A stretch of 39,203 bases of DNA from Opitutia bacterium (lineage in GTDB: Bacteria; Verrucomicrobiota; Verrucomicrobiia; Opitutales; Opitutaceae), in NCBI GenBank assembly GCA_947472765.1, contig CANJCM010000042.1:1-39203 (forward strand), in the 5' to 3' direction. Each line of letters starts with the position of its first letter. The stretch's first letter is position 1. This document shows positions 1 through 39,203 of the stretch, in pieces. A program made the position numbers and the translations under genes. Below the pieces are notes generated by a model. That model did no database searches. It saw only the letters and a program-made list of their open reading frames with translations, and was not told the origin of the DNA.

Positions 1-335
1 AAACGGAAGATGTCCACCGCGCGCTGCACCTCGCCCGTGGACTCGGCGAGGGTCTTGCCCTCTTCGCGCGTCAGCAGCTCGGCGAGCTCGGCCTTGCGGG
101 CCTCGAGCAATTGCGAGGCCTTGCTCAGCACCCGGCCCCGCGCGACCGCGGTGGCATCCGCCCAGCCCGGCGCGGCCTTTTCGGCGGCGGCCACGGCGGC
201 GAGCGCGTCTTCGACGCCGCTCGCGGGATACTCGGCCACGACTTCACGGGCGTCGGCCGGGTTGCGCGTCTGCATCGTCGCACCGGAACGCGCCGGGACC
301 CATTCGCCGCCAATGAAATTCTGATAAGAACGCAT
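1..335 (-). CDS. Aldehyde dehydrogenase family protein, N-terminal part (runs off window)
   Basis: The minus strand is open from an ATG at 335 to the window edge, giving about 111 residues that start MRSYQNFIGGEWVPA. The 'NFIGGEWV' opening, the following 'RNPAD' stretch and 'REEGKTLAES' near residue 90 are typical of the NAD(P)-binding N-terminus of the aldehyde dehydrogenase superfamily, close to succinate-semialdehyde or 2-oxoglutarate-semialdehyde dehydrogenases. The catalytic Cys/Glu region lies outside the window, so substrate cannot be fixed. A sugar-acid dehydratase lies 8.6 kb away, and 2-oxoglutarate semialdehyde is an intermediate of some sugar-acid routes, but that link is inference only. 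No clear Shine-Dalgarno sequence precedes the ATG. Confidence 0.88.
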   Translation of the reverse strand, partial: MRSYQNFIGGEWVPARSGATMQTRNPADAREVVAEYPASGVEDALAAVAAAEKAAPGWADATAVARGRVLSKASQLLEARKAELAELLTREEGKTLAESTGEVQRAVDIFR

Positions 336-432
336 GACACCACGGAAGCGCGCCGCGGGCGCGGTTCAAGGGAGAACACTGACCCTGACAGGACTCTGCG
401 AACGGGTTGGACGACCAAAGCGGGTGGAGTTT

Positions 433-566
433 TGGACAGGATGGACAGGATTTACAGGATAGGGGATCCGGCGAACGAATCCGAAGGCTCCTCCTGCCCG
501 CGCCACGCGCTGAATCAGTTTTCCCCACCCACCATCAGTATCCTGTCCATCCTGTTCTTCCTGTCC
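433..566. repeat. Inverted-repeat element, copy 1
   Basis: The left arm is three GGACAGGAT-like units in tandem (433-460). The right arm (540-566) is their reverse complement (ATCCTGTCC, ATCCTGTTC, TTCCTGTCC). The core between them is nearly identical to that of the copy at 655-786. Such ACAGGAT tandem arms are a recurrent intergenic repeat type in many bacterial genomes; the mobilising enzyme is not evident here. Confidence 0.85.
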
Positions 567-654
567 CAACGCCCGGACGGTTTATCCTCCTTATTCCTGC
601 CCCTCATTCAGGACTCCGCATTTGGGACAGGAGGACGGGAGCCGGCGGAGATTT

Positions 655-786
655 GGACAGGATGGACAGGATTTACAGGATGGGGATCCGGCGGACGAAA
701 CCAAGGGCTCCTCCTGCCCGCGCCACGCGCTGAATCAGTTTTCCCCACCCACCATCAGTATCCTGTCCATCCTGTTCATCCTGTCC
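655..786. repeat. Inverted-repeat element, copy 2
   Basis: Second copy of the 433-566 element in the same orientation, two bases shorter, separated from it by 88 bp. The tandem ACAGGAT arms and the core ending in 'CCACCCACCATCAGTA' are shared. The few differences between copies lie mainly in the left core, at about 461-487 and 682-708. Confidence 0.85.
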
Positions 787-844
787 AAAGCCCGGATCCT
801 GTCCCCTGCAGCAGGCGCTTGCCGTCAGGAGGCGGTCTGAAAAA

Positions 845-3421
845 GTGACGTCCACCCCCGTTATGCGCCGCGCCCTCCTCCTGTCCGGTCTCCTTCTTGT
901 CTCGTCCGCGTTTGCCCAGATCGGCGACGTCCAGGACAAGCCCGGCGAGTTGCAGCAATTGCAAGTGCCGCTGGAAAAAATTCCGCCCGCGCCCGCCCTG
1001 ACTCCGGCCGAGGCGCTAAAGACCTTCACCCTCGCTCCCGGCTACAAACTCGAACTCGCCGCCGCCGACCCGCTCGTGCAGGAACCCGTGGCGGTCGCGT
1101 TCACGCCCGACGGCCGGATGTGGGTGGCCGAGATGCGTGGCTACATGCCGGACCTCGACGGCAACGGCGAGGACGCGCCGGTCGGGCGGATTGTGGTGCT
1201 CACCGATCGCGACGGCGACGGCGTGTACGACGAGAGCAAGGTGTTCGTCGACGGACTCGTCCTGCCGCGCGCGCTGCTGCCCGTCGGTGACGGACTGCTC
1301 GTCGGTGCGCCACCTGAGCTCGCGTTCTGGCGCGACACCGACGGCGATGGCCGCGCGGATCAGAAGACCGTCGTGGCCTCTGACTACGGCGTGATGACCG
1401 ATCCCAAGCGTCCGCATCTCGCGAACCCCGAGCGCGCCCCGAACAGCCTGTTCCTGGGCTACGACAACTGGATCTACAGCGCGGCCTACGTGAAGAAATT
1501 CCGCTACGTGAACGGACAGTGGGAAACGAAGGCCACGGATTTTCGCGGCCAGTGGGGGCTGAGCCAGGATGACTACGGCCGGTTCTATCACGGCTCGAAC
1601 GAGGATCACCTCCGCGTCGATGTGCTCTTCGCCGACTACCTGCGCCGCAACCCGAATTTTCCGCGGCTCGCCGGCTTTAATGTCGACGGCGCAACCGACC
1701 AGCTCGTCTGGCCCGGCCGCGTGAATCCCGGCGTCAACCGCGGCTACCGCGAAGGCATCCTGCGCGACGGTAAACTCCGCGCCTTCACCACGGCGTGCGC
1801 GTTCTACGTGTACCGCGGCGATCTGTTGCCCGAGCTGAATGGCAACTTCTTCGTCGGCGAGCCCGGCGCGAATCTCGTGCGGCGCGAAATCCTGACCTCG
1901 ACGAATGGCGCGGTCCGCGGCCGCAACGCCTACGCGGAGGAGCAGAAGGAGTTCATCGTCTCCACCGACGAGCGGTTCCGGCCGGTGAACTTTGCCACCG
2001 GCCCCGACGGCGCACTCTACATCGTCGATCTCTACCGCGGCGTCCTCCAGCACCGCATCTCGCTCACGAGTTACCTGCGGAAACAATATGCCTCGCGCGG
2101 CCTCGAAAACGCGCAGCACCTCGGCCGCATCTATCGCGTCGTGCCCGCAGATCGCACCCCGCCCGCCAGCCGCCTCGCGGTGCCCTCCACTCCGGCCCAA
2201 TGGGTCGAGCGTCTCTCGCACCCGAACATCTTTTGGCGGCAGGCCGCGCAGCAGGCGCTCGTGCTGAAACGCGAAGAGACCGTCGTGCCCGCCGTTCGCA
2301 CGCTCGCCACGCGCGGCAACTCCGCCCTCGGACGGGTGCATGCCCTGTGGACGCTCGATGGCATGGCGGCCCTCGATCGACCCACCGTGATGACGGCGCT
2401 CGGCGACGCCGATCCGATTGTCCGCACGATGGCCGCGCGCCTTGCCGAACGTTTCCTCGGTGGTGCCGATCGCGCCGACGTGCTGGCCCGGCTGTTCGCG
2501 CTCACCAACGACACCCAGGCGGAAGTCCGTTTGCAGGCCGTCCTCAGTCTCGGCGAAGCGAAGAGCCCGGACACTGATCGCGCGCTCGCCAATATCCTGC
2601 GGCGGAATCCCGATCATCCGTTCCTCGCCGATGCGTTTTACAGCGGCATCGGAAATCGCGAACTGCTGCTGCTCGAGGATCTCATCACCGACCGCGAGTG
2701 GGCGCCGAACGATCCCACGGCGAACGCCATTCTTGGCCGGCTCGCGCAAGGCATCCTGACGTCGCGCGATGCCGAGGCCGTCACCCGGCTCGTCGCGATT
2801 GCCTCCGCGCAACCACCTCCGAATCAGGCCCGCGCCGCCGCGCTGCTCGACGGCATGGTGGCGGCCGCGCCCTTCGTCCGCCGCCCGATCGAATATCCGC
2901 TCGCCCCGCCCGGCTGGAACGGACTCGCGCGGCATCCGTCGTTTCGTCCCAAATTCGCGAAGCTCGATCCGCTCGTCATTTGGAAGGACAAGCCCGGCGT
3001 CTCCACAGTGAAGCCGACGCCGCTGAGTGCGGAAGAGCAGGCCCGCTTCGACACCGGCAAAACGCTCTTCACCGGCATCTGCGCCACGTGTCACCAGACC
3101 TCCGGTCGCGGCCTCGATGGACTGGCCCCGCCGCTGCTCGACTCCGAATGGGTCCTCGGTTCGCCGGAGCGGATCATCCGGATCGTGTTGCACGGATTGA
3201 AGGGCCCGATCGTCGTGCTGGGCCGCGAGCACACCGGCGACATGCCCGCGTTCAAGGCGATGGATGACGCGCAACTCGCCGCGATTCTCACCTACGTGCG
3301 GCGCGAGTGGGGCCACGGGGCCTCGCCCATCGCACCCGATGCCGTGAAGGCCGTTCGGGCCGCGACGGCCAGTCAGACGGACTCCGTCAGCGCGCGGGAG
3401 CTGGTGCTGCAGGTGCCGTAA
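845..3421 (+). CDS. PVC-type propeller/HEAT dehydrogenase with C-terminal cytochrome c domain
   Basis: A GTG at 845 lies 12 bases after AGGAGG (827-832). An in-frame ATG at 863 starts the signal peptide directly (MRRALLLSGLLLVSSAFAQ) and is an equally good start. After export, residues about 55-440 form a sorbosone-dehydrogenase-like beta-propeller of the kind common in Planctomycetes and Verrucomicrobia, with DxDGDG calcium-type loops ('DRDGDGVYDE', 'DTDGDGRAD'). Residues about 450-680 are helical HEAT-like repeats. The C-terminal domain carries a heme c motif CATCH (Cys746-His750) and a likely distal Met800 in 'GDMPAF'. It is probably a periplasmic oxidase or dehydrogenase of a sugar or alcohol that passes electrons to its own heme. 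Substrate unknown. The length fits this family. Confidence 0.9.
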   Translation: MTSTPVMRRALLLSGLLLVSSAFAQIGDVQDKPGELQQLQVPLEKIPPAPALTPAEALKTFTLAPGYKLELAAADPLVQEPVAVAFTPDGRMWVAEMRGYMPDLDGNGEDAPVGRIVVLTDRDGDGVYDESKVFVDGLVLPRALLPVGDGLLVGAPPELAFWRDTDGDGRADQKTVVASDYGVMTDPKRPHLANPERAPNSLFLGYDNWIYSAAYVKKFRYVNGQWETKATDFRGQWGLSQDDYGRFYHGSNEDHLRVDVLFADYLRRNPNFPRLAGFNVDGATDQLVWPGRVNPGVNRGYREGILRDGKLRAFTTACAFYVYRGDLLPELNGNFFVGEPGANLVRREILTSTNGAVRGRNAYAEEQKEFIVSTDERFRPVNFATGPDGALYIVDLYRGVLQHRISLTSYLRKQYASRGLENAQHLGRIYRVVPADRTPPASRLAVPSTPAQWVERLSHPNIFWRQAAQQALVLKREETVVPAVRTLATRGNSALGRVHALWTLDGMAALDRPTVMTALGDADPIVRTMAARLAERFLGGADRADVLARLFALTNDTQAEVRLQAVLSLGEAKSPDTDRALANILRRNPDHPFLADAFYSGIGNRELLLLEDLITDREWAPNDPTANAILGRLAQGILTSRDAEAVTRLVAIASAQPPPNQARAAALLDGMVAAAPFVRRPIEYPLAPPGWNGLARHPSFRPKFAKLDPLVIWKDKPGVSTVKPTPLSAEEQARFDTGKTLFTGICATCHQTSGRGLDGLAPPLLDSEWVLGSPERIIRIVLHGLKGPIVVLGREHTGDMPAFKAMDDAQLAAILTYVRREWGHGASPIAPDAVKAVRAATASQTDSVSARELVLQVP

Positions 3422-3445
3422 GGCTCCGGCCAGGTCGCCAGTTCA

Positions 3446-3470
3446 TGGAGGGCCGGTGCCCCCACCGGCC
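3446..3470 (+). repeat. TGGAGGG-type palindrome, copy 1
   Basis: Head TGGAGGG overlaps an 8-bp stem GGCCGGTG/CACCGGCC with loop CCCC. Related copies with stem-preserving changes lie at 3632-3656, 7927-7950 and 8005-8029. Confidence 0.75.
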
Positions 3471-3514
3471 GCTCTAGATCAGATTAAGTTGAAGTGTGGC
3501 CGATCAGACATTGC

Positions 3515-3539
3515 GGGCGCGCACGAGGCGCGCCCCTAC
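3515..3539 (-). repeat. GTAG/CTCGT extragenic palindrome (REP-like), copy 1
   Basis: Read on the minus strand: GTAG head, stem GGGCGCGC/GCGCGCCC, loop CTCGT. It is paired head to head with the plus-strand copy at 3556-3580. Confidence 0.8.
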
Positions 3540-3555
3540 ATCGATTGTCATTCGT

Positions 3556-3580
3556 GCAGGGGCGTGCCTCGTGCACGCCC
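3556..3580 (+). repeat. GTAG/CTCGT extragenic palindrome, copy 2
   Basis: Head GCAG, stem GGGCGTGC/GCACGCCC, loop CTCGT. Relative to copy 1, a C-G stem pair has become T-A, with both sides changed. Confidence 0.8.
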
Positions 3581-3631
3581 AAATATGGCTACGGAATTCT
3601 TTAACCCGCTCCAGGAGCGCGTTCCCTTTTT

Positions 3632-3656
3632 GGCGGGTGAGGGCACCCGCCCTCCA
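3632..3656 (-). repeat. TGGAGGG-type palindrome, copy 2
   Basis: Read on the minus strand: TGGAGGG head, stem GGCGGGTG/CACCCGCC, loop CCCT. Same design as 3446-3470 but a different stem. Confidence 0.7.
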
Positions 3657-3713
3657 TCGGAGATTTGGATCCGAAGATCCCTTGGGCTCGTTCTCGTAAT
3701 CGTTCTCCTGTTC

Positions 3714-3738
3714 GGGCGTGGTCGAGCCACGCCCCTAC
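3714..3738 (-). repeat. GTAG/CTCGA extragenic palindrome, copy 3
   Basis: Minus strand: GTAG head, stem GGGCGTGG/CCACGCCC, loop CTCGA. Forms a head-to-head pair with 3762-3786. Confidence 0.8.
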
Positions 3739-3761
3739 AAAAGGCCGGGTAGAACGTCGTT

Positions 3762-3786
3762 GTAGGGGCGCACCTCGTGTGCGCCC
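3762..3786 (+). repeat. GTAG/CTCGT extragenic palindrome, copy 4
   Basis: GTAG head, stem GGGCGCAC/GTGCGCCC, loop CTCGT. Another stem variant with fully compensated pairing. Confidence 0.8.
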
Positions 3787-3807
3787 GCCTCGGTGGTAAA
3801 ACCAGCC

Positions 3808-4869
3808 TCAGCTCGAGAGCCCGAGCCAGTTCTTCAGCACCGCCGCGTCGTTGCGGAACGCGGTCACGATGCCTTTCCGCTGCTCGAACGGCGAGGGATA
3901 CAGGTCCGGGCCGAACTTGAAGTGTTCGATGTGAATGATGATCGGGAGCGGGCCGCCATGCGCGGCGATCACGTCCGTGACCATGTCCTTCTTCACGAAG
4001 CCCTGACCGAACGGTACCTGCATCGGCACATTGCGGTGGGTCTTCGGGTCCTCCTCCCAGCGGAAGCTTTTCACACACAGCGCGACGGTGCGCGGCGCCA
4101 GGAGGTCAACCGCGTTCGAATACGAGAGGCCCTGTTCGACGAGCACGTGCTGCGTGTCGAAGGCGATGCCGAAGTATTTCGGATCGATGTCGTCGAGAAT
4201 CATGTCGAGGTCCCAGGCCGCGCTGCCCGCCATCCGCGCGCCGGCGTGAATCTGGTAAACCGCCTGCATGCCGATCTCCTTGTTGAACGCGGCAAACTCC
4301 CGGGCCCAGCTCGTGAACGTCGGGATCTGCGCCTTCCGCGGCTTCGTCAGATCGTATTGGAAACCACGGTGGCGGTAGCGGTTGATCCCGAGCTTCTTCG
4401 CGGCGCGGAGCGCGTTCTGCCAATGCGGCTCGTTCGGCCGCACGAAGTCGGTCGCGAGGTAGGAAATCTTGCGGCCCTTCTTCGCCAGCGCCGCCACCAT
4501 CGCCGGCAGCTCGTCCGCGGCTTTCTCGGGCGTGATGTGGCCGACCTTCCGCACCGTCAGCTCGAGATCGAGACCGATCTCATCGACCACCTGCGCCGTC
4601 TGTTCCGGCGTGTACTTGTAACGAATCTGCTCCGGTGATGCATCGCCGCCGTCGAAGTGCCACTTCTCGAGGACGGAAACTTCAAATTTGCCGAAACCGG
4701 CCGTCGGCGTGAACTCCGCGGTGGACGCGACCGGCGCTGCCGCCGGCGAAGGCGTGATCGCCGCGAGACCCGCGGACGGAGCGAGGTAGGCCGCCGCGGC
4801 GCCGACGCTGGCGCGGGTAAGAAAATCACGGCGACTCAGGGAGGCAGACGAAGGGTTCGGAGTATTCAT
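3808..4869 (-). CDS. Tat-exported sugar phosphate isomerase/epimerase-like TIM barrel
   Basis: 353 residues from the ATG at 4869. The start is chosen because the next residues form a twin-arginine signal (SRRDFLTRAS at 12-21, then an Ala-rich hydrophobic stretch to about residue 40). The reading frame stays open upstream, but that part runs antisense to mdh and is not protein-like. The mature part matches the xylose-isomerase-like/AP-endonuclease-2 TIM-barrel family: 'VDEIGLDLELTV' near the first strands, 'YQIHAGARMAG', 'FGIAFDTQHV' and 'IIIHIEHFKFG' near the C-terminal strands, the last two being likely metal or substrate positions. Members of this family in PVC bacteria are often exported and isomerise or epimerise sugars. 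Exact substrate unknown. It is transcribed convergently with the dehydrogenase. Confidence 0.85.
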   Translation of the reverse strand: MNTPNPSSASLSRRDFLTRASVGAAAAYLAPSAGLAAITPSPAAAPVASTAEFTPTAGFGKFEVSVLEKWHFDGGDASPEQIRYKYTPEQTAQVVDEIGLDLELTVRKVGHITPEKAADELPAMVAALAKKGRKISYLATDFVRPNEPHWQNALRAAKKLGINRYRHRGFQYDLTKPRKAQIPTFTSWAREFAAFNKEIGMQAVYQIHAGARMAGSAAWDLDMILDDIDPKYFGIAFDTQHVLVEQGLSYSNAVDLLAPRTVALCVKSFRWEEDPKTHRNVPMQVPFGQGFVKKDMVTDVIAAHGGPLPIIIHIEHFKFGPDLYPSPFEQRKGIVTAFRNDAAVLKNWLGLSS

Positions 4870-5271
4870 GGGGAGGGGATTTCTGGCCACCCGCGTGACT
4901 TCCACGCGGCATCGAATCGGGAAACGAATCAGTGGTTCCCACCGCGAGACGGCGCAACCCGTTTTTTGGGGCGGGTGCCGGCGATGACACGACGAGGCCG
5001 GGATTTGGAACACAGAGGGCGCAGAGGTGAACGGAGGGCGCAGAGCGGAGTGGCATGGGTCTCCTGACCCATGAAAGCCCATCCGATATGCATCACCACG
5101 GGTCAGGAGACCCGTGCCACCCGATTCCCCAACCTCCGCGTCCTCCGTTAACCTCTGCGACCTCTGCGTTAAAAAAATCACCCGCCCGCTCGCGACCGCT
5201 AATTCCCGCGGGCTGCCGAAATTCTTTCGTGTGTTTGACCGGAATCGTGGGCTAGCGTTTCGGCCCTCTTT
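4870..5271. other. Intergenic region with nested inverted repeats
   Basis: No gene. Tandem CAGAGG/GGGCGCAG units at 5010-5049 are mirrored by CCTCTGCG units at 5133-5170, and between them sit two inverted copies of a GTGG-headed hairpin (5050-5120). The divergent promoters of the isomerase and mdh must lie here. A TTGACC at 5235-5240 resembles a -35 box, but no -10 sits at good spacing. Confidence 0.65.
5050..5120. repeat. Pair of GTGG-headed palindromes in inverted orientation
   Basis: Plus-strand copy: GTGG head at 5050-5053, stem CATGGGT/ACCCATG, loop CTCCTG (5061-5066). Minus-strand copy: ends at 5120 with its GTGG head at 5117-5120, stem CACGGGT/ACCCGTG, same loop CTCCTG. The single stem difference (T versus C) is compensated by A versus G on the other arm. 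Confidence 0.8.
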
Positions 5272-6255
5272 ATGAAATCCCCCATTCGCGTCGCCGTCAC
5301 CGGTGCAGCCGGCCAAATCGGTTACTCCCTCCTTCCCCGCATCGCCTCGGGTTCGATGTTCGGCCCTGACCAGCCGGTCATCCTCCAACTGATCGAGGCC
5401 CCGTTTGAAAAGGCGCTGAAGGCGCTCGAGGGCGTCGCGATGGAGCTCGATGACTGCGCATTCCCGCTGCTCAAGGGCATCGTGATGACTTCCGATCCGG
5501 CGGTCGGCTTCAAGGATGCGAACTGGTGCCTGCTCGTCGGCGCCAAGCCGCGCGGCCCGGGCATGGAGCGCGCCGACCTGCTGAAGGACAACGGCAAGAT
5601 CTTCATCGAACAGGGCAAGGTCATCGACGCGGTCGCTGCCGCGGATGCGCGCGTCGCCGTCGTGGGCAATCCCGCGAACACGAACTGCATGATCGCGGCC
5701 TCGCAGGCGAAGCGCCTCACGCCGGATCGTTTCACCGCCATGGTCCGCCTCGACCAGAACCGCGCGCAGACCCAGCTCGCGAAGAAGGCCGGCGTCGATC
5801 TCACCGAGGTGAAGAACATCTTCATCTACGGTAATCACAGCCCGACGATGTTTCCGTCGTTCGCGCACGCGACGATCGCCGGCCAGCCCGCGACGTCCGT
5901 CATCACCGACAGCGCCTGGCTCCAGGGCCCGTTCCTCGAGACGGTCGGCAAGCGTGGAGCCGCGATCATCGCAGCTCGTGGCGCGTCGTCCGCGGCCTCC
6001 GCGGCCAACGCCCTCACCGATCACGTCCGCAGCCTCGTCACGCCGGGCGCGGTCCATTCGATCGCGGTGAAGTCGAACGGCGCCTATGGTTTCAATCCCA
6101 ACGTCTGGGCCGGCATGCCGGTTCGCACCACCACCCCGGGCAGCTACGAAGTCATCACCGGCTACGTGATGGATGACTTCGCGAAGTCGAAGATCGCGGC
6201 GACCAACAAGGAGCTCGAGGACGAGCGCAGCTTCGTGGCGGAAATGATCAAATAA
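5272..6255 (+). CDS. mdh: Malate dehydrogenase (NAD-dependent)
   Basis: 327 residues, the usual length for the LDH-like type 2 malate dehydrogenases. The Rossmann dinucleotide motif GAAGQIG is at residues 11-17, followed by 'NPANTN', the substrate-binding 'RLDQNR' and the catalytic His189 in 'YGNHSP'. The enzyme interconverts malate and oxaloacetate in the TCA cycle, in the cytosol. The ATG at 5272 gives a correct N-terminus. It is a single gene, ended by a strong terminator right after the stop. Confidence 0.97.
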
Positions 6256-6257
6256 CG

Positions 6258-6314
6258 GGAAACGCGCTCCGCGCGTTTCCTAGAGCCGGTGGCGCACGCG
6301 CCACCGGCTTTTTT
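6258..6314 (+). terminator. Double-hairpin terminator of mdh
   Basis: A first hairpin (GGAAACGCG 6258-6266 with CGCGTTTCC 6272-6280) is followed by a stronger one, AGCCGGTGGCG/CGCCACCGGCT at 6284-6309, ending in a T-run at 6309-6314. This is a standard intrinsic terminator starting 2 bases after the mdh stop. Confidence 0.93.
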
Positions 6315-6398
6315 GTGGGTTGATTCAGACAGTTCCGTCCGTGGGCCGGAGTAGCGCCGCGTCTCTGACCGGCGAAGAGCATACGGATATTCAGTGAC

Positions 6399-6458
6399 GG
6401 GCGCGCACGTGGTGCGCCTCTGCGAAAATGCAGCGTAGGGGCGCGGCTCGTCCGCGCC
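6399..6458. repeat. Pair of GTAG-type palindromes, head to head
   Basis: The minus-strand copy (6399-6425) has head GCAG, stem GGCGCAC/GTGCGC and a shorter loop CAC. The plus-strand copy (6435-6458) has GTAG, stem GGCGCGG/CCGCGCC and loop CTCGT. Both are in the gap between the mdh terminator and the convergent 234-aa gene. Confidence 0.75.
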
Positions 6459-6480
6459 TTGCTCGAAAAATTCGCACCCC

Positions 6481-7185
6481 TTACGCCGAGCCACCAATCA
6501 GTCCCGAGAGCACTTTCGTGATCGCGAAGGCGCTGCGCACGGCAGCGAAGCCCTCGATCAACTCAGCGGGCGAACCCGGGCGCGGGAACACCATTTCGAG
6601 TGAAGCTCCGGTGCAGCGCACTTTCGCGTCGATGCCCTCCACCGCGATCGTGCACTCGCGGCAGTCGGAGGGAAATTCGACCGAGAGGCCGTCGCGGCCC
6701 TCGAGATTCTCGATCGCGTCGATCACCGCCTCCACCGAGGCACCTTTTTTCAGGTTGAAGGAAATCTCCGCAAAGCGACGGGCGAAGACGCGGCTGAAGT
6801 CTTCCTTCCGGGCCAGCTCGTGGCTGACCAATCCGCGGAGCGTGGTCAGCACGGCGTAGCGCGCCGGGTCGGTCTCCTCGAGGGCGTAGACGATCTCCAC
6901 CGTGAAGTCGCGGGCCGTCAGCACCGCCAGCGGACTCGCGACCGAGAGCGCGATTTCCTTCCGCTTGTAGGCGAGGGCCGTGCGCACGTCCTGGAAGAGG
7001 GTCTCGGCATCGCGCGCGAGTTCGGCCGAGCAAAGTTTCCCGAGGAACGCATTGGTCGTGGCGTTGGCCGCGTCCGGGGTGCGGTGATGGCCCTTCTTGA
7101 AACCCTCGAGGGTCTTCACCGTGCCACTGCTCCGGCCGAGGAAGCAGATGTCGGCCACGATGCTCGAAGGAAGTTCACCCGTCAT
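6481..7185 (-). CDS. Conserved hypothetical protein, 234 aa
   Basis: Not recognised. The open frame runs from an ATG at 7185 to TAA at 6481-6483, reads as a soluble mixed alpha/beta protein, and keeps high-GC codon use throughout. There is no signal peptide or membrane segment. Visible features are a basic 'GFKKGHHRTPD' stretch near residue 28 and a Cys pair in 'SDCRECTIAVEG' near residue 180. The C-terminal part 'AELIEGFAAVRSAFAITKVLSGLIGGSA' is predicted helical. The protein stands alone between mdh and a tiny membrane protein gene, so the neighbourhood gives no function. No strong ribosome binding site precedes the start. Confidence 0.75.
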   Translation of the reverse strand: MTGELPSSIVADICFLGRSSGTVKTLEGFKKGHHRTPDAANATTNAFLGKLCSAELARDAETLFQDVRTALAYKRKEIALSVASPLAVLTARDFTVEIVYALEETDPARYAVLTTLRGLVSHELARKEDFSRVFARRFAEISFNLKKGASVEAVIDAIENLEGRDGLSVEFPSDCRECTIAVEGIDAKVRCTGASLEMVFPRPGSPAELIEGFAAVRSAFAITKVLSGLIGGSA

Positions 7186-7368
7186 GTGCCGCCGAGCAAA
7201 CCCAGCCGCCCGTCCGGCACCAGCTCCGAATCATACGAATCTCGGGCGGTCTCTCAGCGGTTGGTTATCCGGGCATTTGAACCACCGAGACACCGAGGCA
7301 CCGAGAAGACTCCGCGAGAGGGGCGCCCGGATTTCATAATTCTTAATTCATCCCTCTTACTTGGTCTT

Positions 7369-7626
7369 TCACGCCGTCACGGCGGAGCGGCGCTTCACCA
7401 GCGTCACGATTCCGATGATGGCCAGAATCGGCAGCCAGATGGGCGAGAGGAGGGTCACGATCACGAGTCCGAGGCAGGCGGCGATCGCCATGGTGGCGAC
7501 GCCGATGCCGGCGAGGAGCGCGAGGCCCGCGGCGAGCAGGCAACCCATGACCAGGGTGATGGGGAGGAGCTTCACGGCGATGATAGCCAGGGCCGCGATG
7601 AGGAGGACTTTCAGGAAGGTTTTCAT
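7369..7626 (-). CDS. Small membrane protein, 85 aa
   Basis: Starts at the ATG at 7626 (MKTFLKVLLIAALAII). Almost the whole protein is hydrophobic, with two or three membrane-spanning segments (residues about 4-20, 24-50 and 55-76) and a basic C-terminus 'LVKRRSAVTA'. The family is not recognised. The frame is open upstream of this ATG, but that sequence is not membrane-like and falls in repeat-rich DNA, so the shorter version is preferred. It may be a small envelope protein. Confidence 0.65.
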   Translation of the reverse strand: MKTFLKVLLIAALAIIAVKLLPITLVMGCLLAAGLALLAGIGVATMAIAACLGLVIVTLLSPIWLPILAIIGIVTLVKRRSAVTA

Positions 7627-7776
7627 GTCCCGAAAACCCGGCAGGTTCCGAAAAGTTGCAGCGATCGAGATTATTTCCTGCCGCGGTCCGGATGGTTTGA
7701 ACAGGAAGGCCGGGGAGGCCGGGACGAGTTCGATCGTGCATTGCTTGGATTTCGAGGCTGTGCCGGCTCGAGGTCG

Positions 7777-7796
7777 CCCTGCCCGTGAGGGCAGGG
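7777..7796 (+). repeat. GTGA-loop palindrome
   Basis: Stem CCCTGCCC/GGGCAGGG closes a GTGA loop (7785-7788). The loop is shared with the palindrome at 7825-7848 (read on the minus strand), although the stems differ. Confidence 0.7.
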
Positions 7797-7824
7797 ACGC
7801 CTTCATTGCTTCGCTTGAGGTCGT

Positions 7825-7848
7825 CCCGCTGCTCACGCAGCGGGCTAC
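7825..7848 (-). repeat. GTAG-headed palindrome with GTGA loop
   Basis: On the minus strand: GTAG head (7845-7848), stem CCCGCTGC/GCAGCGGG, loop GTGA. The same hairpin recurs at 39161-39184 with a GTGG head. Confidence 0.8.
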
Positions 7849-7926
7849 AAAGCCAATTCAAACATTCGCTGCCAGGGAGCAGGCCCTGCGAAACCTCTTA
7901 AGCAGGAACCATGCATTGGAAGGTCC

Positions 7927-7950
7927 GGCGGGTGAGACACCCGCCCTCCA
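7927..7950 (-). repeat. TGGAGGG-type palindrome, copy 3
   Basis: Minus strand: TGGAGGG head, stem GGCGGGTG/CACCCGCC, loop TCT. Same stem as 3632-3656 with a shorter loop. Confidence 0.7.
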
Positions 7951-8004
7951 TGGCAGGCGGGTCGTTCAGATGTCCGTCCGTTCCTCCTCCAGGAAAGCAA
8001 TCCA

Positions 8005-8029
8005 TGGAGGGACGGTGCCCCCACCGTCC
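8005..8029 (+). repeat. TGGAGGG-type palindrome, copy 4
   Basis: TGGAGGG head, stem GGACGGTG/CACCGTCC, loop CCCC. Compared with 3446-3470, one stem pair changed on both sides. Confidence 0.75.
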
Positions 8030-8064
8030 ACGGCTGCATTTCGTCGAGCGAAATGTTCACCAGT

Positions 8065-8137
8065 GTAGGGCTGCCGCTCGTCGGCAGGCCTCTGTCCTTC
8101 ATTCGAGAAACGGCCCGGCGGCGAGCGCCGGCCCTAC
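8065..8137. repeat. Pair of GTAG/CTCGT-type palindromes
   Basis: Plus-strand copy (8065-8087): GTAG head, stem CTGCCG/CGGCAG, loop CTCGT. Minus-strand copy (8115-8137): GTAG head, stem CCGGCG/CGCCGG, loop CTCGC. Here the GTAG heads face outward, the opposite of the pairs at 3515-3580 and 3714-3786. Confidence 0.78.
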
Positions 8138-8226
8138 ATTCAACTGCATCGTTCCGACGTAAGCCGTCGAGTGCCCGGAACGGACCCACGCTTGCGACTC
8201 GCCAGGCGTCGCACTCCACTCGACCC

Positions 8227-8631
8227 GTGGCGAAACCCATTCCTGTCGTCTGTGCCGTGATCGAGAACGGACTCGGGCAAGTGCTCGTCGCCCAGCGGCC
8301 GGCGCACAAGCACCTCGGGTTGAAATGGGAATTCGCCGGCGGAAAGGTTGAAACCGGTGAAGAACCTGCCGCCGCATTGATCCGCGAAATCCACGAGGAA
8401 CTCGGCTGCACGATTGCGATCGTCCGGGCGTTGCCAGTCTTCACGCACGACTACGGCACCGTGACGATTGAGATGTTTCCGTTCGTCTGCCGGCTCGCAC
8501 CGGGCAGCCCCCCACCGCACCCGCACGAGCACGTGGCCGTCCGCTGGCTCGCTCCCGGCGAACTCGCCACGCTCGATTTGGCCGCGGCCGACCTGCCCGT
8601 CGTCGCGGATTACACCGCAAAACGCGGGTAA
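8227..8631 (+). CDS. MutT-like Nudix hydrolase
   Basis: 134 residues from the GTG at 8227, giving the usual N-terminus 'VAKPIPVVCAVIENG' of MutT-type proteins. The frame is open further upstream, but only through palindromes. The Nudix box is complete: second Gly of 'GGKVETGEE', Glu six residues on, then 'REIHEELGC', matching Gx5Ex7REUxEExGU. MutT-like enzymes hydrolyse oxidised nucleoside triphosphates such as 8-oxo-dGTP in the cytosol, although other nucleotide pyrophosphates are possible. Length is normal. The gene ends 23 bp before a large palindrome. Confidence 0.92.
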   Translation: MAKPIPVVCAVIENGLGQVLVAQRPAHKHLGLKWEFAGGKVETGEEPAAALIREIHEELGCTIAIVRALPVFTHDYGTVTIEMFPFVCRLAPGSPPPHPHEHVAVRWLAPGELATLDLAAADLPVVADYTAKRG

Positions 8632-8653
8632 GCCACAGCGCGGGGGGAGTTGG

Positions 8654-8832
8654 CCGCAAAGAGGCATAGCGCGGCGGAGCCGCAACCAAAGGATACCGCC
8701 CCGGATTAAACAGGAAGGCCGGGGAGAGCGGGGAGAGGTCGAAACCATTGCTTCCCGAACTCCCCGATCTTCCTGTTTAATCCGGCTTGGTCCTCTTTGG
8801 TTGCGGCTCCGCCGCGCTATGCCTTTTTGCGG
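8654..8832. repeat. Large imperfect palindrome, about 179 bp
   Basis: The left arm (8654-8727) and right arm (8761-8832) are reverse complements with few mismatches. Outer blocks CCGCAAAGAGGCATAGCG / CGCTATGCCTTTTTGCGG, middle blocks GGCGGAGCCGCAACCAAAG, and inner blocks CCGGATTAAACAGGAAG all pair. The spacer is about 33 bp. It sits between the Nudix gene and the dehydratase gene. Confidence 0.88.
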
Positions 8833-8926
8833 ACATCCCCCGGTTTGTTCTTCGCGGTCCTTCACCCCTTTGCGGCCAACCCGGACCAGCGCTCGACAGA
8901 GCCGTTGGCCTTGGTTCAATCGCCGA

Positions 8927-11638
8927 ATGTCCACCGCCCTCCCCTTTGCTTCCGTGGCCCGCCTGCCTGCCCCCGGAGACAACGTCGCCATCGCGATCCG
9001 CCGCCTCGAAGTCGGCACCGCCATCGCCCTGCCCAATGGCGAAACCCGCACTCTGGCGCACACGGTCCTCGAAGGCCACCGCTTCGCCATCCGCCCGATC
9101 GCGGTCGGCGAATTCCTCCTCTCATGGGCACTGCCGTTCGGCACCGCGACCCGCGCGATCCAGCCGGGCGACTACGTCTCGAACCAATCCATGCTCGACG
9201 CCATGGCCGTGCGCCGGCTCGACCAGGTGTCGCTCCCCAAGGAGCCGAACTTCGCCGACCATCTCGAGGCGCTGCACCTCGAGGAAAAGAATTTCCGCGC
9301 CGGCCCCGCCGTCGACCGCGTCGCCACTCCGCGCACCTTCCAAGGTTATCGCCGCCCCGGTCGCCGCGGCGTCGGCACGCGCAACCACATCGTGATCCTC
9401 GGCACCAACTCCGAGACCGCCAGTTTCGCGCGCCAGCTCGCGGCCCGGCTGCAGGCGCTGGCGAAAGTTCATCCCGGTCTCGATGGCATCGTCGCCATCG
9501 CCCACACCGAGGGCAGCGGCCCCGGCGAACCCAATAACACCACCGAGATCCTGCGCGCGCTCGCCGGGTTCATGGTGCATTCGAACGTCGGCGCCGTGCT
9601 CGCCGTCGACTACGGCACCGAGCCGATCAATAACGCCCGCCTCTCCGCTTATCTGCGTGACCAGGGCTATCCGATCGCGGACGTGCCGCATCAGTTCCTG
9701 TCGCTCCAGTCCGGCATGGCCGCCGGTCTCGCCGAGGGTGAAAAGATCATCCGCGGCTGGCTGCCGACCGTCTCCGCCTTCCCGCGCACCGCGGAGCCGA
9801 TCAGCGGCCTGCGCATCGCCCTGCAATGCGGCGGCTCCGACGCGTTCTCCGGCATCTCCGGCAATCCGCTCGCCGGCGCGATGGCCCACGAGGTGATTCG
9901 CAACGGCGGCATCGCGGTGCTCACCGAGACCGACGAGTCCGTTGGCGCCGAAGCCTATCTGCTCAAGAACGCCCGCGACTACGCGACCGCGCAGAAATTC
10001 CTCGAGAAGATCGAGTTCTTCAAGGAGCGGCTCAGCTGGCACGGCGTCACCGCCGAGAGCAATCCGTCCGGCGGCAACAAGATGCGCGGACTCTACAACA
10101 TCTCGCTCAAGTCGATCGGCGCCGTGCACAAGAAGGATCCGCGCACCCGCCTCGAGCACGTCATCGATTACGCCGAGCCGCTGAACGAGCCCGGGTTCTA
10201 TTTCATGAACGGCCCCGGCAACGATCTCGAGGGCATCGCCGGCCAGATGGGCGCGGGCTGCAACCTGATCCTTTTTGTCACGGGCAACGGCTCGATCACC
10301 AACTTCCCGTTCACGCCCACGCTGAAGATCACCACGACCACGCGGCGGCACCAGCACTTGATCCACGAGATGGACATCAATGCCGGCCGCTACCTCGACG
10401 GTGAGTCGATGGAGTCGTTGACCGCCGAATATCTCGACCTGCTCATCGCCACCGCCTCGGGCCAGCGCACCAAGGGCGAACGCGCCGGCCACTCGCAGGT
10501 CTCGCTCTGGCGCAACTGGCGTCAGACCGATCGCAGCCATCTCGATGAACTCCGCGCGCGCAAATTGCCCAACGGCACTCCGCTGACGTTGAACGCGGCA
10601 CCCGCTCCGGCCGCCGCGCCACTCCAGCTCGCGAAGGGTGTCGACGGACGTTTCGCCACCGAGCGAGTCGGACTCGTGTTGCCCACGAGTCTCTGCGCAG
10701 CGCAGATCTCCCGCCTTGCCGCCGACCGGCTCAATGCGAAGCAACTCGGCCGCGCCCAGGGCATCACACGCTTCGTCGCGCTCACGCACACCGAGGGCTG
10801 CGGCTTCGGCGGCGAGTCGATGTACCACCTGCTGAACCGCACGTATCAGGGTTACATCACGCACCCCAACGTCGCTGCGGCCCTGCTGCTCGAGCACGGC
10901 TGCGAGAAGATCCCGAACGACGTCATGCGCCACCACCTCGAGTCCAACGGTGTGCCGTTGTCCCGCTTCGGCTGGGCGAGCGTGCAACTCGACGGCGGCA
11001 TCGAGAAGGCGCTCGGCAACATCGAGGCCTGGTTCGCCACGCGATTTGCGGAACTCCCGCCCGCGACGACGAGCCTCACCGATCTCGGCGCGCTCAATCT
11101 CGCCCTGCTCACGGCCGCGCCCGTCAGCGTCCCGACCGCCACCGCCCTCGCTCGCCTTGCCCGCTCCGTCGTCGCCGCCGGCGGCACGATCCTCATTCCG
11201 GAAAGCGATCCGTTGCTCGCGAACGCGTCGTTCCGCACGTCACTGTTCGGCACCACGGCACCGCATGCGACGCTCGCGTATGGTCAGGTCGCCACGCAGC
11301 GCGGCTTCCATGTCGTCGCGACGGAAAGCGATCACTGGGTGGAGAATCTCACCGGCCTCGGTGGCAGCGGCGCGCAGGTCGCGCTCACGTTGGTCGGGCG
11401 CCATGCGCAACAGGGCCACCCGCTCGTGCCCGTCATTCAGGTCGGCGAAAACTCCCAGCGCGGAACCCTGCCCGCGGATGACATCGACGCGTTCCTCACG
11501 GGAGACGCCGCAGCGGATGAAGCCGCGTTGGTTCGCCTCGTGAGCCAGGTCGCGCAACGCGAGTACACGCCCGTCGCGATGGTGCAGGGCGCGGTGGACT
11601 TCCAGTTCACCCGCGGCCTGCTCGGCGTGACGACGTAG
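8927..11638 (+). CDS. UxaA-family altronate/galactarate dehydratase with tandem second UxaA module
   Basis: 903 residues from the ATG at 8927; the frame is open upstream only through the palindrome. Residues about 15-90 are an SAF-type domain. Residues about 120-510 are a UxaA body: 'RGVGTRNHIVILGTNS', 'CGGSDAFSGISGNPLAGAM', 'NPSGGNKMRGL', 'HEMDINAG' and 'LIATASGQRTKGE', as in altronate and galactarate dehydratases. Residues about 555-900 repeat the UxaA plan ('VALTHTEGCG' at about 618, 'LLEHGCEKIP', 'GGTILIPESD'). Typical enzymes have about 500 residues, so this one is nearly twice as long. The first module reads HTEGSG (His193) and 'DYGTEP' where the second has HTEGCG (His621) and 'EHGCEK'. 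Members dehydrate sugar acids (altronate, galactarate) in the cytosol; the exact substrate is unsettled. Confidence 0.88.
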   Translation: MSTALPFASVARLPAPGDNVAIAIRRLEVGTAIALPNGETRTLAHTVLEGHRFAIRPIAVGEFLLSWALPFGTATRAIQPGDYVSNQSMLDAMAVRRLDQVSLPKEPNFADHLEALHLEEKNFRAGPAVDRVATPRTFQGYRRPGRRGVGTRNHIVILGTNSETASFARQLAARLQALAKVHPGLDGIVAIAHTEGSGPGEPNNTTEILRALAGFMVHSNVGAVLAVDYGTEPINNARLSAYLRDQGYPIADVPHQFLSLQSGMAAGLAEGEKIIRGWLPTVSAFPRTAEPISGLRIALQCGGSDAFSGISGNPLAGAMAHEVIRNGGIAVLTETDESVGAEAYLLKNARDYATAQKFLEKIEFFKERLSWHGVTAESNPSGGNKMRGLYNISLKSIGAVHKKDPRTRLEHVIDYAEPLNEPGFYFMNGPGNDLEGIAGQMGAGCNLILFVTGNGSITNFPFTPTLKITTTTRRHQHLIHEMDINAGRYLDGESMESLTAEYLDLLIATASGQRTKGERAGHSQVSLWRNWRQTDRSHLDELRARKLPNGTPLTLNAAPAPAAAPLQLAKGVDGRFATERVGLVLPTSLCAAQISRLAADRLNAKQLGRAQGITRFVALTHTEGCGFGGESMYHLLNRTYQGYITHPNVAAALLLEHGCEKIPNDVMRHHLESNGVPLSRFGWASVQLDGGIEKALGNIEAWFATRFAELPPATTSLTDLGALNLALLTAAPVSVPTATALARLARSVVAAGGTILIPESDPLLANASFRTSLFGTTAPHATLAYGQVATQRGFHVVATESDHWVENLTGLGGSGAQVALTLVGRHAQQGHPLVPVIQVGENSQRGTLPADDIDAFLTGDAAADEAALVRLVSQVAQREYTPVAMVQGAVDFQFTRGLLGVTT

Positions 11639-11662
11639 TGCGGTAGCAATCCGTCGGATTTA

Positions 11663-11827
11663 ACCACGAAGACACGAAGGCACGAAGTGTCCGAGCCGCG
11701 CGCCGGCACGCCTTTCGTAGGGGCGCGCCTCGTGCGCGCCCTCTCAGTCACCAGTCCCCTTTTTAGCCACCGAGGCACCAAGACACCGAGGGAACTCATC
11801 CGCTTCGTGCCTTCGCGTCTTCGTGGT
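11663..11827. repeat. Inverted-repeat element with CACGAAG arms enclosing a GTAG palindrome
   Basis: The left arm (11663-11687) is three CACGAAG-type units. The right arm (11803-11827) is its near-perfect reverse complement. Inside lie a GTAG/CTCGT palindrome (11717-11741) and another run of CACCGAGG/CACCAAG/CACCGAGG units (11768-11793). Confidence 0.82.
11717..11741 (+). repeat. GTAG/CTCGT extragenic palindrome, copy 9
   Basis: GTAG head, stem GGGCGCGC/GCGCGCCC, loop CTCGT; the same stem as 3515-3539. It is inserted within the larger 11663-11827 inverted repeat. Confidence 0.8.
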
Positions 11828-11861
11828 TCCACCGGTTTGGCCCGGTGAGGCCCTGCCGCGC

Positions 11862-12269
11862 TTACTTCCCCACCGCTTCAGCGGCCGCGGCGGCAGCTGC
11901 ATCGGCCTTGGCCGCGCCGGCCGGAGGCGGACCGTCATGCCAGTGATTGTGGCCCGGATCCCAGTGACGGTTGTTCGCCGCGTCGAATTCCCAGGCCTTC
12001 GGTATCCGACCTCCGGGCAGCAACGAGGTCACTTCTCCGGGCCGAGCGGCGGGCCGCCGGTTGACGGAAACGAGCGCCAAGATTGTCACGCCCACCAGCG
12101 CCGCGAGTCCGAGCGCGATCAGCCAGACATCGCGGCGGCTCTTCGTCACCGGCGGAACTGAAGTCGCGGCAACGGTCGCGGTTGCTCCGCAACAGTGCTT
12201 GTACTTCTTTCCGCTGCCACAGGAGCACGGAGCGTTGCGCAGAAGGGGTTTGGAAGCGGGGGCCGTCAT
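11862..12269 (-). CDS. SEC-C motif membrane protein, 135 aa
   Basis: The N-terminus (residues 13-27, 'APCSCGSGKKYKHCC') is a SEC-C zinc-binding motif with Cys15, Cys17, Cys26 and Cys27, as at the C-terminus of SecA and in many small proteins. One membrane segment follows at about 47-68 ('DVWLIALGLAALVGVTILAL'). The remainder is a low-complexity tail with 'HWDPGHNHWHDG' and an Ala-rich end. 'WxPxHxHWHD' is a motif often seen in small PVC-group proteins and could bind metal. Function unknown; the SEC-C end is probably cytosolic and the His/Trp tail on the other side of the membrane. It lies 68 bp downstream of the phosphorelay operon on the same strand and may be co-transcribed. Confidence 0.85.
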   Translation of the reverse strand: MTAPASKPLLRNAPCSCGSGKKYKHCCGATATVAATSVPPVTKSRRDVWLIALGLAALVGVTILALVSVNRRPAARPGEVTSLLPGGRIPKAWEFDAANNRHWDPGHNHWHDGPPPAGAAKADAAAAAAAEAVGK

Positions 12270-12337
12270 CAGCGCGAGAACAATGGATTTGGGAGCAGAA
12301 TCCAGACGGAAAGCCCGGCCAGCCCCCCCGGACCGGG

Positions 12338-13420
12338 TCAGGCTTTCGCCGCCGGCAATTCGAGCACCGCACGGAGCCCGTTCCCGCCGGGCCCATCCTC
12401 CAGCGTGAAACGGCCACCGGCCAGTTTCGCCACGGAGCGGACGATGGCGAGGCCGAGGCCGAGCCCCCGCCGTTCGTGGTGAACGCGGTCGAACTGGGTG
12501 AAGGGCGCTTCGTTCGCGCGCTCCTCCGCCGTCATACCGGGGCCTCGATCGAGAACCTCGATGCGATACACCGAGTCGTGGAGGGCGCCGGTGACGACCA
12601 CCGCCTGGTCGGGCCGCGAAAAGAACAAGGCGTTGCTGACCAGTTCCGTCACGGCGTCGGCGAGAAACACCGCGACCACCGGGACTTCGCCGGGAGCGCA
12701 GCTCACCTCGACCCCGGTCTCGCGCTTCGCGTCGGTGGTGGCGCGCCGGACTCCGTCGCGCACCGCCGTTTCGGCCGAGCAGCGTGGAGCAGCAGCCCGC
12801 GGCTCGCCCTGCTTGATTCGCTCCAGTTCGAAATACCGGATCAACTTTCGCGAGAGGGTCTCCTGCAGCTCCGCGCCGGTGCGGATTAAACCGATCACTT
12901 CCTTCAGTTCATCACGGCTGATGGTTTCCGCCTCCAACTCGAGGAGTTGAAGGCCGCCCAGCATGCCGTTCAGCGGCGTGAGCAGCCCGTGCGACCAGTT
13001 GGCGCCAACCTGCCGGCTATGCTGCTCCATCATGGCTTCCACGCGCTCCTGCACGGTGCGCTGCCTCTGGGTGCGCGCCCCGATGACGTCGAGGAGCTCC
13101 TTTTCTGAAAAGGGCTTTGTGATGTAGTCATCCGCTCCCAACGCCATGCCCCGGCGCTGGTCGGCGCGATCGGCCTTCGCGGTGAGGAAGACGAAGGGGA
13201 CGAGCCGCCCGGCCTCGGTCCGCCGGATGGCCTCGATGGTGCCGAAGCCATCGAGGCCCGGCATGGAGACGTCGCAGAAGATGAAGTCGGGCCGCGTTAC
13301 CGCGAGCCGCACGCCTTCGGTTCCCGTGGCCGCCGCCACCACTTCGTGGCCATTCAGCTCCAACATGTCCTGGAGGGTCTGCCGGAGGGCATCCTCGTCT
13401 TCGATGATGAGAATTTTCAT
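12338..13420 (-). CDS. REC-histidine kinase, last gene of phosphorelay operon 1
   Basis: 360 residues. REC domain 1-120 with acidic pocket 'IIEDED', phospho-acceptor Asp50 and conserved Lys102 ('ITKPF'). A short dimerisation/H-box region follows with His144 in 'WSHGLLTPLNGMLGGLQLL', then a HATPase domain from about 245 ('ELVSNALFF' N-box, 'DRGPGM' G1, 'GLGLGLAIVRSVAKLAGG' G2). The residue after the H-box His is Gly, whereas the paralogue at 29823-30905 has the usual Glu. The protein is soluble and probably exchanges phosphate with the other kinases of the operon. Its start overlaps the stop of the preceding gene in ATGA. Confidence 0.92.
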   Translation of the reverse strand: MKILIIEDEDALRQTLQDMLELNGHEVVAAATGTEGVRLAVTRPDFIFCDVSMPGLDGFGTIEAIRRTEAGRLVPFVFLTAKADRADQRRGMALGADDYITKPFSEKELLDVIGARTQRQRTVQERVEAMMEQHSRQVGANWSHGLLTPLNGMLGGLQLLELEAETISRDELKEVIGLIRTGAELQETLSRKLIRYFELERIKQGEPRAAAPRCSAETAVRDGVRRATTDAKRETGVEVSCAPGEVPVVAVFLADAVTELVSNALFFSRPDQAVVVTGALHDSVYRIEVLDRGPGMTAEERANEAPFTQFDRVHHERRGLGLGLAIVRSVAKLAGGRFTLEDGPGGNGLRAVLELPAAKA

Positions 13421-13806
13421 GGGATCACCTGCCGCGGTAATTCGAACCAGAAGCGGGATCCTTGGCCGGGCTGGCTTTCGACCCCCACCTGCCCGCCGAG
13501 CTTTTCGACGATGCGGCGGGCAGCGGTGCGATCGACCTTGGCGGTGACCACGATGACCGGAATGGTTCGCAGCTCCTCTTCCGCACGGATCTGGCGCAGG
13601 AGTTCGAAGCCGTCGATTCGCGGCATCTCGAGATCCGTCACGATGACGGCCGGCCGGTGGCGCCGGGCCAGCGTGAGTCCGTCATGACCATCAGCCGCCT
13701 GCAGGCCTTCGAAGCCATTCAGCTCGAGCATGTCGGCCACGGTCTGGCGGACCGCTTCGTCATCGTCGACCACGAGCACGGCACAGCGGGAAGGCGGATT
13801 ATTCAT
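13417..13806 (-). CDS. Internally deleted REC-kinase, 129 aa remnant
   Basis: Residues 1-93 form the first four-fifths of a receiver domain ('LVVDDDEAVRQTVADMLELNGF', Asp58, 'VVTAK'). The sequence then jumps at 'VDRTAARR' straight into the last 31 residues of a HATPase domain ('IVEKLGGQVGVESQPGQG' ... 'FWFELP'). The paralogue at 30902-31978 (358 aa) has the same beginning and end with about 230 residues between them, so roughly 690 bases were lost in frame. The last receiver strand with its Lys, the H-box and nearly all of the ATPase are missing. Kinase activity is excluded and receiver function doubtful. ATGA overlaps at both ends keep the operon coupled. Confidence 0.9.
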   Translation of the reverse strand: MNNPPSRCAVLVVDDDEAVRQTVADMLELNGFEGLQAADGHDGLTLARRHRPAVIVTDLEMPRIDGFELLRQIRAEEELRTIPVIVVTAKVDRTAARRIVEKLGGQVGVESQPGQGSRFWFELPRQVIP

Positions 13807-16800
13807 GGCCGCTGGACCGGATCCCCCGGGAGTTCGAGGATGAAGCGGCTGCCGGACGGCTCGACCGGTTCCACCCGGACCGTGCCGCCGAGCAGTTCCG
13901 TCATCCGCTTCACGATGCTCAGTCCCAAACCCGTGCCGGCGATAGCACCCACGTTGGATCCGCGTTCGAAGGGTTCGAAGACCCGTTCGCGATCCGCGGG
14001 CGGAATGCCGATGCCCCGATCCTCCACCGTCAGCCGGATTCCTTCCGGCCCAACTGTCCCGGTGACGGCGATGACGGTGCCGGGCGGCGAATAGCGCGCC
14101 GCATTGCTGAGCAGATTGGAAAAGATGTGGTGCAGGAGCTGGGCGTCCGTGGTGGCCTCGGCCGCCTCGCTGTTCCAGCGCCAGACGAACTCGTGCGCCG
14201 ACCGGTCGCCGGCCCGGGCCTCCTCGACCAGGCTCTCCAGCAGGAGGCGGAGATTGGCGGGGGCGAGTTGGACCCGGGTGCGTCCGGCGTCGATCCGGTT
14301 GAGCTGCAGCAAATCATCCAGCATCTCGGTCATCCGGTGCAGGGCGCCCATGATGCGCGCGAACATCTCCTCGCGCTTCGCCGGCGCGATGCGATCGAGG
14401 TGGCCCCGCAGGAGCTCGACCGTCCCCATCACCGTGGCGATCGGCGTCCGGAATTCATGCGACGTCACCGAGATGAAGCGTGATTTCATTTCGGAGACCT
14501 GCCGCTCCTGCTCGAGCCGCCCCGAGGCCTCGGCTTCCGCCTGCTTGCGTTCGGTGATGTCCCGGACGAAAGCGACGAACTGCCCGGGACCCACCGTGGT
14601 CGACCGCACCTCGGCCGCGAAAGACCCCGCCTCGGACAGGACAACGTCGGCCTCCGCAAAATGAGTGCCTTCTTTCGCGAGGGCCTCCCGTCCGGAGGCG
14701 AGCACGGCCTCCTGGAGCGACGGCGGGAGAACCGCGAGCGAACAGGGTGCCGGGCAGGCCAGCCCGGCAAGACGCGTGGCGCCTTTGGCCGGCTGGCAAT
14801 CGAGCAGGGTCCCCGTTTGGTTCACGCGCAGCACCAGATCGGGAATCGCGTCGAGCAGCGCCTCGATTTCCCGCGTCCGCGCCGCGAGCTCGGCCGTGCG
14901 CTGGCCCACCTTGTCCTCCAGCTCGGAGTTAAAGCGCTGGACGGAGGCAAAGGCCTCGCGCTCGGCCAGACCCAGACCGATCATCCGGGCCAGGTTCTCC
15001 AGCAATGCCGTCTCCTGGCCCCGGAAGACCTCCTCCGGAGCCCCGCCAGGCCAGCGAACGCAACCGAGGATGATCTGGCCGGCAGGTCTTTCGTTGATGG
15101 TGACGCCCGCGCAGATTTCGGCGACGCGTGAGCCCTCGGCCCCGGCCGACTGCCGCTCGCCTTCAATCTCCACCACCGCCTGCAAGATCCCCGGGGGTTC
15201 GGTCAGCCCAACCAACGCGGTCGCAACCACCCGGCCCAGTTCGGCGACCGAAAAATCGCGGCGCTCCAGCACGCGCGCGACCTCGTTGAGAACCCGCAGA
15301 CCCTGCAGGGTGCGCCGCAACTCGGCGTCGGCCCGCTTGCGCTCGCTGATGTCCTCGTTGATCGCGAGGTAATGCGTGTTCCGGCCATCGGCGTCCTTCA
15401 CGGGCGCGATGCGCAGCAACACCGTGAAAATCTCGCCGTTCTTCTTGCGGTTCACCATCTCGCCCTGCCACAGCTGGCCGTCGAGAATCCGCCGCCACAG
15501 GTCCGCATAGGTGTGGCCCGGCGTCAGGCCGCTCTGGAGAAAACGCGGGTTCCGGTCCTTGCAATCGGCCAGCGTATAGCCGGTCAATTCGGTGAAGCGG
15601 CGGTTCACATACTCGATCCTCCCCCGCAGATCGGTGATGAAGACGGCGGCCGGGCTTTGCTCCACCGCCGTCGACAGCTTCCGCAATTCCGCCTCCGCCT
15701 CCCGGCGCGCGGTGATGTCATTGAAGATCGCGAACACCCGGTGCGGCTTCGTCTCCCCCCGGCGTACCTCGGGCACCGCATCGACCAGGAGCCAGCGCAC
15801 TTCCGGGCGGTTGCCGGATTGCACCCCCATGACCACCCCGTTCACGCGGGCGCCGGTGCGCAAGGCCACCATCGCGGGATGCTCCTCGCCGGCAAAGGTC
15901 GTGCCGTCCTCCCGCAGGGCACGCCAGATCGGGGCCGTCGATGTCAGGCCCTGCATCGCGGCGAGCGAGAGGCCGAGAATGTGTTCCGCCGCGGGATTGG
16001 CCGTGGTGATCGCGCCCGCCGCGTCGTGATAGACCACGCCGAGGTCCATGTTTTCAAACAGGGCACGATGACGCTCTTCGCTGATGCGAATCGCTTCCGC
16101 CATCTTCCGTTGCTCGGTGACGTCGCTCCACAAGGTCACGAGATAGTCCCGTCCACCCATGGTGGCCTTCCTCGCCCCGACCCGGACGTCGCGGATCGAT
16201 CCGTCTTTGCCACGATGCTTCGTCTCCATCACGCCACCGGCGGGCGACGCGAAGAGCTGCAGGGCTTCGCCGAGCTGCTCCGGCGTCAGCCCGACGTCGA
16301 TGTCGGGAATCGACAGCTGCGCAAACTCCTCCCGCGAATAACCGAGGTTGCGATGCGCCGCCGGGTTGAACTCCGTGAATCGCTGGGCCGAGAGATCGTA
16401 GAGCACGATGGAGTCCAGCATCTGGTTGAAGACCAGCGTCAGGAGTTGCTCCCGTTCATGCAGGGCATGCTCCGCCTCGCGGCGGGCGGTGATGTCGCTC
16501 CAGAAGCCAACGTATTCCTGCAGCCGCCCCTGCTCGTCGATCGCGCTGCTGATCTCGTCGTGGATCCAGCGGTAGGTGCCATCCGGGCGCCGCAGGCGGT
16601 ATTCGAAGGACGTCGCCTGTCCGGGCCCGATCGCCGCGAAGCCCGCCAGCAGGGCATCGCGATCCCCGGGGTGCACCCGCTCGAGCCATAAGCCGGGATC
16701 CAGTTCGAAACCGGACGCGGGCCACCCCGTGATTCGGTGCGCGTTCGGGCTCACGAAGGTAATCGCAGAATCACCCGCGCGCCGGGTGTAGAGCACGGCG

Positions 16801-19487
16801 GGCGTGGCGGAGAGGAGGAATTCCATCCGGCGCCGGCTGGTGGCGAGAGCGTCCTCCGTCTCCCGGCGGAGGGCCTCGCGGGCAAAGAGATCCAGCGCAA
16901 AGGAAACGTCCCCGGCCGCCTCCTCGAGCAGCGCGATTTCCCGGGCCTGAAAAAAGTCGGCCTCGGCGGCATAAACCACCAGGACGCCCACGGGCCGCCC
17001 CGCCTCGCGGATCGGCAGGGCCAGGACCGAATGCATGCTGTTGCGATTCTTCCAGGGCAACGCCGTGGTGCCGGCCCGAAAATTATTGGCGACCACCGGC
17101 CGGGCCTCGCGGAACGCGGTCCCGACGGGCCCGGAACTCCCGTCGACTTCCGCGTCCGCCGACACGTTGATCTCCTCGGGATACGCGGAGTGGTCGCCCG
17201 CGACCGCCAGTGGCATCAGCCGCCGGCTTTCCTCATTCAGCCAGCCGGCCCAGGCCACCTTGAACAGGCCGCTCCCGACCATCGCCGCACAGACGTCTTG
17301 CAGCAGTTCGAGCCGGTTGGTGGCGCGGACCAGCGCCTGATTCACCTGGCTGACGGCCTGGTACATCCGGCCGAGCCGCTCGATTTCCCCGAGGTGAGCA
17401 TTCCGCTCGGACGTGTCGCGGATAATCGACAGCACATGCGGACGGCCCTCGATCAGCACGGGTTGCGAACTGACCTCGACCGGAAATTCCCGGCCGTCGC
17501 GGTGCCGATGCGTCGTCTCAAACACATGGCTGCTCTGCAGGGCCGCGGCGAAATCGGCGGCCAGTCCCGCCTGCCCGCGCGCGGCCCTCAGGTCGCCGGC
17601 GGTGAGACTTCGGAGTTCGGCCACCGGGCGGCCATAGGCGGACTCCGCCCGCTCGTTGCCTTCCACGATCCGCATCTGCTCGTCGAAAATCAGGATGATG
17701 TCGTTCGCATGCCGCATCACGAGACCAAGCCGCTCGATGGCGGCGTGGCGGCCCTGGTCGTCGATCCAACGCTGGCGAACATGCTGGAATTGCCGCCGGT
17801 GCCAGAAGCCGCCCCCCACCAGCCCGGCGGCCAGGAGGATCCCGCCGAGAGCGGCACCAGCCCGCCACGCGTCGGCCCGGACCGGACCGTACAACTCGGA
17901 AAGATCGATCTTGGCCACAAGCACCCACGAACTGCCTGGCACCGGATGCGCGGCGCCCAAAACCCTCCGACCGCCGTAGTCCTGCGCCTCGCGAGGGTTG
18001 GTCACCTCCCCGCGAACCGCCTCGGCCGCGAGCAGATTTGGGGTCGCCAACGGCAGCCGGAAGCTCACCTCGGCGTCCGGCCGATCTCGCACCGGGCTGA
18101 GAAAGAGCACGCTGTCGGAATCGCGACGCACCAGCAGAATCTCCGGCGTCTTCCGCGTGCTGAGCCATTTCTGAACCATCGGGAAGAGCCGGCGGCGGGG
18201 ATCCACCCGCAGAAAAATTGCCCCGACCATCCCCTGTCCGGCAGAATTCCTCACCGGGGCGATCAAATCAAACCACACCCTGCCGTCCGGAGTCCGATGC
18301 AGTTCATCGACGGCCTCGCCTTCGGTCCGCCGCAGCGCCTCGCGGAGAGCCGCTGACGGCAGCGTAACCGTCAAGGCTTCGGACGGGGCAGTCCAGAGAG
18401 GGATTCCCCGGGCATCCAGCAGCGCGATCGTGTCATAGCCATAGGCCCCGAGAAATTCTTTGGTGAACTCGCCCAAGGGTAGATCGGAGGCCGACAGTTG
18501 GGGATTCAGGGTCAGGGCGGTAAGGCTCTCCCGCATCAGCGGCGCCTGCATCAGGACCCGCAGGTCCGCGCGGCGCTCTTCTCGCCACGCCTCAATTTGG
18601 CCGTCTTTCTCCTCCAGCACGCTCGTGAGATCGAGTGACAGTTCCGCCCGCTGTTTCTGCACCAGATAGCGCAGGCCACTATAGGCAATCGCCGTGGCCA
18701 TGACCACGGTGGTGGCTAAGGCGGCGAGGAGCAGGTGGTGCGTGCGCTCTTCGGCCGGAGTCACACTGGTTCGAGCGTTGAGCGGACGGCCGCGGATCGC
18801 CGCGAGGGACTCCGGCCACAGCCCGTACGCGACGGCTGCGGCCAGGTTCAGCAATCCAACGGCCATCGAGCCGATCAGGGTCAGCGATTCCCCATTGACG
18901 ACGAGAACCGAAAAGCCGTTCGCCCGGCCGACCGCCACAACGACGCAGATGGCGACCAGTGCCACTGAGAACAGCATGGCAGCCCGCCGCCACCGGATAC
19001 GCCGCGCCAGCCCGAGCAACTCGAGCGACAGAATTCCGGCGGTGACGGCGAAGAAAATTGCCACCGGGAGCGAGAGGCTCAGGCCCATGCGGCCGGTTTC
19101 CGGATCTACCAGTCCGTCCTCGAAAGCCCATGGAGTAGTCGAGGCGCGAAAACCCCGCACCGCCACGCCAAGCGCCAGGGCCGGCCCCGCCACGAGGAAG
19201 GGCCAGGCCAGCGTTCGCCCCAATCGTCCTCCCCAGCGAGCCAGCGAAAACGCGGCCGCGAGGAAGACAATGGCGACGCCGCGCGGCGGTGAAGAGCCAC
19301 TCAGGGACGCGCCGAATCCAAAGCAAAGGCACGACCCCAGGGCGGCAGCCGTCAGTAATGCTCCGGCGATCACGCCCTGCTCGATTCGAGTGCACGAAGG
19401 CCGGGGACTAGGGTCGGAGGCGGATGGCGTCATGCGGCCGAAATCTGCGGCGGGCGCGGCGGGCGAAACCTGGTGGCCCGGCGTCAT
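13803..19487 (-). CDS. Giant membrane sensor histidine kinase (7TM-Cache-multi-PAS/GAF)
   Basis: 1894 residues. About seven membrane helices lie within 35-270, an extracytoplasmic Cache-like domain at about 275-540, and another helix at about 543-562. Then come PAS (590-700), GAF (715-870), five further PAS domains (three at about 875-1260, a NifL-like one at 1262-1385, and one after the second GAF at 1545-1650) and a second GAF-like segment (1395-1520). HisKA carries His1677 in 'VTSHEFRTP'. HATPase has 'HHIFSNLLSNAARYSP', 'DRGIGIP' and 'GTGLGLSIVKR'. It has no receiver of its own, so it should phosphorylate receivers in neighbouring genes. The start ATG overlaps the preceding stop (ATGA), supporting 19487 over the internal Met19. 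A shorter frameshifted paralogue occupies 31989-36346. Confidence 0.93.
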   Translation of the reverse strand: MTPGHQVSPAAPAADFGRMTPSASDPSPRPSCTRIEQGVIAGALLTAAALGSCLCFGFGASLSGSSPPRGVAIVFLAAAFSLARWGGRLGRTLAWPFLVAGPALALGVAVRGFRASTTPWAFEDGLVDPETGRMGLSLSLPVAIFFAVTAGILSLELLGLARRIRWRRAAMLFSVALVAICVVVAVGRANGFSVLVVNGESLTLIGSMAVGLLNLAAAVAYGLWPESLAAIRGRPLNARTSVTPAEERTHHLLLAALATTVVMATAIAYSGLRYLVQKQRAELSLDLTSVLEEKDGQIEAWREERRADLRVLMQAPLMRESLTALTLNPQLSASDLPLGEFTKEFLGAYGYDTIALLDARGIPLWTAPSEALTVTLPSAALREALRRTEGEAVDELHRTPDGRVWFDLIAPVRNSAGQGMVGAIFLRVDPRRRLFPMVQKWLSTRKTPEILLVRRDSDSVLFLSPVRDRPDAEVSFRLPLATPNLLAAEAVRGEVTNPREAQDYGGRRVLGAAHPVPGSSWVLVAKIDLSELYGPVRADAWRAGAALGGILLAAGLVGGGFWHRRQFQHVRQRWIDDQGRHAAIERLGLVMRHANDIILIFDEQMRIVEGNERAESAYGRPVAELRSLTAGDLRAARGQAGLAADFAAALQSSHVFETTHRHRDGREFPVEVSSQPVLIEGRPHVLSIIRDTSERNAHLGEIERLGRMYQAVSQVNQALVRATNRLELLQDVCAAMVGSGLFKVAWAGWLNEESRRLMPLAVAGDHSAYPEEINVSADAEVDGSSGPVGTAFREARPVVANNFRAGTTALPWKNRNSMHSVLALPIREAGRPVGVLVVYAAEADFFQAREIALLEEAAGDVSFALDLFAREALRRETEDALATSRRRMEFLLSATPAVLYTRRAGDSAITFVSPNAHRITGWPASGFELDPGLWLERVHPGDRDALLAGFAAIGPGQATSFEYRLRRPDGTYRWIHDEISSAIDEQGRLQEYVGFWSDITARREAEHALHEREQLLTLVFNQMLDSIVLYDLSAQRFTEFNPAAHRNLGYSREEFAQLSIPDIDVGLTPEQLGEALQLFASPAGGVMETKHRGKDGSIRDVRVGARKATMGGRDYLVTLWSDVTEQRKMAEAIRISEERHRALFENMDLGVVYHDAAGAITTANPAAEHILGLSLAAMQGLTSTAPIWRALREDGTTFAGEEHPAMVALRTGARVNGVVMGVQSGNRPEVRWLLVDAVPEVRRGETKPHRVFAIFNDITARREAEAELRKLSTAVEQSPAAVFITDLRGRIEYVNRRFTELTGYTLADCKDRNPRFLQSGLTPGHTYADLWRRILDGQLWQGEMVNRKKNGEIFTVLLRIAPVKDADGRNTHYLAINEDISERKRADAELRRTLQGLRVLNEVARVLERRDFSVAELGRVVATALVGLTEPPGILQAVVEIEGERQSAGAEGSRVAEICAGVTINERPAGQIILGCVRWPGGAPEEVFRGQETALLENLARMIGLGLAEREAFASVQRFNSELEDKVGQRTAELAARTREIEALLDAIPDLVLRVNQTGTLLDCQPAKGATRLAGLACPAPCSLAVLPPSLQEAVLASGREALAKEGTHFAEADVVLSEAGSFAAEVRSTTVGPGQFVAFVRDITERKQAEAEASGRLEQERQVSEMKSRFISVTSHEFRTPIATVMGTVELLRGHLDRIAPAKREEMFARIMGALHRMTEMLDDLLQLNRIDAGRTRVQLAPANLRLLLESLVEEARAGDRSAHEFVWRWNSEAAEATTDAQLLHHIFSNLLSNAARYSPPGTVIAVTGTVGPEGIRLTVEDRGIGIPPADRERVFEPFERGSNVGAIAGTGLGLSIVKRMTELLGGTVRVEPVEPSGSRFILELPGDPVQRP

Positions 19488-20596
19488 CGGGCGCGCGGGA
19501 GGGTCAGATGGAATTCGGTGCCGGAATCCTCCGGGTGCGCCCCAACGTCCCGGCTCACCACCGCGACCGAGCCGCCGTACTGGACCACAAAGCGGCGCAT
19601 CAGCGGCATCCCGAAGCCCGTCCCGCGCTCCCCATCCGTCCCGGCCCGGCTGTGGCTGCGGCCGATGTCAAACAATTGCTCCAGCAGCGCGGGCGGCATG
19701 CCGATGCCGTGATCCCGAAAGCGGATCTCCACCGTTTCGTCCCGGACCTCCCCGCAAATCTCAATCCGTCCCCCGCGGTGCGAAAACTTGATCGCGTTCG
19801 ACAGGAGGTTGCCGAACACCGAATTCGTGAGGGAGAATGGCTCCGCCAGGATCAGCGCCTCCGGCACATCGGTGGCCACGGTCAGCTCCTTGGCCAGCAC
19901 GCGGTCTTCCACGATGACCATCGCCTCCTCGAGCGCGGAGCGGATTCCGACCGGTTGCAGGGTGATCTTCTTCTCGTCCGTCCGGCGCAATTCGCGCACC
20001 AGATTGGACAGCCCGATGCCGTTCTTTGCCGCCGTCGCCATCCGCGGCAACAGCCTGGCCACGCCCAGTTCGGGACGGCTGGCAAACAGCTCCAGGGACA
20101 TGCTGAGCACGGCAAACTGGTTGCCGACATCGTGACAGAGGATTTGGAGCAGCTCCTTCAGCTCGTCGTTCTTCTGGGTGATCTCACGCTGCTGCACGCG
20201 GAGCGTCAGCTGGGTCCGGACTCGGGCCCGGAGTTCGAACGGACGGAAGGGCTTCGTCACGTAGTCGGCTCCGCCCGTTTCAAATCCGCGTACGACATCC
20301 TCGACGGTCGTCTTGGCCGTCAGGAAAATGACCGGGATGTCCTTGGTGGCGGGATTGGCGCGCAACCGGCGGCAGACCTCGAACCCGTCCATCTCCGGCA
20401 TCATCACATCGAGCAGCACGAGATCGATGCGCTCGCCCGATTCACAGATCTGGATCGCCTTGGCGCCGCGATTGGCCACGCGGAGATCGTATTCGGATTT
20501 TAACACACCAATCAGAACGTCGATGTTCGTCGGCGTGTCGTCCACGAGGAGGAGACAGGGCCGGCTTGAACCCGGAAGCGGGGAAGGTGCGATCAT
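19484..20596 (-). CDS. REC-histidine kinase, 370 aa
   Basis: REC domain 12-130 with 'LLLVDDTPTN', phospho-acceptor Asp63 and Lys115 ('VTKPFRP'), then a linker helix and an H-box of the 'HDVxNQ' type with His155 ('LCHDVGNQFAVLSMSLELF'). The HATPase domain is at about 230-365 ('NSVFGNLLSNAIKFSHRGG', 'DHGIGMPP', 'GTGFGMPLMRR'). This is a cytosolic response-regulator kinase, a usual relay member. It lies 23 bp downstream of the 1802-aa hybrid kinase and overlaps the giant kinase by 4 bases. A decayed copy of its receiver domain persists at 36490-36676, next to the second operon. Confidence 0.92.
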   Translation of the reverse strand: MIAPSPLPGSSRPCLLLVDDTPTNIDVLIGVLKSEYDLRVANRGAKAIQICESGERIDLVLLDVMMPEMDGFEVCRRLRANPATKDIPVIFLTAKTTVEDVVRGFETGGADYVTKPFRPFELRARVRTQLTLRVQQREITQKNDELKELLQILCHDVGNQFAVLSMSLELFASRPELGVARLLPRMATAAKNGIGLSNLVRELRRTDEKKITLQPVGIRSALEEAMVIVEDRVLAKELTVATDVPEALILAEPFSLTNSVFGNLLSNAIKFSHRGGRIEICGEVRDETVEIRFRDHGIGMPPALLEQLFDIGRSHSRAGTDGERGTGFGMPLMRRFVVQYGGSVAVVSRDVGAHPEDSGTEFHLTLPRAR

Positions 20597-20619
20597 GGCA
20601 GGCGGAAGGGTTCGGGGGA

Positions 20620-23600
20620 TCAGGCGGAGGTGAGAGCCTGCCGCGCGGTCTGCACGTGCTCCCGCGCCTGATCGAAGTCGTACGCGGCAATGGCGTCGGC
20701 GGCGGCCTTGAGCGGCTGCTCCAACAGGGTGCCGCGGCCGGCGGCCACCGCTTCGGCGGCGATTTCAACCGCGTTGGGATCGCCCAGGCGAAGCACGGCT
20801 TCCAGGCGCGTGAGCAGTGGTTCCATCTCCGCGCCCGGGATCGCGGTGCCGGCCGGCATGTGTTTGACCGCCTTCAGCTGATTGATGCCCGCAATCACGA
20901 GTTCGAGTTCCGCCAGCGTCCGCGTCAGGGCCGGCTGGATCATTGCGGGGTCTCCGCCCGCCGCGGCCGCCTCGAGTTCCTCCGCCCTTCCCGCCAGCAC
21001 CCGCGCACCAATGCTCCCGGCGGTTCCCTTCAACGTGTGCGCCGCCCGCTGGGCGGACTGCCCGTCGGCCCCGGCCTGGGCTTGCTGAAACAGCGCGCCG
21101 AAGTCACCCTGGTTGCGGGCGAAGCTGGCCAGCAACCGGCGATAGAGCAGCTCGTTGCCCATGCTGATCGCGAGGCCCGCTCTGACATCGATTCCCGGCA
21201 AGGGCCAGCTGGTGGCGTCCAGTGCGGGCTCCTGCGGCGGAGCCGGCGAGGTCGGCCGGGCCGGCGTCACCCAGCGGGCAATCGTTGCGAGCATGGTCAC
21301 GACGTTGAGCGGCTTCGCGATGTGATCATTCATGCCCGCTGCAATGACCTTATTCCGCTCGCCCGCCATGGCGTTGGCGGTCATGGCGATGACCGGCAGC
21401 CGGTTCCAGGCCGGGTTGGTCCGGATCCGCGCGGTGGCTTCATAGCCATCCATCACCGGCATCTGGCAATCCATCAGCACGCCGTCGAACGGGCCATCCT
21501 TTGCCAGACGATCGAGCGCCTCCTGTCCATCCGCCGCCAGGACCACTTCGATTCCGGCCGATGCCAGCAACTCGGTCGTGAGTTCCTGGTTCAATTCGTT
21601 GTCTTCGACCAGGAGCAGCCGGGCCCCGGCGAGGTGGCGGCGCAAATCCTGCCGTCCGTCGTCCCGCACGGCGCGAAGCGGCTGTTTGGCCGCCGTCCGG
21701 CGCACGGTCCGGGCGATGGTCTCAAGAAGGTTCGACGAGGTAACGGGCTTGGTCAGAACCGAACCGAGCTCCACGCCGCGATCGTCGGCCAGATGCCGGG
21801 CTTCATCGTGGCTGTAAGAAGTCACCATGATGACGCTCCGCGCCAGGTCGCCTTTCGCCTGCAACTGCTGCACGCAGCTCAAGCCGTCGAGGCCGGGCAT
21901 CTTCCAATCCATCAGGGTGACCTCGTAAGGTCGGCGCCCTGCCTGCGCCTCATCGATCATGCGCAGGGCCGTCTCGCCGTCAGCCGCCAGATCCACCTCA
22001 AGCCCGAGGCTGCGCCCCATCGTCGAGAGGATGGTGCGGGCCGAGCGGTTGTCGTCCACGACGAGCATGCGACACCCCTGCAACTCGTCCGCCGCCGGCA
22101 TCCGCGGCGATGCGGCTGCCATCGGCCGGCCAAAGCGGCCAGTGAAGTGGAAGGTCGAACCCTGGCCCGGAGCGCTTTCGGCCCAGATCCGACCCTGCAT
22201 CAGGTCGACCAGGCGCTTGGAAATCGCGAGCCCCAGCCCGCTGCCCCCGTATTTCCGCGTCGTGGAGGCGTCCGCCTGGCTGAACGATTCAAACAGCCGC
22301 CCCAGCTGCTCGGCACTCAGGCCGATGCCTGTGTCCTGAACCCAGAAATGCAACTCCACCTCCGTCGCCGAGGAGGCCCCCGCGGCCGGCTCGACGCCGA
22401 CGACAATCTCGCCGCGCTCCGTGAACTTGACCGCGTTGTTGCCAAGGTTGAGCAGGATCTGGCCCAGTCGCAGCGGATCTCCCAGGAGGGGGTTCGGCAG
22501 GTCGGGCGAAAGGTCGAACAGCAGTTCAATCCCCTTCTGCTCCGCGCGGAGGGCAATCACATTGGCCAGGTCCTCCACCACGTCATCGACGCGGAATTCG
22601 ACCCGCTCCATCGTCAGCTTGCCGGCCTCGATCTTCGAGAAGTCGAGGATGTCGTTGATGATGCCCAGCAGGTTCTCCGCCGACCGGTGCACTTTTTCGA
22701 CGTAGTTGCGCTGCCTTGGGTTGAGCCCCGCGTTCAGTGCCAGCCCGCTCATGCCGATGATCGCGTTCATCGGCGTGCGAATCTCATGACTCATGTTCGC
22801 GAGGAAATCACTCTTCGCCTTCGTGGCCTCCTCGGCGATCTCGCGGGCCTGGATGATTTCCTGCTCCGCGCGCTTGCGGGCGGTGATGTCGACGATCGAA
22901 CAGATGGACAGCTCCGCTCCGTCCTTCTCGAGGAGAAAACTTGAGATTTCGACCTCGGCCAGCGAGCCATCCTTGCGGCGGTGCCGGGATTCGATCGTGA
23001 TTCCGCCCCGCTGGGCTCTCATGCGTTCCCAATCCACCGGGAGCCGGTGCACGAGATCGTAGTCGGGGTCCCAGTCCGGGATCTTGAGCTGGCGCAACTC
23101 CTCGGCCGTATAGCCGAGATGCTGGAGGCCCGCCTCATTGGCGTAGACGGCGACTCCGTCCGCATTGACCCAGAGCATCGGACCGGTCCCTTCCACGATC
23201 GTCCGGCTGAACCGCAAATCCTGTTCGGCTCGCTTCCGCTCGGTGATGTCCTGATTGAGGGCCACGTAATGCGAGATCCGGCCATCCGCGTACCCGACGG
23301 GCGAGATCACGGCCAGTTCCACCCGGATGCGGCCATCCTTCATCCGGTTCACGATTTCGCCGCGCCAAACCTGGCCCGAGCAGATCGTCCGCCAGAGCAC
23401 CGTGAAGACCTCCCGGGGGGTGTGCCCGGACCGGAGAAACCGGGGATTCTTGCCCCGGACCTCCTCAAAGTCGTAGCCCGTCGATTCCACGAAATGCGGG
23501 TTCGCGTATTCAATCTCCCCGGACAGGTCGGTGATGATGACCGATAGCGGTGCCTGTTCGACGGCCCGCGACAGCTTTCTCATCTCCAGCTCCGCCTGCC

Positions 23601-26028
23601 GCCGGCCCGTGATGTCCCGGCTGACTCCGAGCAGGCCAATCAGACGCCCGGACGCGTCCCAGAACGGCGACCGCAGCGTGTCGAGCAACCGGCGCCGACC
23701 GTCGGGTCCCGTCTGCCACTCTTCCGCCACCACCCTCTGCTGGGTGGTGAGCATGAGCCGGTCCCGCGCCATCAATCCATCGGCCAATGCGGAGGGAAAC
23801 AGACCGGCGTCCGTCTCCCCGACCACCGACTGCTGCGGTCGTCCGACCTGCTCGGCAAAGGCGGCGTTGCAACCGAGGTACCGGCCGGTGGCATCCTTGA
23901 AATAGATCGCCTCCGGAATCGCGTTGAGCAGCGCCGAGAGGGTGGCGGTCTGCCGCTCGATCAGCTCGAGGGCCTGCCGGCGCTCCGACACGTCGGTGAA
24001 GCTCACGACGGCCCCGATGAACTGTCCCTCCCGTAGCAGGGGCGCCGCCGCGAACGCCACGATGACGTGACTCCCGTCCTTGCGCCAGAAAGGGCAGTCG
24101 TCGCAGCGCAAGGGGGCATTGGCCTTCCTGACGTGCGCGAACGGGCCGTCGGCCGCGGCGAGCACCGAGCCGTCGCGCCGGTGATGGTTGAGCAGCGCAT
24201 GGCTGTCCTGGCCGCGCAGGCTCTCGAAATCCTCGTAACCGAGCATCCGCAGGCCCGCGGCGTTCATCGAGGTGAAGCGTCCGGCCTCATCGACGCTGTA
24301 GATCCCGTCGAAGCACGACTCGAACATGAGCCGCATCTGCTCCTCCTTGGCCCGGAGCGTCCGCTCCATGCGCTCGCGTTCGCTGACGTCGCGCACGGAG
24401 AAACACAGGGTGCCCCGGCGGCCCGCCACCGGCGTCAGCCGGGAGATGGCCAGATCGACGGGCAGCGTCGTCCCGTCCCGGCGCTGCGCGATGCCGGTGC
24501 TCAACAGCAGGGGCACGGACCCCTGCCCGGGCGCCTCCGGCGCCCAGTCCCGGGAGGCCCGCTGATGATAACGCTGCTCGGCGGGCAGCAGCTCCTCGAG
24601 CTTCAATCCCACCATCCCGGCGATTGGGTATCCGAAGATTTGTGACGCCTCCCGGTTGACCATCACGACCGCCCCGTCGGCGTCGCCCAGCAGCATTCCG
24701 ACCGGGGCCGACTCCACGATCTCGCGGAACCACGCCTCGGCATCCACCAGCGCCTGCTGCTGCACGCCCAGGGCCCGCGTCTGGGCATTGGATGTCAGCA
24801 ACCGCTCCAGACTCTCGAACAGGACGCTGACCGGCGCCGGCAGTTCGTTCAGGAACTCCTGCTCGCGGGCGGAAAGGGCGCGCGCGGGCGCGATCTCCAC
24901 CACGCCCAGCAGACGGTCCCTCACCACCAGCGGGCACACAAGCACCAGCCCTCGCCCGCCCTCCGCCGGCAGCCCGGGGCCGAAATAGCCGGCGGGCACC
25001 GGCACCACGTTCATCACCCGCCGTTCCCGGGCGCACTCCGCCAGGACCGCCTTCTCGCGCGCCGACGGCGAGAGGAAGGAGCCGCCCTCACGCGGCAGGC
25101 CGAAGTCCGCCACCACCCGCAGGACGCCGCCTTCATCCGGGCAGAACATTCGTGCCACGCCGCCGCCCACGATGGGCATGACCTCCGCCAGCAGATGCGC
25201 GCCGAAACCCTGGTGCGAGGATCTCACGGCCTGCAGGTTCGCGAGGACCCGGTTGATCTGCGCCTTGAGCCAGCGGTCCGACTCGGTCGCCGCCGCCGCC
25301 TGCTTCAGCACCTCGATGGAACGGGCGAGCTGCCCCGTCTCATCCCGGGAATCCGTGGACGGCACCGCGCGATGATAATCTCCGGCGGCGATGGCTTGGA
25401 CCGCCGTTTGCAGCTCCCGGATCGGAAACACGATGGTCCGGGACAGGACCAGACCGAGGCCGCCAAAGAGCAGGACCAGCAATGAAACACCGGCCACGAG
25501 GCTGCGCCTCGCCCTGGCGAGGGCCTGGTCCGCCACGGCGATGCCGCTCCCGGAGAGCCTCTCACCGTAGACGGTCCAATCATCCAGCGTCTTCAGTAAC
25601 TCGGCTGTGAGGGGACCGATCGCGGTGCGCCCCGCGTCCCCGCGGGTGCTCCCGAGTTTACCAAACCAGACCGCCGCCAACCGGCGGAAATCCGCGAGGT
25701 GCCGGCGCTCCTCGGCGTCCTGCGATCCGAACGCCTCATACCGGCCCAGCAATCCCAGAACCGCGGATCGCGCCCGCTCGACGGCCGCGGTCCGGGCCTG
25801 CCGCACCGGCGGCTCGTCCGTCCCACCGTCTCCTCCGGCCGCCGCGCCCGCTTCGACGATTTCGTGGCCCAGATGCGCCAGAATTCCGAGCCGGGCTTGC
25901 ACGCTGACCGCGGACAGCCGCTCGCGGCCTTCGATGAGCCGCAGCTCGCGCCAGCCCGCCCAGCCGATGACGCAGAACGCCACGGCGAAGATGGAACCCA
26001 GCAGGAGGAGGCGTTGGGTGATCTTCAC
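20620..26028 (-). CDS. Hybrid histidine kinase with HAMP, GAF, PAS, two REC and HPt
   Basis: 1802 residues from the GTG at 26028, whose product begins with a membrane anchor (KITQRLLLLGSIFAVAFCVIGWAGW). A periplasmic helical domain runs to about 175, a second helix is at about 177-197, and HAMP at 198-250. A GAF region follows at about 255-415, then five PAS domains to about 1050, one with a Cys pair in 'LRCDDCPFWRKDGS'. HisKA His1081 is in 'NMSHEIRTPMNAIIG', followed by HATPase, REC1 (Asp1374), REC2 (Asp1520) and an HPt domain with His1664 in 'AAHTLKGTAGSIGA'. All four phosphotransfer stations are present, as in BarA/EvgS-type kinases. It heads the operon, is divergent from the LuxR regulator, and is the likely phosphate source for it. 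Confidence 0.93.
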   Translation of the reverse strand: MKITQRLLLLGSIFAVAFCVIGWAGWRELRLIEGRERLSAVSVQARLGILAHLGHEIVEAGAAAGGDGGTDEPPVRQARTAAVERARSAVLGLLGRYEAFGSQDAEERRHLADFRRLAAVWFGKLGSTRGDAGRTAIGPLTAELLKTLDDWTVYGERLSGSGIAVADQALARARRSLVAGVSLLVLLFGGLGLVLSRTIVFPIRELQTAVQAIAAGDYHRAVPSTDSRDETGQLARSIEVLKQAAAATESDRWLKAQINRVLANLQAVRSSHQGFGAHLLAEVMPIVGGGVARMFCPDEGGVLRVVADFGLPREGGSFLSPSAREKAVLAECARERRVMNVVPVPAGYFGPGLPAEGGRGLVLVCPLVVRDRLLGVVEIAPARALSAREQEFLNELPAPVSVLFESLERLLTSNAQTRALGVQQQALVDAEAWFREIVESAPVGMLLGDADGAVVMVNREASQIFGYPIAGMVGLKLEELLPAEQRYHQRASRDWAPEAPGQGSVPLLLSTGIAQRRDGTTLPVDLAISRLTPVAGRRGTLCFSVRDVSERERMERTLRAKEEQMRLMFESCFDGIYSVDEAGRFTSMNAAGLRMLGYEDFESLRGQDSHALLNHHRRDGSVLAAADGPFAHVRKANAPLRCDDCPFWRKDGSHVIVAFAAAPLLREGQFIGAVVSFTDVSERRQALELIERQTATLSALLNAIPEAIYFKDATGRYLGCNAAFAEQVGRPQQSVVGETDAGLFPSALADGLMARDRLMLTTQQRVVAEEWQTGPDGRRRLLDTLRSPFWDASGRLIGLLGVSRDITGRRQAELEMRKLSRAVEQAPLSVIITDLSGEIEYANPHFVESTGYDFEEVRGKNPRFLRSGHTPREVFTVLWRTICSGQVWRGEIVNRMKDGRIRVELAVISPVGYADGRISHYVALNQDITERKRAEQDLRFSRTIVEGTGPMLWVNADGVAVYANEAGLQHLGYTAEELRQLKIPDWDPDYDLVHRLPVDWERMRAQRGGITIESRHRRKDGSLAEVEISSFLLEKDGAELSICSIVDITARKRAEQEIIQAREIAEEATKAKSDFLANMSHEIRTPMNAIIGMSGLALNAGLNPRQRNYVEKVHRSAENLLGIINDILDFSKIEAGKLTMERVEFRVDDVVEDLANVIALRAEQKGIELLFDLSPDLPNPLLGDPLRLGQILLNLGNNAVKFTERGEIVVGVEPAAGASSATEVELHFWVQDTGIGLSAEQLGRLFESFSQADASTTRKYGGSGLGLAISKRLVDLMQGRIWAESAPGQGSTFHFTGRFGRPMAAASPRMPAADELQGCRMLVVDDNRSARTILSTMGRSLGLEVDLAADGETALRMIDEAQAGRRPYEVTLMDWKMPGLDGLSCVQQLQAKGDLARSVIMVTSYSHDEARHLADDRGVELGSVLTKPVTSSNLLETIARTVRRTAAKQPLRAVRDDGRQDLRRHLAGARLLLVEDNELNQELTTELLASAGIEVVLAADGQEALDRLAKDGPFDGVLMDCQMPVMDGYEATARIRTNPAWNRLPVIAMTANAMAGERNKVIAAGMNDHIAKPLNVVTMLATIARWVTPARPTSPAPPQEPALDATSWPLPGIDVRAGLAISMGNELLYRRLLASFARNQGDFGALFQQAQAGADGQSAQRAAHTLKGTAGSIGARVLAGRAEELEAAAAGGDPAMIQPALTRTLAELELVIAGINQLKAVKHMPAGTAIPGAEMEPLLTRLEAVLRLGDPNAVEIAAEAVAAGRGTLLEQPLKAAADAIAAYDFDQAREHVQTARQALTSA

Positions 26029-26516
26029 GAGACCGGCCAGCCGCGAGGGAACCGCGGGCGGAAAATGCCTTCACCGCCGGCGGATGAATCAGCCCGGCGT
26101 CCGCCGGCACCCGGCCGGGATGCCGGCGGGCAGGGAGAACGGGGGGCGCCCCCTGTGTATTTAAATTTCATGGACGTTTACGAAAACCGACCAGCTTATC
26201 ATGTCGGGGTCCGATTTCTTCTGCGTAGTACCTTCACAAATGCGGACGAGATCGGTGCAAAGGCTACCGGGCCTGGTTGGGCCTGGCAGGCATAACCCCT
26301 TGCTGGACGGAGACCTTTCCCTGGTCTGGCTCCGTCCACTTCCCGACGGCGGCCGTTCCGTTGGGATCGCGCCACCAGGGGCCGCCGCTTGCCCACCGTC
26401 CTGCGGCCACTGCCCATGCCTCTTCGCAAGGATCCGCCAGCTTCGACGAGTACTTACACTCAACTTGGCCCGCAGCAGTTGATCCGAGACCGATTCAAGA
26501 CAATAAAACGGACATC
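26029..26516. promoter_or_regulatory. Divergent promoter region between hybrid kinase and LuxR regulator
   Basis: 488 bp with no credible gene. Its 26155-26250 part is clearly richer in A/T than the surroundings, as expected for promoters. Candidate boxes (for example TATCAT at 26199-26204) are too weak to call. A long hairpin lies at 26305-26337 in the leader of the LuxR gene. Confidence 0.55.
26305..26337 (+). promoter_or_regulatory. Leader hairpin upstream of LuxR regulator
   Basis: GGACGGAGACC (26305-26315) pairs with GGTCT (26323-26327) and, after a four-base bulge, CCGTCC (26332-26337). That gives 11 pairs around a TTTCCCT loop. No T-run follows, so it is not a simple terminator. Role unknown. 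Confidence 0.4.
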
Positions 26517-27248
26517 ATGATCGCGTCCGCTTCCACCACCGCCTCCTTGTCACCGCGTATCACCGTGATGATCGTCGACGATCATGAACTGGTGCGCGGA
26601 CTGCTCTCCGCGGCGCTGAACCAGGTGAGTGACATCGCGGTGGTCGCCCAGGCGATCGACGCGGAGACCGCGATCGATCTCTGCCGGCGGCACCGCCCGG
26701 CGGTCGTGCTGCTCGATGCCTTTCTCCCGGGTCGCCAGGGCCCGGACGCGATCGCGGCCATCCGGGAAGCTTCTCCGGTGTCGCGCGTGCTGCTGTTTTC
26801 CGGCACCACCAGCCCGGTCTCGATCCGGCGTGCGTTTGCCGCCGGTGGCCGCGGCTTCCTGGCCAAAACCGCCCCGCTTCACGAACTGGTGGAAGGAGTG
26901 CGGACCGTGCACGCCGGACAGGTTTACTCCGGCAGCGGCACGCGGCGCCTGGTCCAGCGGATCCTGCAGGATCTGACGGGTGGCAAAAGCCGGCCCGTGC
27001 TCAGCAGCCGCGAGCGCGACGTCCTCGCCGGGATCGCGCGCGGTCAGAGCTCGAAGGCCATCGCGGCCCAGCTCGGGCTGAGCGTCTTCACGATCGAGAA
27101 TCACCGGCGCCGCATGATGGAGCGCACCGGGGTTGATTCGATCGCGGGACTGACCCTGCTCGCTGTGGAACTGGGCCTCGTTCCGTCGCCGTCCATCAGC
27201 GCGAGCGAAGACGAGGCCACGCCGCCCCTGGTCGCCGCCGCGTCATGA
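26517..27248 (+). CDS. LuxR/NarL-type response regulator
   Basis: 243 residues from the ATG at 26517. The frame is open upstream to about 26277, but that part is not conserved-looking. REC domain residues 14-130 have 'MIVDDHELVRGLL', phospho-acceptor Asp67 ('LLDAFLPG') and Lys117 ('LAKTAP'). The C-terminal LuxR helix-turn-helix spans about 160-225 ('LSSRERDVLAGIARGQSSKAI', 'LGLSVFTIENHRRRMMERTG'). It is the only DNA-binding protein recognised in the window and is transcribed away from the hybrid kinase operon, so it is the natural transcriptional output of the phosphorelay. It may regulate the shared intergenic region. Confidence 0.95.
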   Translation: MIASASTTASLSPRITVMIVDDHELVRGLLSAALNQVSDIAVVAQAIDAETAIDLCRRHRPAVVLLDAFLPGRQGPDAIAAIREASPVSRVLLFSGTTSPVSIRRAFAAGGRGFLAKTAPLHELVEGVRTVHAGQVYSGSGTRRLVQRILQDLTGGKSRPVLSSRERDVLAGIARGQSSKAIAAQLGLSVFTIENHRRRMMERTGVDSIAGLTLLAVELGLVPSPSISASEDEATPPLVAAAS

Positions 27249-27333
27249 TCCCCATCCGGTTCCGGCCGCCTTTTCGCGCGGCGGTCCTCCGCGGGGCACC
27301 CTGACGGCGGACCTGGCGGCCAACTCCACCACC

Positions 27334-27774
27334 ATGGTCGGCGGGCCGGCCGACGGCGCGCGGCTCCTCTCCCTGGGCCTTGCTGACGAATGGCTGATTT
27401 CCCGGAGCCTCAGCGTCCGTGCCGGAGCCGGCATCACGCGGCAGCGCTATCGCGGCGCGCGGGTGGCCTCCGACATCGTCGCGGCCACGCGCCCGTTCTA
27501 CTCCGCCTCCTTCAGCCACGAGGTCCGGTCCAACCTGGCCTATGCTGTCCGGTATCAACGGAGCCTGCAGGACGGCGTCGGTTCGAATTTCTACCGCCTC
27601 GACGAACTGACCTTCGCCCTGCGCTATCGCATCAGCGAGGCCTTCACTCTCGAGGCCGGGGCCACGCAGCAATGGATTCGCGAATCCGGTCAGGCCGCGC
27701 CCGTTGCCGCCGGCGGCGCCGGGGCCTGCACCGGCATCACCTTCGCCACTGCGGCCCGTACCGCAGCCGCCTGA
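27334..27774 (+). pseudogene. Outer-membrane beta-barrel protein fragment
   Basis: The frame encodes alternating amphipathic strands with aromatic girdles ('LSVRAGAGITRQRY', 'PFYSASFSHEVRSNLAYAVRYQRSLQDGVGSNFYRLDELTFALRYRI' in pieces, 'FTLEAGATQQWI'), typical of an outer-membrane barrel. There is no signal peptide: coding-like sequence begins before the first Met (from about 27298, 'GTLTADLAANSTT') and runs back into the LuxR gene. The end lacks the usual last strand and continues as Ala-rich sequence antisense to the next gene. It is therefore read as an internal fragment of a larger barrel gene. Confidence 0.5.
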
Positions 27775-28112
27775 TCCGGCGCGGCCGTGACCGCCGTCGC
27801 GGTGATCGCCGCGGCCTGCGCCGGCCATTTCGCCACGAACGCCGCCGTGACCCTGGCGGTCGCGGCTGGCGCGGCATTGACAATCGTCACGAGGAGAGAA
27901 AGCAGATTCCCCGGGCTGGTCGTGCCGGCGAGGAGCGCGATCTCGACCACGGTGTCCGGATTGGCCCGAACGAGCGTGGCCAGGGCGCGGGAATTGGTGC
28001 CCGCGACCGCGACCCGCACCTGGCTGGCCAGCCGGGCGGGCAGCTCCTTGGCGGCGACGTCCACGCCCGCGAGCAGCACCCCTGCGAGAACAAGCACCGG
28101 TCTGAAATTCAT
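27690..28112 (-). CDS. Small secreted Ala-rich protein, 140 aa
   Basis: Starts at the ATG at 28112 with a signal peptide (MNFRPVLVLAGVLLAGVDVAA). The mature part has a repeated helical pattern of about 35 residues ('LATLVRANPDTVVEIALLAGTTSP', then 'LLVTIVNAAPAATARVTAAFVAK') and an Ala/Val/Pro-rich end. Family not recognised; probably periplasmic. Its last 85 bases overlap the barrel fragment on the other strand, so one of the two was probably joined there by a rearrangement. Confidence 0.6.
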   Translation of the reverse strand: MNFRPVLVLAGVLLAGVDVAAKELPARLASQVRVAVAGTNSRALATLVRANPDTVVEIALLAGTTSPGNLLSLLVTIVNAAPAATARVTAAFVAKWPAQAAAITATAVTAAPDQAAAVRAAVAKVMPVQAPAPPAATGAA

Positions 28113-28224
28113 GAGGCCATCAGCCTGCGGTGAATTTGGATCGCCGGCAAAGGGCGGGGCGTTGACCAAATCTTGTCAAGCCGGCCGGGTTGGCGGGGCC
28201 GCCTCGGTCGGACGAGGTCGCGGC

Positions 28225-29023
28225 ATGACCGCTTCCAACGGGTTTCCGTCGCCACGCGCCCGGACTCGGCGAACCGTCGTCATCGGCGTGGTCCTCACCG
28301 CGCTGGTCGTCGGAGCCTTGGCAGTCCGTGAACCGCTGACACGACGCTACCGCGAGTGGCGCGGCGGACGATTTGCCCGCGAGGCGGCGGCCGCCTTCCG
28401 CGAAGGCCACTACAAATCCGCCGATCTCGCGTTGAAGAGCGCCCTCGCGCTCACCCCTGACGACCCCGGCGTCCGACTGGCCGATGCCACCCAGGCGATC
28501 CGGCTGGGCCGCCGGACGGAAGCGGCCCACGCGTGGCAGTCGATCCTCTCGACCGCCCGTCCGCCGCCGACGAGTGGCAGACACACGAAATGCTTCTCGG
28601 TTCGGGGTCGCACGAGTCCGCGGCGCTGCTGACCCACTCCCTTGTTCGCAGCACGGACTCACCGGAGCGGATTGAAACCGCGCTGGTGCGGCTCGCCTCC
28701 CTCGGCCTCGGCTCGGCCCATCCGGTCGCGGCCGCCGGGCTGACGGCGCGGCTTCGTCCGCTGGCCCCCTGACGCCCGTCTCCCTGGTCTCGCTGTGGCT
28801 TTACGCCGGAGAGGCCGGTGCCGACGAATCCGAACAGGTGTGGCGGCAGCTGCTCGAATCGCGGCTCAACACCACGCTCCCCAAGTTGATTGAGAGCCGG
28901 CCCGGTGCGCGCCTGCTCACCGTGATCGTGGGACGGGTTCCCCTTCCGTTTGAACTGGCTTGCTCGCTCCTTGCGCTCTCGTCGAACGGAGCGTCCCCGA
29001 CGCGGCTGGCGGCGCAGCCCTAG
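28225..29023 (+). pseudogene. TPR-type membrane-anchored protein with two frameshifts
   Basis: From the ATG at 28225 the frame gives a basic N-terminus, a membrane helix ('VVIGVVLTALVVGALAV'), then a TPR-like unit ('REGHYKSADLALKSALALTPDDPGVRLADATQAI'). Near 28550 coding quality moves to another frame ('DRPSAADEWQTHEMLLGSG' to 'RLRPLAP', stop about 28770), and then to the third frame ('TPVSLVSLWLYAGEAGADESEQ' ... 'LAAQP', stop 29021-29023). Both moves equal a one-base loss. The three pieces in order read like one helical-repeat protein, so this is a decayed gene. Sequencing error at two sites is the alternative. Confidence 0.6.
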
Positions 29024-29102
29024 GCTCGCCGCCGGGTTGGTTAGTTTCCGCTAACGTCGGGTCGTCGCCGGTTCGGCGGCGTGGTGTTCCCTCCAGGCCA
29101 TC

Positions 29103-29684
29103 TTGCCGCACCGTCGTCCCACGTTTGCCCGCCCGACCCGCTTTCCCCGGCTCGGCCTCGCGCTCCTCCTCGGGGCCGCCGGCATGACGCTCACCATCGC
29201 CCTCGCCACCGCGACCACGTTCGAAGTCGGCGGCGCCGGCAACCTCGACGTCAGCCCGGCCGGCACCACGGATCTCAACCTTGGGGCCAGCCAGCTCACC
29301 CTGAATGGCGGCACGCTGCGGACCACCGCCAGCACGGGAGAAATCGTCGCCACGTTGCCAGCGGGCCCCTCGGCCACCGCGCCCGGTTCCTATCGCTTGA
29401 TGGTCTCGTTCGGGAATGGCACCGCCGCCACCGACGTCTTCGAATTTACGATCGGCGCCGTCGGCCTGCGCGGCGAAAAGGATGAAAAAGGTGTCCAGGG
29501 CGCGAAAGGCGACAAGGGCGACACCGGTGCCCAAGGCGTGCAAGGCGCGACCGGAGTCACCGGCTTGCAGAACCTCCCGATCTACCAGAACAAGCCTGCG
29601 GCGATCGCGGCCGGCGTGGCCGTCGGCCAATACTGGGTTCACGAAGGCAGCGGCCAGGTGCTCCGCATGATGGATCAGAACTAA
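29103..29684 (+). CDS. Secreted collagen-like repeat protein
   Basis: 193 residues if translation starts at the TTG at 29103; an ATG at 29184 lies inside the signal sequence. A basic N-terminus and hydrophobic core (about 16-39, 'RLGLALLLGAAGMTLTIALA') indicate export. Residues about 40-118 form a beta-rich head. Residues 121-154 form a short collagen-like Gly-X-Y run (GLR GEK DEK GVQ GAK GDK GDT GAQ GVQ GAT GVT), broken once where Gly is Asp (GAT instead of GGT). A conserved tail 'QNLPIYQNKPAAIAAGVAVG' ... 'LRMMDQN' follows. Such proteins trimerise at the cell surface or in fibres. A broken second copy of its 3' end lies at 36690-36840. Confidence 0.78.
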   Translation: MPHRRPTFARPTRFPRLGLALLLGAAGMTLTIALATATTFEVGGAGNLDVSPAGTTDLNLGASQLTLNGGTLRTTASTGEIVATLPAGPSATAPGSYRLMVSFGNGTAATDVFEFTIGAVGLRGEKDEKGVQGAKGDKGDTGAQGVQGATGVTGLQNLPIYQNKPAAIAAGVAVGQYWVHEGSGQVLRMMDQN

Positions 29685-29705
29685 TTTTTCCTGATAGTTG
29701 GCTCG

Positions 29706-29737
29706 AGCGGATGGGACAGCCACCCGTCCGCTTTTTT
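29706..29737 (+). terminator. Terminator of the collagen-like gene
   Basis: AGCGGATGGG (29706-29715) pairs with CCCGTCCGCT (29723-29732, one G-T pair), followed by a T-run to 29737. A near-identical terminator follows the broken copy at 36849-36880. Confidence 0.9.
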
Positions 29738-29822
29738 GCGTCCAAATCCCGGGGGGCTTCACCGCGGCACGGCCACCGGCTTCCTCCGACCCCGATCTCC
29801 CGGCCCCCTTGCCCCGCTGCGG

Positions 29823-30905
29823 TTACGCTTTTGCCAGCGGCAATTCGAGGACTGCGAGCAATCCACTTTCTCCCGGCCCCTCCTCCAGCACCAACCGACC
29901 ACCGGCAATTTTCGCCACGGAGCGGACGATGGCGAGACCGAGGCCGAGGCCCTGCTGCCCCTGCCGGGCGCGGCCGAACTGGGTGAAGGGCGTTTCATTG
30001 GCGCGCTCCTCCACCGACATGCCGGGACCCTGGTCGAGCACTTCGATCCGATAGTTCGAGTCGCAGGGCCCGGCCGTGACCGCCACCTTCCGTCCGGGGG
30101 GCGAAAAGAACAGCGCATTGCCGACCAGCTCCGCGACGGCGTCGGCCAGGAACCCGGCGGGAAGGGCAACGACGCCGGCGCCGCCGCGCACCTCGACATC
30201 GGACTCGCGTTTCGCCTCGGCCCCGGCGCGGCTCACTCCGTCCCGGACAGCGGTTTCGGCCGGACAGCTCCGGGCCACGGCCGGCGGCGGGGCTTGTTTG
30301 AGGCGCTCCAGTTCGAAGTACCGGATCAACTTCCGGGAAAGCTTTTCCTGCCGCTCCGCCCCGCCGCGAATCAACCCGACCACTTCCTTCATTTCATCGG
30401 GGCCAATGGTTCCAGCCTCCATCTCCAGGAGTTGCAGGCCACCCAGCATGCCGTTCAGCGGGGTCAGCAGTTCGTGCGACCAGTCCGCTCCCACCTCGCG
30501 GCGATGCTGCTCCACGAGGGCGTCGATCCGCTCCTGGACTGTGCGCCGTCGCTGGATACGCACCGCGATCGCGTCGAGAATCTCCTTTTCGGAAAAGGGC
30601 TTGGTGATGTAGTCATCCGCCCCCAGCGCCATGCCCCGTCGTTGATCGACGCGATCCGCCTTGGCGGTCAGGAACACGAACGGCACAAGCCGCCCGGCCT
30701 CCGTCTGACGAATGGCCTCAATCGTCCCGAAACCGTCGAGGCCGGGCATCGCGATGTCACAAAAGATGAAGTCCGGATTTTTCGCCGCCAGCTTCACCCC
30801 CTCGAGGCCATCGGCGGCGGCAATGACTTCAAAGCCATTAAACTCCAGCATGTCCTGGAGCGTCTGGCGGAGGGATTCCTCGTCCTCGATGATCAGAATC
30901 TTCAT
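29823..30905 (-). CDS. REC-histidine kinase, last gene of phosphorelay operon 2
   Basis: 360 residues, the same length and domain order as the 12338-13420 gene, and clearly its paralogue. REC domain 1-120 with Asp50 ('FCDIAMPG') and Lys102 ('ITKPFSEKE'). H-box His144 is in 'WSHELLTPLNGMLGGLQLLEME', here with the canonical Glu after the His. HATPase from about 245 has 'ELVGNALFFSPPG', 'DQGPGM' and 'GLGLGLAIVRSVAKIAGG'. It overlaps the preceding 358-aa REC-kinase by 4 bases (ATGA). It ends convergently with the collagen-like gene. Confidence 0.93.
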   Translation of the reverse strand: MKILIIEDEESLRQTLQDMLEFNGFEVIAAADGLEGVKLAAKNPDFIFCDIAMPGLDGFGTIEAIRQTEAGRLVPFVFLTAKADRVDQRRGMALGADDYITKPFSEKEILDAIAVRIQRRRTVQERIDALVEQHRREVGADWSHELLTPLNGMLGGLQLLEMEAGTIGPDEMKEVVGLIRGGAERQEKLSRKLIRYFELERLKQAPPPAVARSCPAETAVRDGVSRAGAEAKRESDVEVRGGAGVVALPAGFLADAVAELVGNALFFSPPGRKVAVTAGPCDSNYRIEVLDQGPGMSVEERANETPFTQFGRARQGQQGLGLGLAIVRSVAKIAGGRLVLEEGPGESGLLAVLELPLAKA

Positions 30906-31978
30906 GGTCGGGTGGGCTCGGTCGCGACGGGTAATTCAAACCAAAAGCAAGCTCCCTGGCCGGGCGAGCTTTCCACGCCCACCTCACCCCCGAGTTTCTC
31001 GACGATTCGACGGACGATCGAAAGCCCGAGCCCGTGCCCCTTCGCCCGGATGCTGGAGATTCGTGCGAAGGGAACGAAGAGCCGGGCCTGGGCGGCGGCA
31101 TCCAGTCCGGAACCCTGATCCGCGACCCAGAACCGGACGGTGCGTCCATCCGGCCGCTGTTCCCCCCCGACGGAGATCTTTGCCGCGGGCCCCCCATACT
31201 TGGCCGCATTGGTCAGATAATTGGTCCAGACGTGCGTGACCCACGGACCGTACCCCGTCGCCACCGGGAGCGTCCCCGCGACCGTCAGCGTGGCCCCGCT
31301 TTGCTTCAGCAATTCCGCGATCCGGGCGCTCGCCTCGCCGACAAGTGCCCGCATGTCGAGGGCCTCGCTGGTCACGTGGTCGCGGCGGACTCCCGCCAGC
31401 AGGAGCAGCTCGTCGATGATCCGGTTCAGGCGGTCCGCGGCCCGCGACGCCTCCACCAGATTCGCCCGCAGCGCCGGCCGCTCCGCGGTGTCGACAATCA
31501 GCTCGAGCAGGCCGATCCGGCCCAGCAGCGTCGCGAGCGGATTCTTCAAATCGTGCGCGACCGTGTGCCCGAAGGCATCGAGCTCATCGAGGAGCTCCTT
31601 CTTATCCAGTCGCGCCTGAATCGAATGGATCAGTTCGTCCTCCGTGAAGGGCTTCGTGATGTAGTCGTCGGCGCCGAGATCCATCCCCTGCCGGGAGGCG
31701 GGTCGATCGGCCTTTGCCGTGATCATGATTACCGGGATGGTGCGGAGTGCCTCGTCGGCGCGAATCTGGCGCAGCAGTTCGAATCCGTTCATCCGCGGCA
31801 TCTCGATGTCCGTCACGATCACGGACGGCCGATCGCGGCGGGCCAGCGCGAGGCCCTCGACGCCGTCACCGGCGAGGAGGAAGCCAAAACCGTTGAGATC
31901 GAGCATGTCCGCCACCGTCTGGCGGACCGAGTCGTCATCCTCAACGACCAGAATGGCGGGGCGGGACTTCGGATTCAT
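30902..31978 (-). CDS. REC-histidine kinase, 358 aa
   Basis: Start at the ATG at 31978 ('MNPKSRPAILVVEDDDSVRQ'), ten bases after the stop of the giant kinase's downstream fragment. The frame is open further upstream, but that stretch is antisense-like and lacks receiver features. REC domain 8-125 with Asp57 ('VTDIEMP') and Lys109 ('YITKPF'), then H-box His142 in 'VAHDLKNPLATLLGRIGLLEL'. HATPase at about 235-350 has 'NYLTNAAKYGGPAA', 'DQGSGL' and 'GHGLGLSIVRRIVEKLGGEVGVES'. This is the intact version of the 129-aa remnant at 13417-13806, with the same start and end sequences. Confidence 0.93.
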   Translation of the reverse strand: MNPKSRPAILVVEDDDSVRQTVADMLDLNGFGFLLAGDGVEGLALARRDRPSVIVTDIEMPRMNGFELLRQIRADEALRTIPVIMITAKADRPASRQGMDLGADDYITKPFTEDELIHSIQARLDKKELLDELDAFGHTVAHDLKNPLATLLGRIGLLELIVDTAERPALRANLVEASRAADRLNRIIDELLLLAGVRRDHVTSEALDMRALVGEASARIAELLKQSGATLTVAGTLPVATGYGPWVTHVWTNYLTNAAKYGGPAAKISVGGEQRPDGRTVRFWVADQGSGLDAAAQARLFVPFARISSIRAKGHGLGLSIVRRIVEKLGGEVGVESSPGQGACFWFELPVATEPTRP

Positions 31979-31988
31979 CGTCCGGAAA

Positions 31989-33182
31989 TCAAGCCAGACG
32001 GCGGGGAAGTACGAGGATGAAGCAGCTGCCGCCCGCGGCGGCGGGCTCGAGGCGGATGGTGCCACCGAGCAGCTGCGTTATCCGTTTCACGATGCTGAGA
32101 CCAAGGCCGGTGCCCTTGATCGTGCCGACGTTGGAGCCGCGCTCAAAGGCCTCGAAGATCCGATCGCGGTCGGTCACGGGAACACCGATGCCGCGGTCCT
32201 CCACCACCAGCCACACCTCGTCGGGTTCGATGCGCCCCCGGGCCGTGATGGGCGTGCCCGCGGGCGAATACCGCGCGGCGTTGCTGAGGAGATTCGAAAC
32301 AATGTGATGCAGGAGGTGAAAGTCGGTCGTCACCTCGGTCTCCTCGCCCGCCCAGCTGAAGGTGAATTCATGCGCCGATCGATCCGCGAGCCGGGCCTCG
32401 TCGACCACCCCCTGCAGGAAATTCCGCAGGTTGACGGGAGCGAGCTCGACCTTGGTGCGGCCGGCATCGATGCGGTTGAGCTGGAGGAGGTCGTCGAGCA
32501 TGGCGGTCGTCCGCTGCAACGAGCTCGTAATCCGTCCGAACATTTCCTCGCGCTTGGGCGGCGTGATTCGATCCAGGTGGCCGCGCAACAGCTCGACCGT
32601 GCCCATGGCCGCGGCAATCGGAGTCCGGAATTCGTGGGAGGTCACCGAGATGAAGCGCGTCTTCATCTCCGACACCTGCCGCTCCTTCTCGAGCAGTCCG
32701 GCCGCCTCCGCCTCGGCGCGCTTCCGGTCGGTGATATCGCGCACGAAGGCCACAAAATCGTCCGGGCCGACTGCGGCTGAGCGCACCTCCACGTCGACCG
32801 ACCCGGCGCCGTCCACCTCGATGATCGTTTCGGCAAACGCGGTGGGGTGCTGCTCCAGGGCCTGTCGGCCGGTCTCCAGCACCGCCACGTACAAGGGCGA
32901 GGGAAGCGCCGTGACCGAACAGGGCGCCAGGCACTCCAGCCGGGCGAGGCGCGTTGCGCCCTTGGCGGCCTGACACTCCAGCAGCTGGCCGGCGCGGTTC
33001 ACGCGGAGCACCATGTCGGGAATCGAGGCGAGCAGGCCTTCGATTTCCCGGGCCCGGGCCGCCAACTCGGCCGTCCGCTGGGCCACCTTCACTTCGAGAT
33101 CCGCGTTGAAGCGCTGGACCTGCGCATAGGCCTCGCGGCGACCGAGGCCCAGCCCGATGGTCCGGGCAATGCTTTCCACCAA
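31989..33182 (-). CDS. Giant sensor kinase of operon 2, downstream fragment (PAS-HisKA-HATPase)
   Basis: The 397-residue frame can start at a GTG at 33182, but its coding-like sequence already begins upstream at about 33254. It continues exactly where the 33089-36346 frame leaves off relative to the 1894-aa paralogue. It holds the end of the GAF-like segment, a coiled coil ('FNADLEVKVAQRTAELAARAREIEGLL'), a PAS domain, HisKA with His183 of the fragment in 'VTSHEFRTPIAAAMG', and HATPase ('HHIVSNLLSNAARYSPAG', 'DRGIGVP', 'GTGLGLSIVKR'). All catalytic motifs are intact, so if expressed alone it would be a soluble kinase without its sensor. Most likely the 3' part of one frameshifted gene spanning 31989-36346. 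Confidence 0.82.
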   Translation of the reverse strand: MVESIARTIGLGLGRREAYAQVQRFNADLEVKVAQRTAELAARAREIEGLLASIPDMVLRVNRAGQLLECQAAKGATRLARLECLAPCSVTALPSPLYVAVLETGRQALEQHPTAFAETIIEVDGAGSVDVEVRSAAVGPDDFVAFVRDITDRKRAEAEAAGLLEKERQVSEMKTRFISVTSHEFRTPIAAAMGTVELLRGHLDRITPPKREEMFGRITSSLQRTTAMLDDLLQLNRIDAGRTKVELAPVNLRNFLQGVVDEARLADRSAHEFTFSWAGEETEVTTDFHLLHHIVSNLLSNAARYSPAGTPITARGRIEPDEVWLVVEDRGIGVPVTDRDRIFEAFERGSNVGTIKGTGLGLSIVKRITQLLGGTIRLEPAAAGGSCFILVLPRRLA

Positions 33183-36100
33183 CCCCGCCTCGCGGGGACC
33201 AAGCGAAGCCTCCAGACCGCCGGTGGGTCGCCGTACATAGCCCAGGGTGACCTGGCCGGCCGGCCGTTGATGCTGATGGCGGTCGTCGTCTCCTCGAGAC
33301 GCTCCCCGGCGGCACCACCCACCTGCCGGTGACCGTCGATCTCGACCACGGCCTGCGAATCGGCCGGTGCACCCGTCAAGCCAGGCAGCTCGGCGGCCAC
33401 TGCGGCCCCGAGGACCGCCGGGGACAATTCGCTCATCTCCAGGGCGACGGCGACATCGTGCAGGAGCTTGAGGCCCGCCGCCGTCTCCAGCAGTTCGGCC
33501 TCCGCCCGCTTGCGCTCGGTGATGTCTTCTTCGAGCGCGAGATAGTGGGTCGCATGACCGGCCGCATCCCTGACCGGAGTGATCAGGGCATGCGCAATAA
33601 ACAGTTCTCCGTTCTTCTTTCGATTCACCAATTCACCCCGCCACACGCCGCCGGCGAGAATGGTCTGCCAGAGCCGGTTAAAGTTCGCCGCCGGTGTCCG
33701 GCCGCTCTTGAGGACGCGGGAGTTTTGCCCGATCGCCTCGGCGGCCGTGAAGCCGGAGAGCTCGGTGAAGCGCTCGTTTACGTACTCGATCCGGCCGCTG
33801 AGGTCGGTGATGATGACCGCGACGGGGCTTTGCTCGACGGCCGTGGAGAGCTGGCGGATTTCCGCCTCCGCCCGCCGCCGGGCCGTGATGTCGTTGAAGA
33901 TGGCGAAGACGCGATACGGGTTGGACTCGCCAGGCCGGAACTCGGGAACGGCATCCACCAGAAGCCAGCGCGTCTCGGGGCGGCTGCCGGAACGAACGCC
34001 CATGACCACGCCATTGATCCGTGTCCCGGTGCGCAGCGCCACCGGGGCCGGATGCTCCTCGCCGGGAAAGGCGCTGCCGTCCTCGCGCAGGGCGCGCCAT
34101 TCGGGATCGATTGAGGTCCGGCCCTGCAGCTGGTCGAGCGACAGGCCGAGGATCGTCGACGCCGCGGAGTTGGCCGCGATGATGGTCCCGGTCGCGTCCT
34201 GGTAAACGACCCCCAGATCCATGTTCTCGAAGAGAGCGCGGTGGCGTTCCTCGCTGGCTCGAACCGCCTCCTCCATCTTCCGACGCTCCGTGATGTCGCT
34301 CCACATCGTCACCAGGTAATCCCGGTCACCGATGGTGATCTTTCGTGCGCCCAGCCGCACCTCGAGAGTGGTGCCGTCCTTCCGGCGATGCCGGGTGTCG
34401 ACGAATCCTCCTACCGGAGACGAGAACGCGTGGATGGCCGAGGCGACCTGTTCGGGGGTGAGACCGACGTCGATGTCGCGAATCGTCAGCCGGGCAAATT
34501 CCTCCTTGGTATAGCCGAGGTTGCGGTGCGCCGCCTGATTGAACTCCGTGAAGCGATTGTCCTTCAGATCGTAGAGGACGATGGAATCCAGGGCCTGATC
34601 AAAGACCGTCGAGATCAGCTGCTCGCGTTGGCGCAGGGCGAGTTCCGCCTCCCGGCGCGCCTGCTCGGCCACCCCGCGCTGGCGCACATGCTCAAGTTGC
34701 TGTCGCCGCCAGAAACCGCGCGCCACCATCCCCGAGCAAAACAGGACGCCAGTGAAAGCGATCCCGATCGACCAGGCATCGGCCCGGACCGGCGCATAGG
34801 CCTCGGCTTGATCGATCTTCGCGAGCACCATCCACGGACTCCCCGGCACCCGTTTCGCCATGCCCAGCACGCGCACATTCCGGTAGTCATGACCGGCCCC
34901 GAGCGTGGCCAGCCGGCCCTGCAACGCCTGCGCGGCGAGCAGGTCGGGAGTCGCGAAAGGCAGTCGCAATTTCAACGCCGCGTCGGGCTGGAAGCGCAGC
35001 TGGCTGAGAAAGAGGACCTGGTCGCCCTCGCGGCGAATCAACAACAGTTCCCCCGACTCCCAGCGGGTCAGCGTTTGGTCAACCAGCGAAAGAACGTGGC
35101 GCCGGGCATCGACGCGGAGAAAGACCGCCCCGACCACCTCCTGGCCGCCCGGCGCGCGCACGGGGGCCAGCACATCGAGCCACACCTCGCCCCCGGGACC
35201 CAACTGCAGATCGTCAAGGATCGCTTCGCCCGCCTGCGGCAGCCTCGCCCGCAAGGCGGACGACGGGAGCGTGACGTTCAACGCTTCCGGTGAGGATGAC
35301 CAAACCGGGACACCGCGCGCATCCAGCACGGAGACGCTGTGGTAGCCGTACGTTCGCTGGATCTCGGTGAGGAATTCGCCCAGGGAAAAATCGGCCGGTG
35401 CGCTCCGCGGATTCCGCCCGAGCGCCGCGATGCTCTCCGCCATCCGCGGAACCCGCAACATCACCCTCGCATCGCCCAGGCGCTCGCGGCGCCACTCCTC
35501 GATTTGGGCGACCTTCAGCTCGAGGAGGTCGGAGAGGTCGTGCTGCAGTTCCTCCTGCCGCGCTTCGACCAGCGAGCGGAGGAAGAAGAAGGTCGCCGCG
35601 AGGACGACGGACAGTAATGCCGCCACCGCGAGCAACAACCAGCCGCCACCGCGCCGTTCAGACTGACGACCTGAATCCGGCGGCGGCTGACCCAGAACGA
35701 TTGCCGTGGTCTCGGGCCAAAGCCCACCGCCCACCGCCAGGGCCGTATGGACGAGGCCAAGCGCCACCGCACCCCAAGAGCTGGCCAGAGGATCCTCCAG
35801 CGCGAACATGGGAAAATTGGCGGCCCGGCTAATCACCGTCGCGATGCACAGCGCGCCCATCGCGAGTGACAGCAGGAGCCCCAACCTCCGCCAGCGCCCG
35901 TGTTGAACCCGAACTATGGCCGACAAAGCCACGAGCCCGGCCGTGATCAAGAGGGCCATCGCCAGAGGGGGCGAGAGACGGAGCCAGGGGCGATCCGAAC
36001 CCAGGAGGGCCAAAGCCTGCTCGGGATCCCACGGACTCGAGGGAGCGAGCAGACTGCGAAGGACGAATCCGATCGATCCCGCGGCGGTGGCCAGAAGCAG

Positions 36101-36346
36101 GATCCACCCCAGCCAGCGCCCGGGGAGCCAGCCGGTGCGGAACAAGGCGCAGGCCACCGCAAGGGCCACGGTCAGCATGGCGCCAGCCGGGATCGTCGGG
36201 GCAGCTTCCGCGACGCCCAGGAAGCCCCGGCCCACGGAAAAAGTCAGACCGAGGACGGCCGCGCCCAGCAGGGCTCCCGCCGACAGCACCTGCTCCCCGC
36301 GGGTGGGCCGCGCGAGCGATTCAGCGGGAAAAGAGGACATGTTCAT
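33089..36346 (-). CDS. Giant sensor kinase of operon 2, upstream sensor fragment
   Basis: 1085 residues from the ATG at 36346 (a second ATG is at 36340). About seven membrane helices within 20-265, a Cache-like domain at about 270-525, a helix near 548, three PAS domains (about 590-970, the last NifL-like) and the start of a GAF-like segment. From about residue 1028 the protein stops resembling the 1894-aa paralogue ('INGRPARSPWAMYG' in place of the expected 'INGRPAGQVTLGYVR'), and the last 55 or so residues are out-of-frame translation. Adding one GGCC unit at 33254-33265 restores a single gene of about 1453 residues. It lacks the PAS-GAF-PAS block that the paralogue has after its last helix. 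Confidence 0.85.
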   Translation of the reverse strand: MNMSSFPAESLARPTRGEQVLSAGALLGAAVLGLTFSVGRGFLGVAEAAPTIPAGAMLTVALAVACALFRTGWLPGRWLGWILLLATAAGSIGFVLRSLLAPSSPWDPEQALALLGSDRPWLRLSPPLAMALLITAGLVALSAIVRVQHGRWRRLGLLLSLAMGALCIATVISRAANFPMFALEDPLASSWGAVALGLVHTALAVGGGLWPETTAIVLGQPPPDSGRQSERRGGGWLLLAVAALLSVVLAATFFFLRSLVEARQEELQHDLSDLLELKVAQIEEWRRERLGDARVMLRVPRMAESIAALGRNPRSAPADFSLGEFLTEIQRTYGYHSVSVLDARGVPVWSSSPEALNVTLPSSALRARLPQAGEAILDDLQLGPGGEVWLDVLAPVRAPGGQEVVGAVFLRVDARRHVLSLVDQTLTRWESGELLLIRREGDQVLFLSQLRFQPDAALKLRLPFATPDLLAAQALQGRLATLGAGHDYRNVRVLGMAKRVPGSPWMVLAKIDQAEAYAPVRADAWSIGIAFTGVLFCSGMVARGFWRRQQLEHVRQRGVAEQARREAELALRQREQLISTVFDQALDSIVLYDLKDNRFTEFNQAAHRNLGYTKEEFARLTIRDIDVGLTPEQVASAIHAFSSPVGGFVDTRHRRKDGTTLEVRLGARKITIGDRDYLVTMWSDITERRKMEEAVRASEERHRALFENMDLGVVYQDATGTIIAANSAASTILGLSLDQLQGRTSIDPEWRALREDGSAFPGEEHPAPVALRTGTRINGVVMGVRSGSRPETRWLLVDAVPEFRPGESNPYRVFAIFNDITARRRAEAEIRQLSTAVEQSPVAVIITDLSGRIEYVNERFTELSGFTAAEAIGQNSRVLKSGRTPAANFNRLWQTILAGGVWRGELVNRKKNGELFIAHALITPVRDAAGHATHYLALEEDITERKRAEAELLETAAGLKLLHDVAVALEMSELSPAVLGAAVAAELPGLTGAPADSQAVVEIDGHRQVGGAAGERLEETTTAISINGRPARSPWAMYGDPPAVWRLRLVPARRGWWKALPGPSGWASVAARPMRRSSASTRISK
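33254..33265. repeat. (GGCC)3 tetranucleotide repeat at the kinase frameshift
   Basis: Three GGCC units sit exactly where the two fragments of the giant kinase change frame. Four units would give the codons GGC CGG CCG GCC GGC CAG (Gly-Arg-Pro-Ala-Gly-Gln), matching the paralogue's ERPAGQ. Three units shift the frame. Confidence 0.8.
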
Positions 36347-36489
36347 CTGATATCAACAACCCCGGGCGGAGAGGGAAGAAAATGTAATCAAAGAGCCGGA
36401 CGGCACGCAGCGCGCCAACTGGAAATACCGGCGCATGCCTTGCGGTGCCGGGCGCTGGAAACGGCAGCGAACCCGGCGGAGGGTGTCAC

Positions 36490-36676
36490 CCCGATCGTCC
36501 CGCTGCTGCGCCCGGAGTGTCAGCAGCGTCCGGACGCGGGCGCACAGTTCCTGGGGCCGGAACGGCTTTGACACGTAGTCGGTCGCCCCGACCTCGAAGC
36601 CACGCACGATGTCCTCGACGGCCGTCTTCGCGGTCAGGAAGGTCGGGCAGCACGAGGTCGATCCGCTCGCCCGCCT
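36490..36676 (-). pseudogene. Remnant of a REC domain (370-aa REC-kinase homologue)
   Basis: Two receiver pieces remain, in different frames: 'GERIDLVLP' near 36650-36672, and 'FLTAKTAVEDIVRGFEVGATDYVSKPFRPQELCARVRTLLTLRAQQRD' (in parts) over about 36490-36640. They match 'GERIDLVLLD' and 'FLTAKTTVEDVVRGFETGGADYVTKPFRP' of the 19484-20596 gene. About 100 bases between them, including the phospho-acceptor Asp, are missing, as are the N-terminus and the whole kinase half. It occupies the same place relative to the giant kinase as the 370-aa gene does in operon 1, so it is the lost counterpart. Confidence 0.8.
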
Positions 36677-36689
36677 TCCACCGGTGGTC

Positions 36690-36840
36690 AGGGCGCTTCG
36701 GGTGTGACCGGCCTCGACAACCTGCCGGTCTTCCAGAACAAACCCGCGGCGTGGCCGTCGGCCAGTTCTGGGTCGAAACGGGCAGTGGCGAAATGTTCCG
36801 GATGATGGAACACAACAACGACCAAGTCTTTTCCTGTTAG
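36690..36840 (+). pseudogene. Remnant of a collagen-like gene 3' end
   Basis: Reads 'QGASGVTGLDNLPVFQNKPAA', then after a frameshift 'VAVGQFWVETGSGEMFRMMEHNNDQVFSC' and TAG at 36838-36840. It aligns with 'QGATGVTGLQNLPIYQNKPAA' ... 'VAVGQYWVHEGSGQVLRMMDQN' of the 29103-29684 gene. Thirteen bases are missing between two GCGGC/CCGGC-like sites, and the 5' two-thirds of the gene are absent. It abuts the REC remnant on the other strand. Confidence 0.8.
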
Positions 36841-36848
36841 CTGGCTTC

Positions 36849-36880
36849 AGCGGACGGGAACATTCACCCGTCCGCTTTTT
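36849..36880 (+). terminator. Terminator after the collagen-gene remnant
   Basis: AGCGGACGGG (36849-36858) pairs perfectly with CCCGTCCGCT (36867-36876), followed by a T-run at 36876-36880. Same hairpin as 29706-29737. Confidence 0.88.
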
Positions 36881-36930
36881 ATGTCCCAATTCCGGAGGCC
36901 GGGCGGCCCGGGTTGGCGACCGCACCACCG

Positions 36931-37416
36931 TCAGCTCGACCCCGACTTCAACCACGCCACCGGATATTTGTGGCGGCGGGTCGTGCGGTGATAAACCACC
37001 GCGATCGCAATCAACGCGACGGTGCTCGCCAGCGTCGAGAGCAGGAAAACGCCCCACGCCGGCTTGGTCAGGAAAACGATCATCGCGTTCGAACCGGCCG
37101 GTGGATGCAACGTGCGCGTCAGCATCATGAAGCCGATCCCGAGGCCAGTCGCCACGCCGACGCCCCACCAGGGCGAACCGAACAGCGCGAGACAGGCCAG
37201 CGCGATCACCGAAGCCGAAAGATGGCCCAGCACCACGCTCCGCGGCTGGGACAACGGCGCCTCGGGCAGGACGAAGATCAGCAGCGCCGACGCTCCGACT
37301 GAACCGAGCAGGAACACGCTCTGCGTCTTGGACGCGAGGTAGGACAACGTGGAAAGCGCCACCACGGTCCCGCCCACGGCGAATGCGATGTGCGATTTGC
37401 GGAACGTCTGCGACAT
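36931..37416 (-). CDS. HPP family integral membrane protein
   Basis: 161 residues from the ATG at 37416 ('MSQTFRKSHIAFAVGG'); a TTG six codons upstream is possible but less likely. Four to five membrane helices (about 12-28, 35-52, 62-82, 83-100, 122-145) surround the family signature 'TRTLHPPAGSNAMIVFL'. HPP proteins are four- or five-helix membrane proteins; some have been linked to nitrite transport in phototrophs, but the general role is unsettled. It ends convergently with the collagen-gene remnant and its terminator. The length is normal for family members lacking a CBS domain. Confidence 0.9.
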   Translation of the reverse strand: MSQTFRKSHIAFAVGGTVVALSTLSYLASKTQSVFLLGSVGASALLIFVLPEAPLSQPRSVVLGHLSASVIALACLALFGSPWWGVGVATGLGIGFMMLTRTLHPPAGSNAMIVFLTKPAWGVFLLSTLASTVALIAIAVVYHRTTRRHKYPVAWLKSGSS

Positions 37417-37756
37417 GGCGGAACTGACGACCAAATCAGGCTGTACCCGGGGTGCCAGTACATAAACCGGGCCGGGTTTGCGCCGGAATCCAGGAAGCGA
37501 GGAATCAGACCCAACCTGTTCCCATCCCGCGGCTCCACTCGGTGAAATCGGTGCACTCGGTCGTTAAGCTCCGGAATTTTTAACCACGGAGGGCGCAGAA
37601 TGCACCGAGTGCGCCGCCTTCGGCCCCAAGTCCTTCAAACGGCAGCCCACCCTGCTCGTTCCTGGCTTCCTGGTTTCAGGCTCCGTCTGAATCGGTCCGG
37701 CTCAAGCAGGAAGCAGGTTCCACCAATCCAAAGGCGAGTTTCGGAAATTAACGGCG
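37417..37756. other. Intergenic region with degenerate tandem units
   Basis: No gene seen. 37537-37567 has ACTCGGTG/ATCGGTGC/ACTCGGTC units, and 37580-37610 has a partly reverse-complementary arm (CCACGGAGG, GCGCAG, GCACCGAGT). It is another, more decayed, inverted-repeat element. Confidence 0.6.
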
Positions 37757-38998
37757 TCAGTCACTCCACGCCGCCTCAAGCGCCACGGCCGCGCGCAGGA
37801 GCCTCCCCTCGTGACCGACGTCAGCCGTCATCTGCAAACCCATCGGCATGCCGTCGCCCACCGGCATCGGTACCGAAATCGCCGGCGTGCCGAGCGCGGT
37901 CCACGGCGCGTTCATCCGCGGATCGCCGGTCGCACCCAGTCCAACCGGCGCCGGACCGAGCGAGGCCGGCGTGAGGATAACCGGCGTGGCCCGGAATTGC
38001 GCCGCCAGGTGCAGCTTCCATTCCGCGATGTCGCGCCGCGCCGACTCGTATTTTTCCGCCGGCATCGCGAGGCCGATCGCCACCAGGTCCCCCAGCGGCC
38101 CGAGTTGCTCGCGATGGTCGCGGAAGTGGCGCTCGTGGATCCGCGCGGCCTCGTACTGCATCACCGTGCGAACGGCGGCTTCGAGCGTCGACTGCATCGT
38201 GCGAAGATCGACCGGTTCAATCCGGAGGCCCGCGCGGCGGCAGCGATCGAGCGTGGCGTTGAACACGGCCGCCATCGCCGGCTCGACATTGGGCAGCGGC
38301 GACACGGCACCGAACACGAAGTCCGCGGGCTCCTCGACCGACCACCCGAGGGCGGACCACAGCGCCGCCATGTCCGCGGCCGTCGCGGTGAAAAAGCCCA
38401 CCGTGTCGAGACTCGGCGCGAAGGGATAAACGCCCTCGGTCGGCAGCAGACCGAAACTCGGCTTGAAACCCGTGACGCCACAAAATGACGCCGGCCGCAG
38501 CACGGATCCCGCCGTCTGCGTCCCGAGGGCCAGCGGCACCATGCCGGCGGCGACCGCGGCGGCCGAGCCGCTCGAGCTGCCGCCCGGAGTGTGGGCGGGG
38601 TTGCGCGGGTTGCGCGTAATCGTCGGCGTGAAATACGCGAAGGCCGTGCTCCGGGTCGTGCCGAAGATCTGGGCGCCGGCCTGGCGCAGCTGTTGCACGA
38701 TGGCCGCGTCCTCCGTCGCGATCCGGCCGTGATAGATGGGTGAACCGTACTCGGTCGCGAGTCCCCTCGTCTCGATGATCTCCTTCACCCCCACCGGAAT
38801 GCCGGCGAGCGGTCCGCCACCCGAGGCCGCCTGCGGCGCGAACTGCTGCCACGCCTGCAACGTCGGCTCCAGTTCGTGAATACGAGTCCGGCAGGCGGCG
38901 CCGAGCGCCGAGCGCCCCGCCGGATCCGCGGCGAGCCAGTCGATGAGGCGGGAGGGACGCGCCTCGGGGGGCCGGGATGACGAGGGCTCGGGGGACAT
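37757..38998 (-). CDS. Amidase-signature family hydrolase
   Basis: 413 residues from the ATG at 38998 ('MSPEPSSSRPPEARPSRLIDW'). The open frame reaches 39184, but the extra 62 residues are not family-like. The Lys-Ser-Ser catalytic machinery is visible: Lys72 in 'GIPVGVKEIIET', the cis-Ser near 141 in 'TPGGSSSGSAAAVAAG', and nucleophile Ser165 in 'GTQTAGSVLRPASF'. A typical C-terminal 'ALGTPAISVPM' near 375 completes the fold. Amidase-signature enzymes cleave carboxamides or carry out related transfers. No GatB or GatC gene is nearby, and the sequence is shorter than usual GatA, so a stand-alone cytosolic amidase is likelier than a tRNA amidotransferase. Substrate unknown. Confidence 0.92.
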   Translation of the reverse strand: MSPEPSSSRPPEARPSRLIDWLAADPAGRSALGAACRTRIHELEPTLQAWQQFAPQAASGGGPLAGIPVGVKEIIETRGLATEYGSPIYHGRIATEDAAIVQQLRQAGAQIFGTTRSTAFAYFTPTITRNPRNPAHTPGGSSSGSAAAVAAGMVPLALGTQTAGSVLRPASFCGVTGFKPSFGLLPTEGVYPFAPSLDTVGFFTATAADMAALWSALGWSVEEPADFVFGAVSPLPNVEPAMAAVFNATLDRCRRAGLRIEPVDLRTMQSTLEAAVRTVMQYEAARIHERHFRDHREQLGPLGDLVAIGLAMPAEKYESARRDIAEWKLHLAAQFRATPVILTPASLGPAPVGLGATGDPRMNAPWTALGTPAISVPMPVGDGMPMGLQMTADVGHEGRLLRAAVALEAAWSD

Positions 38999-39160
38999 TG
39001 ACGCGAGCAGAAGGGAAGGCCCCGGGCAAAAGAAGGAAGAAATTACCCGAGAAACAGGCGTTGGAACGGCACCTCGCAGAAAACACCTCATCCCTTCCGT
39101 CGCGGATCCAATCGATTGAGACTCGCCCAATGGACTGATGCAGATTGGCCCGCCAATCCT

Positions 39161-39199
39161 CCCGCTGCTCACGCAGCGGGCCACGACTGAAACGTGGCC
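39161..39199 (-). repeat. Two adjacent palindromes at the window edge
   Basis: On the minus strand a hairpin GGCCACG/CGTGGCC (39179-39199) abuts a GTGG-headed hairpin with stem CCCGCTGC/GCAGCGGG and loop GTGA (39161-39184). The second is the same hairpin as at 7825-7848. Confidence 0.75.
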
Positions 39200-39203
39200 C
39201 TGC

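Follow-up and report, generated by a model that had tools for sequence, protein, structure and literature searches.

Short palindromes with a GTAG head and a CTCGN loop recur between the genes of this Opitutaceae genome; what are they, and what spreads them? In the window, that is, the whole analysed stretch of 39,203 nucleotides, a first-pass annotation had listed at least eight such hairpins as one single family. All eight exist, each within 2 bases of where it had been placed, but the list lacked the degenerate copy at 6399 and the dimer at 5050/5097 (Table 1). The members are all REP-like, yet not of one kind: family A has a GGGC stem, family C has a GTGG head, and the pair that had been put at 8065 and 8115 belongs to a separate sibling, family B, with a constant G·G mismatch (stem pair 2 in both of these 25-nt elements). 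We conclude with high confidence that the hairpins are REP elements, which fall into three families of miniature repeats associated with RAYTs in an Opitutaceae genome.

Table 1 Hairpins and palindrome arms in the window
Feature	Position	Strand	Details
A-family REP	3515..3539	-	inner stem CGC/GCG; left half of inward (tail-to-tail) dimer
A-family REP, head GCAG	3556..3580	+	inner stem TGC/GCA; right half of dimer with 3515; spacer 16
Left arm, larger palindrome around 3515/3556 dimer	3466..3505	+	nhmmer 20.6 bits
Right arm, larger palindrome around 3515/3556 dimer	3583..3624	-	nhmmer 28.4 bits; one of the 17 arms that built the arm profile
A-family REP, loop CTCGA	3714..3738	-	inner stem TGG/CCA; inward dimer with 3762, spacer 23
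A-family REP	3762..3786	+	inner stem CAC/GTG; paired with 3714
C-family REP, GTGG head	5050..5073	+	stem CATGGGTC, a compensated change from CACGGGTC
C-family REP, GTGG head	5097..5120	-	stem CACGGGTC; outward dimer with 5050, spacer 23
Degenerate A-family REP, 3 mismatches	6399..6423	-	inward partner to 6435
A-family REP	6435..6459	+	inner stem CGG/CCG; final base T (G·T pair)
B-family REP	8065..8089	+	CTGCCG stem; outward (head-to-head) dimer with 8113, spacer 23
B-family REP	8113..8137	-	CCGGCG stem; paired with 8065
A-family REP, commonest sequence	11717..11741	+	effectively single

Abundance, stems and placement

Hairpins can arise by chance in GC-rich DNA, and a loosely set scan (head GTAG or GCAG, at least 6 bp of perfect stem, any loop of 3–8) does return 1–8 matches in 8 simulated windows; 8 of its 14 matches in the real window are not REPs. 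However, the strict pattern GTAGGGN{4,10}CTCGTN{4,10}CCC has 3 matches in the window and 0 in 100 shuffles, and copies run to hundreds genome-wide, counts that refute the chance reading and make it extremely improbable. At ≤2 mismatches, family A has 422 matches in the genome and family B 310, as against 3 and 1 for the reversed patterns, which is far from random-like. These counts replace a figure of 634, which was rejected as the size of family A because B copies lie 3 mismatches from the A pattern. In the related genome G029, some A-pattern matches are probably B-like REPs of that genome, since these are 2 mismatches from A. Family C has 26 copies in the own-genome sample (706,447 bases plus the window), with 0 in the reversed control. 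An Rfam run on the window gave zero matches.

The first-pass annotation had described the stems as freely varying and fully compensated; within this genome the second description is wrong and the first finds no support. An any-stem search (GTAG or GCAG head, loop CTCGN, 6 or more of 8 pairs formed) returned 85 matches, all A- or B-like, with 0 in a random-model control. In the sample and window, Watson–Crick pairing runs throughout the stem in 36 of 68 A copies at ≤2 mismatches (46 when G·T is counted) and in none of 37 B copies. The idea of a compensated stem fits better between RAYTs and genomes: around one RAYT clade, the REPs of different genomes have the head and mostly the loop in common, and their stems differ. 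Between-genome covariation of the stems was observed by a measure that is partly circular, because pairing was itself a condition of the hairpin search. GTAG, which belongs to the search patterns, is exact in 54 of 79 A matches (≤3 mismatches) and 38 of 46 B matches (≤4 mismatches). Four example REPs fold, and their folds are stable.

Gene positions predicted by a home-made gene caller place none of the 68 A and 37 B copies inside a gene, against 5,113 of 6,000 random places. Gaps between convergent genes contain 35 of the 68 and 21 of the 37, compared with 167 of 860 random intergenic places. This enrichment, together with the stable folds and with the similar REP placement and suggested RNA roles in Di Nocera 2013 (PMC3733652), favours transcription terminators or mRNA 3′-end stabilisers that are kept by structural selection and not spread by a RAYT. 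We consider this account improbable. It leaves unexplained the fixed head and loop, the set doublet polarity and the RAYT genes between the same repeats; moreover, in 3380–3860 no REP scored as an intrinsic terminator (hairpin then T run), the only terminator-like site being 3607–3619 in a palindrome arm (shuffles average 0.5). Termination may be a secondary use of the REPs.

Doublet polarity and the palindromes around family A

That most hairpins sit in oppositely oriented pairs had been stated correctly, but families A and B pair in opposite senses. Among neighbours within 120 bp, with 2 mixed A/B pairs counted separately, GTAG faces inward in 27 of 27 A–A pairs and outward in 18 of 18 B–B pairs; C pairs are likewise outward (12/12). 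Spacers range from 8 to 43 bp in family A and are mostly 22 bp in family B (14 of the 18 pairs). Of the 68 A copies, 55 have a partner facing inward at ≤4 mismatches, against 13 of 1,500 random places, and none has an outward one at ≤5 mismatches. The outward doublet of a REPIN/BIME unit is found in B and C, and not in A. The A copy at 11717 has no convincing partner, the best candidate having 6 mismatches, a level equalled or beaten at 123 of 1,500 random places. Head conservation did not differ between single copies and dimer members (10/11 versus 42/57, p 0.44).

Exact patterns give 75 inward A doublets and 1 outward in this genome and 36 inward ones in G004, whereas in 15 other genomes the GTAGGGGC doublets found by the same patterns are all outward; G005 has an outward doublet with stems like those of the genome under study. 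It is possible, though doubtful, that the RAYT–REP mobile unit switched polarity in the lineage that comprises this genome and G004, from outward, as in the 15 other genomes, to inward. Such a flip, if true, would mean that the RAYT cutting side or the REP pairing mode can switch with head, loop and even stem type unchanged.

Within the dimers, perfect inverted-repeat runs of at least 16 bp are fewer than expected on re-pairing, at 2 of 59 against 10.0 for own A dimers (shuffle fraction 0.0004), 1 of 18 against 4.3 for B dimers (0.027) and, a weak result, 1 of 20 against 3.6 in G004 (0.086). These figures favour the view that unlike stems within a dimer are maintained because long perfect inverted repeats are removed in an SbcCD-type manner, a proposal of Di Nocera 2013 (PMC3733652), and not by descent; we give it a real, though lesser, chance. 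Descent from one ancestral heterodimer would give the same excess of unlike pairs without selection, so the re-pairing test cannot separate the two.

Some A dimers lie within a palindrome of about 150 bp with arms CTAGAGC..TTAA..GTAGCC / GGCTAC..TTAA..GCTCTAG, and family A might have spread as the core of such a MITE-like palindrome via another transposase, the REP dimer being cargo or inserted. Of the inward dimers, 13 of 59 in this genome and 11 of 20 in G004 have at least one arm at ≥6 bits, against 0 of 1,580 shuffled arms and 1 of 1,500 random genomic 60-mers. The profile used here draws on 17 of the same arms; when these are left out, 19 of 141 arms match all the same, in 9 dimers of this genome and 8 of G004. 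In a scan of the sample, 11 of 12 arm matches above 11 bits adjoin A REPs and the twelfth borders an A-like remnant, and a spacer is common to several arm-bearing copies. We nevertheless regard spread by this route as unlikely, and rejected the larger palindrome as an explanation of all A dimers, 46 of the 59 own ones having no detectable arm. Degenerate arms, as judged by eye, often surround near-perfect REPs, and a short look at the Y1 genes R1–R5 identified no transposase with such arms, the only terminal-repeat match being one of 13 bp at R3. Nesting by itself is no proof of cargo, because REP dimers inside palindromes are reported from elsewhere by Di Nocera 2013 (PMC3733652).

RAYT genes in this genome and its relatives

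A matching RAYT had been predicted for the genome. It has seven Y1_Tnp matches (R1–R7), two of them (R6 and R7) RAYT-like, but a RAYT matching families A and B was found in relatives only: the assembly (95.9% complete, 157 contigs) shows no member of the A/B clade, the best matches being R6 and R7 at 30–36% identity. A- or B-type REPs lie on both sides of RAYTs in relatives such as G004, G016, G028 and G029. In G004, RAYT-A stands between A REPs and RAYT-B between B REPs; in G029, a RAYT stands between B-like REPs. RAYT-A matches E. coli TnpA-REP 4er8 (E 8.6e-9). Against NCBIfam NF047646 (cut-off 80 bits), RAYT-A (87.4), RAYT-B (82.0) and, among the own proteins scored (R2, R6 and R7), R6 (99.5) pass, and R7 (74.9) and R2 (51.7) miss the cut-off. 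Eighteen RAYT loci best match RAYT-A or RAYT-B. GTAG hairpins flank 11 of these on both sides (10 from one locus survey plus RAYT-A from a separate locus inspection), with a CTYG-class loop, a feature that was not among the search criteria, in 8 of the 11; the remaining 7 of 18 have no nearby GTAG hairpin. Abundant, intergenic and mostly arranged as inverted doublets, with REP-flanked RAYTs in relatives, the repeats support the REP/BIME interpretation first put forward for them. None of the three findings that had been named as refuting it, a random-like count, copies mostly within genes or lack of a RAYT in this and related genomes, was obtained.

In the genome itself, R7 is the one clear REPtron and carries family C: C dimers stand on both sides of it, and the one downstream overlaps the end of the R7 ORF. 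R6 was rejected as the A/B RAYT because the homologs most similar to it, in G013, G001 and G015, sit between GTAGGCGGGGTG-type REPs; the own sample has 1 copy of this type at ≤3 mismatches, and no GTAGGCGGGGTG-type hairpin lies near R6. R1–R5, Y1 proteins of about 330 aa, were rejected as cognate RAYTs on a flanking-hairpin survey of their type. Across 102 gene hits at 99 loci, some of them fetched twice and with flanks sometimes short, a GTAG hairpin occurred on one side in 8 and on both sides in 0, and an A REP only at R2, 345 bp off, which copy density can give. G004 belongs to the same genus as this genome, and one of its Y1 proteins is 83% identical to R5.

Proposed mobility and known systems

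We infer that the REPs are mobile. A RAYT, a single-strand Y1 endonuclease, would recognise the GTAG head and CTYGN-type loop on the folded hairpin and cut close by at C|T, and new intergenic sites would receive copies of the doublet. Corneloup 2021 (PMC8266576) describes cutting at C|T as well as contacts of the enzyme with GTAG and with the loop or bulge. The stem would be mainly a scaffold and would therefore drift by paired changes between lineages; within one genome, copies would descend from few master doublets, leaving few stem subtypes. Pairing could also be kept by selection for the hairpin as a terminator or RNA processing site. Family B has the usual REPIN layout, with GTAG outside, a spacer mostly of 22 bp and 72 bp in all, and family A would have been amplified as the opposite doublet, with GTAG inward and a variable spacer, a form that perhaps dates from an ancestor that this genome shares with G004.

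REPINs of Pseudomonas fluorescens were described by Bertels and Rainey. On our reading of that account (PMC3116915), their conserved ends point outward; family A differs in its inward GTAG and variable spacers.

Elements of this kind have already been described by Di Nocera 2013 (PMC3733652), Opitutus included, as a GTAG-tagged REP superfamily that contains GTAG-17, -19 and -20 of the highly enriched Opitutus terrae, with stems mostly of 6–9 bp, complementary subfamily changes and G·T pairs. Our repeats share with it the GTAG or GTGG head, these stem features, inverted dimers in both polarities, an excess of heterodimers, a position between genes and often in convergent gaps, REP-flanked RAYTs (for A and B, those of relatives) and dimers within larger palindromes, reported there for some species. 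The O. terrae GTAG-17 and -19 dimers have 1–2 bp spacers, unlike the families A and B described here; the comparison is with the text descriptions of the named O. terrae families, and A, B or C may coincide with one of them. The opposite polarity of GTAGGGGC doublets among related genomes is absent from the available parts of that account and is the new detail here. Among the papers that searches on RAYTs, REPs, REPINs and BIMEs listed, Di Nocera 2013 alone appears to treat REPs of this group; RAYTs and REP diversity are also covered in PMC2817692 and PMC3686654.

Our results add a Verrucomicrobiota set of related RAYTs whose REPs have the same head and, for the most part, the same loop on differing stems, which provides a natural test of the features that a RAYT recognises. 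The A doublets, opposite in polarity from one related genome to another, allow a comparison that bears on which unit is mobile. Corneloup 2021 (PMC8266576) treats the TnpA-REP/REP systems of E. coli, Stenotrophomonas and Marinomonas, in which group 2 stems are mismatched and group 3 stems perfect; a Y1 transposase homologous to 4er8 and the GTAG head are common to those systems and ours. In contrast to those groups as described there, related RAYTs (44–45% identical) flank both stem kinds in G004, where mostly perfect-stem A REPs surround one RAYT and B REPs with the constant G·G mismatch surround the other.

Three hairpin families in the window and its genome

The hairpins listed by the first-pass annotation are present in the window, where the pattern GTAGGG-CTCGT-CCC has 3 matches against 0 in 100 shuffles. 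They had been read as a single REP-like family; the listed copies split into two. Family A consists of GTAG, an 8-bp stem GGGCGNNN and the loop CTCGN, and family B has the structure GTAGGGCYGSCG-CTCGY-CGSCRGGC, in which the second stem pair is a G·G mismatch in 45/46 matches. A third family, C, has the structure GTGGCACGGGTC-TCCN-GACCCGTG and the head GTGG; the left copy of its dimer in the window carries a compensated stem change.

Coordinates of repeats and of the associated transposase gene
Feature	Position	Remarks
Family A copies	window 3515, 3556, 3714, 3762, 6435, 11717	
Degenerate family A copy	window 6399	absent from the first-pass list
Family B copies	window 8065, 8113	
Family C dimer	window 5050-5120 (5050/5097)	not in the first-pass list
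Imperfect palindrome around first REP dimer	window 3466-3624	about 150-160 bp, CTAGAGC/GCTCTAG-type ends
R7 RAYT gene, own-genome REPtron	locus L072, 9777-10639, contig C37	between two C-family dimers

A REP family was expected to be far more abundant than chance and biased to intergenic sites, and both held. The window's own assembly (4.97 Mb, 157 contigs, 95.9% complete) contains 422 matches to A and 310 to B at up to 2 mismatches, against 3 and 1 for the reversed-pattern controls. Across 706,447 bases sampled from this genome, together with the window, genes predicted with a simple home-made codon-bias script contained 0/68 A and 0/37 B copies, compared with 5,113/6,000 random places; 35/68 A and 21/37 B copies lie in convergent gaps, compared with 167/860 random intergenic places. 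The A, B and C set closely fits the GTAG repeats as described in the relevant portions of Di Nocera 2013 (PMC3733652), which report that Verrucomicrobia carry such repeats and that Opitutus terrae is highly enriched in them, and which also describe dimers of both polarities, heterodimers and REP dimers inside larger palindromes.

Stem variation within and between genomes

The stem had been described as freely varying and fully compensated; within the window's own genome neither description applies. An open-stem search of the sample (head GTAG or GCAG, at least 6/8 pairs, loop CTCGN) returned 85 matches, all of them A- or B-like, against 0 in a random-model control, indicating a few stem types and not free variation. 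Fully Watson–Crick stems were found in 36/68 A copies (46/68 counting G·T) and in 0/37 B copies. Of the double changes among 42 distinct A sequences, 27/28 fall in pairs 6 and 8, a count that can show little variation in pairs 1–5 because the search pattern fixes them; 7 of these 42 sequences have pair 6 unpaired. The covariation score, paired cells and double-change cells of the A stems exceed those of all 500 shuffles, but the numbers of covarying pairs (matched by 47/500) and of pair types (129/500) are unremarkable.

A fixed head and loop with compensated stems fits better between genomes. We compared nine hand-picked 25-nt REPs that lie next to seven RAYTs, all of one clade and spread over six genomes (two REPs each from two RAYTs; two 24-nt REPs omitted). 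They keep the head, once as GCAG, and 7/9 have a CTYGN loop; the search required the head but left the loop sequence free. Across this set, 7/8 stem pairs change on both sides, and 98.6% of cells are paired, a value partly built in because hairpins were the search target. RAYT binds the folded single-stranded REP through GTAG plus a stem bulge or loop and cleaves at C|T on the 5′ or 3′ side of the REP, according to the relevant parts of Corneloup 2021 (PMC8266576). A RAYT that reads head and loop would leave shared heads and loops, and differing paired stems, among its relatives, if RAYTs move these REPs, as we infer. CTTC is favoured upstream of the 68 A heads (C in 32 at −4, T in 30 at −3, T in 44 at −2 and C in 37 at −1) and is a possible C|T site, judged from sequence.

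Polarity and composition of the doublets

The oppositely oriented pairs of the first-pass annotation are real, but their polarity differs: in the sample and window, counting neighbours no more than 120 bp apart, GTAG faces inward in 27/27 A–A pairs (spacers 8–43 bp), whereas it faces outward (head-to-head) in 18/18 B–B pairs, with a spacer of 22 in 14/18; two mixed A/B neighbours were kept apart from these counts. C dimers are outward in 12/12. In the passages of Di Nocera 2013 (PMC3733652) on dimers, the inward form is termed tail-to-tail, and as a rule of thumb outward dimers have conserved spacers and inward ones variable spacers. Allowing up to 4 mismatches, 55/68 A copies have a partner facing inward, compared with 13/1,500 random places; A thus normally occurs as a doublet.

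Among 57 genomes, counts of polarity patterns are lower bounds, as the patterns were exact and spacer-bounded; the stems differ from genome to genome. The exact inward A pattern occurs at least 75 times in the window's own genome, at least 36 times in G004, of the same genus, and at least 3 times in G052, a member of another family; with this exact pattern and bounded spacer, none was found in the remaining 54 genomes. For the outward GTAGGGGC pattern, the own genome and G004 both have at least 1 match, and there are at least 44 in G016, 38 in G002, 16 in G007 (like G004, of the same genus) and 10 in G017, and, again as lower bounds, 1–5 in each of eleven further genomes. Own-type stems also occur in G005, where an outward doublet carries them, and in one member of a pair in G003. 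Related genomes carry GTAGGGGC doublets of opposite polarity, an observation that comes from two genomes, which may share one event, and that does not appear in the portions of Di Nocera 2013 (PMC3733652) that treat these repeats.

Some A doublets centre an imperfect palindrome of ~150 bp with arms CTAGAGC..TTAA..GTAGCC. The CTAG ends of the window's palindrome recall MITE-like insertion sites, and a short search at R1–R5 turned up no transposase with such arms. We scored 79 dimers (31 in the sample plus window, with 28 own and 20 G004 dimers added from among the matches listed) and recognized at least one arm in 13/59 own and 11/20 G004 dimers, against 0/1,580 shuffled arms and 1/1,500 random places. 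The arm profile was trained on 17 of the tested arms; without these, 19/141 arms still match, across 9 own and 8 G004 dimers.

Members of an A dimer are less alike than under random re-pairing: paired-base runs of at least 16 occur in 2/59 own A dimers, against 10.0 expected. The relevant section of Di Nocera 2013 (PMC3733652) notes an excess of heterodimers and proposes clearance of long hairpins; descent of the dimers from one ancestral heterodimer would give the same excess.

RAYT genes beside the repeats

The genome was expected to encode a matching RAYT; such a gene lies beside C repeats in the own genome, and beside A and B repeats in relatives. Seven Y1_Tnp matches (R1–R7) were found in the own genome. 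R7, whose NCBIfam score of 74.9 is just below the cut-off of 80, is flanked by family C, and the downstream dimer overlaps the end of its ORF. R6 scores 99.5, and no hairpin of such kind was found near it. R1–R5 belong to a protein type of about 330 aa, for which GTAG hairpins on both sides were found in 0/102 gene matches; R4 was looked at separately, and no A or B REP lies within 3 kb of it. G004 has one RAYT flanked by A REPs (RAYT-A), which matches E. coli TnpA-REP of solved structure 4er8 (E 8.6e-9), and a second flanked by B REPs (RAYT-B); in G029 a RAYT lies between B-like REPs. Among 18 RAYT loci best matching RAYT-A and RAYT-B, GTAG hairpins flank the gene at both ends in 11, RAYT-A included, and 8 of these 11 have at least one CTYG-class loop; the other 7 loci have no GTAG hairpin nearby. 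Searches of the own assembly (157 contigs, 95.9% complete) found no ortholog of RAYT-A or RAYT-B, which may reflect an assembly gap or loss. Another RAYT type (loci L188 and L190) lies beside GTAGCCCGGGC-TTC-AGCCCGGG-like REP pairs in relatives; these pairs flank the G005 gene at both ends and the G007 gene at its 3′ end.

Elsewhere in the window, two paralogous blocks (12314-20326 and 29799-36640) are 71–76% identical over stretches about 16–18 kb apart, and the two proteins scanned in them have response-regulator/ATPase and PAS domains. A 108-bp direct repeat (462-569 and 682-789; 94% identical, 220 bp apart) lies within an ORF, and a 1056-aa ORF at 8468-11638 has altronate/galactarate dehydratase domains, with every Pfam domain matching in two stretches.
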